Below are positions 1-64,000 of a stretch of 64,000 nucleotides of DNA, one piece after another. The stretch's first letter is position 1; each line of letters opens with the position of its first letter. Origin of the DNA: Acinetobacter sp. ANC 4173 (GTDB lineage: Bacteria > Pseudomonadota > Gammaproteobacteria > Pseudomonadales > Moraxellaceae). A program made the position numbers and the translations under genes. The stretch lies in NCBI RefSeq assembly GCF_004331255.1, contig NZ_SJOF01000003.1, forward strand, positions 124,001 through 188,000. Reading direction: 5' to 3'. Below the pieces are notes generated by a model. The model did no database searches, was not told where the DNA came from, and saw only the letters and a program-made list of their open reading frames with translations.

Positions 1-288
1 ACGAACGTCACCACGACGTTTCACTTCGATTTTAGCAACAACTGGAGAGTGAGTTTGGAAAACACGCTCAACACCAACACCGCTAGAAATTTTACGTACT
101 GTGAACGCAGAGTTCAAACCACGGTTTTTCTTCGCGATTACAACACCTTCAAATGCTTGAAGACGCTCACGATCACCTTCTTTTACTTTTACCTGAACGA
201 TAACAGTATCACCTGGTGCAAAAGCAGGGATGTCTTGTTTAAGCTGTGCATTTTCAACAGCTTGTACTAAAGGATGCTTACCGCTCAT
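1..288 (-). CDS. rplS: 50S ribosomal protein L19 (partial, runs off left edge)
   Basis: The reverse-strand frame begins [17 protein letters not shown] and continues with the conserved L19 stretch containing [16 protein letters not shown] and [16 protein letters not shown]19 sits at the interface of the 30S and 50S subunits. The ATG is at 286-288, with GGAGATACCCC just upstream. The C-terminus lies beyond position 1, so only about 96 of the usual ~115-122 residues are visible. It is the last gene of the rpsP-rimM-trmD-rplS operon, in the same order as in other gammaproteobacteria, about 190 bp after trmD. Identification is secure. Confidence 0.96.
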
Positions 289-476
289 GGGGTATCTCCA
301 ATATGTGTGGGTCAGAAGAGGTCTGAGATCCACTGGGTATAGAGGCTAAAATCGCATAGACCCGATTGACTTTCCCTTTATGCTTGACCGCTTCAAGACA
401 TAAAGAGCCTAATAAACAACACTTCAACACAACCGTTCAAGCATTGGATTCGGAAAATAACCTGAAGTTATCTGCC

Positions 477-1211
477 TTATAAATCTTTGAGCCATTTTTT
501 TTGCTGCTTGGTCAACTCTACCTTTTCCACCAACTCAGGTCGGCGTGCAAGAGTACGCTGATAACGCTGCAAAAATCGCCATTTTTCAATGTTGGCATGA
601 TGTCCCGACTTTAATATATCGGGCACATCCAAACCTTCAAAATGGTCTGGCTTGGTATATTGTGGGCAATCTAAAAGACCGTCCACAAAAGAATCTTGCA
701 CAGCCGATTGTTCATCAGACATGGTATTCGGCAAACGTCGAATAATACTGTCCAACAACACCATCGCAGGAAGCTCTCCACCTGATAAAACGTAATCCCC
801 TATGGACCATTCCTGATCAACATATTTTTGGATCAAACGCTCATCAACCCCTTCATAGCGCCCACATAGCACAATCAATCCATCATAATCGACAAACTGT
901 TGCACTGCAGATTCATTTAAGGTTTTGCCTTGCGGTGACATATACACCACAGGGACATGAACTGCACCCGCTTGCTCTGCAAGTTGTTTGGCACGTTGAA
1001 TGGCTTTTGCCAGAGGCTCCGCCATCATCACCATACCTGGACCACCACCAAAGGGACGTTCATCCACTCGTTTGTAGTTGCCCTCAGCAAATTCACGTGG
1101 ATTAATACAATGGACTTGTACAATGTCACGCTTTGCTGCGCGCCCGCTAATACCGTAGGCTGTAATCGCTTCAAACATTTCAGGAAAAAGCGTAATGACT
1201 GCAAAAAACAC
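477..1211 (-). CDS. trmD: tRNA (guanine-37-N1)-methyltransferase TrmD
   Basis: TrmD methylates G37 next to the anticodon using S-adenosylmethionine and so prevents +1 frameshifting. The 244-residue product has the family length. It shows the SPOUT trefoil-knot motifs: [10 protein letters not shown] near residue 54, [11 protein letters not shown] near 115 and the [13 protein letters not shown] loop near 138. The start codon is GTG (1209-1211), preceded by GAGGAG about 5 bases upstream; no better ATG is available without losing the conserved N-terminal [11 protein letters not shown]. It lies between rimM and rplS and is presumably cotranscribed with them. Confidence 0.97.
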
Positions 1212-1254
1212 CGCAGACTCCTCTATTTTCCTGCTGTGTGAATCCTAAACAGGA

Positions 1255-1803
1255 TTAATAATCTACGCCCCAATTTACGTAGATACGACCAGCTTCGAGA
1301 TCAACGCGTTGTATCACATCTTTATGCCATGGAATCATACGCTCTTCACTATCGATGCTTTCAGCAGTTGCGCGAACCACCATGACATCATTAGCACCTG
1401 TTTCGAACAATTCATGGATTTGACCGAGATTCACTTCTTGCTCTTCATCATTCAGACCTAACACAGTTAAGCCTTTTAAATCCGACCAATAATACTCGTC
1501 CACGCCTGCTTGAGGCAGTTGAGATTTTGAGATCCAGACATTTGCACCGACCAGATTGTCTGCTGCTGTGCGATCACTCACACCTTTCAGCCAAACAACC
1601 AAACCTTTGCCATGTGGTTTCCAACGTTTTACATCGACAATTTGCCAACCTGCTTTGGTCTCAATGTACCAAGGCAGGTAGTCAAATATGTTGCTCATAG
1701 GTTCTGTATTGGAATAGACCCAGAGCCACCCATTTAATCCATATGCTGAACGTAGCTGTCCAATCTGAATACGATCTTCGGGAACATTCTGTGTTGGTGT
1801 CAT
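1255..1803 (-). CDS. rimM: Ribosome maturation factor RimM
   Basis: RimM assists late 30S assembly around the head domain, binding S19. Residues ~15-90 form the RimM N-terminal domain (IGQLRSAYGLNGWLWVYS). The C-terminal half is the PRC-barrel (EYYWSDLKGLTVLGLN through to IPWHKDVIQRVDLEAGRIYVNW). The ATG at 1801-1803 is preferred because it gives 182 residues, like other RimM proteins. A TTG two codons earlier is possible, and the Shine-Dalgarno signal is weak for both. Only 18 bases separate it from rpsP, which fits translational coupling in the operon. Confidence 0.95.
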   Translation of the reverse strand: MTPTQNVPEDRIQIGQLRSAYGLNGWLWVYSNTEPMSNIFDYLPWYIETKAGWQIVDVKRWKPHGKGLVVWLKGVSDRTAADNLVGANVWISKSQLPQAGVDEYYWSDLKGLTVLGLNDEEQEVNLGQIHELFETGANDVMVVRATAESIDSEERMIPWHKDVIQRVDLEAGRIYVNWGVDY

Positions 1804-1821
1804 GGGCAATCTACTACCGTA

Positions 1822-2079
1822 TTAAACAGCAGCTGCAGCTTTCTTAGCTTGAGCAGCTAAAGAAGCAACGCGATCAGAAGGTTGAGCACCTTGAGAAACC
1901 CAATGAGCAAAACGGTCAGCATCTAAACGAAGTTTTTCTGCTTTACCTTGAGCTGTCGGGTTGAAGAAACCAATACGTTCGATGAAACGACCGTCACGTG
2001 CATTACGACTATCAGTCACAATGATTTGATAGAACGGACGTTTTTTAGCACCACCGCGTGCAAGACGAATAACTACCAT
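1822..2079 (-). CDS. rpsP: 30S ribosomal protein S16
   Basis: The 85-residue product begins [19 protein letters not shown] and contains the S16 signature [22 protein letters not shown]16 is needed for 30S assembly. It is the first gene of the rpsP-rimM-trmD-rplS operon. An AAGG sequence lies upstream of the ATG. The ~146 bp before it must hold the operon promoter; TAGAAT sequences there could serve as a -10, but no convincing -35 partner was found. Confidence 0.97.
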
Positions 2080-2225
2080 GATACAACCTTATAGTTTTTA
2101 CGGATTATCCCTGTACCGACCATCGATACACTTCAAACCCCTTTCATAGAGGGCAATATTCTACGCTAAATTCTACAAGAGGGAAAGATCAAAAAATGAT
2201 TTATCCACAGTTTTGAATTTGGGAA

Positions 2226-2690
2226 TTAGCGTCCATCCCAATTTGTTGTTGCTGACGGTACACAAGCGGTGCCACTATTGATGTCTGTTCCCTTGGTCCA
2301 GCAACGCTCACCACGATAATTAAGTACCAAATGTCCATCCCCTTGCTGTGCCGAGCCAGTAATTGGCGTTGCTGTTAAGCTCCAAGCCTGAGTCGTCAAT
2401 GCTGCAGGCGTTCCACTTACAGGACTTAAACTCACGGTATATAGTGCTGTGCCTTGTGTCGGGTATGATGTTGCAATACCCACATCATTTGCTGTTGCAC
2501 CAGTCACCTTAAAATTCGCAATTTTATAGCGCTGGATTTTAGTGGCAATATCCAACAAAGCCCCTTGCATATCTACCCGTTTTGTACGGCGGACATACTC
2601 TTTATAAGAGGGATAAGCAATTGACGCTAGGATTGCAATCACCGCAACAACAATCATTAACTCAATAAGAGTAAAGCCTTTTTGCTGCAT
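2226..2690 (-). CDS. comF: Type IV pilin-like competence protein ComF/PilE
   Basis: This is a minor pilin-like protein. It has the short leader MQQKG followed by the class III cleavage motif and N-terminal helix ([19 protein letters not shown]) with the conserved Glu5. The C-terminal half holds two cysteines (RCW and ACVP) positioned to form the usual pilin disulfide. The chosen ATG overlaps the stop of the preceding pilin gene (TAATG) and lies a good distance after a GGGGAGG site. An ATG two codons earlier is an alternative. Last gene of the fimU-to-comF operon; by position it corresponds to ComF of Acinetobacter baylyi, a factor required for natural transformation. The assignment to ComF rather than a generic PilE rests on order, not on diagnostic residues. 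Confidence 0.85.
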   Translation of the reverse strand: MQQKGFTLIELMIVVAVIAILASIAYPSYKEYVRRTKRVDMQGALLDIATKIQRYKIANFKVTGATANDVGIATSYPTQGTALYTVSLSPVSGTPAALTTQAWSLTATPITGSAQQGDGHLVLNYRGERCWTKGTDINSGTACVPSATTNWDGR

Positions 2691-3127
2691 TACCATGCCT
2701 CCCCTCCTGTACCACACCCTGTGTATGTAATATTGGCTGCTGTTAAATTTCTGCAACGTATTCCTGTACTTGTAATTAAATAATTATAATTTTTAGCATC
2801 CGTGGTAGTCGCTTTAAGCACCCATGTATGACCTGAAGCACCTGTTGCATTCAACAACTTAGTTGTGTCAGCACCATCTTTCAAATCAAAACTATAAGTT
2901 CTGGGTGTACTTAGTGTTTGAGCCGATAGATCAAAGCCCTTATAACTAAAATTACGTGCTTTGTGACGTTCAAGCAGTGTAGCAATACGTTTAAGCTCTT
3001 GTTGTGCTTTCGAAGTCTCCGCTCTACGGATATAAGCTTGATAGGATGGAATTGCGATTGCTACGAATATCGCAACAATCACAACAACCACCATTAGCTC
3101 AATTAAGGTGAAACCATTTTTATTCAT
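2690..3127 (-). CDS. comE: Type IV pilin-like competence protein ComE/PilE
   Basis: A 145-residue prepilin with leader MNKNG, then FTLIELMVVVVIVAIFVAIA with Glu5 and a standard pilin hydrophobic helix. The soluble domain includes a C-terminal cysteine pair (RCRNL and TGCGTGG). It is processed by the prepilin peptidase and probably sits in the pilus-tip minor pilin complex. An AGAGGTG ribosome site precedes the ATG. It follows pilY1 by 10 bases and overlaps the next pilin gene. Two PilE-like pilins in tandem after PilY1 is the ComE/ComF arrangement known from Acinetobacter competence loci. Confidence 0.85.
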   Translation of the reverse strand: MNKNGFTLIELMVVVVIVAIFVAIAIPSYQAYIRRAETSKAQQELKRIATLLERHKARNFSYKGFDLSAQTLSTPRTYSFDLKDGADTTKLLNATGASGHTWVLKATTTDAKNYNYLITSTGIRCRNLTAANITYTGCGTGGEAW

Positions 3128-3137
3128 CGTTCACCTC

Positions 3138-6100
3138 TTATTTTTCATACCAACGTTGTGCGATCAATTTAATAGTTGTTGCATATTGATCATTTAAATT
3201 ATTACCAATAATCGCACCACCGACTAATCGGGTAGTACCATCACCACCACTAGCAATCGCATGGTTTTGAATCCCTGGTCCGTGTTCATCGCTGTAATTA
3301 TTCTCAGTTCGATCTGGATAATCAGCCGCAGAACATTGACCAAATGGCATACAGAATAACTGTACTTTACTTACCCCTTGTACACCACCACCACACGCTC
3401 CAGTTAGGCCTAGGCGGCTTGAATCATAACTACTCACATATAGATCGTAATCAATTACTGTAGGTGAATAGAAAATTTTCTCATTCTGAATTTTAGTTCC
3501 ACCTTGGAGTTTATAGTACCAACCTGCCGAACTCGCGTATGGAGCAACTAATGTAGACATCGCTGCTGCCGACTGTTGGAATCGATTACTTAACGTTAAT
3601 TCATTAATTGCCAACATGGTATTGCTATTACCCACAGAGGTATCTTGGGTATATAAAGTGCTTGTAGTATATAAATCTGAACGGGCTACATCTTTGTCAT
3701 AAATTGTATATAAAGCATCATAGCTACGCCCAGAATCATAACCTGCTAATGGATGACTCAAATTTCCGCTGCCTATTGAAATTGCAGCAAACAACTGGCC
3801 ACCTGTAGTATCTTTAAAAATTGAAAATGAAGGTGCTGCATAAAAACGAGGGCTGAGATAACCAGAAGATGAATTATGCATATTCATAATTCGGGTTGCA
3901 CGTGTTGCAAATGCGCCTATTGCAGAAGCTTTATTATTTAAGTCAATTCGAAAAACTTGTCCACCCAAATCACCAAAATACAAATGATCAACCAATCCAT
4001 CATTATCACGATCTGCTGTTTTGATTTCACTCGCAACACTGTATTTTAAATTTGCATCTTTTAATGCAATCACTCCACTGGTTGTTGTTGCAGCACTGGT
4101 TGCTGAGGCATTATTACTTGCCCACCAAAGCAAATCACCATTAAGAGCATCAAACATATAAACCCCAGCACCAATACCATTGGTCTGATTATAGGTATCA
4201 CTCTCATACCCCCCAGTATTTGCTGTGCCTGTTGTACCGCCTGCATCGTAACCACCACCGACAAACATGACGAGTTTTCGACTACCATTCCAATTGACCC
4301 ATGCCATTTTAGGTTTGGACCAACTCTCCCCCATATAACTTAATGGTGAACCTGATGATGCTGCATCTGGGTTGATATGAAACTTAATGGCTGGACTCGT
4401 CATATCTTTTAAATCAAGTGCATAATAACTCCGCCCCCCCATACGTAAGCCGCCATAAACCAACTGTTTACCTTGGAGGGTGGTCGTACCTGTCGTAACC
4501 TTACCTGTACCTACAGTTAAAGTTCCATCTGATTTAGGTACATACTCAGTATACGCAGTCCATGGAGCATCAATACCGTAGAATAAATTTGCCGCTCCAC
4601 CCGTAGTAGATTCTGGTGTTAAAAATGCCTTACTTTGTTTTTCCACCATTTCATGTGGTACAAAAGCAAATACTTCTCGTCCACCGTCATTATTACTGGT
4701 CACACCATCTTTCGTGGTTTCCGAATAATCAGGAGCTTTTACAACATGTAAAACACCCTGCGTGCTACCAAATAAAATATAATCCTCACGATTGGTTGAT
4801 TCAATTTTTTCCGTTGTTGCGTTATAGGTCATTTTACCTTCATTGGATAACAATAAAGGAGATGAATGCATAACGGCACCAATCTGACGCAGACTCAGCA
4901 ACTGCATAATATCGGATCGTTTTGGATCGCTAGCAGCATAATTTAAATCAATTCGAGTAAGCGTAGTCCCCTCACTCACTGCTCCACCAGTTGCAACGAC
5001 TCGATTCGTTAAAAGCTTACGATCAACGACCGCTGCGCCAGCAACAATTGATGTTAACGGTAGTTGCGACTTAACCCCACCCATACGCGCATAAAGCTCA
5101 CTCCCACGCACTGTTTCATCGCTCGTTGCAATGGTAGTATCTGCACTTACAGGCGGTGCCCAAAAATCATGTGTACCGTTGACTAAGCGTCCTAAATCAT
5201 CAATAACATCATTATTACCCTTACCAATCAGGCGACCAAGCGTATCTACATGGTATTTTTTAAGATTACCCGCCCAAAGCTGATTACCATCATTAGGATT
5301 CGATGTCGGTGTGGGTTTAAATTGGGAATAATAGGCATCATTTTGTACTAAAGCAGGATTTAGTGGATCCTGAGGAATCGTAGGTGCACCCGTTGTAATG
5401 TAAGGAATATCAGCCTTAGCAACATCTGCGATAAACTTTTTAATCGTTGCTGTTAAAGCATTCGTATCGTTAACTGTGTAATATCCACCGTCACCTTTAA
5501 TCCCAGAAATGGCTGCATCTCTTTTATTATTTTTTACATCAGCCCCACTTCCATTCACATCAGTTGGAATTTGATCCGTAACTTGTTTAATCAATTGCTC
5601 TGTTGTCAATTTCGAATCATAAGCAGGTAATGGTGGTGTAAAGGTAAAACTTGAGCCAAAACTAACCACAACGGATTTTACAGGCATCGCAATTTTAGCT
5701 TTACTGGCCGCCAATAAGTCCGCAGCTCGAGCAACACATTTCCAAGCACGCCCATCATCCAAACTGCCCGTTGTTGGACAGTCTGTAGATGTAATTTGAA
5801 AACCTGATTGCAGCACACTATTTAAATTGGTTTGAGCAACATCCATTTCCTCATGCAACGGGAGTCCTGCAGTGAGTGAAAAAATCCCATATCCTGAACA
5901 TTGATCTGCAGTCAAAGCACCACCAGACTCATTGGTAAGCAATGTTCTAGCTGCAACACTATAGCCTTTTGCCACAGGGACTTTCTTTGCATTATCAATA
6001 TCAGTAATTGGCGGCGTAATTTGATGAATTTTTTGATTTAATATGTTTCGATTAGCTGCGGTTAAAGGCAATGGATATTGTACTGTTGTTGTCCCGAATA

Positions 6101-6614
6101 ATGGGTACATGGCTATACCAATGGAAACTCTATCTCCTAATTCAATGTCATTAACAACCTGGTACAAACTACGACGCGCCAGAGTAAATCGGTCATAACA
6201 TTTATAAGTTGAACCAACAAGATCACATGATCTCTCAATCGCTGCTTTATTTAGATTACTTGCGTTAGATGGTACTGGAGATGGAGTTGTACAATAATAT
6301 TCATTATCTGTATAAGTTATACCATTGTAAGTACGTGAAACTGATTCTGCATTATATTTTTGATTACCACTAGGACATGTAATTCCATTTCCATAATCTT
6401 CTGTAATAGAAGTCGATCCACCACTAAAACCTCCTGGTGTCCCAGCCATTAAAGATGAATTGTCTAAATTCAGCATAATACGAGCTTTACCATCTGCTGC
6501 TGATGGAGCTTTATAAATTTCAATGTCACTGGCATAGTTATTCGCAGTTACACACAGCATTAACGTGCTTAAGACCGAGAGCTTAAACGTCATTATTTTT
6601 GCAATATTTTTCAT
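3138..6614 (-). CDS. pilY1: Type IV pilus tip adhesin/competence factor PilY1 (ComC)
   Basis: A 1158-residue exported protein with an N-terminal signal peptide (cut probably after NNYA near residue 28). The N-terminal half resembles the PilY1/PilC von Willebrand A-like region, but the metal site reads NLDNSSLM, not a full DxSxS. The C-terminal half is the PilY1 beta-propeller (PF05567-like). It contains LFYGIDAPWTAY, repeated GGLRMGGRSYYALDL-type blades, and a calcium-loop-like DRDNDGLVDHLYFGD near residue 866. PilY1 caps the minor pilin complex, antagonises retraction and acts as an adhesin; in A. baylyi its counterpart ComC is needed for DNA uptake. GGGGGA precedes the ATG. It lies between pilX and comE, as expected. 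Confidence 0.93.
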   Translation of the reverse strand: MKNIAKIMTFKLSVLSTLMLCVTANNYASDIEIYKAPSAADGKARIMLNLDNSSLMAGTPGGFSGGSTSITEDYGNGITCPSGNQKYNAESVSRTYNGITYTDNEYYCTTPSPVPSNASNLNKAAIERSCDLVGSTYKCYDRFTLARRSLYQVVNDIELGDRVSIGIAMYPLFGTTTVQYPLPLTAANRNILNQKIHQITPPITDIDNAKKVPVAKGYSVAARTLLTNESGGALTADQCSGYGIFSLTAGLPLHEEMDVAQTNLNSVLQSGFQITSTDCPTTGSLDDGRAWKCVARAADLLAASKAKIAMPVKSVVVSFGSSFTFTPPLPAYDSKLTTEQLIKQVTDQIPTDVNGSGADVKNNKRDAAISGIKGDGGYYTVNDTNALTATIKKFIADVAKADIPYITTGAPTIPQDPLNPALVQNDAYYSQFKPTPTSNPNDGNQLWAGNLKKYHVDTLGRLIGKGNNDVIDDLGRLVNGTHDFWAPPVSADTTIATSDETVRGSELYARMGGVKSQLPLTSIVAGAAVVDRKLLTNRVVATGGAVSEGTTLTRIDLNYAASDPKRSDIMQLLSLRQIGAVMHSSPLLLSNEGKMTYNATTEKIESTNREDYILFGSTQGVLHVVKAPDYSETTKDGVTSNNDGGREVFAFVPHEMVEKQSKAFLTPESTTGGAANLFYGIDAPWTAYTEYVPKSDGTLTVGTGKVTTGTTTLQGKQLVYGGLRMGGRSYYALDLKDMTSPAIKFHINPDAASSGSPLSYMGESWSKPKMAWVNWNGSRKLVMFVGGGYDAGGTTGTANTGGYESDTYNQTNGIGAGVYMFDALNGDLLWWASNNASATSAATTTSGVIALKDANLKYSVASEIKTADRDNDGLVDHLYFGDLGGQVFRIDLNNKASAIGAFATRATRIMNMHNSSSGYLSPRFYAAPSFSIFKDTTGGQLFAAISIGSGNLSHPLAGYDSGRSYDALYTIYDKDVARSDLYTTSTLYTQDTSVGNSNTMLAINELTLSNRFQQSAAAMSTLVAPYASSAGWYYKLQGGTKIQNEKIFYSPTVIDYDLYVSSYDSSRLGLTGACGGGVQGVSKVQLFCMPFGQCSAADYPDRTENNYSDEHGPGIQNHAIASGGDGTTRLVGGAIIGNNLNDQYATTIKLIAQRWYEK

Positions 6615-6631
6615 TATTCAATCCCCCAATA

Positions 6632-7408
6632 TCAAGTACGATTAAATGCTTGCGTTAAGTTGTATTCAGTGACTTGTGTGTTTACTGGCACACCTAAACC
6701 TTGCAAACATTCAGCAACACTTTTTTTCATTCCTGTAGCAGGCGTTACACCACTTGGTACAACAACCTGATTCATATGGGTAGAGAAGCAGGCATTAATA
6801 TCTTCATCCGATGCAGTACTCAGCGCTGGAACAATAGATGTAGCTGTGACCAAAATTTTTTCAGATTTATCAATTTTTGCAGAATCAACATCTGTTCCAT
6901 ATTGCATATGTTGAAAAGCTTGGTCTAAACCAACCGATTGACTATCAGTACTCGTATTCACTTTAACCGCCACCTGAGTCATTACTGCTCTACGACCACT
7001 GGTAAAAAAGTTATTTGTATTATCAATTTTACAGTAACCATCTAATCCCAATTCACTATTTGATGGTGCTGTTCCAGAAACCCATTGCATGAAACTTGCA
7101 TTACTGTAGTTATAAAAACTAGTTGCTGCTCCTCGATAGCAAAAGACAAGCTCTTTGCCTTTATTCGCATCACTTTTAATCTGGCCAAACAATCCATCAT
7201 AGGCTGTATTTCGGATCAACAATGCAGGATTCTCCACATTAAAAATGGCTGAATCGGAGTTTTGCACCAACAATTGCTGTGCTTGACTATTGGTTGCAAT
7301 ATTTAAAGCTGTCAAACTACTCCTGATGGCCAATGTCCCAATCACGGTAATAATGACCAATAAAATTAGAACAACGATTAATGTCGCACCTTTTTGTTTT
7401 GTTTTCAT
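6632..7408 (-). CDS. pilX: Minor pilin PilX
   Basis: A 258-residue prepilin-like protein. It begins MKTKQKGATLIVVLILLVII, i.e. the PilX N-terminal motif. After cleavage at Gly7 the fifth residue is Val instead of the Glu5 found in most pilins, as in the GspK group that caps pseudopilus tips. The rest is a globular domain with several cysteines. The start codon overlaps the stop of pilW (TAATG), and the end is 17 bases before pilY1. By family knowledge it joins the FimU-PilV-PilW-PilX-PilE tip complex that primes pilus assembly. Confidence 0.9.
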   Translation of the reverse strand: MKTKQKGATLIVVLILLVIITVIGTLAIRSSLTALNIATNSQAQQLLVQNSDSAIFNVENPALLIRNTAYDGLFGQIKSDANKGKELVFCYRGAATSFYNYSNASFMQWVSGTAPSNSELGLDGYCKIDNTNNFFTSGRRAVMTQVAVKVNTSTDSQSVGLDQAFQHMQYGTDVDSAKIDKSEKILVTATSIVPALSTASDEDINACFSTHMNQVVVPSGVTPATGMKKSVAECLQGLGVPVNTQVTEYNLTQAFNRT

Positions 7409-8382
7409 TATTCTCGCTCCCCAAGTGCATTGCGTAATGCAATCGTTTGTGAAACCACTTGACGAATATATTTAGGATCGGTCGAAGCCTTTAATTTTAC
7501 AGTTTGATCTAAAACCTGAAACGTTTGATCGGCTTTGATCGTATTATCACCACCCATTGATTGTGTAGATCGGGCAAGAGCACCTAACTGAATCGACAAA
7601 ATTCTTGGACGCGGTGCAGTTAATGCCATATATGATGCAATCGAAAGATAACGATGTGTGCCATCTGCATATTGCACGCCTAATAACACTCTAAAATGAT
7701 CAACCCGTTTCATAATAATTTCACCAGAGCCACCATAGCCCTGAATAGAATCTGGTGTACTGAGAGAGTAATGACCCGCATCACAAGCCAAAGCTAATGG
7801 AGAACCTTCATTACTTGCCTTATTATTATCTGCTCTTAAAAAGTAGCGCTGCACCACCATTTGTAAGCCTATGGTTGCCTTATTAAAACGAAGTTCGTTA
7901 CCTTCGCAATCAAAACCACCAACAAGATCATCATCCGCTGTACTTGAAGTACCCTTATCATCTAAAGTGTATTGCGGCAAATATTGGATCACTAACTGAT
8001 CACTGGTAACTGCACTACCACCACTATCCGTAACATTACTGGTTAAATTATCTTTTGAAATTAAGCTTGCATCCAGTGCAGCCGTAGTGAGGTGCACATT
8101 ACTATTCAGCTCAGTACTTGAGGAGGATAAAACAATCCCACCATAAGGGGTCTGATCATTAATTGTTGCACTTTTGACATTTAAATTGGTTAAGCGAATG
8201 TCTTTAGTAATGTAATTCAATCCAAAATTTGCATTATCTTGTAGCTCTCCCACACCCTTTTGCATGGCTACACTTTTTTGCCCTGTTAAAAACAATAAAA
8301 TTGCAGCAGCAACCACAATCAAACCCAGCGCCAAAGAAATCATTAATTCAATTAAAGTGAAACCTATTTGTTTATTCTTCAT
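7408..8382 (-). CDS. pilW: Minor pilin PilW (ComB)
   Basis: A 324-residue prepilin, long for a pilin but normal for PilW. The leader MKNKQIG is followed by [25 protein letters not shown] with Glu5. Next comes the PilW-type helix extension QDNANFGLNYITKDIRL and a large C-terminal domain with two cysteines (FDCEG and LACDAG). In A. baylyi the gene at this position is comB, a competence factor. GGAG sits in the end of pilV, a few bases before the ATG. The operon is tightly packed, with 1 base to pilV and overlap with pilX. Confidence 0.92.
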   Translation of the reverse strand: MKNKQIGFTLIELMISLALGLIVVAAAILLFLTGQKSVAMQKGVGELQDNANFGLNYITKDIRLTNLNVKSATINDQTPYGGIVLSSSSTELNSNVHLTTAALDASLISKDNLTSNVTDSGGSAVTSDQLVIQYLPQYTLDDKGTSSTADDDLVGGFDCEGNELRFNKATIGLQMVVQRYFLRADNNKASNEGSPLALACDAGHYSLSTPDSIQGYGGSGEIIMKRVDHFRVLLGVQYADGTHRYLSIASYMALTAPRPRILSIQLGALARSTQSMGGDNTIKADQTFQVLDQTVKLKASTDPKYIRQVVSQTIALRNALGERE

Positions 8383-8383
8383 T

Positions 8384-8890
8384 TTAATAGGTCTCCATAA
8401 TTACACAGGTCGAAGCACCGTTATAAGATGTACCATTCGTACAATCGCCTGTTCCCGTGCCATTAGTTGCACTCGTATCTCCCCAAGCAACATACAAACA
8501 ATTTCTGCCATCGGAGTTACCAGCACAAGACAACATATTTACAGTCATTCCAATAGCTGATGCCTTTTCTGTCACCTGAGCCACATCAAAATCTGCCAGA
8601 TCAGTTGCACTACATGCAGCCGTCATACAATTCGTTGTAAACCCCGCTTGATTGGCTGCAGTAGCGGTCTGTGTTTTATAAGTCGCCAAACCATCACGAT
8701 TTGCACGAATTCGCTCTGCCATATCTCTTGCAACATTCATTGCTTGAACACGATTGATTGCTTCCGATGTTGCCTCTACCGCCCGATATTGCAATGCAAT
8801 GAAGCCTAGGACTCCAATCGCCAAGACGAGTAAAGCCACCAAAATCTCAATTAAGCCTACACCTTTTTGACTTGATATCATTGTTTTCAT
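8384..8890 (-). CDS. pilV: Minor pilin PilV
   Basis: The start chosen is the ATG forming an ATGA overlap with the fimU stop, with AAGGA eight bases upstream. A GTG two codons earlier is less likely because it sits almost on the ribosome site. The 168-residue product has leader MKTMISSQKG, then VGLIEILVALLVLAIGVLGFIALQ. The PilV-type region AINRVQAMNVARDMAERIRANRDG follows. Four or more cysteines lie in the C-terminal half. A core minor pilin of the tip-initiation complex. Confidence 0.92.
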   Translation of the reverse strand: MKTMISSQKGVGLIEILVALLVLAIGVLGFIALQYRAVEATSEAINRVQAMNVARDMAERIRANRDGLATYKTQTATAANQAGFTTNCMTAACSATDLADFDVAQVTEKASAIGMTVNMLSCAGNSDGRNCLYVAWGDTSATNGTGTGDCTNGTSYNGASTCVIMETY

Positions 8891-9327
8891 GAGCACGTTC
8901 CTTCCACAATCTGCTGAATAGTACCCATCCTAGAAATACTCACAGTTCGTGATAACTCACCAGACGCTTTTTCACAGATCGTAAACGATGTATCCATTGT
9001 TGCATTCTTAATTAAACCTGAAGCTAAAAATGTGATACTTGTTGGTGAACCCGTTTTCAAAACTGCTTTTCCTTCTGGCATCCAATTTAATTGCGTCAAA
9101 GAATCGGCAACGGCCGAAGTATTTAGTTGCACCGTAACTTCCCTACGCTCTAATGCTGCTTTTGACCTCGCTTGGACCATTACATCAGCTAACTCTTGCG
9201 TACTTTTTTTTAAGTTTTGTTTTAATAAAATATTGCTAAAAGAAGGCACTGCCATCGTGGCAATAATCGCCAAAACTACAATGGTCACTATGAGTTCTAT
9301 TAAGGTGAACCCTCGATTTGTTCGCAT
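8887..9327 (-). CDS. fimU: Minor pilin FimU/FimT (GspH family)
   Basis: A 146-residue prepilin: leader MRTNRG, then FTLIELIVTIVVLAIIATMAVP, followed by the GspH/FimT-type segment DVMVQARSKAALERREVTV. The ATG at 9325-9327 is chosen over an upstream TTG because GGGGAGGG lies just before it and the leader length is then typical. First gene of the minor pilin/competence operon. Its promoter must lie in the ~85 bp between it and the ispH terminator; TATGAT there is a possible -10, but no clear -35 was seen. Confidence 0.9.
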   Translation of the reverse strand: MRTNRGFTLIELIVTIVVLAIIATMAVPSFSNILLKQNLKKSTQELADVMVQARSKAALERREVTVQLNTSAVADSLTQLNWMPEGKAVLKTGSPTSITFLASGLIKNATMDTSFTICEKASGELSRTVSISRMGTIQQIVEGTCS

Positions 9328-9413
9328 ACGCCCTCCCCAAAGCAATTTCTATTTACCCTATTTAAAATCATATTTCTTTTTCTTACAAAATGGACACAAA
9401 AAGGATAAATGGC

Positions 9414-9452
9414 ATAAAAAAACAGATGATTGTCAAAAAGCCAATCATCTGT
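9414..9452 (-). terminator. Rho-independent terminator of ispH
   Basis: A perfect 11-bp inverted repeat (9422-9432 and 9442-9452, arms ACAGATGATTG and CAATCATCTGT, 9-base loop) is followed on the minus strand by a run of seven T. It lies 41 bases after the ispH stop and separates ispH from the pilus operon. Confidence 0.9.
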
Positions 9453-9492
9453 CAAATATTTAATAAAAATAAAATGTTAAGCGATTATCACT

Positions 9493-10443
9493 TTAAGCCT
9501 GAGTTACAGGAATACGTAACTCTTTTGGCAAACTGAAAGTAATATTTTCTTCACGACCCGCTAATTCTTCAGGGACTTTTGCGCCCCAATCTTGCAAACG
9601 CTGAATGACTTGTTTAATCAGAATTTCAGGCGCAGATGCACCAGCAGTCACACCAATCTTAGTATTCGTATCAAACCAGTCTTGCTGTAATTGTTCTGCA
9701 TTATCGACCAAATACGCTGCTTTACCCATACGCTCCGCCAGTTCGCGTAAACGGTTCGAATTGGATGAGTTTGGAGATCCAACGACCAAGACCACATCGC
9801 ACTGCTCAGCCAAATCACGCACGGCATCTTGGCGGTTTTGAGTGGCATAACAAATATCATCTTTACGAGGTCCCTGAATCTTCGGGAATTTTTTGCGCAG
9901 CGCATCAATTACTTTAGCAGTGTCATCAATCGACAATGTCGTTTGTGTTACAAAAGCCACTTTATCAGGATGACGAACATTTAACTGAGCCACGTCTTCT
10001 TCATCTTCAACCAGATAAATATCGCCACCATTTTTCTTGTCATATTGTCCCATCGTGCCTTCCACTTCAGGATGACCTTCATGACCAATCAAAATGGCTT
10101 CTACCCCTTCACGGGCATATTTAGTGACTTCAATATGTACCTTAGTGACCAATGGACAAGTCGCATCAAAAACTTTTAAACCACGACGCTCTGCTTCTTG
10201 TTGTACCGCTTTAGATACGCCATGTGCACTAAAAATCACAATATTGTCATCAGGTACTTCATCTAATTCATCGACAAAAATCGCACCACGCTGACGTAAA
10301 TCATCCACCACAAACTTATTATGTACCACTTCATGGCGTACATAAATTGGGGGCTGAAAACACTCAAGTGCACGATTTACAATCGCAATGGCTCGATCGA
10401 CCCCTGCACAAAAACCACGCGGATTAGCCAATACAATTTCCAT
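9493..10443 (-). CDS. ispH: 4-hydroxy-3-methylbut-2-enyl diphosphate reductase IspH
   Basis: The last enzyme of the MEP isoprenoid pathway; it reduces HMBPP to IPP and DMAPP with a 4Fe-4S cluster. With the ATG at 10441-10443 the product is 316 residues, the same length as the E. coli enzyme. The cluster cysteines are Cys12 ([11 protein letters not shown]), Cys96 ([11 protein letters not shown]) and Cys198 ([11 protein letters not shown]). The substrate-binding motifs [22 protein letters not shown] and the SNSNRL region are present. GAGG five bases upstream supports this ATG over a GTG six codons earlier. Divergent from gmk; transcribed alone and closed by its own terminator. Confidence 0.97.
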
Positions 10444-10578
10444 AAGATCCTCATTGCTCACTTAAATGCACGTCATGCGAAACTAAATTTATGCAAACTA
10501 AAATTCGACTAGCTATTTAGTTTGCAACACATCTACTCTAAAATAGAGAAGATATTTTATCATATCAGGAAAAATATC

Positions 10579-11202
10579 ATGTCGGGTCTCTTGTTTGTCG
10601 TTTCTGCTGCGTCAGGAACTGGCAAAACATCTCTCGTAAAAGCCCTACTTGAGCGTGTAAGTAATTTACATGTTTCTGTATCTCATACCACTCGTGGGCA
10701 GCGTCCTGGTGAACTTGATGGCGTGCATTACCATTTCACTCAAAAAGAAAACTTTCTTAAGTTAGTGGATCAAGGTGGATTTATTGAGTATGCAGAAGTC
10801 TTTGGCAATTATTACGGCACTGCGCAAGCGACTGTAAAAGAGCAACTCGCCAAAGGACATGATGTTTTACTGGAAATTGACTGGCAAGGTGCAGAACAAG
10901 TTCGCAAATTGTTCCCAGAATCAATACAGATTTTCATTTTACCGCCAAGTCAGTTTGATTTACGTCAACGTCTATCCAATCGCGGTACAGACAGTGTGGA
11001 AGTGATTGAACATCGTTTAAGTTGTGCCGTTGAAGACATGCAACAATTTGTTAATTTTGACTATGTCATTATTAATGATGACTTTAATAAAGCCCTGCAT
11101 GATCTTGAATCTGTAATTACAGCAAACCGTTTGGTTCTGACTCAGCAATCCAGTCGCCATCAAGACTTAATTCAAAAGTTAATCACTCCTGTTGAATCAT
11201 GA
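10579..11202 (+). CDS. gmk: Guanylate kinase
   Basis: Phosphorylates GMP to GDP. The chosen ATG gives 207 residues beginning MSGLLFVVSAASGTGKTSLV, with the P-loop SGTGKTS at 11-17. The GMP-binding region follows (SVSHTTRGQRPGELDGVHYHF, then EFIEYAEVFGNYYGT-like sequence), and the lid and VLLEIDWQGA are intact. AGGA sits 9 bases upstream. Upstream in-frame codons would add a non-conserved tail. It precedes rpoZ and spoT, the widespread gmk-rpoZ-spoT order. Confidence 0.96.
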   Translation: MSGLLFVVSAASGTGKTSLVKALLERVSNLHVSVSHTTRGQRPGELDGVHYHFTQKENFLKLVDQGGFIEYAEVFGNYYGTAQATVKEQLAKGHDVLLEIDWQGAEQVRKLFPESIQIFILPPSQFDLRQRLSNRGTDSVEVIEHRLSCAVEDMQQFVNFDYVIINDDFNKALHDLESVITANRLVLTQQSSRHQDLIQKLITPVES

Positions 11203-11279
11203 TTAAAACTTGAGTCTAAACTGAAAGCATTTTATACTGCACAGTCTATTTCAGCATTAGCATTTAAACGAGAACACTT

Positions 11280-11561
11280 ATGGCACGCGTAACCGTTGAA
11301 GATTGTTTAGACCATGTAGACAACCGCTTTGAGCTTGTACTAGTGGCAAGCAAACGTGCGCGTCAACTCGCACGTCAAGGTATTGAACCAACTGTAGAAT
11401 GGGACAACGATAAACCAACAGTTGTTGCTCTTCGTGAAATCGCAATTGGTCACGTTTCAAAAGATATTTTGAAACAACGTGAGCAAGACTATCAAACTTC
11501 AAGCCTTGATCTTGCACTTTCTGCAAACAATTTGAATTTAGATGGTTTCTCTTTCCAATAA
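11280..11561 (+). CDS. rpoZ: RNA polymerase omega subunit
   Basis: A 93-residue protein beginning [23 protein letters not shown], with the conserved RARQL and the [13 protein letters not shown] stretch. Omega binds the C-terminal tail of beta-prime, aids RNA polymerase assembly and forms part of a ppGpp site, which fits its place before spoT. GAGAA upstream is a modest ribosome site. A terminator follows directly, so spoT probably has its own promoter. Confidence 0.96.
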
Positions 11562-11576
11562 GAAAGAAAAACCACA

Positions 11577-11607
11577 TAAAAGCCTAGTTTTTAACTGGGC
11601 TTTTTTA
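11577..11607 (+). terminator. Rho-independent terminator after rpoZ
   Basis: AAAAGCC-T-AG, a loop of Ts and As, CT-GGGCTTTTTT: a mostly paired stem with one mismatch and a T run, 16 bases after the rpoZ stop. Confidence 0.8.
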
Positions 11608-11705
11608 TGCTTGGAACTTTAATATTTCTTCAAGAACAGTTATAACATTAACTGAAATTACGCTATTTTTTTTAACTACCAATTTGCGATTTTTGCATAA
11701 AAAAT

Positions 11706-11738
11706 TTGACAAGTTTCGCACTTTGCTTTTTATTAAAA
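11706..11738 (+). promoter_or_regulatory. Candidate spoT promoter
   Basis: A perfect TTGACA at 11706-11711 is followed 19 bases later by TATTAA. The spacing is longer than ideal, so the -10 assignment is tentative. It lies between the rpoZ terminator and the spoT ATG. Confidence 0.4.
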
Positions 11739-11784
11739 ATTGAACCCATTAATCGATTCCTCATGGTATAGGTACAGGTGTTAT

Positions 11785-13890
11785 ATGCCAGGCGCAGAAG
11801 TCAGCCAAGCCAAACAACAACTCAAAGTGATTGTCGACGCTTATCTCAATGAAAGCGAAGTCGAACGAGTGCTTGCGGCCTGCGATTATGCCGATATTGC
11901 GCATGATGGAATTACGCGAAAAAGTGGTGAGCCATACATCCTGCACCCAATTGCAGTCAGTTGTATTTTGGCACATATGCGCTTAGACGCGGAAACCCTG
12001 ATGGCGGCATTGCTGCATGATGTGATTGAGGACACCGATTTTAGCAAAGAAGATATTAAAGAAAAATTTGGTCTTACTGTGGCAGAACTGGTCGATGGTG
12101 TCACTAAACTGAGCCATTCCAGCGATAAAGAATATAACAAAGCCGCTTCATTCCGAAAAATTTTACAAGCTACCCTACAAGATCCACGTGTCATTATTAT
12201 TAAATTGGCTGACCGCTATCATAATATGACCACGCTAGAGTCTTTACGCCCAGATAAACGTGCACGCATTGCTCAAGAAACCTTTGATGTCTTTGTACCA
12301 ATGGCACGTTTAGTGGGCATGAATGAAATGGCCGATAATCTTGAACATTTGTGCTATCAAAATCTTGATTTAGACATGTTCAATAATGTTCAAGAAGCCT
12401 TGCTTGAAACCAAGCCCAAACGCTGTGAATATCAGGCTTTATGGGAAAAAAATCTGACCGCTCTCTTACAACAAAATCAAATCAGTGGGCGAATTAAAAA
12501 GAAAAACAACAACATTGAGCTACTCCGTCACTTCGTCAAGAACGATATTGATTTACAAGAACTGACCCATAGTCATGCCTTTGAAATTATTCTGCAAAGC
12601 ATCGCGGATTGTGACAATCTGGCTGAAATTTTAAAAGAACATTTCCAAGTTCTATCTTATCAAGACCATATTCGACGACCATTGCCTGGTGGCAACCAGT
12701 CGCTCATGTTACGCCTGAAAGGTGAAAAAACCACGCTCTCCCTGACTTTGCAAACCGAACTGATGCGTAAGGCTGCACGTTATGGCGTTGTATTGGGTGA
12801 AAATGCCCCTCAAGCTTGTCGTTCTGCCATTCAAGCCTCTATGCAGAACTTAAATGTTTTAATTGATAGCAGTTGCGCAAAAACCACGTTTAATGATTTG
12901 CTTGACTATCTACATCAAGAAAAAATTTGGGTGTATACCCCACATGGACAATTGCATGAATTACCGCAAGGTGCAACTGCGGTCGATTTTGCCTATTCAG
13001 CGAGCCTTTTTTTAGGCAACCATGCGGTAGGAGCGAAGATTAATGGCGAAACCAAGCCCTTATCGACCCCACTTGTGAGTGGACAAGTGATTGAAATTAT
13101 TACCGATGTACTCGCCACGCCAAATCCTGATTGGCTTAGCTTCATTAATACCCAAAAAGCCCGACGTGCCATTCAAAATATCCTACGAGATCAAGATGTA
13201 GAAGAGCAACAATTGGTGGGTGAACAAGCGCTCAATCGTGCCTTAAAACTGTTCCATCGTTCAACAGATGACCTGACTGAAGATGATTGGCTGGATCTTC
13301 TAGAATGGCGTCATCTAGATTCCAAAAATCGTTTATTCCAACAAATTGCTGTGGGTGACTTGTTACCACAACTGGTTGCCAATCATTTATTTGCTCAAGA
13401 TCAATCCATTGAAGATCATAACTCTGACCGCCTTATTCAAGGTACGGAGGGTGTGGATGTCAAATATGCACATTGCTGTAATCCTGTGCTAGGCGACCCA
13501 ATTCAAGGACATCTTTCTCGTCGCGGATTAATCGTACATCGTGCACGCTGTCACAACCTTCTGCATGAGCAACATTTACATCCTGAAAATATTATGCCGC
13601 TGCAATGGTCTTCCGAAGACCTCGACGATGTTAGCTTTACCGCCTATCTTTGCATCGATATGGAGATGGACGATGAACAGATTTCAGATTTAATCTACCA
13701 ATGCCGTAAAGCCAAAACAGGGGTAGAAATGGTGCGCAATTACGACCATAAAACCTATGTGAATATTGTGGTTAATAACCGTAAACAAATTGCCCAGATC
13801 ATTCGTGACCTACGCATGCACTATGGCTTTCCGCGCATTACCCGTCTAGCCATACCAATGAATATGACTGAAGCTTCTATAGCAAGTTAA
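11785..13890 (+). CDS. spoT: SpoT-type (p)ppGpp hydrolase with degenerate synthetase domain
   Basis: 701 residues, full RSH length. The HD hydrolase domain is intact: HPIAVSCILAHM, ALLHDVIEDTD, and IKLADRYHNMTTLESL. The synthetase region that follows is not. The usual DIYAFRVIV, GRxKDYIAxPKxNGYQSLHT and EVQIRT motifs are replaced by HAFEIILQSI, DHIRRPLPGGNQSLMLRL and LTLQTELMRKA. TGS (WVYTPHGQLHELPQGATAVDFAY), the zinc-finger/RIS region (KYAHCCNPVLGDPIQGH) and a C-terminal ACT domain follow. So it should break down, but not make, ppGpp; loss of SpoT synthetase is known in Moraxellaceae. The ATG chosen gives MPGAEVSQ; an upstream TTG would add 15 residues. Confidence 0.95.
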   Translation: MPGAEVSQAKQQLKVIVDAYLNESEVERVLAACDYADIAHDGITRKSGEPYILHPIAVSCILAHMRLDAETLMAALLHDVIEDTDFSKEDIKEKFGLTVAELVDGVTKLSHSSDKEYNKAASFRKILQATLQDPRVIIIKLADRYHNMTTLESLRPDKRARIAQETFDVFVPMARLVGMNEMADNLEHLCYQNLDLDMFNNVQEALLETKPKRCEYQALWEKNLTALLQQNQISGRIKKKNNNIELLRHFVKNDIDLQELTHSHAFEIILQSIADCDNLAEILKEHFQVLSYQDHIRRPLPGGNQSLMLRLKGEKTTLSLTLQTELMRKAARYGVVLGENAPQACRSAIQASMQNLNVLIDSSCAKTTFNDLLDYLHQEKIWVYTPHGQLHELPQGATAVDFAYSASLFLGNHAVGAKINGETKPLSTPLVSGQVIEIITDVLATPNPDWLSFINTQKARRAIQNILRDQDVEEQQLVGEQALNRALKLFHRSTDDLTEDDWLDLLEWRHLDSKNRLFQQIAVGDLLPQLVANHLFAQDQSIEDHNSDRLIQGTEGVDVKYAHCCNPVLGDPIQGHLSRRGLIVHRARCHNLLHEQHLHPENIMPLQWSSEDLDDVSFTAYLCIDMEMDDEQISDLIYQCRKAKTGVEMVRNYDHKTYVNIVVNNRKQIAQIIRDLRMHYGFPRITRLAIPMNMTEASIAS

Positions 13891-13964
13891 TCATTTAAAT
13901 CGATAGGGCTTCTGTATCTGAGTACAATCCTTTAAGATGTATTCAGATATAAAAGGAGAAATCG

Positions 13965-14348
13965 ATGTCCCGCCAAGTTATTCATACTGAAAATGCCCCT
14001 GCTGCCATTGGTACTTATTCACAAGCAATTCTCGTTGGTGAAACACTTTATCTTTCAGGGCAAATCGGTTTAGATCCGTACAGTATGGAATTGGTAGAAG
14101 GCATTGAAGCGCAAATTCGCCGCGTTTTTGATAACTTAAAAGCCGTGTGTGAAGCTGCTGGTGGTTCACTTGCCGACATCGCCAAACTCAATATCTTTTT
14201 AACCGATTTATCTAATTTCCAACTGGTCAACCAAATTATGGGTGAATATTTTGCTCAACCTTACCCAGCACGTGCTGCGTTAGGTGTGGCAAGTCTACCG
14301 AAAGGAGCGTTGGTCGAGATGGATGGTATTGTGATTATTCCACAATAA
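13965..14348 (+). CDS. ridA: RidA family enamine/imine deaminase
   Basis: 127 residues, the standard YjgF/YER057c/UK114 length. It contains [26 protein letters not shown] and the C-terminal signature [24 protein letters not shown] with the conserved Arg that binds the 2-aminoacrylate carboxylate. RidA hydrolyses reactive enamines released by PLP enzymes such as threonine dehydratase. AAAGGAG lies 6 bases before the ATG. It follows spoT by 74 bases, a common pairing. Confidence 0.95.
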
Positions 14349-14413
14349 TTTATAAAACCCATTCAATCACCACCTTCAATCTTTAACTCTCAATCATATA
14401 AAGCTCTTGCGCA

Positions 14414-14436
14414 AAATCCGAGCAGAACTCGGATTT
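14414..14436 (+). terminator. Hairpin after ridA, possible terminator
   Basis: A perfect 9-bp stem AAATCCGAG / CTCGGATTT with loop CAGAA, 65 bases after ridA. The T run comes about 15 bases later, so its function as an intrinsic terminator is uncertain. Confidence 0.45.
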
Positions 14437-14502
14437 CCGCTCAGGTGGTATTTTTTTATTCAAATTCCCAATGATAATAATTCTCTTTTTAAATGAATGT
14501 TA

Positions 14503-14532
14503 TTGACAAACGATAACAATTATCAATAATAT
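14503..14532 (+). promoter_or_regulatory. bfd promoter with overlapping Fur box
   Basis: TTGACA at 14503-14508 and TAATAT at 14527-14532 (18-base spacer) make a strong sigma-70 promoter. The spacer holds ACGATAACAATTATCAATAAT, a close match to the Fur box with the palindrome GATAA-CAA-TTATC. A second Fur-like half, GATAATAATTCTC, lies at 14473-14485. This predicts iron repression of bfd, as known for bfd genes in other gammaproteobacteria. Confidence 0.75.
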
Positions 14533-14567
14533 TACTTATCGTATTTAAATTCATCTGGCTCGCAGTC

Positions 14568-14762
14568 ATGTACGTATGTTTGTGTCGTGGTATTACCGAT
14601 CAAGATATTAAAGATGCCGTTGCTAACGGTGCAGAAAGCTATCGCGAAATCCGTGATTTGCTTGATCTTGGCACATGCTGTGGTCGTTGTGCACCTGAAG
14701 CACGTGCCATCATTAGTGATGAAATTGCAGAAATTGCTGGACGTATTGCTGTCGCAGCCTAA
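14568..14762 (+). CDS. bfd: Bacterioferritin-associated ferredoxin Bfd
   Basis: A 64-residue [2Fe-2S] protein with the Bfd cysteine pattern: MYVCLCRGITDQDI (Cys4, Cys6) and LGTCCGRCAPEAR (CC-x2-C near 38-42). Bfd docks on bacterioferritin at the heme and passes electrons that release stored iron. It has a Fur-box promoter, is closed by a terminator, and lies next to bfr. The coupling of an iron-starvation promoter here with bfr downstream fits mobilisation of iron when iron is short. Confidence 0.95.
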   Translation: MYVCLCRGITDQDIKDAVANGAESYREIRDLLDLGTCCGRCAPEARAIISDEIAEIAGRIAVAA

Positions 14763-14812
14763 GAATAACAATACTTATAAATGTAATGGTCTTGATTGAT
14801 CATTCCTCCTCC

Positions 14813-14845
14813 CCCGCTTTTGACTCTAAGCGGGTTTCATTTTTC
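14813..14845 (+). terminator. Rho-independent terminator after bfd
   Basis: Stem CCCGCTT / AAGCGGG (14813-14819 and 14828-14834) followed by TTTCATTTTTC. It separates bfd from bfr, so the two are likely transcribed separately. Confidence 0.7.
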
Positions 14846-14938
14846 TAGCTTAATATCCAATTGTTTTTGATTACGATTTTCATTTGCCGTTCAATAAAGC
14901 ACTCGCCTTTCAGCATTTTCTTGTTTAAGATTTACAGA

Positions 14939-14968
14939 ATAACAGGCTGTTATGGTCTAACTTAGAAT
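14939..14968 (+). promoter_or_regulatory. Palindrome at the likely bfr promoter
   Basis: ATAACAGGCTGTTAT (14939-14953) is a perfect 15-bp inverted repeat. A TAGAAT at 14963-14968 could be the -10, and ATAACA within the palindrome the -35 (18-base spacing). The site would overlap the -35, as expected of a repressor or activator operator. The regulator is unknown; the site does not look like a Fur box. Confidence 0.5.
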
Positions 14969-15001
14969 TTTAAACCAGCATTGATTGATGGAGTTTATGC
15001 T

Positions 15002-15466
15002 ATGAAAGGCAATCGCGATGTGATTAACCAGTTAAATCAGGTGCTCTATCATCATTTAACTGCTATTAACCAATATTTTTTACATTCAAGAATGTTTAAT
15101 GACTGGGGTATTGAACAACTCGGCTCTGCTGAATACAAAGAATCAATCCGTCAAATGAAGCATGCCGATAAAATCATTGAACGGATTCTATTTTTGGAAG
15201 GCTTACCAAATTTACAACACCTCGGTAAACTTTATATCGGTCAGCACACCGTTGAAGTTTTAAATTGTGATATCCGCAAAGTAAAAGAGAACATTGAAAG
15301 TATTAAAACTGCAGTCACTTTAGCTGAGCAAACCTTAGACTATGTAACACGTGATTTAGTTCAAGAAATTCTAGAAAAAGAAGAAGAATACTGGGATTGG
15401 CTCACCACTCAACTAGATTTAGTCGAAAGTGTCGGCATTGAAAACTATATTCAAAGCCAACTCTAA
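15002..15466 (+). CDS. bfr: Heme-binding bacterioferritin subunit with altered ferroxidase site
   Basis: 154 residues starting MKGNRDVINQLN, with GGAG upstream; E. coli Bfr is 158 residues. The alignment is collinear without gaps at the N-terminus. The heme ligand Met52 (QMKHADKIIERILFLEGLPNLQ) is kept, as are His54 and Glu127. Four of the six di-iron ligands are changed: Glu18 to His, Glu51 to Gln, Glu94 to Val and His130 to Tyr. It should therefore bind heme and form the 24-mer but not oxidise iron itself. Heteropolymeric ferritins with heme-only and ferroxidase-only subunits are known in Pseudomonas putida and, to my recollection, Acinetobacter; a catalytic partner would be encoded elsewhere. 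Confidence 0.93.
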   Translation: MKGNRDVINQLNQVLYHHLTAINQYFLHSRMFNDWGIEQLGSAEYKESIRQMKHADKIIERILFLEGLPNLQHLGKLYIGQHTVEVLNCDIRKVKENIESIKTAVTLAEQTLDYVTRDLVQEILEKEEEYWDWLTTQLDLVESVGIENYIQSQL

Positions 15467-15471
15467 TCAAT

Positions 15472-15501
15472 AAAAAAGCCAGCATTTCGCTGGCTTTTTT
15501 T
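15472..15501. terminator. Bidirectional terminator between bfr and pglL
   Basis: AAAAAAGCCAGC-ATTTC-GCTGGCTTTTTTT: a long perfect stem with A and T runs on both sides. It serves bfr on the plus strand and the convergent pglL on the minus strand. Confidence 0.92.
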
Positions 15502-15508
15502 AGGTCTT

Positions 15509-17137
15509 TTATTGAGCCGGTTCTAATAAAGATTCATAGCTTACATCGACATGTTTCAATTCTTTCAATAACCATAATTGGTGACGTGCTCCCTGTTCAT
15601 CCCCATTAAAAGCAAGAACACGTGCATATTTCAACAAATCATATTTGGTTGGATAACACTGCACCATTTCATGAATTTGCTGTAATTCAGCTTTACTCAA
15701 TATCGTGTTCGGGTTCAGTCGAATCCATGCAATTCTGCGACTCAGTTCATCCAAAACATAAATTCGGTCATGGTTGGTAATTTTTTCAGGGGTATGTTCA
15801 TAACGCATCGACTGATTCAGTTTAGGCACTGCCACCATATAATCACGATGAATTAACACCAAAAGCAAGCCACCAACCACAAATACCATTTGCGTATATT
15901 TAGGCGCTAAATTCCAAACTTTAAGTTGAGTTTCCTGCGACAGCACCAAACCCACAATAAAACCGAATGGTAATAAGAAGTAGGCATAATTCTGTGGATA
16001 TTCCAATAAGGCATGCACCAATACTGCCACAATCATCAGAATACCAATAACAGACTCTGTGGAATTCACTCGACTAATTAAGCGATATGCCAGATAAATT
16101 AAATACCCCAGAAATGGTACGCCTATCAGTAAGCCATTCCACACCAAGAAATCCAACACAAAATTATGTGAGCTTCGCACCCATTCAGGAATTCGATAAT
16201 ATTCACTTACTGCAACCTGAGCGACACTGGTCTGATTCCAGCCATAGCCAAACCATGGTCGGTCTGAAATAGCATAGAGCATTTGTTGCCAGATACCCAA
16301 ACGCAAATGCCCTGAGCTTGCACGTTCAATTGCTGTTGGCGAGTCCGCAATTGCCAAATGTGAAGCCTGTGCCAACCAATGGTCAACGATTGGCATAACT
16401 AAAATGAGTCCGATAAATAAGCCAACCCAAGTCAGCATTGCATACCATTTGAGGCGCAAATACCCTCTATATTGTTGATAGAAGAAATAAGCGACAAATA
16501 AGATACAGACAACCCATGACGTTCTAGACTGACTTAAGACCAATGCTATTAATATCGTTAATGAGCATAGACTGAGAATCCAAGCCTTAAGCTTACTTTT
16601 CTCAAATAAATACAGACTCGCCATTAACGAAAGAATAAGGAAAGTTGCCATATTATTCGGCTGGGCAAAATTCGCATAAGGACGATTACTGCGTAAATTT
16701 GCAATACCAGGAATGTGGTTTTCAATGGTGAGCCACTGACAGATTGCCATCACGCCCGAGAGTGTACCGACCACCAACAATACATAACTCAAATTCGTAA
16801 AAGTTTGCTCTCGGTCTTTTTGCGTCAAAGATAAGTTATAACCCAACACTATGCTTAACCAGAAAGCAAAAACAAAGAGACCTGAAATCAGTGCAATACT
16901 AAAGAAAAATTCCAGCCCAAACAGCCATTGCAGCAGAGGAATGAAAGCCATCCCCACCAAGGGGAGTGTCATCACTGGTAATTTTATTTTTTGCTGAAGA
17001 AAAATGGCGGTGAGTGCAAACAAGGATAGAAAAGCAAACAATTCACCTGTATAGGTTACCCACGGGCGATAGTGAACTGGCAAAAGCCAAGCCAGTGCAA
17101 TCAGCACACTGGCAAGTAAAGAAAGAATGAATTTCAT
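15509..17137 (-). CDS. pglL: PglL-type O-oligosaccharyltransferase / O-antigen ligase family protein
   Basis: A 542-residue polytopic membrane protein with about 11-12 hydrophobic segments and a C-terminal soluble part. The PglL_A-type region reads RSNRPYANFAQPNNMATFL. The Wzy_C ligase region includes LSQSRTSWVVC and the periplasmic loop GIWQQMLYAISDRPWFGYGWNQTS followed by EWVRSSHNFVLD, whose His (about residue 323) matches the conserved ligase histidine. The C-terminal 100 residues resemble the helical Wzy_C_2 tail. Such enzymes transfer a lipid-linked glycan to Ser/Thr of pilins or other periplasmic proteins. In Acinetobacter the equivalent gene normally lies close to pilA; here nine glycan genes intervene. 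Whether it modifies only pilin or many proteins cannot be told from sequence. Confidence 0.85.
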   Translation of the reverse strand: MKFILSLLASVLIALAWLLPVHYRPWVTYTGELFAFLSLFALTAIFLQQKIKLPVMTLPLVGMAFIPLLQWLFGLEFFFSIALISGLFVFAFWLSIVLGYNLSLTQKDREQTFTNLSYVLLVVGTLSGVMAICQWLTIENHIPGIANLRSNRPYANFAQPNNMATFLILSLMASLYLFEKSKLKAWILSLCSLTILIALVLSQSRTSWVVCILFVAYFFYQQYRGYLRLKWYAMLTWVGLFIGLILVMPIVDHWLAQASHLAIADSPTAIERASSGHLRLGIWQQMLYAISDRPWFGYGWNQTSVAQVAVSEYYRIPEWVRSSHNFVLDFLVWNGLLIGVPFLGYLIYLAYRLISRVNSTESVIGILMIVAVLVHALLEYPQNYAYFLLPFGFIVGLVLSQETQLKVWNLAPKYTQMVFVVGGLLLVLIHRDYMVAVPKLNQSMRYEHTPEKITNHDRIYVLDELSRRIAWIRLNPNTILSKAELQQIHEMVQCYPTKYDLLKYARVLAFNGDEQGARHQLWLLKELKHVDVSYESLLEPAQ

Positions 17138-17483
17138 GGGGTGCTACAGTTGCAGAACTGTGCATAGTGTAATTCAAAATGTTGGTTTTTCCGATCTTTC
17201 GTATTTGAAATATCATAATTTGGGAAAGATCTATATTGAATATTATCCTTAAAAATTCATCATACAACAACACTACTTTATAAAGAGAAACATTTTTCCA
17301 ATCTTCTTATATATTCTAAATTCTCAATAAAGCCTCAAAAATAACAACTAACCAAAGTAATGCAAAGGTATCTAATAGATAAAAGGATACAACTTAAAAT
17401 AATAATGCATCTACGCCCCTAACCAATTTTTTTTACTATTTTTTTCATTATGATGGAGTAATTAACTTTTTTCAGGACAGAGA
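17138..17483. other. 346-bp intergenic region, divergent promoters expected
   Basis: Lies between pglL (minus) and the GT4 gene (plus), so it must hold both promoters. It is very AT-rich. A TATGAT 30 bases before the plus-strand gene is a possible -10, but no convincing -35 partner was found. No RNA gene or repeat was recognised. Confidence 0.5.
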
Positions 17484-18614
17484 ATGAAGAAAAATATTGT
17501 TATTGTTACCCGCAACCTTCCGCCTCTAGTCGGTGGGATGGAACGATTAAATTGGCATATTGCAGATGAACTATCTCAAAATAATCAGATCACAATAATC
17601 AGCCATTCAGCAGCAGAACCTCTCGCACCGACCAACACTACATTTTATTTAGCACCACTCAATCCTCTCCCACTTTTTCTGGTTATAAGTTTTTTACGTA
17701 CTTTATGGTGCTGTCTTACCCAACCAGTTGATACACTTTTTGCAGGGAGTGGGCTCACGGCACCAATTGTTGTAATACTTGCCAAAATTTTCCGGAAAAA
17801 AAGTATTGTTTATATACATGGATTAGATATCGGTACCAACAATAAACTCTACAAGTTATGCTGGATTCCATTTATACGTCAGGCCGATCAGGTAATTACC
17901 AACAGTAGCCCAACACATCAACTTTGCATTCAAAAAAATATTTCAAAAGAAAAAATTAGCATTATTCACCCTGGTGTCTCTTATCCTCCAAAACCTAAAA
18001 ATGAAAAGATCATTCAAAATCTTAGAGAAAAATATAACTTAAACGATAAAAAAGTTCTGATTTCGGTAGGCCGACTGACCGAACGTAAAGGCATGAACGA
18101 GTTTATAGAGCAATGCCTATCAAAAGTAGTAACAGCTCGACCGAATACTGTTTTAATTATTATTGGTGACACGCCAAACCAATCACTCAATAAGAATCTG
18201 CAATCTAAAGAGATGATTTTAACGACCGCAAAAAAACATAATCTAATGAACAATATTATATTTACTGGCAACATTCAGGATGATGACATCCTTGCTAGTT
18301 TTTACTATTTGGCAGATCTGCATGTTTTTCCAGTCAAACATATTCCTCATGACCCTGAAGGTTTTGGTATGGTTGCCATAGAAGCCGCAGCACATGGCAC
18401 ACCGACTGTTGCTTTTGCGACAGGTGGCATTGTTGATGCTGTAAAACAAGATTATTCGGGATTATTGATTGCACCAAATAGCTACGATCTATTGACCCAT
18501 ACCATTCTAGATGCACTCAGAACTCAAATTATATCAGCAGACAATTGCCAGCAATATGCTGCTCAATTTAGTTGGCAATCCTTAAACAAAAAACTAGAGC
18601 AGACTATGAAATAA
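17484..18614 (+). CDS. GT4-family glycosyltransferase
   Basis: A 376-residue GT-B enzyme. The N-terminal domain starts MKKNIVIVTRNLPPLVGGMERLNWHIADEL, with the glycine-rich acceptor loop. The C-terminal donor domain has VLISVGRLTERKGMNEFIE and the E-x7-E motif in DPEGFGMVAIEAAAHGTP. It probably adds one sugar to a lipid-linked glycan on the cytoplasmic face. It is the only plus-strand gene of the glycan island, and its end overlaps the end of the convergent GT4 gene by 11 bases with no terminator between. Donor and acceptor are unknown. AGGACAG upstream is a weak ribosome site. Confidence 0.85.
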   Translation: MKKNIVIVTRNLPPLVGGMERLNWHIADELSQNNQITIISHSAAEPLAPTNTTFYLAPLNPLPLFLVISFLRTLWCCLTQPVDTLFAGSGLTAPIVVILAKIFRKKSIVYIHGLDIGTNNKLYKLCWIPFIRQADQVITNSSPTHQLCIQKNISKEKISIIHPGVSYPPKPKNEKIIQNLREKYNLNDKKVLISVGRLTERKGMNEFIEQCLSKVVTARPNTVLIIIGDTPNQSLNKNLQSKEMILTTAKKHNLMNNIIFTGNIQDDDILASFYYLADLHVFPVKHIPHDPEGFGMVAIEAAAHGTPTVAFATGGIVDAVKQDYSGLLIAPNSYDLLTHTILDALRTQIISADNCQQYAAQFSWQSLNKKLEQTMK

Positions 18615-19704
18615 GATAACCGTTCATCGTCTGAATATTTTCAGACCAGTCTGGGATATGAACATCGAGTTTTTGATAGTGCTGTAACTGCTGCATGACA
18701 CGATCAGCAAATTGCATGAAATTTCCTGATGAATAAAGTAATTCTTGATGCTTACCAACCAACTCAACCATATCTCCAATAGCAGTTGAAACAATGGTGA
18801 GTTCTGTTGCCAACATTTCATAGGCTTTTTGTGGAAAACAATACTGTCCAAAAGCATCGTCAGGAATACATAACACCCCAATATCAAGAGATTGAAACAA
18901 TGTGACGACTTGCTGATGCTGCAATAAACCCAAATAAATCACGCGCTCATCTTGGGGAATTGGTGTTTGTGCCTCGATAGGACCAGCCAAAACCAGATGT
19001 ACCCGTGGATCTCGCTGCTTAATGATGTCCCATGCTCGAAATAAATCCGTAATTCCCTTCATCTTGGTTAAACCACCTGCTGTACCAATGAGAGGAACAT
19101 CAAGCGGTAAATTTAACTGTTGGCGTGCCTGCTGTTGATCTCCAACCTTAAATAAGGCTTTATCAATCACACTTGGTAATGCCAAAACATGCTTAACTAT
19201 TGGATGCTCAGTACGGATTTTTTTTGCCAGACTATGACTCGTAGTCATCACCAAAGATGCCTGATCTAGCGCCTTATGGAACAAGTTTCTAAATAGAGGA
19301 ATTTTAGCCTGCCCATAAGATTCAAAATTATCGTATAAATCAGCCGCAAATGGTTTATCCAGTTTTTTTGCCAACCACGCTCCCCAAATAATATGAGGAA
19401 TATCTGAAGCTGCAATAATAATATCGGGCTGAAAATCAGCTATTTTCTTCAACAAATACAAAGGATAAAATAAAAGACCTACTTTCTTCATACCCAAATA
19501 ACTTTTTGAAGACCATATCAACTTTTTGTGAGCTGTTGTTTCATCCCAAACGCCTTCAGCATGAGACTGATAACTTAAACAGAAACCAGCGACCTCATGC
19601 CCGAGTAAACTCAATTGATGAGGCATTTCATATAAACGCGCATATTTGTCTAAAATGACATCTTTAGACATATATTGTCGTTTACACAAAAATGCGATTT
19701 TCAA
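18604..19704 (-). CDS. GT4-like glycosyltransferase
   Basis: A 366-residue GT-B fold protein. It has a Rossmann-type start (MKIAFLCKRQYMSKDVILDKYARLYEMPHQLSLLGHEV), a middle FAADLYDNFESYGQAKI segment, and a donor domain PLIGTAGGLTKMKGITDLFRAWD. The region near residue 290 (CFPQKAYEMLATELTIVST) is where GT4 enzymes carry E-x7-E; here only one Glu is clear. The start codon is TTG, directly after the glf stop, with GGAG 8-9 bases upstream. Last gene of the minus-strand glycan operon; it directly follows the mutase, so use of a galactofuranose acceptor or donor is possible but unproven. Confidence 0.8.
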   Translation of the reverse strand: MKIAFLCKRQYMSKDVILDKYARLYEMPHQLSLLGHEVAGFCLSYQSHAEGVWDETTAHKKLIWSSKSYLGMKKVGLLFYPLYLLKKIADFQPDIIIAASDIPHIIWGAWLAKKLDKPFAADLYDNFESYGQAKIPLFRNLFHKALDQASLVMTTSHSLAKKIRTEHPIVKHVLALPSVIDKALFKVGDQQQARQQLNLPLDVPLIGTAGGLTKMKGITDLFRAWDIIKQRDPRVHLVLAGPIEAQTPIPQDERVIYLGLLQHQQVVTLFQSLDIGVLCIPDDAFGQYCFPQKAYEMLATELTIVSTAIGDMVELVGKHQELLYSSGNFMQFADRVMQQLQHYQKLDVHIPDWSENIQTMNGYLIS

Positions 19705-20796
19705 TTATTTTTGCTCCAGAATTTTGCTCACAGCATTCAATGCTGCACCAACCACCTGATCCATATTGTAATAACGATACTCAGCCAGACGCCCAACAAA
19801 CGTTACGTTTTCCTCTGCATTTGCCAACATTTGATACTGCTTAAACAACTGCTCATTTTCAGTGCGAGGAATTGGATAGTACGGATCACCTTCATCTGTT
19901 GGATACTCTCTCACAATTGACGTAGATGAAGCCTGCTGACCGGTTAAATGCTTAAACTCAGTGATTCGAGTAAAATCATGATCATTTGGATAATTCACAG
20001 TACCCACACTTTGATACTGTTCAATATTTAAGTGTTCATGTTCAAAACGTAACGAGCGATAAGGCAAATGCCCAAATTGATAATCATAAAATGCATCTAT
20101 TGGGCCTGTATAAATTAAGTGATCGTACTCAATACCTTGCGCAATAAGATCTTTATACTCCGTACTCAATTTGACCGTAATATTTGGATGATTCAGCATA
20201 TTTTCAAACATGGCTGTATAACCCTGTAACGGCATCGCCTGATATGTGTCAGTGAAATAACGGTCATCGGTATTGGTACGTGTTGGTATACGTGCGGCTA
20301 CGCCTGCCTTTAACTGCGATGGATCTAGCCCCCACTGTTTTTTGGTGTAGTTGAGAAAGAATTTTTCATATAAATCACGTCCAACCGAGTTGAGTACTAC
20401 ATCTTCACTGGTCTGAACAGGGTCACGCGGTTCGCGAACTTTCTCAAAATACTCAGCGGCTTGTTGTTCAGTTAAATCTAAATCATAAAGCTGATTTAAG
20501 GTATCTCGGTTAATAGGAAATGGATACTCTTTTCCATTGACTACCCCACGCACCCGATGTTCATAAGGACGCCACTCAGTAAACTGTGATAAGTAATTAA
20601 AAATACGTTCACTATTGGTATGAAAAATATGTGGACCATATTGATGAATCAGAATGTCATGAGAATCTTTGACATCGTAAGCATTGCCCCCAATATGATC
20701 TCGACGATCAACAACCAAAACCTGATGCCCTGCTTCTGCCAATTCACGTGCTGATACGGCACCTGCAAAACCCGCCCCAACGATTAAAAATTTCAT
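19705..20796 (-). CDS. glf: UDP-galactopyranose mutase
   Basis: A 363-residue flavoenzyme that interconverts UDP-galactopyranose and UDP-galactofuranose. The N-terminal FAD motif is MKFLIVGAGFAGAVSARELAEAG, then VVDRRDHIGGNAYD. The conserved YGPHIFHT, KQWGLDPSQL, RIPTRTNTDDRYFTDTYQAMP and C-terminal FVGRLAEYRYYNMDQVVGAAL all match the Glf family. Its presence shows the glycan made here probably contains Galf. It is followed without a gap by a GT4 gene and preceded by a GlfT-like GT2 gene, a natural producer-user pair. AAGG lies upstream of the ATG. Confidence 0.96.
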   Translation of the reverse strand: MKFLIVGAGFAGAVSARELAEAGHQVLVVDRRDHIGGNAYDVKDSHDILIHQYGPHIFHTNSERIFNYLSQFTEWRPYEHRVRGVVNGKEYPFPINRDTLNQLYDLDLTEQQAAEYFEKVREPRDPVQTSEDVVLNSVGRDLYEKFFLNYTKKQWGLDPSQLKAGVAARIPTRTNTDDRYFTDTYQAMPLQGYTAMFENMLNHPNITVKLSTEYKDLIAQGIEYDHLIYTGPIDAFYDYQFGHLPYRSLRFEHEHLNIEQYQSVGTVNYPNDHDFTRITEFKHLTGQQASSTSIVREYPTDEGDPYYPIPRTENEQLFKQYQMLANAEENVTFVGRLAEYRYYNMDQVVGAALNAVSKILEQK

Positions 20797-20808
20797 ACAA
20801 CCTTACCT

Positions 20809-21714
20809 TTATAAATCCCATTGATCATGACGTTTTCCTGTATTACAAAATACAGCATCATAAAAACCAGCAAAAAAAGCCTTTACTTGTTTTAGAGAGT
20901 TTTTTTCATTCAGCAAAGCTGCAAACAATCGAATAAATGATGCTGGAATCGTTTGTGTATAATATTTAAATCCATAATATTTTTTGGCGATTAAGAGTCG
21001 ATTCCGTGTATCGTAATAACGCTTCCACGCTACCAAATTCAGACATGTAATTTTCTTCCCTAAAAAATTAAATTCATAACGATCTGATTTTGGATGTTCA
21101 ATTTGGCTTTGCCCGCAAATAAAAATTTTGTGACCCACATGTTGTGCACGCATACAATATTCAACATCATCCGCTGCAATAAAATATGAAGCATCTGGCA
21201 AACCAATGTTTTGATAAATTTCTTTACTGGTTAAGAAACCTAGAAACGGCAAAGATTGCACTTCGGCTAGCTCAGAAACCTGTTTTTTTAGATGGACGGT
21301 CTTATTTTCAGCTAATAATGTAGTTGCCCATGCAGTATCTTCTCCATTTACAGCCAGCGAACCATAAATATGCTCAGGTGTTGCGTGTCGCATAATTTCT
21401 TCTAAAGCGGTAGGATGAGGAACAGCATCATCATCCATCATCCATACATAGTCTGCACCTTGCTCAAATGCATACTGCATACCAGCAGAAAAACCACCTG
21501 CCCCACCCGTATTTTCTTTCAAAGCAATTAACTGAGTTTTTGGCTGCTCTAGCCAACCATTTTGTTTTAATATTTCAATTGTTCCATCTGTTGAAGCATT
21601 GTCAACAATCAAGGTTTTTGATGGCTGCTGTGTTTGTGCTGATAATGCTTGTAGACATTGCAACAATAATTGCTTTCTATTGAATGTAACAACAACGACC
21701 ATAAAATTTTGCAT
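20809..21714 (-). CDS. GT2 glycosyltransferase, galactofuranosyltransferase (GlfT)-like
   Basis: 301 residues with a GT-A fold: MVVVVTFNRKQLLLQCLQAL, IVDNASTDGTIEIL, NTGGAGGFSAGMQYAFEQGADYVWMMDDDAVPHPTAL. The DDDA metal motif with the GGAGGF stretch is typical of rhamnosyl- and galactofuranosyl-transferases (GlfT1/GlfT2 and relatives). A catalytic-base-like FIAADDVEYCMRA follows near residue 180. Next to glf, so Galf from UDP-Galf is the most likely donor; this is inference from context and family. Confidence 0.85.
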   Translation of the reverse strand: MQNFMVVVVTFNRKQLLLQCLQALSAQTQQPSKTLIVDNASTDGTIEILKQNGWLEQPKTQLIALKENTGGAGGFSAGMQYAFEQGADYVWMMDDDAVPHPTALEEIMRHATPEHIYGSLAVNGEDTAWATTLLAENKTVHLKKQVSELAEVQSLPFLGFLTSKEIYQNIGLPDASYFIAADDVEYCMRAQHVGHKIFICGQSQIEHPKSDRYEFNFLGKKITCLNLVAWKRYYDTRNRLLIAKKYYGFKYYTQTIPASFIRLFAALLNEKNSLKQVKAFFAGFYDAVFCNTGKRHDQWDL

Positions 21715-21722
21715 AATTTATC

Positions 21723-22697
21723 TCAAATCTTCCGAATATAAGAGCTACAACCTAGCTTATATTTCAACCGCCTAAGTTGATGATTCACCCATCGTTTAGG
21801 CAACATTAACCATTCTATAATAAGTGGATGAATCCAATTAGGTAGTTTCTGAAAAAATGGATCACTTGGTCGTGAATTTGAATCGAGTGTTCGTGCATAT
21901 AGCCCAATTTTTGTCCAATAAATTGGTGCTTGATAAAATGCTAAATGTAAATTTCGCCATAATCCAATTGCTAAAAATTGCTTATTTTTTTCCTCTAACT
22001 GATAATATTCATAATATTTTAAAATATTCTCAGTATTTTTCTTAAAAGCTGGATAATAAATATAGGGCGTCGACAACCGTTCATTAGAATGTTGAAACCA
22101 AACTCCAACCACTTGATCCTTATATATCCATTTACATTTTTTATTTAATAAAACAGAAAAAAACCATTCAAAATCTTCTCCATTATTATTAAATTCATTC
22201 CAAATTAAATCTTCTATAGATATTTTTTTATATAAATTATTTAATGTTGTTCCTATTACTTCTCCAGAAAGAATTGCTTCTGCACCACTATTATATTTAT
22301 GTAAATAACTTACAGGATATTTACCTCCTAAATCATCTAGGCAAAAAATCATATAAGTACTTAAGTCGGCATCTGAATTATATAGCTCAGTATATTGTTG
22401 ATAAGCTATTTCAGATATTAAATAATCATCATCATCCAAGAAGCGAATTAAATCTCCTTGTGCAATAGAAAGTCCATAATTCCTTGCCTTAGAAACATTC
22501 CCTTCCTCTAATTTATAATATTTGACCAAAGGATGTTGGAAGGATGAACTCTCGTCAAAATCCATGCCAGACTTTCCATTCAAAATCACAAGGATTTCTG
22601 TTTGGACTTTTGCATCATCAATCAGTGCACTTTTGATTGCCCGTTGTAAAAGTTCAGGACGACAACCTGCACTTGGAATAATTATAGTAACCAACAT
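21723..22697 (-). CDS. GT2-family glycosyltransferase
   Basis: 324 residues. Residues 1-110 are a GT-A domain: MLVTIIIPSAGCRPELLQRAIKSAL, ILVILNGKSGMDF, EGNVSKARNYGLSIAQGDLIRFLDDDDYL with the DxD metal site. The second half is rich in Trp and Tyr (GEDFEWFFSVLLNKKCKWIYKDQ) and lacks membrane segments. Probably an inverting transferase adding an internal sugar. Only 3 bases separate it from the upstream GT4 gene. The donor sugar cannot be told. The coding sequence is strongly AT-rich compared with glf. Confidence 0.82.
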   Translation of the reverse strand: MLVTIIIPSAGCRPELLQRAIKSALIDDAKVQTEILVILNGKSGMDFDESSSFQHPLVKYYKLEEGNVSKARNYGLSIAQGDLIRFLDDDDYLISEIAYQQYTELYNSDADLSTYMIFCLDDLGGKYPVSYLHKYNSGAEAILSGEVIGTTLNNLYKKISIEDLIWNEFNNNGEDFEWFFSVLLNKKCKWIYKDQVVGVWFQHSNERLSTPYIYYPAFKKNTENILKYYEYYQLEEKNKQFLAIGLWRNLHLAFYQAPIYWTKIGLYARTLDSNSRPSDPFFQKLPNWIHPLIIEWLMLPKRWVNHQLRRLKYKLGCSSYIRKI

Positions 22698-22700
22698 ATA

Positions 22701-23816
22701 CTAATTTATCCCTGTAATTCTTTTAAATTGTTCAAAACAATTTTTCATAGATAATCTTTCTTTATCTTTTTCTGTAATTTCATACGGGTACATATATATT
22801 TTTTCAATAGTATTAACTAATAATTTATAATTATTTTTCTCTACTAACCCCTGATTTAACTGACCTGAAGATAATTGATATTCAATTCCAGAAGATGAAT
22901 TATAAGATACAACAGGAACATCTAATTTTATCGATTCGGATATCACCAATGGAAACCCTTCACTTTCTGAGGTTAAAATAAGAATTTTACTTTTTTTAAT
23001 ATAATATTCTGGATTTTTTTTCCAACCTAAAAATATTATTTTATTCTCTGCATTTTTATCCTTAACAAAATTCACAAGCTCCTCTTTTAATATACCATCA
23101 CCGACTATTGCCATTTTCCCTTTTAAATTACTGTCTAAAAAAGCTTGTATTGCAATTTTAGGCCTCTTCTCAGAAGAGAATCTACCAACAAAAATCATAT
23201 CATACTCTTTGTCAATATCTTCATTTTCAATATTTAAAAATCTTCTTTCCGAAACACCATTTGGAATAAATTCCACAATATAAGGGTTACTAAATTCCTT
23301 ATAAAAATCAACCAACCCTTCATTAACAACTATTATATTTCTATTATTAAATAGTTTATAAAAAACTTTTTTCTCTATTTTCGATCGTCTATATTCATTC
23401 AAATATGAAAAAATATTTTTAGAGCCCACTCTTTTGAATACATTGAAATTTGTTAGATCACCATGAACCCATAACCAAGTATTTTTTTTGAAAAAACAAT
23501 CTGCCAACCAATACCCAAAAGCATAGCTAATAACAGTTAGAACTGGATCTAATTCACATTCTAAATCAAAGATTAATTTTCTATCTTTATCAGATATATC
23601 TTTACCTTTATTTCTAAACAAACTGTTATTAAATTTTATATTCAGATTAACTATATTCAACCCTTCCGGTATTTCCATACCTTGCTCTTTACCATCTAGC
23701 AAAAGCATCGTCACAGAATATCCATTATTAATAAACTCCTCTGCCAACTCTAAATTAATTCTTTCAGCACCACCACCATTTAAATGATCACAAACAAATA
23801 TAATATTTTGAGGCAT
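22701..23816 (-). CDS. GT4-family glycosyltransferase
   Basis: 371 residues, GT-B fold. Start MPQNIIFVCDHLNGGGAERINLELAEEF carries the GGAE acceptor loop. The donor domain has MIFVGRFSSEKRPKIAIQAF, MAIVGDGILKEELVNFV, and the E-x7-E site SESEGFPLVISESIKLDVPVV. It resembles WbbX/PglA-type transferases that build short oligosaccharides. The gene has very high AT content and Lys/Asn/Ile-rich usage, in contrast to flanking housekeeping genes, which suggests horizontal origin. Confidence 0.85.
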   Translation of the reverse strand: MPQNIIFVCDHLNGGGAERINLELAEEFINNGYSVTMLLLDGKEQGMEIPEGLNIVNLNIKFNNSLFRNKGKDISDKDRKLIFDLECELDPVLTVISYAFGYWLADCFFKKNTWLWVHGDLTNFNVFKRVGSKNIFSYLNEYRRSKIEKKVFYKLFNNRNIIVVNEGLVDFYKEFSNPYIVEFIPNGVSERRFLNIENEDIDKEYDMIFVGRFSSEKRPKIAIQAFLDSNLKGKMAIVGDGILKEELVNFVKDKNAENKIIFLGWKKNPEYYIKKSKILILTSESEGFPLVISESIKLDVPVVSYNSSSGIEYQLSSGQLNQGLVEKNNYKLLVNTIEKIYMYPYEITEKDKERLSMKNCFEQFKRITGIN

Positions 23817-23829
23817 AAATATTCCTGAA

Positions 23830-25536
23830 TCATAATTTTAAAATATATTTACATTGTTCTATTGCACTCTCTCGATGTGCAATAATAACCATCGTTTTTT
23901 CCCCACTCAATCCTTGAATTGCCTCATTGACCGCTTGCTCTGTTTCTGTGTCTAAAGCACTGGTTGCTTCATCCATAAACAACACTTGTGGATCTCTATA
24001 TAAAGCCCGAGCAATCCCGATACGTTGACGCTGTCCACCAGAAAGCATAACTCCTCGCTCACCCACAAAAGTATCATAACCATCTTTTAAATTATTTACG
24101 ATAAACTCATGGATTTGTGCTGCCTTTGCAGCTTTTATAATAGCATTCATGTCAATATTATCTTTTGGAACACCAAATGCAATATTTTGAGTGATGGTAT
24201 CATCTGCTAAGTAAATAAATTGTGGAATATAACCAACCAAGCTCTGCCACGAATGCACATTGGTTTTATTAATAACAATACCATCTACCAATAACTCGCC
24301 CTGCTGTGGTTCTAAAAGCCCAAGCAAGATATCCATCAGTGTACTTTTACCCGAGCCACTTTTTCCAATAATTCCAAGACTACTCTTACAAGGAATAACG
24401 AGGCTAAAATTCTCCAATACGTTTTTATGTGGGTCTGTTGGGTAAGCATAACTTACATTTCGCAGCTCAATGCTATGTTTAAAGCTAAGTTGTGGGTAAT
24501 TCTGCTTTTGATCTACTAGAGTAGGCAAATACAAATCATCTAATATTTTATTGGCCGAATCCAAAGAAAAACGCATACTTGAGATTGCACGATAAATGTT
24601 TTGTGCTGCGGGTAACATGCGATATGCAGCAAAACCAAATAAGCCCAATGATGGCAATATTGTAGAAATATTTTGATTATTTAATACTAAGCCTATTGCT
24701 AAGCCAATAATTGCACAATACCCCATTGCTTCAACTAGCAATAAGGGAACGTTCCCCACGGTTTGATTGGCTGCTAAATGTCTTGCAAAAATTCGAGATT
24801 GCTCTTGGAAATGTTTTAAATACCCTTGATCTGCATGGTTAATTTTAACATCTTTGATACCACCCAAGACTTCATTGCAGGCTTTATAGCGTTCACTATT
24901 AGCATAATGAAACTCTTGACCAATTCGACCTAAAAATTTTCTTACACCCAAGTAGATTAAAACATATACCATTAAAAACAAGATAAATGCAGTGATTGCC
25001 ATATATGGATTATGCATAAATATCAACATAATCATAGCAAAAATAACCAGGCCATAAGATATTATGATCATGATAGGCTGAATAATATTATCAACCAGCT
25101 GATCAATCTGTGAAAGAATGTTTTTTGTTAGTTCCGAACTATTTTTCTGAATAAAAAATTCATAATCTTGCTTTAAATATATCGAAAGTAATCGAGTCGA
25201 TAAATAATGGCGCTGTAAACTTACAAAGCGACTTGTTCCATAAGAGTGAATCACTTTAAAAATAGCTGACAGAATAATCAGCACCATTGAAACCAAGCCT
25301 AATTTAATAATAAAATTAGTATAAGATGTAGCATTTAAAAATTCATAAAAATAATAAAATTTTTGATCATTTTGAATAATACTAGGGCTAGAAAGAACGG
25401 CTAAAAATGGCATAATCGAAATCACACCAAGTGTTTCTAAAAATGCCATTAAAATAGTTAAAATAAGAACAATAACAAATTTTCTTTTTTCTAATTGAGT
25501 TAAGGTTTTCCACAAACGATAAATAATATCCAGCAT
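23830..25536 (-). CDS. ABC transporter (PglK/MsbA-like lipid-linked oligosaccharide flippase)
   Basis: 568 residues: an N-terminal six-helix transmembrane domain (~1-330), then an ATPase domain. Walker A is IGKSGSGKSTLMD near residue 390, the signature is MLSGGQRQRIGIARAL, Walker B is QVLFMDEATSALD, and the switch His is VIIAHRES. Fused half-transporters of this kind in glycan clusters flip undecaprenyl-diphosphate oligosaccharides (PglK) or lipids (MsbA). There is no Wzx flippase here, so this is the likely flippase for the glycan built by the neighbouring transferases. It begins 5 bases after the GT2/GtrB-like gene. Confidence 0.88.
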   Translation of the reverse strand: MLDIIYRLWKTLTQLEKRKFVIVLILTILMAFLETLGVISIMPFLAVLSSPSIIQNDQKFYYFYEFLNATSYTNFIIKLGLVSMVLIILSAIFKVIHSYGTSRFVSLQRHYLSTRLLSIYLKQDYEFFIQKNSSELTKNILSQIDQLVDNIIQPIMIIISYGLVIFAMIMLIFMHNPYMAITAFILFLMVYVLIYLGVRKFLGRIGQEFHYANSERYKACNEVLGGIKDVKINHADQGYLKHFQEQSRIFARHLAANQTVGNVPLLLVEAMGYCAIIGLAIGLVLNNQNISTILPSLGLFGFAAYRMLPAAQNIYRAISSMRFSLDSANKILDDLYLPTLVDQKQNYPQLSFKHSIELRNVSYAYPTDPHKNVLENFSLVIPCKSSLGIIGKSGSGKSTLMDILLGLLEPQQGELLVDGIVINKTNVHSWQSLVGYIPQFIYLADDTITQNIAFGVPKDNIDMNAIIKAAKAAQIHEFIVNNLKDGYDTFVGERGVMLSGGQRQRIGIARALYRDPQVLFMDEATSALDTETEQAVNEAIQGLSGEKTMVIIAHRESAIEQCKYILKL

Positions 25537-25541
25537 CTTAA

Positions 25542-26393
25542 TTATTCGCTATCTTTATACATAAGGCTAGTAATTTGTTCTGAAATAAGCCCCATCAGAA
25601 AAATCATAATACTTCCCGTATATAATAAAGCACTCATATTGGTAAAACGATTATACTCATACAATGTATAACCATACCAACCAGTTGCTATCATAAATAA
25701 TAAAATAGCAATAGGTAGAAACATTTTTAGAGGTGAGTACAATGTTGCTATCTTAAAAATAATGAGTACAAAACGAGTACCATCTCGCAATAAGCGAATA
25801 TGGCTTTTGCCTATACGCTTTGCAGCATGAATTGGAATATAAGTAACCGAATACCCAGCTCTAAAAAATGCCATGGTGCTCGTTGTTGGATAAGAAAAAC
25901 CATTAGGTAATAGATATAAAAACTCACGAAACTTTTCAGCTCTCACGGCCCGAAAACCCGAGGTTAAATCCTCGACCTGATGTTCTGTCATATAAGTTGC
26001 AAGCTTATTATAAAAAGCATTGGCAAAACCACGGCCAAGACTGGCTTGCGACCCTTTTTGACGAGCACCAACAACTAAATCATAACCTTGTTCTAATTTT
26101 TTTATAAATTGAGAAATATCGGCAGGGTCATGCTGACCATCAGCATCCATAAATATAATGATTTCACCTTGAGCATGACGAGCACCTGTTTTAATCGCAG
26201 CACCATTCCCTTTCGAATATGGATGTGAGATCACTTTTACTCCTGCCTGTTCTGCAACTTGTTTTGTTTGGTCGGTAGAGCCATCATTGACTACAATAAT
26301 TTCAGCATCAGGAACAATCTTTACAATATCCCCAATAGTTAATCCTATTGCTGCAGCTTCATTTTTTGCAGGAAGAACGATACTTAATTTCAT
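25542..26393 (-). CDS. DPM1/GtrB-like polyprenyl-phosphate glycosyltransferase
   Basis: 283 residues. The GT2 domain carries MKLSIVLPAKNEAAAIGLTIGDI, IIVVNDGSTDQTKQVAE, SHPYSKGNGAAIKTGARHAQGEIIIFMDADGQHDP and the DPM-type EDLTSGFRAVRAEKF. Two hydrophobic segments follow at the C-terminus (~220-270). Such enzymes load a single sugar onto polyprenyl phosphate for later use by a GT-C enzyme outside the membrane. The gene directly follows the GT-C/TPR gene (13 bases), which supports a donor-maker and donor-user pair. The sugar is unknown. Confidence 0.88.
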   Translation of the reverse strand: MKLSIVLPAKNEAAAIGLTIGDIVKIVPDAEIIVVNDGSTDQTKQVAEQAGVKVISHPYSKGNGAAIKTGARHAQGEIIIFMDADGQHDPADISQFIKKLEQGYDLVVGARQKGSQASLGRGFANAFYNKLATYMTEHQVEDLTSGFRAVRAEKFREFLYLLPNGFSYPTTSTMAFFRAGYSVTYIPIHAAKRIGKSHIRLLRDGTRFVLIIFKIATLYSPLKMFLPIAILLFMIATGWYGYTLYEYNRFTNMSALLYTGSIMIFLMGLISEQITSLMYKDSE

Positions 26394-26406
26394 TTTCTAT
26401 TGACTC

Positions 26407-28335
26407 TTAATTTATCTGTTCCGCTTGCAAATCATTTTGCATATCGTGCCTTGTCTGTAGAATGATTTTTTCATAATATTGCTGTGAACGTTTTAATGTT
26501 TCTTTCGGCTGTTTACGATATAACATTTCCACCTGACTTAACATTTTTAATGCTTGCTGTAAATAACCCGCATTCCCCAACTTAATAACCATCTGCAATC
26601 CATCATCTATATCTGCCAATAACACGAATGATTGACTAAAATACTGATAAGCTACGTCTGGTTTATGCTGCTGAAGTAAAATTTGTCCTTGCAGAAAAAT
26701 AGCATAACCTTGAAAATCTTTTATATTTACATAAGATGGATTCTCAAGCATTACAGACAAAATATTAATTAAATCATCACCATATTGCTGAATTATTTGT
26801 GGTTTATTCAATGCATGTCCTGTTAAATCACGAATTGCAATAGCTGCTTGAATATCAGCCCGATGGATGCGTATCAGCTGTTGAGTACGAATAAAATCTT
26901 GTTTTTTAACAGCCCCTTCTTCTATTTTTTGCAACAACAATTGCAATGCGAGCAACCCACTTTCTGGTCGTTTTTCCAAAGCTTGTTCTACAACCTGATT
27001 TGCTTCTTTAAAATGTCCATTTTGGGTAAGCACAGTTGCAATAACGATTTGTGCACGTGGAGAGTTAGGGCTATTTTGAGCCCAATACAACATCAGTTTT
27101 TGACTGTCCGACCAAAGAATAGTGCGTTGCCATGTCATAGTTGCCAGAAATATGAGAATCAATAAGCTAATGAATATAACTATGCTTGGTTTTATATGTT
27201 CAGATAACGTGTACAACCCTACTGCTAAAGGTAAGAATAAGAAAATAGCCGCAATATAATTACGATGCTCAAAGTACAACTCCAAACCAATCACAGTCGA
27301 TTCCATAAGATGTGCGGCAAAGAAAAATAAAATTGCCAATGCAAAAAATGGGTATTTTTTTCTTAATAATAGACTCGAAATAAACAAACTTGATAGAAAT
27401 AGAATTGAATATAATGTACTGATTGGAGAGAACCAATATTTTGAAACTAAAAATCCATCCTGAAAAAACCCATAACCTTCAATTCTTGGAATATACAATT
27501 GTGCTAAGTAGTCAACAACAATACGACCTTCCGTTAGTAAACGTTCTTTTTGATTAAAATTGCGATTTGACCAAGGATCGTCTGAAAAATCAATATAATG
27601 CAGCAACATGAATGTAATAGCTAAAGATGGTAACCATAAACAGACTGTTCGCCATTGCCATTTTGGTAGATTATTTTTATTCGGGTTACAAAATTCTATT
27701 ACTAAAATTAGTAAAGGCAGTAGTGCACCATTTTCTTTACTATAGGTCGCAAGCAAAGTACCCAATCCTATCGAAAATGTCATCAGTGTATAGCCAAGAT
27801 ACTGCTTACTACTAAGTAATGTGCGCCCCTTAAAATAACCCACGATAGCCAACAAACTAAATAATAAAGGTAATTGAGCCATACGCTGTATGACATACAA
27901 TGTGGTAGACATCATTAAGGGATGTAACATCCAAAAACTTGCACTTAATAAGGCAATCCATGCGATTTTTTGTTCTTTTACTTCACCATAAGCACGTAAA
28001 ATTAGACTCGTCACCCAATACAACAGTAGACCACACAATAAATGGATAACTAAATTAACAACTTTGAAAGGAAAAGCATTTCCGGCAAACCAAGCATCCG
28101 CTTGGGGCACAAACGTAAGTAATGAAATTGGACGACCTGTTGGCCCCGCATTGCCATTACTAACAAATTTATATGCATTCTCCCAATCATGCATATCGCC
28201 ATATTTACTCATTTCTCCTAAATTAGGAAAATCATCGAATAAAAACCCACCTTTTAAACCCGTGTAATATACTAAAACTACTAATAGTGTAATAAAGAAC
28301 AAGATAATAATAGGCAAAACACGATTATTTAACAT
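26407..28335 (-). CDS. GT-C membrane glycosyltransferase-like protein with C-terminal helical repeats
   Basis: 642 residues. An N-terminal membrane segment is followed by a first periplasmic loop with GGFLFDDFPNL (Asp34, Asp35), the acidic pair typical of GT-C enzymes (PMT, TMTC, TfpW). Many further membrane helices run to about residue 400, with LHPLMMSTTLYVIQRM and EHRNYIAAIFLFLP matching TMTC-type loops. The last ~230 residues are helical, TPR-like and presumably periplasmic (RAQIVIATVLTQNGHFKEANQVVEQALEKRP). It is the first gene after pilA on the same strand, so a pilin-modifying role is likely, perhaps using the polyprenyl-phosphate sugar made by the next gene. Not recognised as PglL, TfpO or PglS. 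Confidence 0.72.
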   Translation of the reverse strand: MLNNRVLPIIILFFITLLVVLVYYTGLKGGFLFDDFPNLGEMSKYGDMHDWENAYKFVSNGNAGPTGRPISLLTFVPQADAWFAGNAFPFKVVNLVIHLLCGLLLYWVTSLILRAYGEVKEQKIAWIALLSASFWMLHPLMMSTTLYVIQRMAQLPLLFSLLAIVGYFKGRTLLSSKQYLGYTLMTFSIGLGTLLATYSKENGALLPLLILVIEFCNPNKNNLPKWQWRTVCLWLPSLAITFMLLHYIDFSDDPWSNRNFNQKERLLTEGRIVVDYLAQLYIPRIEGYGFFQDGFLVSKYWFSPISTLYSILFLSSLFISSLLLRKKYPFFALAILFFFAAHLMESTVIGLELYFEHRNYIAAIFLFLPLAVGLYTLSEHIKPSIVIFISLLILIFLATMTWQRTILWSDSQKLMLYWAQNSPNSPRAQIVIATVLTQNGHFKEANQVVEQALEKRPESGLLALQLLLQKIEEGAVKKQDFIRTQQLIRIHRADIQAAIAIRDLTGHALNKPQIIQQYGDDLINILSVMLENPSYVNIKDFQGYAIFLQGQILLQQHKPDVAYQYFSQSFVLLADIDDGLQMVIKLGNAGYLQQALKMLSQVEMLYRKQPKETLKRSQQYYEKIILQTRHDMQNDLQAEQIN

Positions 28336-28403
28336 TCAGGATCCATTACAAGGCTTATCTGTACAAATTTATTCATGCATGTTTTTCATAGTCCACTGAT
28401 CAA

Positions 28404-28431
28404 TAAAAAAGCGACCCGAAGATCGCTTTTT
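28404..28431 (-). terminator. Rho-independent terminator of pilA
   Basis: AAAAAAGCGA-CCCGAAGA-TCGCTTTTTT, a perfect 10-bp stem 22 bases after the pilA stop, usable in both directions. The downstream glycan operon therefore needs read-through or its own promoter in the 68 bases before 28335. Confidence 0.88.
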
Positions 28432-28452
28432 TGATTCAATTAACCGTGTGTG

Positions 28453-28893
28453 TTAGTTAAGAGAAAGTGCTTTAGGTACATATTTCGCATCGATTGTACC
28501 GCCATTTTGTTTAATTGTACCGTTAGAAAGTACATTCATGATCAATGTTTTAGTATTAAGATTACCAGCAACTGAAGTTCCTGCAGAACCAGAACCATAA
28601 GTTGCAGTCACTGTACAACCTGTCGTTGCACTTGGTGCGCCAGTTGTAATTACGACTTGAGAGTACTTACCTGTGACCGTGTTATTTGCTGTGTTAACTG
28701 TATCAGCACAATTATTACTTTGCAGATTGTCTGCAATGGTAACTTTTAGACCATCAGTCAATGATACACCTTCTGATGCTTGTGAACGAGCGATATAGTC
28801 ATTGTAAGCAGGAATCGCAATTGCCGCTAAAATACCAATAATGGCCACAACGATCATTAATTCAATAAGAGTGAAACCCTTTTGAGCGTTCAT
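28453..28893 (-). CDS. pilA: Major type IV pilin PilA/ComP-like
   Basis: A 146-residue prepilin. MNAQKG leader, then [36 protein letters not shown], the canonical class IVa pilin helix with Glu5. Two cysteines (about residues 66 and 96 by reading NNCADT and TTGCTV) could form a central disulfide. The C-terminus reads [10 protein letters not shown], without the usual C-terminal Cys loop or a terminal Ser. The ATG has GGAG six bases upstream; a GTG four codons earlier is less likely. It has a sigma-54 promoter and its own terminator, consistent with the high expression expected of a main pilin. It may correspond to PilA or to the competence pilin ComP. Confidence 0.92.
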
Positions 28894-28974
28894 AACATTC
28901 TCCACAAATGTTTTGTTTAGTTTTTTTTAAGCTTTGTAAAGCAAGAAGCGCTTTTGTATGCTTTGTTTATAATG

Positions 28975-28990
28975 AGCACGGAATGTGCCA
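28975..28990 (-). promoter_or_regulatory. Sigma-54 promoter of pilA
   Basis: Read on the minus strand the site is TGGCACATTCCGTGCT, which matches the RpoN consensus TGGCACRNNNNTTGCW at every fixed position but one (G for T). The invariant GG and GC have the right spacing. It lies about 82 bases before the pilA ATG. RpoN control of pilA, usually with the PilS-PilR pair, is established in Pseudomonas and relatives. Confidence 0.85.
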
Positions 28991-29014
28991 AGATTTATTA
29001 TAATTAAATCCAAC

Positions 29015-29044
29015 AAAAAAACAGCACCTTAGCCCTGTTTTTTT
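29015..29044 (-). terminator. Rho-independent terminator after the lemA/TPM operon
   Basis: AAAAAAACAG-CACCTTAGCC-CTGTTTTTTT: a 10-bp stem with T runs on both strands. It lies 113 bases after the stop of the TPM gene and just upstream of the pilA promoter, insulating it. Confidence 0.85.
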
Positions 29045-29156
29045 CAAATAAATTTCACTCATTACTTTTTCAGATTAGACATAATTGATACATAAGTGAC
29101 AATAATTGTTAGTTTTAAACTAATCACCTATTTTGTCTGTGTTCTAGTTCTCACTC

Positions 29157-29717
29157 TTAATCTAGAACAATTGGCTCATTGGATAATTCATTCACTTGCT
29201 CAATTTCCTTTTCAGCATAAAATTTTTGTAGTAATTTGCCGATGCTAGAAATCGCGTGTATGACTGCCTCATGATACTGATGTTGACCAAATTGTTGCAC
29301 CAAGTTCTGACAAATTGAATTCCATACTTCTTGCTCAGTCGCTTGCTGTAATCCTCGATCAAAGACTAACTCCACCTTTCGCTCGCATAAGTTTAAGTAC
29401 AACAATATTCCACTGTTGTGTTCAGTATCCCAAACACCCAGTTCTGCAAATAACTGCTCTGCGCGTTTTCGTGTGTTTTGCCGATAGGCTTGCAAACATG
29501 GCAAATGCCCTTCGATTACCACTTGAATCTCACCGACATGCCCTTGTTCTGCATGCTGTACAGCAACTGAGATTTTCTGCAAATCGACAGATTTAAAATA
29601 GCGTCGCGTATTTGAAAAATAGAAACAATGCTTCAACCAACGCTGAAAACTAGGTTGAACGTGTTCTTGTAACTTCATTGTTGTGACTATTTGAGTTGAA
29701 TCTGTTTTTGTTACCAT
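29157..29717 (-). CDS. TPM-domain protein (cytosolic type)
   Basis: 186 residues. The central part (VAVQHAEQGHVGEIQVVIEGHLP... SGILLYLNLCERKVELVFDRGLQ) matches the TPM/DUF477 fold, with the order EIQVVIE, GILLYLN, VELVFDRGL. No signal peptide or membrane segment. The ATG overlaps the end of the preceding TPM gene by 7 bases (ATGGTAA), with GGAGGT upstream. TPM proteins are found with LemA and have been linked to membrane protein quality or photosystem repair; the exact role is unknown in this group. Last gene of the three-gene lemA operon. Confidence 0.8.
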   Translation of the reverse strand: MVTKTDSTQIVTTMKLQEHVQPSFQRWLKHCFYFSNTRRYFKSVDLQKISVAVQHAEQGHVGEIQVVIEGHLPCLQAYRQNTRKRAEQLFAELGVWDTEHNSGILLYLNLCERKVELVFDRGLQQATEQEVWNSICQNLVQQFGQHQYHEAVIHAISSIGKLLQKFYAEKEIEQVNELSNEPIVLD

Positions 29718-30763
29718 GAGCCTGAAGCACCTCCTCCACCAAAACCACCGCCACCACCTCGATAGCCGCCGCCACCTCCACCAAAACCTCCTCCGCCTGA
29801 ACCTCGTCCAGAACCTGAAGCCAGTATTTGCAAGATCAATTGCGCCAATGAGGTTACGAGCAGCAAGAAAATACCTGCGCCCACCAATAGACTGGTCAAT
29901 ACACCTACGCCACTGACCAAGCCTGCAACTACACCCGCCACACCCGCAGTCGCAGCACTAAGACGTTTACCCATCATCATCGATGCAAAGGCCCCAACCA
30001 CAATAATAATTAAGGCATAGGTCCAAAATTGTGATCGTGCGTGTTGTTCATGTAATGCCTGAGCTTGTTGCTGTTGTAATTCTTGCGCTGCTTGCTGGGC
30101 AATTTCAGGATCTAAACTCAATATGCGCTCAATCTCACTGAGTCCAGATTGAATGCCTTGAGCATATTCAGCTTGTTTAAAATATGGCGTGATCTCGTTA
30201 CGAATAATGCGCCCAGCCACGATATCAGGCAGCACGCCTTCTAAACCGTAACCCGTTAAGATCTGAATTTTACGGTCATTAATCGCAATGACCATGAGCA
30301 AGCCATTATCGCGCTTTGCTGTTCCTAACTGCCATTGTTCAGCGACTCGCATGGCATAATCAAAAATGGCTTCCTGCCCTGTAGTCGGCACAATGACCAC
30401 CCCAATTTGCGCTTTACCTTGCTCATACAATTTTAAAATGTGTTGGCTCAAAACCTGTTTATCTGAGTCAGACAAGACATTGGCTTGATCAATGACAGGC
30501 GTATTTAGGCTTGGCAATTGGCGCATTTGCCCATCAGCCAAATCATTTGCAACCTGTACTGAGGATGCTGCGTGTTGTTCAGAATCTAAAGGTTGAGCGC
30601 TTTTTCTTGCCTGCTGAATAACCTGACCAATCACCACAGCATCTTCTGCATGATTGACCGTGGAAGATGCTTCAGCCCAGCAGATTGAACAGCAAATTAA
30701 AGACAGCAAAGCACTTAACAGGAACCGTACAGCCTGCTGGATGGGGTACTTTAAGCGATACAT
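29711..30763 (-). CDS. TPM-domain exported/membrane protein (YgcG-like) with Gly-rich tail
   Basis: 350 residues. An N-terminal signal peptide or anchor (FLLSALLSLICCSICWAEAS) is followed by the TPM domain at ~88-215 (LNTPVIDQANVLSDSDKQVLSQHI, IGVVIVPTTGQEAIFDYAMRVAEQW, DNGLLMVIAINDRKIQILTGYGLEG). Two or three hydrophobic segments follow at ~248-315, then a Gly-rich tail with GGGGFGGGGGGYRGGG-type repeats ending GASGSW. This is the standard YgcG layout next to LemA. Function unknown beyond envelope location. Confidence 0.85.
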   Translation of the reverse strand: MYRLKYPIQQAVRFLLSALLSLICCSICWAEASSTVNHAEDAVVIGQVIQQARKSAQPLDSEQHAASSVQVANDLADGQMRQLPSLNTPVIDQANVLSDSDKQVLSQHILKLYEQGKAQIGVVIVPTTGQEAIFDYAMRVAEQWQLGTAKRDNGLLMVIAINDRKIQILTGYGLEGVLPDIVAGRIIRNEITPYFKQAEYAQGIQSGLSEIERILSLDPEIAQQAAQELQQQQAQALHEQHARSQFWTYALIIIVVGAFASMMMGKRLSAATAGVAGVVAGLVSGVGVLTSLLVGAGIFLLLVTSLAQLILQILASGSGRGSGGGGFGGGGGGYRGGGGGFGGGGASGSW

Positions 30764-30789
30764 TCACTTATTCCAGTTAAGTTAAATGT

Positions 30790-31380
30790 TTAATCAAAAG
30801 AGACTTTGGGTGCAGTTTGTGCGCTTTGTTCCGCACTAAAGTTTGGCTTGGTGTGCATGCCAATGACTTTTGCGGTCATCACCTGCGGGAATTGACGGAC
30901 ATAGGCATTATAATCTTGCACCGTAGTGATATAGCGATTACGCGCCACCGCAATTCGATTTTCAGTACCTTCTAGCTGAACTTGTAAATCACGGAATTGC
31001 TCATTGGCTTTTAAATCTGGGTAATTTTCAGAAACTGCTATTAAACGCGATAATGCACCCGTCAACTGACCTTGTGCTTCTTGATACTTTTGAAAAAGTG
31101 CAGGATCTTCTAGCACTTCTTTATCCACTTTTAAACCCGCAACATTGGCTCTGGCTTGAGTGACTTCTGTCAGGACTTGCTCTTCGTGTTTGGCATAACC
31201 TTTTACCACATTGACTAAATTCGGCACCAAGTCCGCACGACGTTGATACTGGTTTTGTACTTCTGACCAAGAGGCAGTCACAGCTTCATCTTTGACTTGC
31301 AAGGTATTATAGCCACAGCCTGTTAGCATCAAGCTACCACTCAGCAACACAACTAGCGTACTCTTTTTAATCCACAGCAT
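30790..31380 (-). CDS. lemA: LemA family lipoprotein
   Basis: 196 residues. The signal ends in a lipobox, LMLTGCGYN, so it is probably a lipoprotein with Cys22 lipidated. The LemA helical-bundle motifs QNQYQRRADLVPNLVNVVKGYAKHEEQVL, ISENYPDLKANEQFRDLQVQLEGTENRI (read here AVSENYPDLK) and ARNRYITTVQDYNAYVRQFP are clear. AGGA precedes the ATG. It is the first gene of a lemA-TPM-TPM operon. No molecular function is established for the family. Confidence 0.93.
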   Translation of the reverse strand: MLWIKKSTLVVLLSGSLMLTGCGYNTLQVKDEAVTASWSEVQNQYQRRADLVPNLVNVVKGYAKHEEQVLTEVTQARANVAGLKVDKEVLEDPALFQKYQEAQGQLTGALSRLIAVSENYPDLKANEQFRDLQVQLEGTENRIAVARNRYITTVQDYNAYVRQFPQVMTAKVIGMHTKPNFSAEQSAQTAPKVSFD

Positions 31381-31523
31381 CGTTCAATCCTCATCTTTTT
31401 TTTGGCATGTCATTTCTTATTGAATGCAAATATTGTAGACCAAATTGTTTTTCGTTGTGTTTGATTTATTTAATCACCTATCGACATAAAAAAGTCGAGA
31501 AAATCCCCAACTTTGGTCTTTGA

Positions 31524-32387
31524 TTATAATGCAGATACCACTTCCACAAATTCTTGCATCTGATAATCCTCCGCCAAGCGTTGTTTCCAGTAATTCACAA
31601 TTTGACTGTAGTCATGTGCCGCAGGATGAAACTCCTTTTGGTAATAGCTTAAATATTCAGGTGCCAACTGAATCAACATTTTCAGCAATAAATAACTGCC
31701 AAAAAGATTCCCTCTCACTTTCAATACACTGTTTTTACGATCTTGCCAAAACAAACGACTGGCGGAATAAAACGTTAAGCTGGCAAAACCTGTAGTGACA
31801 CTGCGCATTATCATGCGACGGATTGCATCATCGCCATAGACATGCTGATAAACATCAAACGCCACAGCTCGATGTTCAATTTCTTCTATGGCATGCCATA
31901 CCCATAATTTTTGCACATCTTCCTCCAAAGTACTAAGCACTTCAGGATGACGTAAAATATAACCACCCAATAGCGCGGTAAAATGCTCAAAGGCACAGGT
32001 AATGGCTAACTGGATTTTGGGATGTCAGTTTTTGACATGATGGTCTTTGCGTGCCAACCAATCTTAAAAACGATCTAAATTATAGTCTTCACGTCGCCAT
32101 GCCTGATTAAATTCAGTATGGGCTTTGGAATGCATCGCCTCCTGTCCAATAAAAGCCGTAATTTGCGCTTGCAACTGTGCATCAGTTACCTGATCCCTTA
32201 CATTACGCACGCTATGTACAAAAAATTGTTCACCAATTGGAAAGGTAGAGGACAATGCAGTCAGGAAATGTGGCATCACTGGCGAGTTGGCAAAATAATG
32301 ACGGCGAATGGCTTGGGGATTAAACTGCAATTTACGAACAGTAATTTCGTGCGCTTTAGGACGATTTAAGTATGATTTTTCTGTCGC
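31524..32387 (-). pseudogene. Metal-dependent hydrolase (PF10118-like), broken by stop codons
   Basis: One reading frame carries the whole family-like protein but is cut by TAA at 32064-32066 and TGA at 32025-32027. The N-terminal part reads QFNPQAIRRHYFANSPVMPHFLTALSSTFPIGEQFF and FIGQEAMHSKAHTEFN. After the stops the same frame continues KIQLAITCAFEHFTALLGGYIL, WHAIEEIEHRAVAFDVY. The metal-binding EAMH, E(H) and EEIEH motifs are preserved. The expected start is also lost: TAG at 32388-32390 precedes the conserved-looking N-terminus. Both internal stops are in the same frame, so point mutations and not frameshifts killed it. It looks like a recent loss. Confidence 0.82.
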
Positions 32388-32527
32388 CTATTTTAGCATG
32401 ATGACTTCTCAATATAAGCAAAGTACAGATGCTCAGTCTCTAAATATCATGTTCATCACAAAATGGCAAAAATGCTTAGTCGATTAGCCAAAAGATTCAA
32501 CCCGACTATTGGCAAAAAAAATAAAGA

Positions 32528-32556
32528 TAAAAAAACCCACCGTAGTGAGTTTTTTA
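32528..32556 (-). terminator. Rho-independent terminator of gltBD
   Basis: Minus-strand AAAAAACTCAC-TACG-GTGGGTTTTTTT, a stem with a T run, about 37 bases after the gltD stop. Confidence 0.82.
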
Positions 32557-32592
32557 TCAGGGTTTAGAACCGTTTAACGATGTAAATCCATC

Positions 32593-34038
<1,446 letters not shown>

Positions 34039-34083
34039 TCATGGTTATTTGCTGCACCTGCCTATATATCTGCAGTAGTGGAA

Positions 34084-37000
34084 TTATTGAGGATCAGCTT
34101 TGGTCGTTTTCAAAAGCGTAAGCAAATTAGCAGCTTTTGGTTTTACAAGCCAGAATTTACGGCTGTAAAAATCGAACTCGTTGCGGATCTTATAGGCCCA
34201 AGCACTACCCGTTTCAGCAATATGCTCATCGAGAATACGCAGTAAGAACTCTTTATGTTCTTCCATTGATTCAGTTGAGATACGGTTCAACTCAATTAAC
34301 TCATGGTTGTAGTAGTCGACAAAGTCATTGTCCAAGTCAAGCACGTAGGCAAAACCACCGGTCATACCCGCACCGAAGTTGTGACCGACTTTACCCAATA
34401 CAGTGACCACACCACCGGTCATATATTCACAGCAATGGTCGCCCGCACCTTCAATTACCGCGAAGGCACCTGAGTTACGCACTGCAAAACGCTCGCCTGC
34501 TGTACCCGCTGCAAACACCTTACCGCCAGTTGCACCATATAAACAAGTGTTACCAATAATCGCAGTTTCTTGCGTTTGGAACGGTGAACCTTTTGGTGGG
34601 AAAATCGATACACGACCACCCGCCATGCCTTTACCGACATAGTCGTTCGCATCACCTTCAAGCTTGATATGCAAACCGCCTGCGTTCCACACCCCTAAAG
34701 ACTGACCAGCAGTACCTTTCAGGTTCATCACAACAGGATGCGCTTCCATATCTAAATTGCCGTAACGACGTGCAATTTCACCAGAGATACGCGCACCAAT
34801 TGAACGGTCACAGTTACCAACCGTGAAGCTATATTCACCGCCAGTACCAGCTTCAATTGCTGGCAACATTTCTGCCACCATTTGCTCCGCCAATAAGCCT
34901 TTGTCGAAAGGTGCATTACCTTGAACTTGGCAATATTGTGCCTTACCGTTAGCTGCAGGATGTGATTCAAGCAATGCGCTTAAATCGAGGTGAGCATGTT
35001 TTTCAGTTTCACCTGGTAAAACTTCAAGCAAGTCAGTACGGCCAATCAAGTCTTTCAAGCTCGCCACACCTAAGGCAGCCAACCATTCACGTGTTTCTTC
35101 TGCAATAAAGTGGAAGAAATTGATCAACATTTCAGGTTCACCAATATAGTGTTCCTGACGAAGATGATCTTGCTGCGTTGCAACACCAGTCGCACAGTTG
35201 TTCAAGTGGCAGATACGGAGGAATTTACAACCTAAAGCGATCATTGGCGTAGAACCAAAACCAAAGCTTTCTGCACCTAAAATTGCGGCTTTAACCACGT
35301 CAAGACCTGTTTTTAAACCACCATCAGTCTGCACACGTACTTTGCCACGCAAGTCATTCACACGAAGTGCTTGATGCGCCTCACTTAAACCTAATTCCCA
35401 TGGTGAACCCGCATGGTGAATTGATGAAAGTGGCGAAGCGGCTGTACCACCGTCATAACCCGAAATGGTAATGAAATCGGCATAGGCTTTCGCAACACCT
35501 GCGGCAATTGTACCTACACCTGGCTCAGACACCAGTTTCACAGAAACCATCGCTTTTGGATTGACTTGTTTCAAGTCAAAGATCAATTGCGACAAGTCTT
35601 CAATCGAATAAATATCGTGGTGTGGAGGTGGTGAAATCAGGGTCACACCTGGCACTGAGTAACGTAAACGTGCAATTAAGCCATTCACTTTACCACCTGG
35701 CAACTGACCACCTTCACCTGGTTTTGCACCTTGCGCCACTTTAATCTGCAACACTTCAGCAGACGTTAAGTACGCTGGTGTTACACCAAAACGACCAGAT
35801 GCAATCTGTTTGATTTTTGAGTTACGAATCGTGCCGTAACGTGCAGGATCTTCACCACCTTCACCAGAGTTCGAACGACCACCAATGGTATTCATGGCAA
35901 TCGCAATCGCTTCATGCGCTTCAGGAGACAATGCACCCAAAGACATACCCGCAGAGTCAAAACGCGGCAAAATTGCCTCAACTGACTCAACTTGCTCTAA
36001 AGCAATCGAGTTATCTGTTTTTAACTTGAATAAATCACGAATGGTTGCAATTGGACGATGATTCACCAACTCAGCATATTCTTTAAAGTCAGCATAGTTA
36101 CCTGAACGTACCGCTTTGTGCAAAGCATTAATCACGTCAGGGTTAAATGCATGGTATTCCTTGTCGAATACAAATTTTAGCAAGCCACCTTGGTCGATTG
36201 GCTTACGTGATTTCCACGCAGTATCTGCCAATTTTTTCTGATCATTTTCAAGGTCAACAAAGGTTGCACCTTTAATACGGCTTGGTACACCTGTAAAGCA
36301 CTTGCTCACGACTTCTTCAGACAGACCTACTGCTTCAAAGAGTTGACCGCCACGATAAGAAGCAACCGTTGAAATCCCCATTTTTGATAGGACTTTCAGT
36401 AAACCTTTATCAATACCTTTACGGAAATTCGCTTGTGCATGAATTGGGTCACCCAATAGTTCACCTTTGGCAACCAAATCATTGATCACATCATAAGCCA
36501 AGTATGGGTAAATCGCAGTTGCACCAAAACCTAAAATCACTGCAAATTGATGTGGATCACGTGCAAAACCAGTTTCCACAATGATATTGGCATCGGTACG
36601 TAAACCGACATTAATCAAGTGGTGATGTACCGCACCTGTCGCCATCATTGCGTTGGCAGGTAAATAGCCCTCGCGAATTTTCTTGTCGGAAAGTAATAAT
36701 AAAGTTTTGCCATCACGAATCGCTTGTGCGGATTCTTCACAGATACGCGCGATTGCTGCTTCTAAACCTTCATTATCAGCGTAGTTCAAATCGATATCTG
36801 CAATTTCATAACCCGTACGACCTAAAGTACGGATTTGATGCATTTTTGAGTTTGACAGTACAGGACTTGAGACAATTAAACGATCTGCATGTTCTGGACC
36901 TTGTTCAAATACATTTTGCTCACGACCAAAGCATGTTTCCAATGACATCACAATCGATTCACGCAATGGATCAATTGGCGGATTCGTTACTTGCGCAAAC

Positions 37001-38565
37001 TGTTGACGGAAGTAATCCGATACATGACGTACTTGACGTGACAATACCGCCATAGGTGTATCATCACCCATTGAGCCGACTGCCTCCTGACCGCTTTCCG
37101 CAATCGGACGTAACAACTGATCACGTTCTTCAAAGGTGACCATGAACATTTTCTGTGCTGCTTTTAGGGCATCGCCTTTTAAGCCTTGATCACATAAATA
37201 TTCTTCAAGTTCTGGGCTACCCTGAACACGAATTGAGTTTTCACGTAACCATTCACGATATGGACGCATTTTTTTCAAGTGGTTGCTAACATCTTTGGTG
37301 TCAAGCAATTTACCTGTAAAGGTATCTACCACAAGAATTTGACCAGGACCGACACGACCTTTTGAAATTACATCTTCAGGTTGATAATCCCAAACACCAA
37401 TTTCAGAGGCTAAAGTAATATAGCCATTTTTCGTAATGACCCAACGCGCTGGGCGTAAACCATTACGGTCCAGCATACAGATTGCATGACGACCATCCTG
37501 AATCACGAGACCTGCAGGTCCATCCCATGCTTCCATGTGCTTCGAGTTAAACTCATAGAATGCACGTAAGTCCGCATCTAAAGTTTCAACGTTCTGCCAA
37601 GCTGGTGGAACCAACATACGGAGTGCACGGAACAGATCCATACCACCACCGACAAGAATTTCAAGCATGTTATCCAAGCTTGAAGAGTCTGAACCTGTAC
37701 GGTTTACGATCGGCTTAAGCTCAGTTAACCCTGGTAATAACGGATTTTCAAACTTCGGAGTACGCGCCATTGCCCAGTTACGGTTTGCCGTAATGGTGTT
37801 GATCTCACCATTGTGTGCAAGGTAACGGAATGGTTGTGCCAAAGGCCAACGCGGTAAAGTGTTGGTCGAGAAACGCTGGTGGAACACCACGATATGTGAA
37901 GCTAAACGCTCATCAGCAAGATCTGTATAGAAGTCTGCAATCGCAGCAGGCATCATTAAGCCTTTATAGCTGATGACTGTTGAACACAATGCTGTTACAT
38001 AGAATGATGGATCATTGCTAAGTTGCTGCTCTGCACGACGACGTGCCAAGAATAACTTACGGTTAAATTCAACCTCAGTTACCCCCATAGGGCAGTTCAC
38101 AATAATTTGTTCAAAGGCTGGCAAAGATTGCATCGCAATTTCACCCAATGCCGCGTTATTGGTTGGCACCACACGCCAAGCCAGAACACGTAGACCTTCT
38201 TCTTCAATTTCTTTACTTAGAATTTGTTTTGAATGTGCAGCAATTGCTGGATCCAAGTTAAGAAAAATCGTACCCACTGCAAAAATTTCACTGAGGGTAA
38301 TATCGCTCAGTTTTTTCGCTTCTTCACGGAAGAACTGTTTCGGCATCGCCAACAATAAACCACACCCATCTCCGGTCTTACCATCGGCGGCAATACCACC
38401 ACGGTGGGTCATACAGCTCAAGCTATGAATAGCGGTCTTGACCAGATCATGACTTTCATTCCCTTGCATATGTGCAATAAGGCCGAAACCACAGTTATCT
38501 TTAAACTCATCCGGTTGGTATAAACCTTGAGCGGGAGCTACAGTATTAGGCGATGGCATGTGCAT
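34084..38565 (-). CDS. gltB: Glutamate synthase (NADPH) large subunit
   Basis: 1493 residues, normal length. The class II amidotransferase domain begins at Cys25 ([16 protein letters not shown]), so a 24-residue propeptide is probably removed to expose the nucleophile. The FMN/synthase domain includes [37 protein letters not shown] and [18 protein letters not shown]. The 3Fe-4S cysteines lie in [16 protein letters not shown]. The C-terminal GXGXG-type beta-helix follows. It makes glutamate in ammonia assimilation together with GltD. AAGGG lies 7 bases before the ATG. Confidence 0.97.
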
Positions 38566-39005
38566 AGCGTACCCTTCTTTCTACTTGGCCCTGAATCGGG
38601 CGCTGACTATCTAACTTCTTTGCGACTTAGTCTAACTTTCTCACACTAAGATCAATTTAATGCAATGATCTTGCACTCTCATGTCAAAGATAGACTGAAT
38701 TTATCTTTTGTACATGACCGAAATGCAAGAAACTATTGCGACTTTTGCGCACTCTTTTAAAGCAAGCAATCTTGATGTTTTCGCACACTCTTTGAATCTT
38801 TTCGCGCCAAAATAGTGACATCAACTCAAATCATGCACCATTTAAGCAAAAAATATGCCAACTTAGTGTTATTAGATTAAATTCTTTTAAATACAGAAAT
38901 ATCAAGTGTTCGACCTGAATCAAAGCATTTGAAGACTTATCCTAGTTGCACCATTTTTGCGCATTTAATCATTGGTATAGCACAATGTGCTCTATTTTAG
39001 AACGA
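38566..39005. promoter_or_regulatory. 440-bp region upstream of gltB with repeated motif
   Basis: Holds the gltB promoter (minus strand). Two near-identical 16-mers, TTTTGCGCACTCTTTT (38743-38758) and TTTTCGCACACTCTTT (38778-38793), stand 35 bases apart, about three helix turns. A third partial copy (CTTTTCGCGCC) follows at about 38797. This looks like a multi-site operator. No gene or RNA was recognised; a short AGCACA/TGTGCT palindrome at about 38982 lies near the end of the SPOR gene. Confidence 0.4.
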
Positions 39006-39866
39006 TTAATTAAATGGATCTGCAATTTCTTGGCGCACAGGTGAATTTGAATTGGTTGGCGAAGGGGATGATTTTGTGCCAGTCTCAGCATGCGATTGAG
39101 ATTTCTGCACATCAATCACATTGCCTTCAGCATCTCTACGGGTTACTGTTGTATTGCCCTCATCTGAGCTATTCACTGTTGTATCCACAGTTTTAGGTTT
39201 ATTTAAATTCAGCATAGCCGCGTCTGTTTTCGGTAAAGCTGCAGGATTTAATTTAACTTCATATACTGGCGTGGAACCCTGCAACTCTTCCATCCCCATA
39301 TCATTCACTTGCGCCTGATAATCTTCCAAGGCTCTCACTGTTGGATGGACGGATGCTGGTAATTTTAAATCAAGCTGCTCTCGTGCTTGGTTTACCTCTC
39401 TCTCATTCGAATATAAGCCATAAAATAAAACATATCGCTCTTGTTGCTGATCTCCAGTTAAACGGAGATAAAAATAATTTTGTCGATTGCTCTGTTTATT
39501 CAAGAAACTTTTAATAATGTCTTCTTCAGTGACACTAAAGAGTTCTAGCGATGACTTATTTTTCTGCTCCTCAATAAACTTACTTCCTCGGAATTCATTC
39601 GTATGATTTCCCGTCGCAACAACTCTGGTGGTCAGCGTAATGGGGCGAACTTCTTCTTGTAAAGTGCCTAAATTGGTTGTCGCCGTGACACGTGCGGGTT
39701 GAATTTGCAGTTCTGCATCAGACTCCACCGCTTTATTCACTTCGACCAGCTCTTCACTACTGTCTGAGCCTGCCCAAAATATCAATGCTACGAAAAGACA
39801 CAGCACTCCGCTCACAAGCCAAATATAACGTTGTGTATTTTGCCAATATTTGTGGAGTGCTGTCAT
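39006..39866 (-). CDS. SPOR-domain membrane protein, DamX-like
   Basis: 286 residues from the ATG preceded by AAGGTG. One membrane segment at ~13-32 (YIWLVSGVLCLFVALIFWAG) follows a short cytoplasmic part. The middle segment (QERYVLFYGLYSNEREVNQAREQLDLKLPASVHPTVRAL, ~residues 140-180) looks like a SPOR peptidoglycan-binding domain. The tail is Ser/Thr/Asn-rich and low in complexity. Its place directly after aroK-aroB matches damX in E. coli. A role in cell division or cell-wall binding is inferred. It is much shorter than E. coli DamX. Confidence 0.72.
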   Translation of the reverse strand: MTALHKYWQNTQRYIWLVSGVLCLFVALIFWAGSDSSEELVEVNKAVESDAELQIQPARVTATTNLGTLQEEVRPITLTTRVVATGNHTNEFRGSKFIEEQKNKSSLELFSVTEEDIIKSFLNKQSNRQNYFYLRLTGDQQQERYVLFYGLYSNEREVNQAREQLDLKLPASVHPTVRALEDYQAQVNDMGMEELQGSTPVYEVKLNPAALPKTDAAMLNLNKPKTVDTTVNSSDEGNTTVTRRDAEGNVIDVQKSQSHAETGTKSSPSPTNSNSPVRQEIADPFN

Positions 39867-39876
39867 GATTTCACCT

Positions 39877-40959
39877 TTATATTGTTTGATTGGCAATAAT
39901 CGCCTGCTGCATCAGTTCAACATCAAACTCTTTCGTAATGATTGCTTGCCCTAACTGTTTTAGCAGTACCAATCTCAATTGACCATTTAATACTTTCTTA
40001 TCATGCGCCATATAGCCCAAGAAATCTTGCAATGGAATCGCGGGACATACTATCGGCAAACCAGCGCGCTGTATGATTTTTTTTGTACGTTCCAAGTCTG
40101 CTACCGAAATCCACCCCATGCGTTGTGATAAATCTGCAGCCATCACCATTCCTGTCGCAACAGCTTCTCCATGTAACCATACGCCATAGCCTAAATAAGA
40201 CTCTATTGCATGACCAAAAGTATGGCCTAAATTCAACAGTGCACGTTCACCTTGTTCTTTTTCATCATTTGCCACAATTCGTGCTTTATGTGCGCAAGAA
40301 CGATAGACTGCTTCAGCCAATAAATCAGGATCACGTGCGACTAAGCCATCCATATTTGTTTCAAGCCAGACTAAAAAATCTTCATCTCCGAGCAAGGCAT
40401 ACTTAATCACTTCGGCTAAACCAGCAGACAGTTCACGATCAGGCAAGCTTTTTAATTGTGCCATATCTGCCATTACCACTTGGGGCTGCTGGAAGGCTCC
40501 AATCATATTTTTACCCAAAGGATGATTGATCCCTGTCTTACCACCTACACTAGAATCGACTTGGGACAAAAGCGTGGTTGGCACTTGAATAAAATACACA
40601 CCACGCTGAAAACAAGCGGATGCAAAACCTGCCATGTCGCCAATCACACCACCACCCAATGCCAATACCGTACAATCACGATTAAAGCCAGCTTCAAGCA
40701 GAGCATCAAAAATCAGATTCAGATGTTGAATATCTTTATATTTTTCACCATCAGGCAAAACACAGGTAGAAACTTTTTTCCCTAAAGCCTCAATAGCTTC
40801 AACATAATGCTCTAAATACAAAGGCTGAATAGTAGTATTGGTCACAATCATGACTTGCTGCCCGAAAATATACGGTGCCAGTAAATCTTGAGGATTTAAA
40901 TCACTGCCAATAAAGATAGGGTAACGGCGTTCACCGAGTTCTACATGTAAAGTTTGCAT
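39877..40959 (-). CDS. aroB: 3-dehydroquinate synthase
   Basis: Second enzyme of the shikimate pathway: converts DAHP to 3-dehydroquinate using NAD and zinc. The ATG at 40957-40959 gives 360 residues beginning [18 protein letters not shown], matching the usual start. The motifs [77 protein letters not shown], and the zinc ligands in [12 protein letters not shown] and [10 protein letters not shown] are all present. A TTG overlapping the aroK stop is an alternative start. Coupled to aroK upstream and the SPOR gene downstream. Confidence 0.96.
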
Positions 40960-40979
40960 GGGTTCAACTACTTTCGTAT

Positions 40980-41522
40980 TCAATCAATAGGTTGTGTGGT
41001 AATCATCGTTAAGATTTTATGCGCAAGATCTCGTGCAGCACCTTGATTGGTCTCAATAATATAATGAGCCACATCCCGATATAAGGGATCCCGAATCGCA
41101 AGTAAATCACGTAATTTTTGCTCAGGGTTCTCAACCTGAAGGAGAGGACGATTTTTATCGCGATAAGTACGCTGAAGCTGAATTTCAACAGGAGTATAGA
41201 GATAAACAACAATACCACGTTGCTTTAAAAAATCACGATTGGGGGCTTGAGTCACTGCACCACCACCAGTCGCCAAGACCAAATCTGGTCGGGCAGTCAA
41301 CTCATCAATCACTATAGTTTCACGAGTACGAAATCCCGTTTCACCTTCTTTTTCAAAAATCCACGGAATGGTCGCACCAGTTTTTCGTTCAATTTCATGA
41401 TCACTGTCTAGAAATTCACGACCCAACAATTCTGCCAAATGCCGTCCGACTGTTGTTTTTCCTGCCCCCATTGGCCCTACCAAATAGATATTTGGTAGGG
41501 AACTAAACTCTTTGCTTGGCAA
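40980..41522 (-). CDS. aroK: Shikimate kinase
   Basis: 180 residues. P-loop [20 protein letters not shown] near residue 15. The shikimate-binding [20 protein letters not shown] and LATGGGAV motifs and the lid RDKNRPLL are intact. Phosphorylates shikimate in aromatic amino acid synthesis. The start codon is TTG, preceded by AGGTGA; no ATG fits the conserved N-terminus. It follows pilQ by 37 bases, the common pilMNOPQ-aroK-aroB order. Confidence 0.95.
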
Positions 41523-41559
41523 GGAGTCACCTATTAATTTTGTTTAAATTGAAAATATA

Positions 41560-43725
41560 TTAATGATTTCTTGAAACACTGTCATTAACAATTCGTGGTG
41601 TCACAAAAATCAATAGCTCTTGCTTAGCATCCGACTTGGCATCTTTTCTAAACAATCTTCCAATGTAAGGAAGATCCCCCAAGAATGGTACCTTGGTTTG
41701 TGTATTTGTAGTCGTTTGCTCAAATACCCCACCTAAAATCACCGTCTCACCATTATTGACCAAGACATTGGTCGTAATAGTGTTTTTATTCAAGATCAAC
41801 TCACCATTCGGTGCTTCATCCGCAACTGAGTCTTTCGAAATATCAAGCTGCATTTGTACTTTACCGTCTGGGGTAATACTTGGCGTAACCTCCAAACTGA
41901 GCAGAGCTTCTTTGAATGAGGTCGTTGCTGTTGAGCCAGAAGCCGAGTTGGTTGTGGTTTGATAAGGTACTTCTTGACCTGTCGCCACCTTGGCTTTTTG
42001 CTTATCTCCAGTCAGCACTTTTGGTGTTGAAATGACTTCACCATAACCATCAGCTTGTAAAGCTGAAAGCTCTAAATCTAGCATAAAGTCAGATAAGCTA
42101 ATTAAGCTAAAAGCTATACTGCTCGCACCCTCAGCCGTAACACCTAAATCGACATTTAGGTTATCAGGACGTTGAATGGTATATTTCCCTTCATCATCTG
42201 GATCTCGCAAGTCCCATAAAGTTTGATCACTACCCCCTACCAAGAGATCATTCGCAGTATTTACCCCTTGAGATAAAATCCCCCACTTCACCCCCATTTC
42301 CTTAGTAAATGAAGTAGATGCACGCACAATTCTTGCTTCGACCATGACTTGTTTGACTTGCACATCAATCAAATCAATCATCTTGCGTACTTTATCAATA
42401 TTCTGTGAAGTATCATTGATAATTAGAGTATTGGTTCGTAAATCTGCAACAGCACTTCCTCGCGGACTTAAGAGGCTTTCCAAAGCCAAAGAATCCGAAT
42501 TAGCAGTACGATTAGCTACCGCACCTTTACCATCACGAGAATCTTCCATCAACTTCAATACATCCGCAGCTTTCGCATAACTCAGCTGTATATATTCAGT
42601 CTGTATCGGTGCTAACTTAATACTCTGTGCAATCGCCTTAGCTTCATCGTCTTCCGCTTTAATCAACTCAGCAACAGGTGCAATCCAAATCACATTACCA
42701 TTACGACGCTTGTCTAAATTTTTTGTTTTTAAAATAATATCAAGTGCTTGATCCCATGGTACATCTTTTAGGCGCAAGGTAATATTGCCTTGTACCGTAT
42801 CGGCAGCCACCATGTTAATGCCAGTAAAATCTGCCAACAATTGCAATACGCGGCGCACTTCAATATCTTGGAAATCCAGTGAAATTTTCTTGCCCGTATA
42901 GCTATTTGCTGCACGTGGCTTCATTGGATTCTTGTCCACAGGACGCTTTAAGCTGATCGTCAACTTATTCTCAGCTTGATAAGCCATGTATTCATAGCTG
43001 CCCGAAGACTGAATAGTAATCACACCACTATTGCCATCATTATAAGCATCTACGGTCGCCACAGGCGTTGCAAAATCATTGACATTGAGGCGGCGAGTCA
43101 AATGTGCTGGGATTTTACTTCCCAACATCCGCACCACAATTTTACTCCCTTGTTGCTGTACATCTGCTGGCGTATTGCTACCGAGCAAATCAATAACAAC
43201 CTGACCTTCACCCTCTGAACCGCGTTGAAAGCCAATATTAGAAACCCCTTGCGATGGAGCTTTAACTGATGTTGCCACAGGGGTCGCAAAACTATTATCG
43301 GTTGAATTGATTTTTAGAATAAAAGTATTGCCTTCAACACGAGTAGTAAAAGCACCCGCATCTGCAAGATTAACGGTCAATCGTGAACGCTGTGCATCAG
43401 AAGACACATCTACAGAATTTGCTTCTTTCGTCGCAACTTGAATACTATTTTGTTTGAGTGCTTGTTGTGCTTTATCAAAATCTAAAATAAGTCTTGATGG
43501 CTGTTCAAGTTGGTAAGCTTGAGGTTGTGGTGGTATTCCGTTGAACATCACACGAATTTCAGTCCCTTGTCCAGGTACTTGCATAGGTACGACATTGGTG
43601 ATGCTGACTTGCGCACTAGCAGCTTGCATGACAGCCATAGCAACTGCACCCATAGAGAATTGACGGAAAATATGATTCATTGTATTACCATCCCCAAATA
43701 TAAAATCTTGAATACTGTTTTTCAT
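41560..43725 (-). CDS. pilQ: Type IV pilus secretin PilQ
   Basis: 721 residues. AMIN domains occupy the N-terminal half (VSITNVVPMQVPGQGTEIRVMFNG near 39 and a second at ~150). An STN/secretin-N region (KISLDFQDIEVRRVLQLLADFTGINMV) and the secretin beta-barrel (VEARIVRASTSFTKEMGVKWG, VISTPKVLTGDKQKAKVATGQEVPYQT, VNNGETVILGGVFE) follow. It forms the outer-membrane pore for the pilus. The start shown has AAAGGA at ideal spacing directly after pilP, but gives an unusually long 38-residue leader; an internal ATG at 43680 would give a normal signal peptide (MNHIFRQFSMGAVAMAVMQA). Confidence 0.95.
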   Translation of the reverse strand: MKNSIQDFIFGDGNTMNHIFRQFSMGAVAMAVMQAASAQVSITNVVPMQVPGQGTEIRVMFNGIPPQPQAYQLEQPSRLILDFDKAQQALKQNSIQVATKEANSVDVSSDAQRSRLTVNLADAGAFTTRVEGNTFILKINSTDNSFATPVATSVKAPSQGVSNIGFQRGSEGEGQVVIDLLGSNTPADVQQQGSKIVVRMLGSKIPAHLTRRLNVNDFATPVATVDAYNDGNSGVITIQSSGSYEYMAYQAENKLTISLKRPVDKNPMKPRAANSYTGKKISLDFQDIEVRRVLQLLADFTGINMVAADTVQGNITLRLKDVPWDQALDIILKTKNLDKRRNGNVIWIAPVAELIKAEDDEAKAIAQSIKLAPIQTEYIQLSYAKAADVLKLMEDSRDGKGAVANRTANSDSLALESLLSPRGSAVADLRTNTLIINDTSQNIDKVRKMIDLIDVQVKQVMVEARIVRASTSFTKEMGVKWGILSQGVNTANDLLVGGSDQTLWDLRDPDDEGKYTIQRPDNLNVDLGVTAEGASSIAFSLISLSDFMLDLELSALQADGYGEVISTPKVLTGDKQKAKVATGQEVPYQTTTNSASGSTATTSFKEALLSLEVTPSITPDGKVQMQLDISKDSVADEAPNGELILNKNTITTNVLVNNGETVILGGVFEQTTTNTQTKVPFLGDLPYIGRLFRKDAKSDAKQELLIFVTPRIVNDSVSRNH

Positions 43726-43739
43726 TTTTATTCCTTTAA

Positions 43740-44267
43740 TTAAGGCGCGGGTCCAATTAAGACGAGGCTACGCGGACGCTCTACATACCCCTCTCGACCA
43801 TCGGGAATAATCTCTACAAGATCAATCTGTGTAGGGGTAATTTTCACAATTCGCCCTTGATTCATCCCCATATAATTACCGACTTGTACACGCTCAATCT
43901 CACCATCGGGTGTCTGAATTAACCCCAAAATTTGCCCAGACTGATTACGCAGACTTCCCTTCATATTCAAGGACTCTAAAGCATAACTTTCTAATGGCTG
44001 TGATTGGCGCGAGAAATTCGGATAAACCCGCTTACCCGCCATAATTTTTAATTCTGCCGCTAAAGAACTTGGCATAAACGGACTTTTCAATTGATGCGCT
44101 GCATAATTGAATGTCGGTACAGGTGGAAATACTGGTGCAGGCTCAATCGGCAAAGGTTGCTGATTGCGAATATTCACCATTTCCATATTCACTGCGTCAA
44201 TACGTGAATCACACCCCACCAAAACCAACCCAAACATCAAAGTAAATGCTATTTTCTCAAATTTCAT
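43740..44267 (-). CDS. pilP: Type IV pilus lipoprotein PilP
   Basis: 175 residues. Signal with lipobox GLVLVGCDSR, so Cys19 is probably lipidated. The C-terminal half is the PilP beta-sandwich (LESYALESLNMKGSLRNQSGQILGLIQTPDGEIERVQVGNYMG), which binds PilQ in the periplasm and links it to PilNO. The ATG overlaps the pilO stop by 4 bases (ATGA). Confidence 0.94.
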   Translation of the reverse strand: MKFEKIAFTLMFGLVLVGCDSRIDAVNMEMVNIRNQQPLPIEPAPVFPPVPTFNYAAHQLKSPFMPSSLAAELKIMAGKRVYPNFSRQSQPLESYALESLNMKGSLRNQSGQILGLIQTPDGEIERVQVGNYMGMNQGRIVKITPTQIDLVEIIPDGREGYVERPRSLVLIGPAP

Positions 44268-45010
44268 TTCTTCGCTCCTTCTGGAGTAACTTGAGCAGGA
44301 GGAGTTGTGGCATTCGTACCTACTGCCGCATTTTGATTTTCTGTAGCGCCTATATAGCGATAGGTACGCGCCTTCGCGATATAAGTCACTTGCGGAATTT
44401 CAGATTTTTTATCTGTACTCATAGACGAACTGATATCAAAATCATGCAAGGTCACAATTCGAGGTAATGCTGCAATACCACTCACAAACGAACCAAAGGC
44501 ATGATAATCACCTGTTGCTTCAATACTAATCGGCTGCTCAACAAAAAATTCTTGTTTGACTTCAGGCTCTAAACGAATATTTTTAAATTTCAGTCCAGAG
44601 TTGACACCTGTCACGTTAATATCTTCAACCAGACCAGGAATTTCAGTTTCCTTCGGCAATTGCTCCAATTGTTGATTAAAGTTCGCTTCCATCTCCTGCA
44701 ACTGTGCTTGATATTGTTGCAGATTACGTAACTTTGAATCTTTCTCTCTAAATTCATTCAGCAAATTTTGCTCTTGCGCATGTGCGCCAGAAATCGCATC
44801 TAACTGCGGCTTGATCACAACAAAATAGCCAACAACACAAATTAAAAAGACAATAAAAATCCAACAGGTAATTTTGACCGATAATGGCCAACTGCCATAA
44901 TTGTTAGGATCCAACGTGTTAAATTGTTGAAAAAATTTATCCACTGTCATTTTTTTCTTAGGTTTAACAGCAGCCTCTTGATTTAGATCATCAAACTCAT
45001 CACGACTCAT
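44264..45010 (-). CDS. pilO: Type IV pilus inner-membrane protein PilO
   Basis: 248 residues. One membrane segment at ~48-68 (ITCWIFIVFLICVVGYFVVI), then a coiled coil (AQEQNLLNEFREKDSKLRNLQQYQAQLQEMEANFNQQL) and a ferredoxin-like PilO domain (QEFFVEQPISIEATGDYHAFGSFVSGIAAL). It pairs with PilN. ATGA overlaps with both neighbours indicate translational coupling. The C-terminus is longer and Thr/Pro/Ala-rich. Confidence 0.94.
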   Translation of the reverse strand: MSRDEFDDLNQEAAVKPKKKMTVDKFFQQFNTLDPNNYGSWPLSVKITCWIFIVFLICVVGYFVVIKPQLDAISGAHAQEQNLLNEFREKDSKLRNLQQYQAQLQEMEANFNQQLEQLPKETEIPGLVEDINVTGVNSGLKFKNIRLEPEVKQEFFVEQPISIEATGDYHAFGSFVSGIAALPRIVTLHDFDISSSMSTDKKSEIPQVTYIAKARTYRYIGATENQNAAVGTNATTPPAQVTPEGAKK

Positions 45011-45684
45011 TGTGCTGCCCCCGCTGTTGAACTAGCTGCTGCATTTGCATCATTTGCCACTACCGCCATAGAGCCTGCAGCCTCATTCGCTGCATTCGTC
45101 GGCATAGCGATCTCATCCAGATCTGCAGTCACCACAAAGCTGCCATAACTATCCTCAACACGAGGAACAATCGAACTTGGCGCTTTATTCTTGTTTTCTT
45201 CTACTGCCAAGAAGGAATTCATAAAGGCATTACGATACCAAGGTGAAGCCTCTAAATTACGTAAGAATTCAGCCACAGCATTTGGACTTTCTGCTTTACC
45301 TTCAATGGTAAATTTATCGCCAACACGACTGAACTTGGTAATATATAAATTCGCAGGCACTACACGCGCCATTTCATCAATTAAACGCACGGCAATTGGT
45401 CGTTGACTTTGTAGCCCTTGAATCAACTTCATCCGTTCTACAATCGCATTACGCTGCTCCTGTAAACCTTCTAAAGATTTTAGCTGTACATCCAAGTTCT
45501 GATTGGTGCTGATAATGAGTTGATTCGCTTGCTCTTGATCTTCAAGCTTGTAGTTGTAATAGAACCATGCCGCTACAACCAATAACACCCCAATTAAAGC
45601 CGCCCCAATACAAATAATAATAAATTCTTTTTTCCGTTTCTCTCTTAGCTCATCACGCCAAGGGAGCAGGTTAATTTTTGCCAT
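45007..45684 (-). CDS. pilN: Type IV pilus inner-membrane protein PilN
   Basis: 225 residues. The N-terminal MAKINLLPWRDELREKRKKEF is the segment that binds PilM in the cytoplasm. One membrane helix at ~24-45, a coiled coil and the PilN fold (RPIAVRLIDEMARVVPANLYITKFSRVGDKFTIEGKAESPNAVAEFLRNLEAS) follow, and the tail is Ala-rich. The ATG overlaps the pilM stop (TAATG). Confidence 0.95.
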   Translation of the reverse strand: MAKINLLPWRDELREKRKKEFIIICIGAALIGVLLVVAAWFYYNYKLEDQEQANQLIISTNQNLDVQLKSLEGLQEQRNAIVERMKLIQGLQSQRPIAVRLIDEMARVVPANLYITKFSRVGDKFTIEGKAESPNAVAEFLRNLEASPWYRNAFMNSFLAVEENKNKAPSSIVPRVEDSYGSFVVTADLDEIAMPTNAANEAAGSMAVVANDANAAASSTAGAAQ

Positions 45685-46742
45685 TAATCAAAACTCCTCA
45701 ATGCTAGACCACACGCCACCAAGAGAGAGGAAGCATCATTTTCAATTTTTTTAATATCTATTTTTGGCGAAAAGCCCATTTGTAAAAATGGATTCGCAAT
45801 CGTGACACGATATCCCAGTTTTTGTTGTAATAACTTAGCCAAACCTGGAATATTGGCATTTCCGCCCGCCAATAAAATATGATCAATTTCATTAAACTGC
45901 GAAGATGAGAAGAAGAACTGCAAAGAACGTGCAGCCTGTTGCACCACCGCTTCAAGAAATGGCTCTAAAACTTCTACGTCATAATCATCGGGTAAAGTAC
46001 GGCTTTTCTTGGCACGTCCCGCTTCATCAAATGACAATCCATAACGATTCTGGATTTCTTGGGTCAGTTGCTTTCCACCAAAAACCTGTTCACGGGTATA
46101 GATAATTTTGTCATTTTGCATGACCGATAACGTGGTCATGGTATGCCCAATATCTAAAATACCGACGGTATTTACCCCCATCGGCATGGTATCAGAGAAT
46201 ACTTTATAGACGTTTTCTATTGCGAAACTTTCTACATCCGCAATTTTAGGCGTAATTCCAGCCAGTTCCAGCACTTCCGAACGCGCTTCCACGTTTTCGA
46301 GACGTGTTGCCACCAAAAGCACATTTACCCGATTGGGATTAGCTAAACGATCAGACAAAACTTCAAAATCAAGGCTGACTTCATCTAATGGGAACGGAAT
46401 ATATTGTTCAGCATCCATACGGATTTGAACTTCACGTTCATCATCCGTCATATCCGCATCCATCTCGATAATTTTACTAATCACCATAGACGTTGGAATG
46501 GCAATTGCTGCTGCATGCGATTGAACATTTGCTAAATTTAAAGCACGCTCCAAAGCCTCCCCAATAGCTTCAGGATTCAAAATGTTCTTTTCAACAATGC
46601 TGCCTTCTGGTAATGGGACCAAAGCATAGCTTTCTACCCAATAGCGACCGTTTTTCACAGACAGCTCTAACAACTTAACAGAAGTGGAACTAATATCTAC
46701 TCCTATTAACCCCTTATTTGGCTTACGATATAACCTGAGCAC
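45684..46742 (-). CDS. pilM: Type IV pilus actin-like protein PilM
   Basis: 352 residues with an actin/FtsA-like ATPase fold: KGLIGVDISSTSVKLLEL at the N-terminus, GILDIGHTMTTLSVMQNDKIIYTREQVFGGKQLT near 195, and ILLAGGNANIPGLAKLLQQKL near 295. PilM forms a cytoplasmic ring with the PilN tail. The start is GTG with AGGA 8 bases upstream. First gene of pilMNOPQ-aroK-aroB, divergent from the PBP1A gene. Confidence 0.95.
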   Translation of the reverse strand: MLRLYRKPNKGLIGVDISSTSVKLLELSVKNGRYWVESYALVPLPEGSIVEKNILNPEAIGEALERALNLANVQSHAAAIAIPTSMVISKIIEMDADMTDDEREVQIRMDAEQYIPFPLDEVSLDFEVLSDRLANPNRVNVLLVATRLENVEARSEVLELAGITPKIADVESFAIENVYKVFSDTMPMGVNTVGILDIGHTMTTLSVMQNDKIIYTREQVFGGKQLTQEIQNRYGLSFDEAGRAKKSRTLPDDYDVEVLEPFLEAVVQQAARSLQFFFSSSQFNEIDHILLAGGNANIPGLAKLLQQKLGYRVTIANPFLQMGFSPKIDIKKIENDASSLLVACGLALRSFD

Positions 46743-46808
46743 AATACTATTCCTATTATTTTTTTATCCCCAATAGAAGTAACTAACCAATTGGCTGCGG
46801 TCTATAAT

Positions 46809-46844
46809 TTTATACGGATACAATAACTCATTAACAATCCGTAT
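46809..46844 (-). promoter_or_regulatory. pilM promoter with flanking inverted repeat
   Basis: Minus strand TTGTTA (46832-46837), 17 bases, TATAAA (46809-46814). A perfect 8-bp inverted repeat, ATACGGAT (46812-46819) and ATCCGTAT (46837-46844), touches both promoter elements. It sits in the 165-bp divergent region between pilM and the PBP1A gene and could control one or both. Confidence 0.5.
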
Positions 46845-46907
46845 CTGTAAACGGCTATACTGACCACCAATTAGTTTGCCATTAGCTCCTATTAAAACTT
46901 ACTTGTT

Positions 46908-49433
46908 ATGAAAAAGCTATCTTGTTCAGGCCGTGTTCATCCATTTTTTTTGATCATAATTATAGTTTTGGTCGCAATTCCTATGGGATTTTATGGCATG
47001 TATCTCTATATTGCCCCCTCTTTGCCTAAAATGAGCATCCTAAAAAAAGCCCCCTTATTAAAACCATTACAAGTTTATAGTGCGGATCAGCAACTTATTG
47101 CAGAATATGGTGGCAAACTTTCTGTTCCTGTGGAATATGATCAAATTCCAAGAACCTTTATTCATGCTTTTTTAGCCGCAGAAGATTCAGCTTTTTTTGA
47201 ACACAGTGGGATTAGCTTTAAAGGTTTGGGGCGTGCGGTGAGTGAGAGCATTACAGGCTCAAATGTGCAAACTGGTGGCTCGACCATTACCATGCAAGTG
47301 GCAAAGAACTATTACCTCAGTCCTGAACGTACACTCAAACGCAAACTGACCGAAGTTTTTCTTGCACGTAAAATTGAACAAAACTTAACTAAAGAAGAAA
47401 TTCTAACCCTGTATGTAAACAAGATTTTTCTGGGTAAAAATGCCTATGGCATTGCTGCTGCCGCCAAAATTTACTACAACAAAAATTTAGAAGATTTGAG
47501 CATTGCCCAAATGGCAATGATTGCAGGTCTTCCTAAAGCCCCTTCAAAATACAACCCCGTTGCCAATCCTGAACGTGCATTAGAACGTCGCAACTGGATT
47601 CTGGGGCGTATGCTGCAATTGGGTTATATCAATCAAGAACAATATCAAAATGCCATTGCTGAACCCATCAATCTAGATATGCCTGAACGTGGTGTAAGCA
47701 ATCAATTTCCCTATGTCGGCGAAATGGTCCGCGCCGAATTGGTGAGTAAATTTGGGGAACAGGCCATTGATTCTGGTTATAAGGTCTATACCACCATTAA
47801 TAGCCAACGCCAATTTTTTGCTGAACAATCCGTACAAGAAGGTTTAGAGGCCTATGATCGACGCCATGGTTGGCGCGGTGCCGAAGCACATGATAAAGAT
47901 TTAAAACAATTTACAGCTTATGCCAACACCTACCCTGCAAAAGTCAGCAAAGTGAATGACAACTCCTTTGAAGCCTTCATGCAAGATGGTTCCAGTGTGA
48001 CTGTACCTTGGTCAGGGATGTCTTGGGCACGTCCCTATCGTAACGCCAACAGCGTAGGCCCTGCACCCAGTCGTGCTTCTCAAATTGTAAAAGTCAAAGA
48101 TATTGTTCGTTTAAGACCAAATGCAGACAAAACCTCATGGTCATTGGTACAAATCCCGAAAGCCCAAGGACAGCTGATTGCACTGAATCCCAATAATGGT
48201 GCGATTGAAGCTGTTGTTGGGGGATATAATTTTTATCAATCCAAATTTAACCGAGCTTTACAAGGCTGGCGTCAACCTGGTTCGACCATTAAACCGTTTG
48301 TTTATGCCTTGGCATTAGAACGCGGCATGACACCTTTTACCATGGTCAACGATAGTCCCATTACCATTGGCAAATGGTCACCCCGAAATTCAGATGGGCG
48401 CTATCTGGGCATGATTCCTTTACGCCGTGCTTTATATTTATCACGAAATACCGTCTCGGTCCGTTTACTCCAAGCGGTCGGTATTGAGCGTACTCGCCAA
48501 TTGTTTATGGATTTTGGTTTACAAGAAGATCAGATTCCAAATAATTACACTATTGCTTTAGGCACACCCCAAGTATTGCCCATTCAAATGGCAACAGGTT
48601 ATGCCACATTTGCGAACGGCGGTTACCGCATTCAACCGCATTTTATTGACCGTATTGAAGATGCCTATGGCAAAGTCATTTATCAAGCCAATCCTGAATA
48701 TGCCTGCATTGAGTGTATCAATGAAACTGCAAAAGAACCCTCTGAAACAACAACTGTCACACCTGATGATGAAGTCATTGAAGTCACCAATCAAAGTGTC
48801 GAACCGAAGATAACAGAACCTCATGCCGCCAATGCAGAATACCGTCAAGCACAACGAATTTTAAAATCCAGCTCTGCCTTTGATATGGCGAACATCCTCA
48901 AAGATGTTATCCAACATGGTACAGGGCGCGCTGCACTTAAAATTGGCCGCGATGATTTAGGTGGTAAAACAGGAACCACCAATGATGCCAAAGATGCATG
49001 GTTTGCAGGCTTTAATGGCAAATTGGTCACGGTGGCATGGGTCGGCTTTGACCAACCAACCACCCTAGGTCGACGTGAATACGGGGGTGTTGCTGCATTA
49101 CCAATTTGGACCAACTTTATGGACAATGCTTTAAAAGGCACACCATCAGCTTGGGTACATTTTGACAAAGATGCTAAGGCGCCTACATTACATAACGATA
49201 CCCAATTTATTGAAGGCGAAACCAAAAAAGATTACCGCTCTTCACCACCATTGGCTCAGCCGTTATATCGCCCTAAACCAGCCGCTCCTGCACGTGCGCC
49301 TGAGCGTGACTTTGATGATTTGCCGGATGAAGAAAACTTGGTTCCAAGTGATCAAACTCCGCCGGCAATGCAACCGAATACTCCAAGTAAGAAATCAGAT
49401 GCCATTGAACATTTGATTGATCAATTTCAATAG
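46908..49433 (+). CDS. ponA: Penicillin-binding protein 1A (bifunctional class A PBP)
   Basis: 841 residues. One N-terminal membrane anchor (~12-34). The GT51 glycosyltransferase domain has Glu92 in FLAAEDSAFFEHSGI, then GGSTITMQVAKNYYLSPERTLKRKLTE and ILTLYVNKIFLGKNAYGI. An OB-like PBP1A insert follows (GAEAHDKDLKQFTAY...). The transpeptidase has STIK (QPGSTIKPFVY, about residue 458), SRNTVS and KTGTT (about 687). The C-terminal tail is Pro/Asp-rich. It polymerises and crosslinks peptidoglycan. Divergence from pilMNOPQ is a widespread arrangement. Confidence 0.96.
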   Translation: MKKLSCSGRVHPFFLIIIIVLVAIPMGFYGMYLYIAPSLPKMSILKKAPLLKPLQVYSADQQLIAEYGGKLSVPVEYDQIPRTFIHAFLAAEDSAFFEHSGISFKGLGRAVSESITGSNVQTGGSTITMQVAKNYYLSPERTLKRKLTEVFLARKIEQNLTKEEILTLYVNKIFLGKNAYGIAAAAKIYYNKNLEDLSIAQMAMIAGLPKAPSKYNPVANPERALERRNWILGRMLQLGYINQEQYQNAIAEPINLDMPERGVSNQFPYVGEMVRAELVSKFGEQAIDSGYKVYTTINSQRQFFAEQSVQEGLEAYDRRHGWRGAEAHDKDLKQFTAYANTYPAKVSKVNDNSFEAFMQDGSSVTVPWSGMSWARPYRNANSVGPAPSRASQIVKVKDIVRLRPNADKTSWSLVQIPKAQGQLIALNPNNGAIEAVVGGYNFYQSKFNRALQGWRQPGSTIKPFVYALALERGMTPFTMVNDSPITIGKWSPRNSDGRYLGMIPLRRALYLSRNTVSVRLLQAVGIERTRQLFMDFGLQEDQIPNNYTIALGTPQVLPIQMATGYATFANGGYRIQPHFIDRIEDAYGKVIYQANPEYACIECINETAKEPSETTTVTPDDEVIEVTNQSVEPKITEPHAANAEYRQAQRILKSSSAFDMANILKDVIQHGTGRAALKIGRDDLGGKTGTTNDAKDAWFAGFNGKLVTVAWVGFDQPTTLGRREYGGVAALPIWTNFMDNALKGTPSAWVHFDKDAKAPTLHNDTQFIEGETKKDYRSSPPLAQPLYRPKPAAPARAPERDFDDLPDEENLVPSDQTPPAMQPNTPSKKSDAIEHLIDQFQ

Positions 49434-49452
49434 CAGATCTTAGTCACCCAAT

Positions 49453-49483
49453 AAAAAGCCCTCATTATTTAAGAGGGCTTTTT
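49453..49483. terminator. Bidirectional terminator between ponA and rlmA
   Basis: AAAAAGCCCTC-ATTATTTAA-GAGGGCTTTTT, an 11-bp perfect stem with A and T runs, placed between two convergent genes. Confidence 0.92.
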
Positions 49484-49489
49484 ATATAT

Positions 49490-50293
49490 TTATTTCTTTT
49501 GAAATAAATAAAGCTGGAATTGCGCAGTCACCTTAAATTCAGCTAAAGCTTCTAGGGCATTTCTGCGCTCTACTTTCGCTTTATAAGCATAAGGGGTCAT
49601 TGCTATCAGATTTTTGAGCTGTTGCTGTGACAGCATTAAATCCGCACTCACCACTTGCGAATCAACCAAGTCAAAGTCCTGTGCCAACTGCTGTACAAAC
49701 TTATTTGGCTCATGCGGTTTCACCTCTTCAAATAAGGTCTCACGAATGGCAAATAAGTGTTCAGGTGCTGGTGTCACCACCAATAAATACCCTTTATCCT
49801 TCAGCACACGTAATATTTCTTGTTGAGGAATTGGACTAAATAAACTGCTGCACAGGTCAATGGATTGATCTAATACAGGCAAAGTCGCTCCCGTACCCAC
49901 CACCCATGTCACATCTGAATTCAGTTTAGCCGCAACTTGCACTGCATTTTTCGCAATATCCACACCGACACATTGCAACACCTCTGCCTGCATCGCATCA
50001 GTGTAATAGCCTTCACCGCAACCAATATCCAAAAGATTTTCAATGCGCAGTTGACGCAGTTTTTCAACCACGGCTTGCTGTAAAGGTGCATAAAATCCTG
50101 CACTTAAAAATGCGCGACGAGCTTGTACCGACTCGGGTGTATCGCCTGGGGTTTTACTGTGCTTGTGTTGCACCACATGTAAATTCACATAACCCTGTTT
50201 AGCCACATCGTAACTATGACGATTCTCACATTGCCACGTTTTATCCACCAAATTTAATTTCTCACGACATACAGGGCACATGAGTAGATTCAT
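49490..50293 (-). CDS. rlmA: 23S rRNA (guanine-745/748-N1)-methyltransferase RlmA-like
   Basis: 267 residues from the ATG that has GGAG six bases upstream. N-terminal zinc finger MNLLMCPVCREKLNL...WQCENRHSYDVAKQGYVNL with C-x2-C and C-x3-H. The SAM site is LLDIGCGEGYYTDAMQ, followed by VGVDIAKNAVQVAAKL and LCSSLFSPIPQQEILRVLKDKG. Length and layout match RlmA(I). It methylates a hairpin-35 guanine in 23S rRNA; the choice between G745 and G748 activity is not visible. Lies between the ponA and mraY terminators, so it is transcribed alone. Confidence 0.9.
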   Translation of the reverse strand: MNLLMCPVCREKLNLVDKTWQCENRHSYDVAKQGYVNLHVVQHKHSKTPGDTPESVQARRAFLSAGFYAPLQQAVVEKLRQLRIENLLDIGCGEGYYTDAMQAEVLQCVGVDIAKNAVQVAAKLNSDVTWVVGTGATLPVLDQSIDLCSSLFSPIPQQEILRVLKDKGYLLVVTPAPEHLFAIRETLFEEVKPHEPNKFVQQLAQDFDLVDSQVVSADLMLSQQQLKNLIAMTPYAYKAKVERRNALEALAEFKVTAQFQLYLFQKK

Positions 50294-50320
50294 TATTTTC
50301 TCCAAAAATTGCCCATAAAA

Positions 50321-50349
50321 ATAAAAAGGCCGGCATATGCCGACCTGAT
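50321..50349 (-). terminator. Rho-independent terminator of the dcw operon
   Basis: Minus strand AGGTCGGCATATGCCGGCCT followed by TTTTTAT: a strong GC-rich stem 19 bases after mraY. It ends the rsmH-to-mraY unit here. Confidence 0.85.
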
Positions 50350-50364
50350 TTTCACGGATTTTGC

Positions 50365-51483
50365 TTAACGCAATTTTAAGGTCATGAGACCCAAAACCAC
50401 CAGCATAATTGTGATAATCCAGAAACGAATCACCACTTGGGTTTCACGCCAGCCTTTCTTTTCATAATGATGATGCAAAGGTGCCATCAAGAAAACGCGT
50501 TTATTTCGCATTCGTAACGAACCAATTTGCAGGAACACTGAAATCGCTTCCACCACAAAGACACCGCCCATAATCGCAAATACGATTTCTTGACGTACCA
50601 TGACCGCAATCGTACCTAGCATCGCTCCAAGTGATAAAGCACCAACATCGCCCATAAAGACTTGGGCAGGATGCGCGTTATACCAGAGGAAAGCCAAGCC
50701 TGCACCAATCATTGCAGCACAAATCACGACCAATTCAGACGAATATTTCACATAAGGAATATGCAGATAACTGGCAAAACGTACATCACCCGCCAAGTAA
50801 GCAAATACACCTAAACCCGCTGCAACCAAGACAATCGGCATAATTGCCAAACCATCTAAACCATCGGTCAGGTTGACTGCGTTGGAAGCCCCGTTAATCA
50901 CCAAATAGGTAAAAAGAATAAATCCAATCCCTAAAGGAATAATCGACAATGGAATGCTGAGATTTTTAAAGAATGGAATCAGCAAATCCAGCATATTTGC
51001 CGTATGAATTGGATTCTCTTGTTGCTTGGCAATCACATACAACGCAATCCCAGCACCTAAAGATGCGACCGAAGTCCAGAAAAATTTCTTTCGTGCTGGC
51101 AAACCCGCATTGTCTTTATACCGGATTTTAATCCAGTCATCCGCCCAACCTACAGCACCGAAAATGACCATGACAGCCAAAACAATCCACACATAAGGAT
51201 TCGATAAATCTGCCCAAAGTAAGGTCGAAATCCCAATCGAAAGCAGAATCAGTACCCCACCCATAGTCGGTGTACCCATTTTTTTAGCATGGCTTTCAGG
51301 TGCAAAAGTACTGACTGCCTGACCATATTTTAGGGCTTGTAATTTACGAATCATTACTGGACCAAGCACCAATCCAATGGATAGTGCGGTCAAAACACTC
51401 AGGAGTGAGCGCAATGTTAAATAGCGTACGACTTGGAATGAGCTGTGATAGCCCGCAAGCTGTTCAAATAACCATAACAGCAT
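50365..51483 (-). CDS. mraY: Phospho-N-acetylmuramoyl-pentapeptide-transferase MraY
   Basis: 372 residues with about ten membrane helices. It makes lipid I from UDP-MurNAc-pentapeptide and undecaprenyl phosphate. The motifs [37 protein letters not shown] (with the Asp-Asp pair), [34 protein letters not shown] and [18 protein letters not shown] are all present. It starts one base after the murF stop. Last gene of this part of the dcw cluster. Confidence 0.97.
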
Positions 51484-51484
51484 T

Positions 51485-52894
51485 TTAGAGTTTCTCCATC
51501 AAGTCAGTCATCAAGGTTTCCATATGGGTATAACGAGAACCTTTAAACAGGAAACTCATCGACTGGGGTTGATGTGTTTCGACTAAACTAATTAAAAAAG
51601 GTAAGGCTTGTTCTTGACTCAAGAAGGCCTGTAATTTCTTACCATATTGGGTACTGCGCGCCCCTTCTTGCGTAGCTGGTGAGAACTCACCCACAGCGAC
51701 GACAAAATTAATGCCTTTGATCGAGACCAAATCACGCCCCAACATATAGTGTTGTTGCGCAGCGCTTTGACCCAATTCACCAATATCCCCAATCACCATC
51801 ACCCGCACACCTTCTTGTTGCGCAAGCACTTCGCCCGCTGCACGCATTGAAGTTGGATTGGCATTGTAAGTATCATCAATGAATAGATAAGGTGCTTTCT
51901 GAATAAAATTCAGGCGACCTTTAGCACCTTGCGCTTGCTCTAAACCCAATACAATATCATCCAAAGCAATACAAATGGCTAAGGCAAAAGCCACCGCAGC
52001 AGTTGCATTCTGAACATTATGTTCACCAGCAAACGGTAAATTCACAACTCGTTCACCCTGCGGTGTATGCAAGTTGAAACGCGCTGATTGTGGTTTTAGC
52101 TGTATATCAGAGGCATACACATCACCCCCTTGGCCAAAACTCAATACCTGCTCAGTTTGTACGATTTGGCGAATTGGATCGGTAAAATCGTCAGCTGCGG
52201 GCACAATGGCAGTACCTGTCGGTGCAATATGGGCATAAATTTCTGATTTGGCACGGCAAATGCCTTCTCGTCCACCAAACTCACCCAAGTGTGCCGTACC
52301 AATATTTAGAATACCTGCTACATGCGGTTGAACCAATTGTGAAGTGTAATCAATTTCGCCTTGGTGGCTTGCACCCAACTCCATAACAGCGTAACGATGC
52401 TCTGCACGTAACTCCAACAACATCATCGGTACACCCAAATCATTGTTCAAATTACCGCGTGTAATTAAAGTTGGCGCAAGACGCGACAAGATACTACCGA
52501 GCATTTCTTTGGTGGTGGTTTTACCACTACTACCGGTCAAGGCAATCACTTTTAAGTCTTGCTGCTGCGCACGTCGATAAGCTCCCAAATGCCCTAAAGC
52601 CAAACGCGTATCAGGCACGACCAACTGACAAATATCAGCATCTACAGGATGACTGACAATTGCCACCTCGCAGCCCTGCTGCACAACTTTCACAACAAAA
52701 TCATGTGCATCAAAACGCTCACCTTTCAGGGCTAAAAATGCATCACCATGTTCCGCATGACGGGAATCAGTCAAAATTCGTTTAATTTCACCACTTGGCT
52801 GCCGATCATGTAGCCAATAACCTTGGGTTGCTTCTAGTAATTCTGCTGCAGTCCACGGTTCTAAAGGAACCGTACTGGTGGTTGAAGTATGCAT
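51485..52894 (-). CDS. murF: UDP-N-acetylmuramoyl-tripeptide--D-alanyl-D-alanine ligase MurF
   Basis: 469 residues. Adds D-Ala-D-Ala to the UDP-MurNAc tripeptide. The Mur ligase P-loop is [21 protein letters not shown] near residue 117, then [28 protein letters not shown] and the carbamylated-Lys region [19 protein letters not shown]. The C-terminal domain carries [18 protein letters not shown] lies before the ATG. Nine bases after murE. Confidence 0.96.
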
Positions 52895-52903
52895 CTTAAT
52901 TTC

Positions 52904-54400
52904 CTATTGCGCGGGATATGCTGAATTTGTGGCAAGATGTTGTGCATCAATCGCCGCCTGTACTTCAACCACATCATCAAACCAGTGACGAACACCCTCA
53001 ATTTCTTGATAGTTCTCGTGCCCTTTGCCCGCAATCACGACAATATCACCTGCTTGTGCAGTTTTTACCGCAAATTTAATCGCTTCACGGCGGTCATGAA
53101 TCTCGTGTACCACATGGCCAGTGAAATCAATGCCTGCCTTCATATCGGCAAAAATCTGTTCAGGATTTTCCGTCCGCGGGTTATCTGAGGTTAACAGCAC
53201 CACATCGGCACCATTTAAAGCGGCTTGAGTCATCAGTGGGCGTTTCCCCCGATCACGATCACCACCACAGCCAAATACCGCCCATAAATTCTGTTCAACA
53301 TGGCGCTTTAAGGTGGTTAAGACTTGCACCAAGGCATCTGGTGTATGCGCGTAATCCACCACAAACAAGCGTGTATCGTCACGAATCACCTGCATGCGTC
53401 CTGGTGCACCTTGCAACTGAGGTACTGTTGCAACCAACTCTACCAAATCAAAACCAGCCTGCTGTGCCACGATTAAACTCGCCACCAGATTCTCAATATT
53501 AAAATGTCCAAGCAACGGACTTTGTACCTCAAGCTGGCCTTGTGCTGTTACTAAGCTAAAGTTTGCGCCAGATAAGCTGTACTGAATATTCTTAACTTGA
53601 TAATCCGCAGCTTGGGTCATGGAATAAGTCAATATTTTGGGCTGTGCTGGATTCTCACGTGCTGCCGCCAACATGATGGAGGCATATTCATCATCAAGAT
53701 TAATCACCGCAACCTTCAAAGACTCAAATTTAAACAACAGTGATTTAGCTGCTGCATAAGCTTCGAGCGTCCCGTGATAATCCAAATGATCACGACTTAA
53801 ATTACTATAAGCCGCAATTTCAATAGCACAGCCCGTTAAACGCCCCTGTTCTAGACCATGCGAGCTTGCTTCAATCGAAGCAAATTTTGCCCCTTGTTGC
53901 GCATAACCATGCAAAGCATTTTGCAACTGCAAGGCATCCAAGGTGGTGTGTGAAGAGCTTTCCAGATGTGGAAGTATGCCATTACCTGTGGTGCCCATCA
54001 CTGCACAAGGTTGTCCTTGCAACATCAGCAACTCTGCAACCAAGCGTGAAATTGTGGTTTTACCATTGGTTCCTGTCACCGCCAAAATCTGTACGGCTTG
54101 CATTGGAGATACGGCTTGCAAATATTGTTTTTGCCATGTACCCATTAAATGACGAATTTCAGGCACCACTAAACTCGGAGAAACACCTAGCTCAGTTTCA
54201 CTAATAATAGCCAGAGCACCTTTATCCAAAGCTGCCTGTGCAAATTGCACGGTTTTTTCAGGTTGGCTCAAACTGTTTAGGGCAATAAAGATTTGTCCCG
54301 CTTGCACATAGCGACTATCCAAACAAAAACCTTGGAAAGGTTGACTCATCCATCCAGTGATTTGATCATCAGGATGCAGTTCTTGAAATGTAATTGACAT
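52904..54400 (-). CDS. murE: UDP-N-acetylmuramoyl-L-alanyl-D-glutamate--2,6-diaminopimelate ligase MurE
   Basis: 498 residues. P-loop ILAVTGTNGKTTISRLVAELL near residue 108, acceptor region TTLDALQLQNALHGYAQQGAKFASIEASSHGLEQGRL, and SNLSRDHLDYHGTLEAYAAAKSLLF. The DNPR motif (LLTSDNPRTENPE) marks meso-diaminopimelate specificity, fitting a Gram-negative wall. AGGTG precedes the ATG; 10 bases after ftsI. Confidence 0.96.
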   Translation of the reverse strand: MSITFQELHPDDQITGWMSQPFQGFCLDSRYVQAGQIFIALNSLSQPEKTVQFAQAALDKGALAIISETELGVSPSLVVPEIRHLMGTWQKQYLQAVSPMQAVQILAVTGTNGKTTISRLVAELLMLQGQPCAVMGTTGNGILPHLESSSHTTLDALQLQNALHGYAQQGAKFASIEASSHGLEQGRLTGCAIEIAAYSNLSRDHLDYHGTLEAYAAAKSLLFKFESLKVAVINLDDEYASIMLAAARENPAQPKILTYSMTQAADYQVKNIQYSLSGANFSLVTAQGQLEVQSPLLGHFNIENLVASLIVAQQAGFDLVELVATVPQLQGAPGRMQVIRDDTRLFVVDYAHTPDALVQVLTTLKRHVEQNLWAVFGCGGDRDRGKRPLMTQAALNGADVVLLTSDNPRTENPEQIFADMKAGIDFTGHVVHEIHDRREAIKFAVKTAQAGDIVVIAGKGHENYQEIEGVRHWFDDVVEVQAAIDAQHLATNSAYPAQ

Positions 54401-54410
54401 TCAGCACCTA

Positions 54411-56234
54411 TTACTGGATTTGAGGGGTGTCTAAAGGCTTATCTAAAGGCACATTCATTAAACGGAGTGACTCTTGCATCACTCGAGCAAAGACAGGCGC
54501 GGCAACTAAGCCACCATAATATTGACCTTGTGGATTTTCCACGACCACAAAAATCGCCAAACGTGGATCACTCACAGGTGCAACCCCTGAAAATAGTGCA
54601 CGATATTCTTTTTCCGAATAACCTTTACGGTCAGCACGTAATTTATGCGCAGTTCCTGTTTTACCTGCCACACGATAACCTGGAATATTGGCTTGACGTG
54701 CTGTACCGCCCGGTAGCGTCACTGCTTCCATCATCAACAACACTTGATCGGCAATTTTCGGATCAATCATTTGCTGGCCTTTAGGCGGTTCTTCTAGCTT
54801 ATACAGACTCAGAGGAACTTTTATCCCATGATTCGCCAACATGGCATAAGCATCGACCATTTGCAGTACAGTTGCGTTAATCCCATAACCATAAGCCATG
54901 GTCGCAACCTCAGACACGTTCCACTTACTTGGCGGCAGCACCATACCCGAACTTTCACCGGGAAATTTAACTGCCGAACGCTGCCCAAAACCCACACGTT
55001 TTAAAAAGGTTGGTAAAGTTGCATAAGGTAAAGATAAAGCAATTTTCGCCACACCCACGTTAGACGATTTCTGAATAATCCCTGCTAACGTCAGTTGCCC
55101 GTAGTTATGCGTATCACGAATGGTATGGTTGCCGACACGCATAGATCCTGGTGAGGTATTCACCACAGTGGTTGGCATGTATTTACCTGTTTCCAATGCC
55201 ATAGCAACCGTTAAAGGTTTCATGGTCGAACCTGGTTCAAACATGTCCGTTGCGCCACGGTTACGCATGGCATCTTTATTGGCCAAACCATTTTTATCAT
55301 TTGGGTTATACGACGGCCAACTGGTCATCGCCAAGATTTCACCCGTTTTCACATCTACCGCAATGGCCGATGCTGAGCGTGCATTGTTCGCCACACCTGC
55401 CGCAGTAAGTTCACGGTATAAAATATATTGCAGGCGCGAATCGATACTCAGGGTAATGTTTTCCCCAGACTCAACCTCTTTCACCACTTCTGGGTCTTTT
55501 ACACGGTTACCTTTCTTGTCACGCACCACTTGCTGTTCACCATCAACACCGGCAAGACGCTTGTTGAGCTGCATTTCCAAACCTTCAATCCCGACCCCTT
55601 CACTATTGGTCAAACCGATAATTTGTGCATTGGGCTGTGGCTGCGGGTAATAACGCTTATAGTTTTTCTCGGTATACACCGCTTGAAAGTCGCGCTTTTC
55701 AATTAATTCTGCCTGTTGTGGCGGAATTTCTTTTTGCAACACTAAATAACGTGAACGAGGGCGCTCGTTCATTTTTTTCTTAAGTTCTGCTCGATCCATG
55801 CCTACCGCATCGGCTAATTCATCCAGATTGAGGTTCTTTTCTGGCAATTGGCGCTTTAGTTTTCGATTATGCGGATCTTTCGCCAATTCAGCGGTAATGT
55901 CATCAAATAATTTTTTATTATCAAAATAGTCACGTGGATCAATCACCACTTTCATGACAGGCGTACTGATCGCCAAAGGTACGCCATGGCGATCATAAAT
56001 CACCCCACGCATGGCTTTTAGTTTTTCAGTACGTAAAATATTGGCATTGGCTTTATTTTGTAAAAAGTCATGGTTAATCACTTGCACATAAAATGCACGA
56101 CCAACCAATGCCAAAAAGCATAATAACACCACGGCCCACATCAGATAAAAACGCCACATTTCTACGCTAATGGCATTTTTACCCGTAATCGACTGTTGCT
56201 TCTTACGTGGTTGCTTGGTCTGCTTGTCTACCAT
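54411..56234 (-). CDS. ftsI: Penicillin-binding protein 3 (FtsI), septal transpeptidase
   Basis: 607 residues. One membrane anchor at ~27-49 (RFYLMWAVVLLCFLALVGRAFYVQ). The dimerisation/pedestal domain (RGVIYDRHGVPLAIST) follows. The transpeptidase has EPGSTMKPLT (about residue 333), IQKSSNVG and KTGTAHK (about 524). It crosslinks septal peptidoglycan with FtsW and is a main beta-lactam target. In the dcw order after ftsL (12 bases). Confidence 0.97.
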   Translation of the reverse strand: MVDKQTKQPRKKQQSITGKNAISVEMWRFYLMWAVVLLCFLALVGRAFYVQVINHDFLQNKANANILRTEKLKAMRGVIYDRHGVPLAISTPVMKVVIDPRDYFDNKKLFDDITAELAKDPHNRKLKRQLPEKNLNLDELADAVGMDRAELKKKMNERPRSRYLVLQKEIPPQQAELIEKRDFQAVYTEKNYKRYYPQPQPNAQIIGLTNSEGVGIEGLEMQLNKRLAGVDGEQQVVRDKKGNRVKDPEVVKEVESGENITLSIDSRLQYILYRELTAAGVANNARSASAIAVDVKTGEILAMTSWPSYNPNDKNGLANKDAMRNRGATDMFEPGSTMKPLTVAMALETGKYMPTTVVNTSPGSMRVGNHTIRDTHNYGQLTLAGIIQKSSNVGVAKIALSLPYATLPTFLKRVGFGQRSAVKFPGESSGMVLPPSKWNVSEVATMAYGYGINATVLQMVDAYAMLANHGIKVPLSLYKLEEPPKGQQMIDPKIADQVLLMMEAVTLPGGTARQANIPGYRVAGKTGTAHKLRADRKGYSEKEYRALFSGVAPVSDPRLAIFVVVENPQGQYYGGLVAAPVFARVMQESLRLMNVPLDKPLDTPQIQ

Positions 56235-56246
56235 ATACAGCTAGCC

Positions 56247-56579
56247 TTATTTATTGTCATCTGAAGTCATAGGTAAAGAAATTACAACCGTTTGCGCGGC
56301 AGGCGGAGAATACATACGTAACTGAGTCACTGCACGAGTCCCGATTTGCGCAGTTGCACCAAAGGTTTGTTGCTCAATCAGCAACCGTCCCCACTCGGCA
56401 TTCAAGTCATCACGATCACGCAGAAATGAACTCAGCTCACGATAATCATGTCGATATTCAAACACCTGAAAGACCACCATAATTGCGCTGATGAAAACCA
56501 AAATTAACATACAGGCATACGTGATATATTTTTTCGTCCGCAATTTTTCTGCTTTCTTTTCAACTGCTTCAGTTTTCAT
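56247..56579 (-). CDS. ftsL: Cell division protein FtsL
   Basis: 110 residues. Bitopic: a Lys-rich cytoplasmic start, one membrane helix at ~18-38 (YITYACMLILVFISAIMVVFQV), then a periplasmic coiled-coil region (DYRELSSFLRDRDDLNAEWGRLLIEQQTF). Assignment rests on size, topology and position between rsmH and ftsI, since FtsL sequences are poorly conserved. AAGGCG precedes the ATG. Confidence 0.92.
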   Translation of the reverse strand: MKTEAVEKKAEKLRTKKYITYACMLILVFISAIMVVFQVFEYRHDYRELSSFLRDRDDLNAEWGRLLIEQQTFGATAQIGTRAVTQLRMYSPPAAQTVVISLPMTSDDNK

Positions 56580-56589
56580 AGTTCGCCTT

Positions 56590-57501
56590 TTAAACTAAGC
56601 GTTCCGCAACACGAAGCCAAGCACTGCGTGAACGTGGATTGGCCTTAACTTCTTCTTCACTCGCACGCACACGTGCAATTTTTTTCAAACGACGGGTATC
56701 TTGCTGTTGTTGTGGTAGTCCCCATCCTGTGTCTTCCGCCAAAGTCGATTCTTTTTGAATAAATTGCTTAATCAGTCGATCTTCCAATGAATGGAAACTA
56801 ATTACGGCCAAACGACCTTCAGGTTTTAACACCTCAACCGCTTGAGGCAAGAAAGCTTCAATATCTTCTAATTCTTTATTAATCGCAATACGTATTGCCT
56901 GAAATGTACGCGTTGCAGCATGTTTATTTTTTTCCCACTTTGGATGCGCAACTTTCACAATTTCTGCCAACTGACGTGTAGTGTCAATCTGCCCTGCCGC
57001 TTTAATTGCTTTGGCAATGCGGCGACTATAACGTTCTTCTCCGTACTTGAAAATCACATTGGCCAAAGCTTCTTCTTCAATCTGCATCAACCACTCTGCT
57101 GCGGTCGGACCTTGCGAATTATCCATACGCATGTCCAAGGGACCATCCTGCATAAAGCTAAAACCCCGTTCCGCCTGATCTAACTGCGGTGAAGAAACGC
57201 CTAAATCTGCCATTACACCATCGACTTGGCCTAAATCTAATGCAGCAAGCGCTTGCTGTAGATCTGCAAAACTGGCATGAATAATGTGAAAACGAGAATC
57301 TTCAGCGGCTAACGCAGCAGCAACTGCAAGGGCTTGTGGATCTTTATCGAAAGCATAAACTTTAGAATTTTCATCGAGTTTTGAAAGCAATAATCGGGTA
57401 TGTCCCCCTCGACCAAAAGTGCCATCGACATAAATCCCTGTATTCCGACCTGCCAACAAGGCATCCACAGTTTCATGAAGTAATACAGAAATATGAGACA
57501 T
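56590..57501 (-). CDS. rsmH: 16S rRNA (cytosine-1402-N4)-methyltransferase RsmH
   Basis: 303 residues from the ATG starting MSHISVLLHETVDALL, the conserved start. The SAM motifs YVDGTFGRGGHTRLLLSKL, VYAFDKDPQALAVA, and GVMADLGVSSPQLDQAERGFSFMQDGPLDMRMD are intact, as is the C-terminal ISFHSLEDRLIKQFI. No good Shine-Dalgarno is visible. It is the first gene of this dcw block; mraZ, which precedes it in many bacteria, is absent. Confidence 0.95.
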   Translation of the reverse strand: MSHISVLLHETVDALLAGRNTGIYVDGTFGRGGHTRLLLSKLDENSKVYAFDKDPQALAVAAALAAEDSRFHIIHASFADLQQALAALDLGQVDGVMADLGVSSPQLDQAERGFSFMQDGPLDMRMDNSQGPTAAEWLMQIEEEALANVIFKYGEERYSRRIAKAIKAAGQIDTTRQLAEIVKVAHPKWEKNKHAATRTFQAIRIAINKELEDIEAFLPQAVEVLKPEGRLAVISFHSLEDRLIKQFIQKESTLAEDTGWGLPQQQQDTRRLKKIARVRASEEEVKANPRSRSAWLRVAERLV

Positions 57502-57630
57502 AACAGTGCAATCAAAGTACCAAAAATTTAACTGCACATTATTACCTTGTTTTAGGAAAGCTCCAAACGTCTTTTTGTAGGGAAATATTATTTTCTATAG
57601 AGAAAACCGTTTCTATTGTACAACCTAAGC

Positions 57631-57657
57631 AAAAAAGCCTCCTTTGGAGACTTTTTT
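57631..57657 (-). terminator. Rho-independent terminator of the sulfate-binding protein gene
   Basis: AAAAAAGCCTCC-TTTG-GAGACTTTTTT, a stem with one mismatch and T runs on both strands, 18 bases after the sbp stop. Confidence 0.85.
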
Positions 57658-57675
57658 GTACTATTTTAAGCCAGT

Positions 57676-58677
57676 TTAATTGGCTTGATTATAAATCTGA
57701 TCAAAAATCGCACCATTTACAAAGTGCGTTTGTTGCGCTTTTGCCCAACCACCAAATACATCTCCAATCGTAAAGAGTTTAATCTTTGGAAATTGGGCAG
57801 CGTATTTGGCTGCGGCTTGTGCATTGCGTGGGCGGAAATAATATTTTGCTGCTAAATCTTGTCCCTTCGGTGAATACAAATAATTTAAATACCCTTTGGC
57901 CAAGTTGCGATTGCCATCTTTATCAACGGTTCGATCAACAATCGCGACTGAAGGTTCTGCCAAGATAGAAACCGAAGGATAAACAATTTCAAACTCGCCT
58001 TTGCCCAAACCTTTGGTTGCCAACAAAGCTTCGTTTTCCCAAGACAACAACACATCCCCTATGCCACGTTCAGCAAAGGTGGTTAAAGAGCCTCGCGCCC
58101 CCGAATCCAGCACTTTGACATTGTGATACAGATTTTTGACCAACTCTTTCGCTTTGGCGTCATTGCCCCCGGGTTGTTTTAGAGCATAACCCCATGCCGC
58201 CAGATAAATCCAACGTGGTGCCCCACCTGTTTTTGGATTAGGGGTAATAATTTCAACGCCCGGCTTTACCAAGTCATTCCAGTCTTTAATGTGTTTTGGA
58301 TTGCCCTTGCGCACCAAAAAAACCACGGTTGAAGTATAAGGTGCCGAATTATTTGGAAATTCTTTTTGCCAATTTTTATCGATATAACCAGCTTTGACAA
58401 TTTCATCAATATCATTGGCCAAAGCTAAAGTCACCACATCGGCTTCTAAACCTGTTGCTACAGCGCGTGCTTGCTTACCAGACCCCCCATGAGACTGTTT
58501 GAATTCAATCTCTTGACCCGTGCGCTGCTTCCAGTACTGACCAAATTCTTTATTGTATTCTTGATAAAATTCACGGGTCGGATCATAAGACACATTCAAG
58601 AAGCTTTTTGCTGCCAAGACTTGCCCCGAAACCCCAGCTAAAATTGCAATTCCCAATGCAAAGAAAGATTTATTCAT
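57676..58677 (-). CDS. sbp: Periplasmic sulfate-binding protein
   Basis: 333 residues. Signal peptide [22 protein letters not shown]. The mature part starts with the sulfate-binding-protein signature [20 protein letters not shown] and includes [47 protein letters not shown] and [12 protein letters not shown]. It captures sulfate (or thiosulfate) for a CysTWA importer, which is not in the window. A single-gene unit with its own terminator; likely CysB-controlled, though no site was recognised. Confidence 0.94.
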
Positions 58678-59078
58678 TGTCGGACTCTAATGACTGTTTT
58701 TTGCACTATATTTTTAATCAATAGTTTGCACAATCATGTTGGCTATAATCATTTATTCATAGTTTTTCTAATTTTAAGATATATAAAATATTGCAATATA
58801 AGCCTCAAATTATGCTGCATCATGTCATGAAATAGTCTAAAATTTGTCACAATATTACAATCTTCATGATGTCTTCATATTTATTTGCTACAACAATAAT
58901 AGATCGTTATTACTGTAATCATTAAGCGTAAAATCATTTAGATTTTCTTATCTTTTTGTAAAAAGTGTGATGTAAGTCTACTTTTTTGTTTCTATAGATG
59001 TTTAAATTGTAGCTATAGTATGTAGAACAGTATTTTAAAAAAAGTTCTCAACGTGTTGAGTTAAAGGGGGAATTCGCG
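58678..59078. other. 401-bp AT-rich intergenic region
   Basis: Lies between two divergent genes (sbp, minus; small secreted protein, plus). It must hold both promoters. A perfect ATATTGCAATAT palindrome lies around 58786-58797. TGTAGCTATAGT about 70 bases before the plus-strand gene is a possible extended -10. No RNA gene or longer ORF was recognised. Confidence 0.4.
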
Positions 59079-59375
59079 ATGAACGTACACTTTTTTCAAG
59101 CCATCTTTCTGAGTGTGGGTTTGGGTTTAATGGCTCAATCGGGTCACACTGCTGCAATTAAAGCCACCCTGAACAAAAGTGCAGCACCAGAAAAAGTCTC
59201 TTTGATTGAAAAAGCACTCAATCAGCAAAAGCAAGGTGACAATTATTTGCAGGCAGATAACAATTTAAAAGTGCTGACCGCAATTAAAGTTGCACCGACC
59301 CAAAGTTTCTTTGCAACGCAAAATGAGCGCTTCTCACGTTTCTTACAAGCGATTTTCCCGCAAAATAATTCTTGA
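59079..59375 (+). CDS. Small exported protein of unknown function
   Basis: 98 residues. It starts MNVHFFQAIFLSVGLGLMAQSGHTAA, a signal peptide with cleavage expected after HTAA or GHTA. The mature ~70 residues are Lys/Gln/Asn-rich (KVSLIEKALNQQKQGDNYLQADNNLKVL) and lack cysteines. A strong AAAGGGGGA ribosome site lies before the ATG. A terminator-like hairpin follows. No family recognised; codon use looks normal and the strong ribosome site supports a real gene. Confidence 0.75.
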   Translation: MNVHFFQAIFLSVGLGLMAQSGHTAAIKATLNKSAAPEKVSLIEKALNQQKQGDNYLQADNNLKVLTAIKVAPTQSFFATQNERFSRFLQAIFPQNNS

Positions 59376-59413
59376 TTCAAACGCCCAATTTTTTCCCCTT
59401 AAAAATTGGTCAT

Positions 59414-59461
59414 AAGCCCAGTCACAAATGTTGAATTAAGCATTAAGTGATTGGGCTTTTT
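59414..59461 (+). terminator. Terminator-like hairpin after the small exported protein gene
   Basis: AAGCCCAGTCAC (59414-59425) pairs with GTGATTGGGCTT (59447-59458), one mismatch, 21-base loop, followed by TTTT. A TATAAT at 59465-59470 just after it may be the -10 of gltX. Confidence 0.6.
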
Positions 59462-59501
59462 CGTTATAATAGCCTCAGTTTATTTTCTGAAAAATATTGT
59501 T

Positions 59502-61010
59502 ATGACTATTCGTACCCGTATTGCTCCCTCACCTACAGGGTTTCCTCATGTAGGAACTGCCTACATCGCGTTATTTAACATGTGTTTTGCAAAAAAACAT
59601 GGCGGCGAATTTATCTTACGTATTGAAGATACCGACCAACTTCGCTCGACACCTGAATCTGAAAAAATGATTTTAGATTCTTTACGCTGGTTAGGTTTGA
59701 ATTGGTCTGAGGGACCAGACGTGGGCGGACCTCACGCACCTTATCGCCAATCGGAGCGTATGCATATCTACAAACAATATGCTTTAGATTTGGTTGAAAA
59801 AGGCCATGCATTCTACTGCTTCGCAACGGCTGAAGAACTAGATCAAATGCGTGAAGAACAACAAGCACGTGGCGAAACACAAAAATATGATGGCCGTGGC
59901 TTAAAACTCACCCAAGAAGAAGTGCAACGCCGCCTTGCAGCGGGTGAACCACACGTAATTCGGATGAAAGTACCTGAAGACGGCGTGTGTAAAGTTAATG
60001 ACTTGTTACGTGGTGAGGTTGAAATTCCTTGGGCGCAAGTCGACATGCAAGTGTTATTAAAAACCGACGGTTTACCAACTTATCACTTGGCAAACGTGGT
60101 TGATGATCACTTAATGGAAATCACCCATGTGCTTCGTGGTGAAGAATGGTTGCCATCTGCACCAAAACACCAGTTACTTTACCAATATTTTGGCTGGGAA
60201 ATGCCAACTCTGTGCCACATGCCATTGTTGCGTAATCCAGACAAATCAAAACTGTCTAAACGTAAAAACCCGACCTCGATCAACTACTACCGTGACATTG
60301 GTGTATTGCCTGAAGCGCTCTTGAACTACTTGGGTCGTATGGGCTGGTCAATGCCTGACGAACGTGAAGTCTTTACCTTAAATGACATGGTTGAACACTT
60401 TGATGTGAAACGTGTGTCTTTAGGTGGTCCAATTTTTGATGTGGAAAAACTTAATTGGCTGAATGGTCAATGGATTAAATCCCTCACTCCTGGTCAGTTA
60501 CTCGATCGTCTGTTGAGCTGGAAAAGTGACCGCAATACCTTAGAAGATATTGCAGCTGCAATTCAGCCACGTATTCACTTGTTGTCTGAAGCAGTGAATT
60601 GGGCCGGTTTCTATTTCAACCACATGCCACAAATTAGCAAAGAACAGTTTGAAAGCAAGAAGTTGACTGAAGAACAAGTGCGTCAAAGCTTGCAATTTGC
60701 CATTTGGCGTTTAGAAAGCCAGTTTGCGTGGAACAATGACACGGTGAGTCAAATCCTGATGGATTTAGCCAACCAGATGAACATTAAGCTGCGTGATTTC
60801 ATGCCAGCCTTCTTTATTGCGATTGCAGGTTCGACTTCTTCGACCCCAGTCATGCAATCGATGGTGACTTTAGGTCCAGACTTAACCTTCGCTCGTTTAC
60901 GCCATGCACTGGAAATTGTGGGTGCACCGAGCAAAAAAGAAGCGAAAGTATGGGAAAAATTAAATGAAAGTCTGAAATTGCCGAAAAATGATGCAATTGA
61001 ACAAGCCTAA
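59502..61010 (+). CDS. gltX: Glutamyl-tRNA synthetase
   Basis: 502 residues from the ATG giving [13 protein letters not shown]. Class I aaRS. The HIGH-type motif here reads [16 protein letters not shown] and the KMSKS-type motif [18 protein letters not shown], a variant form compared with the common YLHIGGARTALF and [26 protein letters not shown] and [16 protein letters not shown] are conserved. It charges tRNA-Glu, whose gene lies just downstream. An upstream in-frame extension is not conserved-looking and is left out. Confidence 0.96.
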
Positions 61011-61022
61011 TTAAATTAGCTG

Positions 61023-61051
61023 TTGACGTGTGAGCAGAATATCCCTAATAT
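61023..61051 (+). promoter_or_regulatory. tRNA promoter
   Basis: TTGACG (61023-61028), exactly 17 bases, TAATAT (61046-61051), followed by a GC-rich TGCGCTC discriminator typical of stringently controlled stable-RNA promoters. It lies 16 bases before tRNA-Ala and probably drives both tRNAs. Confidence 0.75.
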
Positions 61052-61067
61052 TGCGCTCACACAGACT

Positions 61068-61143
61068 GGGGTCATAGCTCAGTTGGTAGAGCGCTACAAT
61101 GGCATTGTAGAGGTCAGCGGTTCGATCCCGCTTGACTCCACCA
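61068..61143 (+). tRNA. tRNA-Ala (GGC)
   Basis: 76 bases with a full cloverleaf: acceptor GGGGTCA/TGACTCC, D-arm GCTC-AGTTGGTA-GAGC, anticodon arm CTACA-ATGGCAT-TGTAG with GGC at 34-36, T-arm AGCGG-TTCGATC-CCGCT, encoded CCA. The G3-U70 pair, the main alanine identity element, is present. Confidence 0.97.
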
Positions 61144-61173
61144 AAAAATCGTTTTACCTGTGTTGCCTCATAA

Positions 61174-61249
61174 GTCCCTATCGTCTAGAGGCCTAGGACA
61201 TCGCCCTTTCACGGCGGTAACCGGGGTTCGAATCCCCGTAGGGACGCCA
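61174..61249 (+). tRNA. tRNA-Glu (TTC)
   Basis: 76 bases: acceptor GTCCCTA/TAGGGAC, anticodon arm with CGCC-CTTTCAC-GGCG and TTC anticodon, T-arm CGGGG-TTCGAAT-CCCCG, encoded CCA. Thirty bases after tRNA-Ala and close to gltX, which charges it. Confidence 0.97.
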
Positions 61250-61254
61250 AATTC

Positions 61255-61285
61255 AAAAAAGCCACTGTTCAACAGTGGCTTTTTT
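61255..61285 (+). terminator. Rho-independent terminator after the tRNAs
   Basis: AAAAAAGCCACTG-TTCAA-CAGTGGCTTTTTT, a perfect stem and T run, six bases after tRNA-Glu. Confidence 0.93.
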
Positions 61286-61377
61286 ATTGCCTCAACAAAA
61301 CATAAATTTGCCTGAATTATTTTAGCTCTGTACAACATTCCGCTAGAATAAACTCAGATAAAAATGATGGAGCTGAA

Positions 61378-61719
61378 ATGCAATACCGTTGCCCAAAATG
61401 CCAAAGTCCGAAGATTATGCCTGTTGCTCAAGCCAATGCGCCTGCAGCACGCCCAGTTGTGCCAAAAAGTTTGGTGTTCCTTGTGCCTTCCATTTTTGTT
61501 TTGTTGCTTTTGGTGTTAATTAGCATCGCCATGTGGTTATTTGGTGATGGTGCAGGCTCAACCCTGCAAATTGCAACGGTTGTGGTGTTTGTGATCTGTG
61601 CTGTTGCAAGTTTCTTGTTCTACCGCGATTTACCCGATTTCAAAATTTCAATGCAATCATTTATGCAATCCCAAAAAAAATGGAAATGCCGTGAATGCGA
61701 ACACGAGTGGGAAATCTAA
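61378..61719 (+). CDS. Zinc-ribbon membrane protein of unknown function
   Basis: 113 residues. It begins MQYRCPKCQSPKIMP with a C-x2-C and ends KKWKCRECEHEWEI with a second C-x2-C, so one zinc ribbon could be formed by both ends. Two hydrophobic segments lie between (~31-58 and ~62-82). Both termini would then be on the cytoplasmic side and could close the ribbon together. GGAG lies 8 bases upstream. No function known. Confidence 0.8.
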   Translation: MQYRCPKCQSPKIMPVAQANAPAARPVVPKSLVFLVPSIFVLLLLVLISIAMWLFGDGAGSTLQIATVVVFVICAVASFLFYRDLPDFKISMQSFMQSQKKWKCRECEHEWEI

Positions 61720-61741
61720 TTCAATCCAACTTCACATCAGC

Positions 61742-62719
61742 TTAATGCTGATGTGAATGGTCATGAGTGTCTTGCTCTGAATGAACATGCGCTGGTGCTT
61801 CATGTTGATGAACCCCTCGCTGACTATGTGCATGCGCCATACATTCATCATCTTCAATCTGTAAAGTCATTTCCGCGATACCATATTGCTGATGTAGCAT
61901 CGCGGAAGCTGTCTGATACAACTGTTTTTGATCGGCATGTGGTGCATATAGATGCACAGTGAGATGAATGTTTTTAGAGCTGATGGCCCAAACCTTGAGT
62001 TGATGGATACTTTCCACTTTAGGCAATTGTAGTAAATCTTGACGCAATTGCTCTATATCAATTTCTTCTGGTACCCCTTCCAATAAAATATTAATACTCT
62101 GTTTCAGTAAAATCCACGTCCGTGGCAACACCCAAAAGCCAATCAAGACAGCAATCAGCGTATCCACCCAATACCACTGGGTAAAATAAATCACAATGGC
62201 CCCAATAATCACTCCGACTGAACCTAAGGCATCACTTAAAACCTCTAAATAAGCGCCTTTCACATTCAGACTTTCTTGTGCACTGGAAAACAAGATGCGC
62301 ATGGAAATTAAATTAATGATCAAGCCAATGACGGCCACAACCAACATACCCATACTTTGAATTTCTGGAGGATGACTAAAACGCTGATAGGCTTCGTATA
62401 AAATATAGATGGCAACTAAGAACAACATTAGCGCATTAAATAACGCCGCTAAAATTTCGAAACGCTGATAGCCAAAGGTCCGTTTATTATCCGCAGGTAA
62501 TTTGCCAATTTTAATGGCGACCAAAGCAATCGCGAGTGCTGCTGCATCGGTAAACATATGTGCCGCATCCGAAAGCAATGCCAAACTCTGCGTAATAAAA
62601 CCCGCGATGACTTCAATAATTAAAAAAATACTGGTCAGCATTAAAGCGAAACTTAACTTCTTCGCATTTTTTTCAGTCACGGTTGCATGTGTATGCTCAT
62701 GCCCATGCGATCCACTCAT
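61742..62719 (-). CDS. czcD: CDF cation efflux transporter, CzcD-like
   Basis: 325 residues from the ATG with GAGGC upstream (MSGSHGHEHTHATV). Six membrane helices. Metal site in TM2: SLALLSDAAHMFTDAAALA (His-x3-Asp); in TM5: AYLEVLSDALGSVGVI with Glu in place of the second His, as in the CzcD subgroup. The N-terminus and especially the C-terminal ~30 residues are His-rich (HSEQDTHDHSHQH). It exports Zn, Co or Cd in exchange for protons. Beside a CzcA-type pump gene, so a metal-resistance block. Confidence 0.92.
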   Translation of the reverse strand: MSGSHGHEHTHATVTEKNAKKLSFALMLTSIFLIIEVIAGFITQSLALLSDAAHMFTDAAALAIALVAIKIGKLPADNKRTFGYQRFEILAALFNALMLFLVAIYILYEAYQRFSHPPEIQSMGMLVVAVIGLIINLISMRILFSSAQESLNVKGAYLEVLSDALGSVGVIIGAIVIYFTQWYWVDTLIAVLIGFWVLPRTWILLKQSINILLEGVPEEIDIEQLRQDLLQLPKVESIHQLKVWAISSKNIHLTVHLYAPHADQKQLYQTASAMLHQQYGIAEMTLQIEDDECMAHAHSQRGVHQHEAPAHVHSEQDTHDHSHQH

Positions 62720-62800
62720 ATTGTTGCCTCTATTCATTCTTATTTCAGTCAACTTGGTCAAATTCGACCTACACGTTATATTTTACTTTGCAAAATATAT

Positions 62801-62819
62801 GAAAATAATTATCATTTGC
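62801..62819. promoter_or_regulatory. Fur-like operator between divergent metal genes
   Basis: GAAAATAATTATCATTTGC matches the 19-bp Fur consensus at 14 positions. It lies in the 166-bp divergent region between the CDF exporter gene and the DUF4198-like gene. It could also belong to another Fur-family regulator such as Zur. Confidence 0.45.
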
Positions 62820-62885
62820 ATATCTAATTGATTGGCTAAGTCTTCACTTATCTTCTCGCATCATTTTTGAAATTGGAATTCTGTT

Positions 62886-63689
62886 ATGAAAAAAATTGTT
62901 ATTCTTTCTGGGGTACTGCTGAGCAGCTATGGCTTTGCACATGAACCTTATGTCGCGCCACTGGCCTTTACCACGGATAACACCCAAATTCCTGTTATTG
63001 CAGCTTATGCAGAGCAAGCCTTACAAGCAGAATATGCACTCAAAGATCCACAATTTACCATTGTTCAACCCAACCAAAAGCAAGCCACCTTACAGCCCAC
63101 AACGACTTTAAAATCTGCCACCACCTTTGATTTACCCCTACCCGAAAAAGGCACCTATACGGTTTTTGCCAAGACCAGTTACCCAATCCAATATGTTCAG
63201 CATAATAAACAATGGAAAATTTTAGCCGATGCGACAGCAGAGCAAGTCCCGCCTTTAAGTGAGCGTGATTATGTGATTGCCAGCGACTTTAAGGGCAAAT
63301 TGCCCAAAAAAGTAGACACCGTTCGTGAATGGACCTTGCAGACTTATATCAGCAAACAATCGACTTCTGCGATTGCTGCGAGTTCAGCACCGATTCAGGT
63401 CAATTTTTCTACCCATCCGAATGCACTGATCGCGCAGCAAGCGGTTCAGCTCCACATTCATAAAGCCAATAAACCTTTAGCTCAGGCTGAGTTAGTGGTT
63501 CGTGCTCAAGGTGCAACTGAAGCTCAAGCACTCCGCATTCCTGTACACAATAATGGCAGTGCCAATCTTACTTTTCCACATGCTGGAAATTACTTGATCG
63601 AAGTGTCTGAAAAACTCGATAACAAAGCGACTCCGAAAAATCAGTACGCCACCATTATCAGTGTCCATGTTGCTCAAGCAAATTCTTAA
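62886..63689 (+). CDS. DUF4198-like periplasmic protein, metal-associated
   Basis: 267 residues. Signal peptide MKKIVILSGVLLSSYGFA, mature start HEPYVAPLAFTTDNTQIPV with an N-terminal His. The layout is that of DUF4198/NikM-like periplasmic proteins: a first beta-rich domain (~25-150, ending in LPEKGTYTVFAKTSYPIQYV-type strands), then a second domain (QAVQLHIHKANKPLAQAELVVRAQG, NLTFPHAGNYLIEVSEK). Such proteins occur next to metal transporters and may carry metal. It stands convergent to the CzcA-type pump. Function is inferred from context. Confidence 0.7.
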   Translation: MKKIVILSGVLLSSYGFAHEPYVAPLAFTTDNTQIPVIAAYAEQALQAEYALKDPQFTIVQPNQKQATLQPTTTLKSATTFDLPLPEKGTYTVFAKTSYPIQYVQHNKQWKILADATAEQVPPLSERDYVIASDFKGKLPKKVDTVREWTLQTYISKQSTSAIAASSAPIQVNFSTHPNALIAQQAVQLHIHKANKPLAQAELVVRAQGATEAQALRIPVHNNGSANLTFPHAGNYLIEVSEKLDNKATPKNQYATIISVHVAQANS

Positions 63690-63698
63690 GACTCAACA

Positions 63699-63727
63699 AT
63701 GCCTTGATTCAAAGCGAATCAAGGCAT
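63699..63727. terminator. Bidirectional terminator-like hairpin
   Basis: A perfect 12-bp stem ATGCCTTGATTC / GAATCAAGGCAT with loop AAAGC, between convergent genes. Only a short T-rich tail (ATTTCATTT) follows, so efficiency is uncertain. Confidence 0.65.
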
Positions 63728-63734
63728 ATTTCAT

Positions 63735-64000
<266 letters not shown>

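Follow-up and report, generated by a model that had tools for sequence, protein, structure and literature searches.

A probable TfpW-type pilin-accessory cassette with its own glycan donor pathway next to pilA in Acinetobacter

Haloarchaea assemble protein N-glycans on a monophosphate-linked lipid in the AglJ/AglB pathway. To our knowledge, oligosaccharides linked to undecaprenyl monophosphate (Und-P) are not an established intermediate in bacteria. Glycosylation by the pilin glycosyltransferase TfpW shields strains of the Pseudomonas aeruginosa group from pilus phages, and a terminator hairpin behind the pilin gene is the layout of pilin-accessory cassettes (PMC11841053). Acinetobacter uses the general O-oligosaccharyltransferase PglL, whose glycans are reported to be capsule-derived (PMC12645811).

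The window analysed here is a stretch of 64,000 nucleotides from Acinetobacter sp. ANC 4173. The original prediction placed in it a nine-gene set between pglL and pilA, composed of five ordinary glycosyltransferase (GT) genes, glf, and genes for a PglK-like ABC protein, a GtrB-like GT2 and a GT-C/TPR protein. This nine-gene block is confirmed, with all its members present and every open reading frame intact. Eight of the genes are downstream of pilA on the same strand, the successive gaps from pilA onwards being 117, 13, 5, 13, 3, 8, 12 and 0 nt, while the ninth is convergent. The features of the locus are:

28453-28905, minus strand: pilA, major type IV pilin and presumed acceptor (GTG at 28905; the ATG at 28893 is the likelier start)
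28405-28433 (approximate limits), minus strand: rho-independent terminator-like hairpin in the pilA/GT-C gap, as in the layout of pilin-accessory cassettes
26407-28335, minus strand: 642-aa TfpW-like protein, GT-C with a TPR domain at the C terminus, which presumably acts as pilin (oligo)saccharyltransferase
25542-26393, minus strand: GtrB/ArnC/DPMS/AglJ-like polyprenyl-phosphate glycosyltransferase, GT2, 283 aa, presumed initiator
23830-25536, minus strand: PglK-like ABC flippase (ABC exporter family), 568 aa
22701-23816, minus strand: GT4 glycosyltransferase, variable part, G+C about 0.28-0.29
21723-22697, minus strand: GT2 glycosyltransferase, variable part
20809-21714, minus strand: GT2 related to the galactofuranosyltransferase GlfT1 and to rhamnosyltransferases, under both cut-offs
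19705-20796, minus strand: Glf, UDP-galactopyranose mutase
18604-19704, minus strand: GT4 glycosyltransferase whose homologue adjoins glf in related glf-bearing islands
17484-18614, plus strand: convergent GT4 glycosyltransferase whose homologue ends many Acinetobacter islands
15509-17137, minus strand: pglL, general O-oligosaccharyltransferase, a conserved neighbour probably outside the cassette

Glf passes the equivalog cut-off of TIGR00031 (395.1 vs 303.75 bits), and the GT2 at 20809-21714 matches GlfT1 (E=6.9e-31, 107.6 bits) below the cut-off of 330. The homologue of the GT4 at 18604-19704 was found next to glf in islands L061, L062, L065, L067, L127 and L129. An Rfam search returned two tRNAs and nothing else, and a sigma-70 scan gave 55 sites against a mean of 58.7 in shuffles.

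On balance, the locus is probably a TfpW-type pilin-accessory cassette with its own donor pathway, in which GtrB primes, the GTs extend, PglK flips and the GT-C protein transfers. The last enzyme is assigned to GT-C from its predicted structure and its similarity to TfpW; Pfam gives weak TPR matches alone and no Wzy_C. Its predicted model (pLDDT 88.8, pTM 0.86) matches GT-C transferases over residues ~2-417, namely AglB (3waj, Z 17.6, 4.6 Å, 315 aa), Pmt4 (9i5l, Z 16.9, 4.6 Å, 329 aa) and ArnT (5f15, Z 16.2, 4.5 Å, 313 aa), on a scale where helical proteins can score about 13 from general shape. These values do not tell enzymes that transfer oligosaccharides (AglB) from those that transfer single sugars (PMT, ArnT), and they come from a second comparison: TPR proteins headed the Foldseek search and GT-C proteins were absent among its best 50 matches. 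Residues D34-D35, E352 and E356-H-R-N are invariant in 20 sequences, and the acidic pair D34-D35 falls in the presumed first periplasmic loop of the predicted fold. The PA7 gene lying between pilA and tfpX was recovered in a genome search at E=7.5e-17 by profile A5, which contains four divergent Pseudomonas rows, and at E=2e-13 over about 200 aligned residues by the Acinetobacter-only profile A1. Judged from sequence, the GT-C/TPR protein is distantly related to TfpW, which glycosylates pilin in P. paraeruginosa, and this kinship makes it a better ligase candidate than PglL.

The gene keeps close company with pilin genes. A pilin gene is found directly upstream of it in 17/17 Acinetobacter carriers (16 other genomes and the window). 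A wider survey took the best 80 GT-C loci of a contig search, with ~10 kb on each side where the contig allows. A same-strand pilin gene is found within 1.5 kb upstream in 58 of them and a divergent one in 2; a further 6 are cut by the contig edge, 6 have a pilin gene about 7 kb off and 8 have none, against a background of 15 pilin motifs across the other 1.216 Mb. Six of the 80 loci are from Acinetobacter, all within the 58 and four from genomes already among the 17; outside the genus the pilin gene is directly upstream in 52/74. The gene context thus supports well that pilin is the target of the cassette. The mature part of PilA has 141 aa and ends in ...PKALSLN; with Asn as last residue it lacks a C-terminal Ser, and it also lacks a C-terminal Cys loop. 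The Ser/Thr fraction of mature pilins does not separate carriers (0.13-0.21, window included) from other genomes (0.13-0.25).

The hairpin also recurs, a stem followed by a T-run being present 3' of pilA in 16/17 Acinetobacter carriers vs 10/1600 shuffled gaps. It was not among the hits of a separate motif scan of the locus, and over the 125-nt stretch as a whole the gain in folding against dinucleotide shuffles is only 1.45 sd. Distances between GT-C proteins correlate with those between their pilins (partial correlation 0.52, 1/2000 permutations) across 18 carriers (17 for gtrB) with species controlled, a comparison in which adjacency alone could make neighbours co-diverge. In the same analysis the value is 0.57 for gtrB/pglK (0/2000 permutations) and -0.05 for GT-C/gtrB.

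The second conserved unit is formed by gtrB and pglK. Among 119 Acinetobacter genomes gtrB occurs in 18, with pglK in 18/18 of these and the GT-C gene in 17/18; beyond them, pglK is also found in genome G060, with 38% identity. In Pseudomonadaceae gtrB is present in 16/16 close GT-C carriers vs 0/9 divergent ones, a contrast which, with PA7 among the latter, suggests a sugar other than D-Araf here. A strong local gtrB accompanies 38 of the best 80 GT-C loci, and each of seven GT-C genomes chosen for having no same-strand gtrB behind the GT-C gene holds one strong gtrB genome-wide (429-490 bits, next best 95). The flippase gene is rarer: pglK lies downstream of GT-C in 12/80 best loci, six from Acinetobacter and just 6/74 from elsewhere, of which L161 has a pglK of 25% identity. 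Loci L174 and L219 have pglK and no local gtrB, and that of P. viridiflava (L151) has an extra GT, 44% identical to the convergent GT4, and no pglK.

The predicted GtrB structure has two long C-terminal helices, and its GT2 domain together with the helices matches solved polyprenyl-phosphate sugar synthases (DPMS 5mlz, Z 27.2, 5.8 Å, 270 aa; ArnC 9bhe, Z 25.9, 3.5 Å, 273 aa). With AglJ (TIGR04182), its best NCBIfam match (3.2e-35), it scores 122 bits where the equivalog cut-off is 325; the ABC protein likewise stays under that of PglK NF050066 (358.2 vs 1000 bits). By this resemblance to polyprenyl-phosphate sugar synthases, the GtrB-like enzyme could itself initiate glycan synthesis.

This possibility bears on how the pathway starts. 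The gene set had been said to lack an initiating phosphoglycosyltransferase (PGT) and Wzx, and no island gene of the window matches either family. The further claim that a lipid-linked first sugar must be borrowed is not sustained, because GtrB may provide one. An initiator was to be looked for elsewhere in the genome. There are two PF02397 PGTs, both in a region of contig C23 that we read as capsule-like from its gene set, so a borrowed primer is still conceivable. The sole PF00953 gene, at ~50.6-51.2 kb of the window, we take to be MraY and not WecA, and WecA was set aside as initiator for this reason. A phmmer search with the two PGTs of this genome found none in the best 80 loci, nor any in the Acinetobacter island regions apart from its own capsule-like region; islands L138 and L139 extend past the stretch read, and small ORFs may be missing from this search. 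The Pfam analysis of 95 hand-picked variable genes covered the 25 commonest of 70 families, so that other PGT or Wzx types may remain among them.

In the TfpW-type reading that we favour, GtrB would load the first sugar onto undecaprenyl phosphate and the variable cytoplasmic GTs would lengthen it into a short oligosaccharide, with Glf providing UDP-Galf in this strain. PglK would flip the lipid-linked product, and the TfpW-like protein would move the glycan to Ser/Thr residues of the PilA encoded just upstream, as suggested by gene linkage, TfpW homology, predicted fold and co-divergence with pilA. The common core would be pilA, terminator and GT-C gene, with gtrB and pglK as conserved donor module and the genes behind them swapped between strains in the fashion of capsule loci. 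The neighbouring PglL would work in its own capsule-derived pathway. The predicted glycan pathway thus keeps its Galf, its flippase, its lack of a PGT and, probably, its role in pilin glycosylation; PglL as ligase and the obligatory borrowed sugar are not supported. A more specific version can be offered only tentatively: PGT-free bacterial O-glycosylation, in which a GtrB-primed Und-monophosphate sugar is lengthened by soluble GTs to an oligosaccharide, flipped by the ABC protein and transferred en bloc to type IV pilin by the TfpW/AglB-like GT-C enzyme, the islands being exchangeable "pilin serotype" cassettes.

A three-component arrangement is rather unlikely, yet it is the strongest competitor. 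GtrB and a flippase would then deliver Und-P-hexose to the periplasm, where the GT-C protein adds single sugars to pilin in the manner of TfpW. A separate Und-PP-oligosaccharide would be the product of the GTs and PglK, built on a primer borrowed from a PGT. Such a primer could come from the two PGTs of this genome, and GtrB/GT-C pairs are classical for O-antigen glucosylation (PMC11127046). Loci such as L180 and L202 consist of pilin, GT-C and gtrB genes with no other gene of the set following on that strand, and a search of four further GT-C genomes, among them Acinetobacter ANC 3903, gave a GtrA flippase in every one. The genome studied here, however, has no GtrA above the cut-off (best 21.8 bits vs 26.1, in a 413-aa frame), the island stretches read contain no PGT, and pglK accompanies gtrB in all Acinetobacter gtrB genomes, the two diverging together.

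The original ligase, PglL, fares worse. It would take an oligosaccharide built on a borrowed capsule primer and flipped by PglK, and transfer it to pilin or other proteins. The gene at 15509-17137 has PglL_A, Wzy_C and Wzy_C_2 domains, all above cut-off, and pglL adjoins the block in 12/17 carriers; GT-C and pglL distances correlate as well (partial 0.35, 13/2000). Proximity of pglL and pilA is the usual state, as had been predicted: a comparison of intervals gave a median gap of 2,479 nt (797-15,069) between pglL and the pilA-side flank gene in the 53 of 80 pglL regions that have both and no GT-C gene. The gap is 8,851-15,325 nt in the 7 regions with GT-C and 12,020 nt in the window, the other 20 regions not having both pglL and the flank gene. 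However, pglL is elsewhere in the genome in 5/17 carriers and the block still sits beside pilA. Its distances track species (r=0.74) and show no co-divergence with gtrB or pglK (partial correlations both -0.06), and it occurs in 115/119 Acinetobacter genomes vs 17 for GT-C and 18 for gtrB/pglK. Since the block follows pilA and not pglL, and a TfpW-like enzyme is at hand, PglL was rejected as first-choice ligase; its combination with a borrowed capsule primer is not supported, and the capsule origin reported for Acinetobacter PglL glycans (PMC12645811) also makes this route quite improbable. Decoration of a surface polysaccharide or lipooligosaccharide, with pilA adjacent by chance or for regulation, would suit the GT2/GT4, glf and ABC genes typical of such loci too, but pilin adjacency across genera, the terminator cassette layout, the TfpW homology and the GT-C/pilA co-divergence make it very improbable.

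If the TfpW-type cassette is real, Acinetobacter would have a route of pilin glycosylation besides TfpO, TfpM and PglS/PglL that is independent of capsule, and the TfpW family would extend widely through the proteobacteria and include a large branch linked to GtrB. Swapping of the glycan cassette beside pilA would be in keeping with escape from phages. Should the monophosphate-primed model hold, a locus without a PGT need not lack an initiator, which changes the genes to be sought when predicting bacterial glycan pathways; a PGT-free route would parallel in bacteria the monophosphate-linked glycosylation of haloarchaea. Titles and abstract openings in the literature, subscription papers being mostly outside the search, mention no TfpW-like/GtrB/PglK pilin cassette in Acinetobacter.

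The closest described system is the TfpW cassette (pilA-tfpW-tfpX) of P. paraeruginosa PA7/Pa5196, which shares the GT-C gene directly behind pilA, the acidic pair, profile homology and the accessory architecture. It differs in that TfpW uses D-Araf made at a separate locus (PMC12369383), moving it from a polyprenyl donor to Ser/Thr of the pilin, and in that a search at E<=1e-60 gave no gtrB in the genome taken, partly from its gene order, as PA7; the cassette of the window includes gtrB, pglK, GTs and glf and has no ORF of TfpX size. The pilin/ComP oligosaccharyltransferases TfpO/PilO, TfpM and PglS are also encoded beside their own pilin substrate, but belong to the WaaL-like superfamily (PMC12645811); the GT-C protein lacks Wzy_C and the pilin lacks a C-terminal Ser. 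General O-glycosylation by PglL is similar in its neighbouring gene and periplasmic O-glycosylation, and unlike the cassette in using capsule units (same source) and in that pglL does not follow the block. With Campylobacter PglK and its pgl locus the block has in common an ABC flippase and several GTs in a protein-glycosylation locus, but it lacks PglB and PglC and its flippase misses the PglK cut-off. GtrA-GtrB-Gtr three-component systems likewise pair a GtrB-type synthase with a GT-C enzyme; here the block has no GtrA and the genome none above cut-off, and an ABC flippase and pilin linkage are found instead. Haloarchaeal AglJ/AglB N-glycosylation resembles the proposed pathway in having a polyprenyl-P hexose synthase first and a GT-C transferase, but GtrB falls under the AglJ cut-off and the acceptor would be pilin, presumably O-linked.

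The nine genes that the original prediction placed between pglL and pilA are all present there and intact, in a source genome of 27 contigs and 3.84 Mb. The features on which the argument turns are the following:

15509-17137, minus strand, pglL, general O-oligosaccharyltransferase
23830-25536, minus strand, pglK-like ABC flippase gene
25542-26393, minus strand, gtrB
26407-28335, minus strand, GT-C/TPR gene (TfpW-like protein, GT-C below)
28453-28905, minus strand, pilA, major type IV pilin

Eight genes follow 3' of pilA on the same strand in the order GT-C/TPR, gtrB, pglK, GT4, GT2, GlfT1-like GT2, glf and GT4, with successive gaps of 117, 13, 5, 13, 3, 8, 12 and 0 nt, and the ninth is a convergent GT4 gene. 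Labels of the block genes are backed by Pfam and NCBIfam; GT-C matched no GT-C family in either. The block is probably a pilin-glycosylation cassette of the TfpW family that brings its own donor pathway, one probably primed on undecaprenyl phosphate (Und-P). Protein glycosylation is kept from the earlier interpretation; PglL as the ligase and a borrowed lipid-linked primer are not supported.

The predicted model of GT-C (mean pLDDT 88.8, pTM 0.86) resembles the GT-C transferases AglB, Pmt4, STT3 and ArnT over residues ~2-417 (Z 16.1-17.6) and TPR proteins, including PilW and PilF, over residues ~420-640 (Z ~11). All 20 GT-C sequences compared share D34-D35, E352 and E356-H-R-N. A function of the TfpW family in pilin glycosylation was reportedly described by Kus in 2008 and is given in PMC11841053. 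Among 398 Pseudomonadaceae genomes, 25 matched GT-C at E<=1e-8. In the one taken as P. aeruginosa PA7 the match is a 641-aa protein flanked by a pilin and a 245-aa protein, the pilA-tfpW-tfpX gene order described in PMC12369383 and PMC11841053. Profile A5, four of whose rows are divergent Pseudomonas sequences, scored the PA7 protein at 7.5e-17 in the genome search and 4.7e-23 in a small ORF set; the Acinetobacter-only profile A1 reached 2e-13 across ~200 N-terminal residues. From these matches and the gene order, GT-C is a distant relative within the TfpW family.

In Acinetobacter, pilin is the constant neighbour of GT-C. A search of 119 Acinetobacter genomes matched 19, and dropping two weak, TPR-only matches (G001, G114) left 17 carriers. 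A pilin gene lies immediately 5' of GT-C in 17/17, and pglL is at a separate place in five (G084, G039, G113, G098, G055), which speaks against PglL as the ligase; the block goes with pilA, not pglL. A profile scan beyond the genus gave at least 593 pattern matches and at least 557 confirmed relatives. The best 80 loci of these relatives are mostly from gamma- and some from betaproteobacteria; six come from Acinetobacter, and L147-L149 and L160, four of the six, are contigs already among the 17 carriers. A same-strand pilin lies within 1.5 kb upstream of GT-C in 58 of these best 80 (52/74 outside Acinetobacter), against a background of 15 pilin motifs in 1.216 Mb outside the upstream stretches. 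The other 22 comprise two with a divergent pilin, six cut by a contig edge, six with a pilin ~7 kb off and eight with no pilin. A hairpin with a T-run occupies the pilin/GT-C gap in 16/17 Acinetobacter carriers versus 10 of 1,600 base-shuffled gaps; the window's own 125-nt stretch folds just 1.45 sd more stably than dinucleotide shuffles. PMC11841053 describes a terminator at this spot as the feature that pilin-accessory cassettes have in common.

Pilins of the GT-Cs nearest the window's (the window's own, L057, L062, L065, L118, L146) end PKA-x and have no C-terminal Cys loop; carriers of more distant GT-Cs mostly keep the loop, with L150 (GT-C 51%) as an exception. Rhodanobacter, Dyella and Frateuria have a tandem GT-C/TPR pair 3' of one or two pilins (L174, L182, L194, L207, L211, L219, L222 and others), with a strong gtrB away from that locus in 5/5 such genomes searched (L174, L182, L194, L219, L222).

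The pglL-pilA interval is replaceable. pglL is present in 115/119 genus genomes, from which 80 pglL regions were compared; 20 did not have both flanking genes and fell outside the measurement. The interval has a median of 2,479 nt without GT-C (53 regions) and spans 8,851-15,325 nt with it (7 regions), 12,020 nt in the window. A ~240-aa ORF adjoins pglL in many short intervals (the two ORFs tested are members of TfpX/TfpZ, a family of pilin accessory proteins, NF041437), and 14/80 regions have a second PglL-like ORF. Carriers have in common the order pilA, GT-C, gtrB, pglK, with extra genes interposed in three (G084, G065, G087). A convergent GT4 closes the islands of many; in between the genes vary (GT2, GT4, Stealth proteins, sugar epimerases, methyltransferases, nucleotidyltransferases and UDP-sugar dehydrogenases among 95 hand-picked proteins scanned). 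Genome G055 is 91% identical to the window in gtrB and 95% in pglK but 73% in LemA and 43% in PglL, which indicates that pieces of the block move between species. The window's pglL is 92% identical to that of Acinetobacter sp. A7.4 (NZ_JAKVIM010000007.1).

Other contents recur at this site. L068:6798-13999 holds a tyrosine-recombinase-like gene (516 aa), then 645- and 688-aa ORFs of no assigned function; judged by ORF lengths only, such sets recur at or near the interval in several Acinetobacter species (L059, L060, L070, L071, L080, L087, L108). Intervals L058:3939-7700, L107:4531-8287 and L116:3354-4556 carry sulfatase-fold or beta-lactamase-family genes, possibly further pilin-accessory genes, and one sulfatase-fold gene is weakly similar to phosphoethanolamine transferases.

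Distances were correlated across 18 Acinetobacter carriers (17 for gtrB pairs); L150 lacked species markers and was left out, as was G087 from the gtrB pairs. Species distance, taken from LemA, TpmD and a 186-aa neighbour, was held constant. Partial correlation was 0.52 for GT-C/pilA (1/2,000 permutations) and 0.57 for gtrB/pglK (0/2,000). With gtrB and pglK, GT-C was uncorrelated (-0.05 and -0.04), as was pglL (-0.06 each), a further point against PglL as the ligase. The GT-C/pglL value of 0.35 (13/2,000) counts against a pilA-bound reading; pglL follows species distance (r=0.74), the others hardly (0.07-0.22). The pattern suggests two modules, pilin with the transferase on the acceptor side and GtrB with PglK on the donor side; mere adjacency may contribute to it.

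GtrB resembles in sequence the polyprenyl-phosphate sugar synthases ArnC, DPMS and GtrB, and in predicted fold DPMS (Z 27.2) and ArnC (Z 25.9). gtrB occurs in 18/119 Acinetobacter genomes and pglK in the identical 18, a nineteenth pglK match (G060) having 38% identity. Of these 18 genomes, 17 also carry GT-C; in the exception, G031, the two genes lie on an 8.5-kb contig. That contig (C79, L248) carries gtrB and pglK without GT-C, an interposed Schlafen/AlbA_2 protein gene and, by eye, an ATPase-like gene next. In the best 80 of the at least 557 relatives a strong gtrB lies within 38 loci. Whole-genome searches of seven genomes whose GT-C has no same-strand gtrB behind it found exactly one strong gtrB in each (429-490 bits; runner-up 95), in L193 within the locus on the opposite strand. 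Between the window and other Acinetobacter carriers GtrB identity is 77-91%, while the genes behind pglK differ, as expected for an initiating enzyme. At L136:6357-8913 a second AglJ-like GT2 (TIGR04182 1.7e-63, below cut-off), a 121-aa ORF and a PMT_2-like GT-C separate the TfpW-like gene from gtrB, possibly as a nested decoration module.

The original prediction had the pathway borrow its first lipid-linked sugar, which is not supported, GtrB being a candidate starter on Und-P. No phosphoglycosyltransferase (PGT) was found in the window's block, nor by phmmer, with the genome's own two PGTs as queries, in the best 80 loci or in the parts of Acinetobacter islands that were read. The suggested look for an initiator elsewhere in the genome did yield two PGTs, which lie in one capsule-like region, and one PF00953 gene. 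That region (C23:90000-129999; L132-L133) also has genes for two EpsG-type polymerases, a Wzx-like flippase and, slightly under cut-off, a MatE-like protein, as if it were two adjacent polysaccharide loci. No GtrA flippase scored above cut-off in the own genome; one is present in 4/4 other GT-C genomes searched. In the simplest reading GtrB would initiate the glycan on Und-P and PglK would flip the product; the block glycosyltransferases may lengthen the monophosphate-linked sugar in between. Outside Acinetobacter pglK is rare (6/74 of these best loci, with 25% identity in one and no local gtrB in two), so other flippases must serve there, and transfer of a monosaccharide only is possible for the shortest loci. 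For the lengthened, GtrB-started glycan, archaea offer a precedent of a monophosphate-linked pathway in AglJ and AglB.

The block resembles pilA-tfpW-tfpX of PA7 in having the GT-C gene (641 aa there) directly beside the pilin gene. Further Pseudomonas have a close GT-C and a GtrB-like gene beside pilA (L231 by eye, L232), and L233-L236 a shorter, divergent GT-C/TPR gene of 548-549 aa directly beside it. gtrB was sought in 25 Pseudomonadaceae: 23 of the 25 genomes with GT-C at E<=1e-8 and two of four more distant matches (G166, G263); the two left out (G119, G505) have gtrB adjoining GT-C. One gtrB at E<=1e-60 was found in 16/16 genomes with a close GT-C and in 0/9 with a divergent GT-C, a group that includes PA7. 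This division points to a GtrB-linked branch of the TfpW family, which has gtrB, beside the D-Araf TfpW of PA7, which at that threshold does not.
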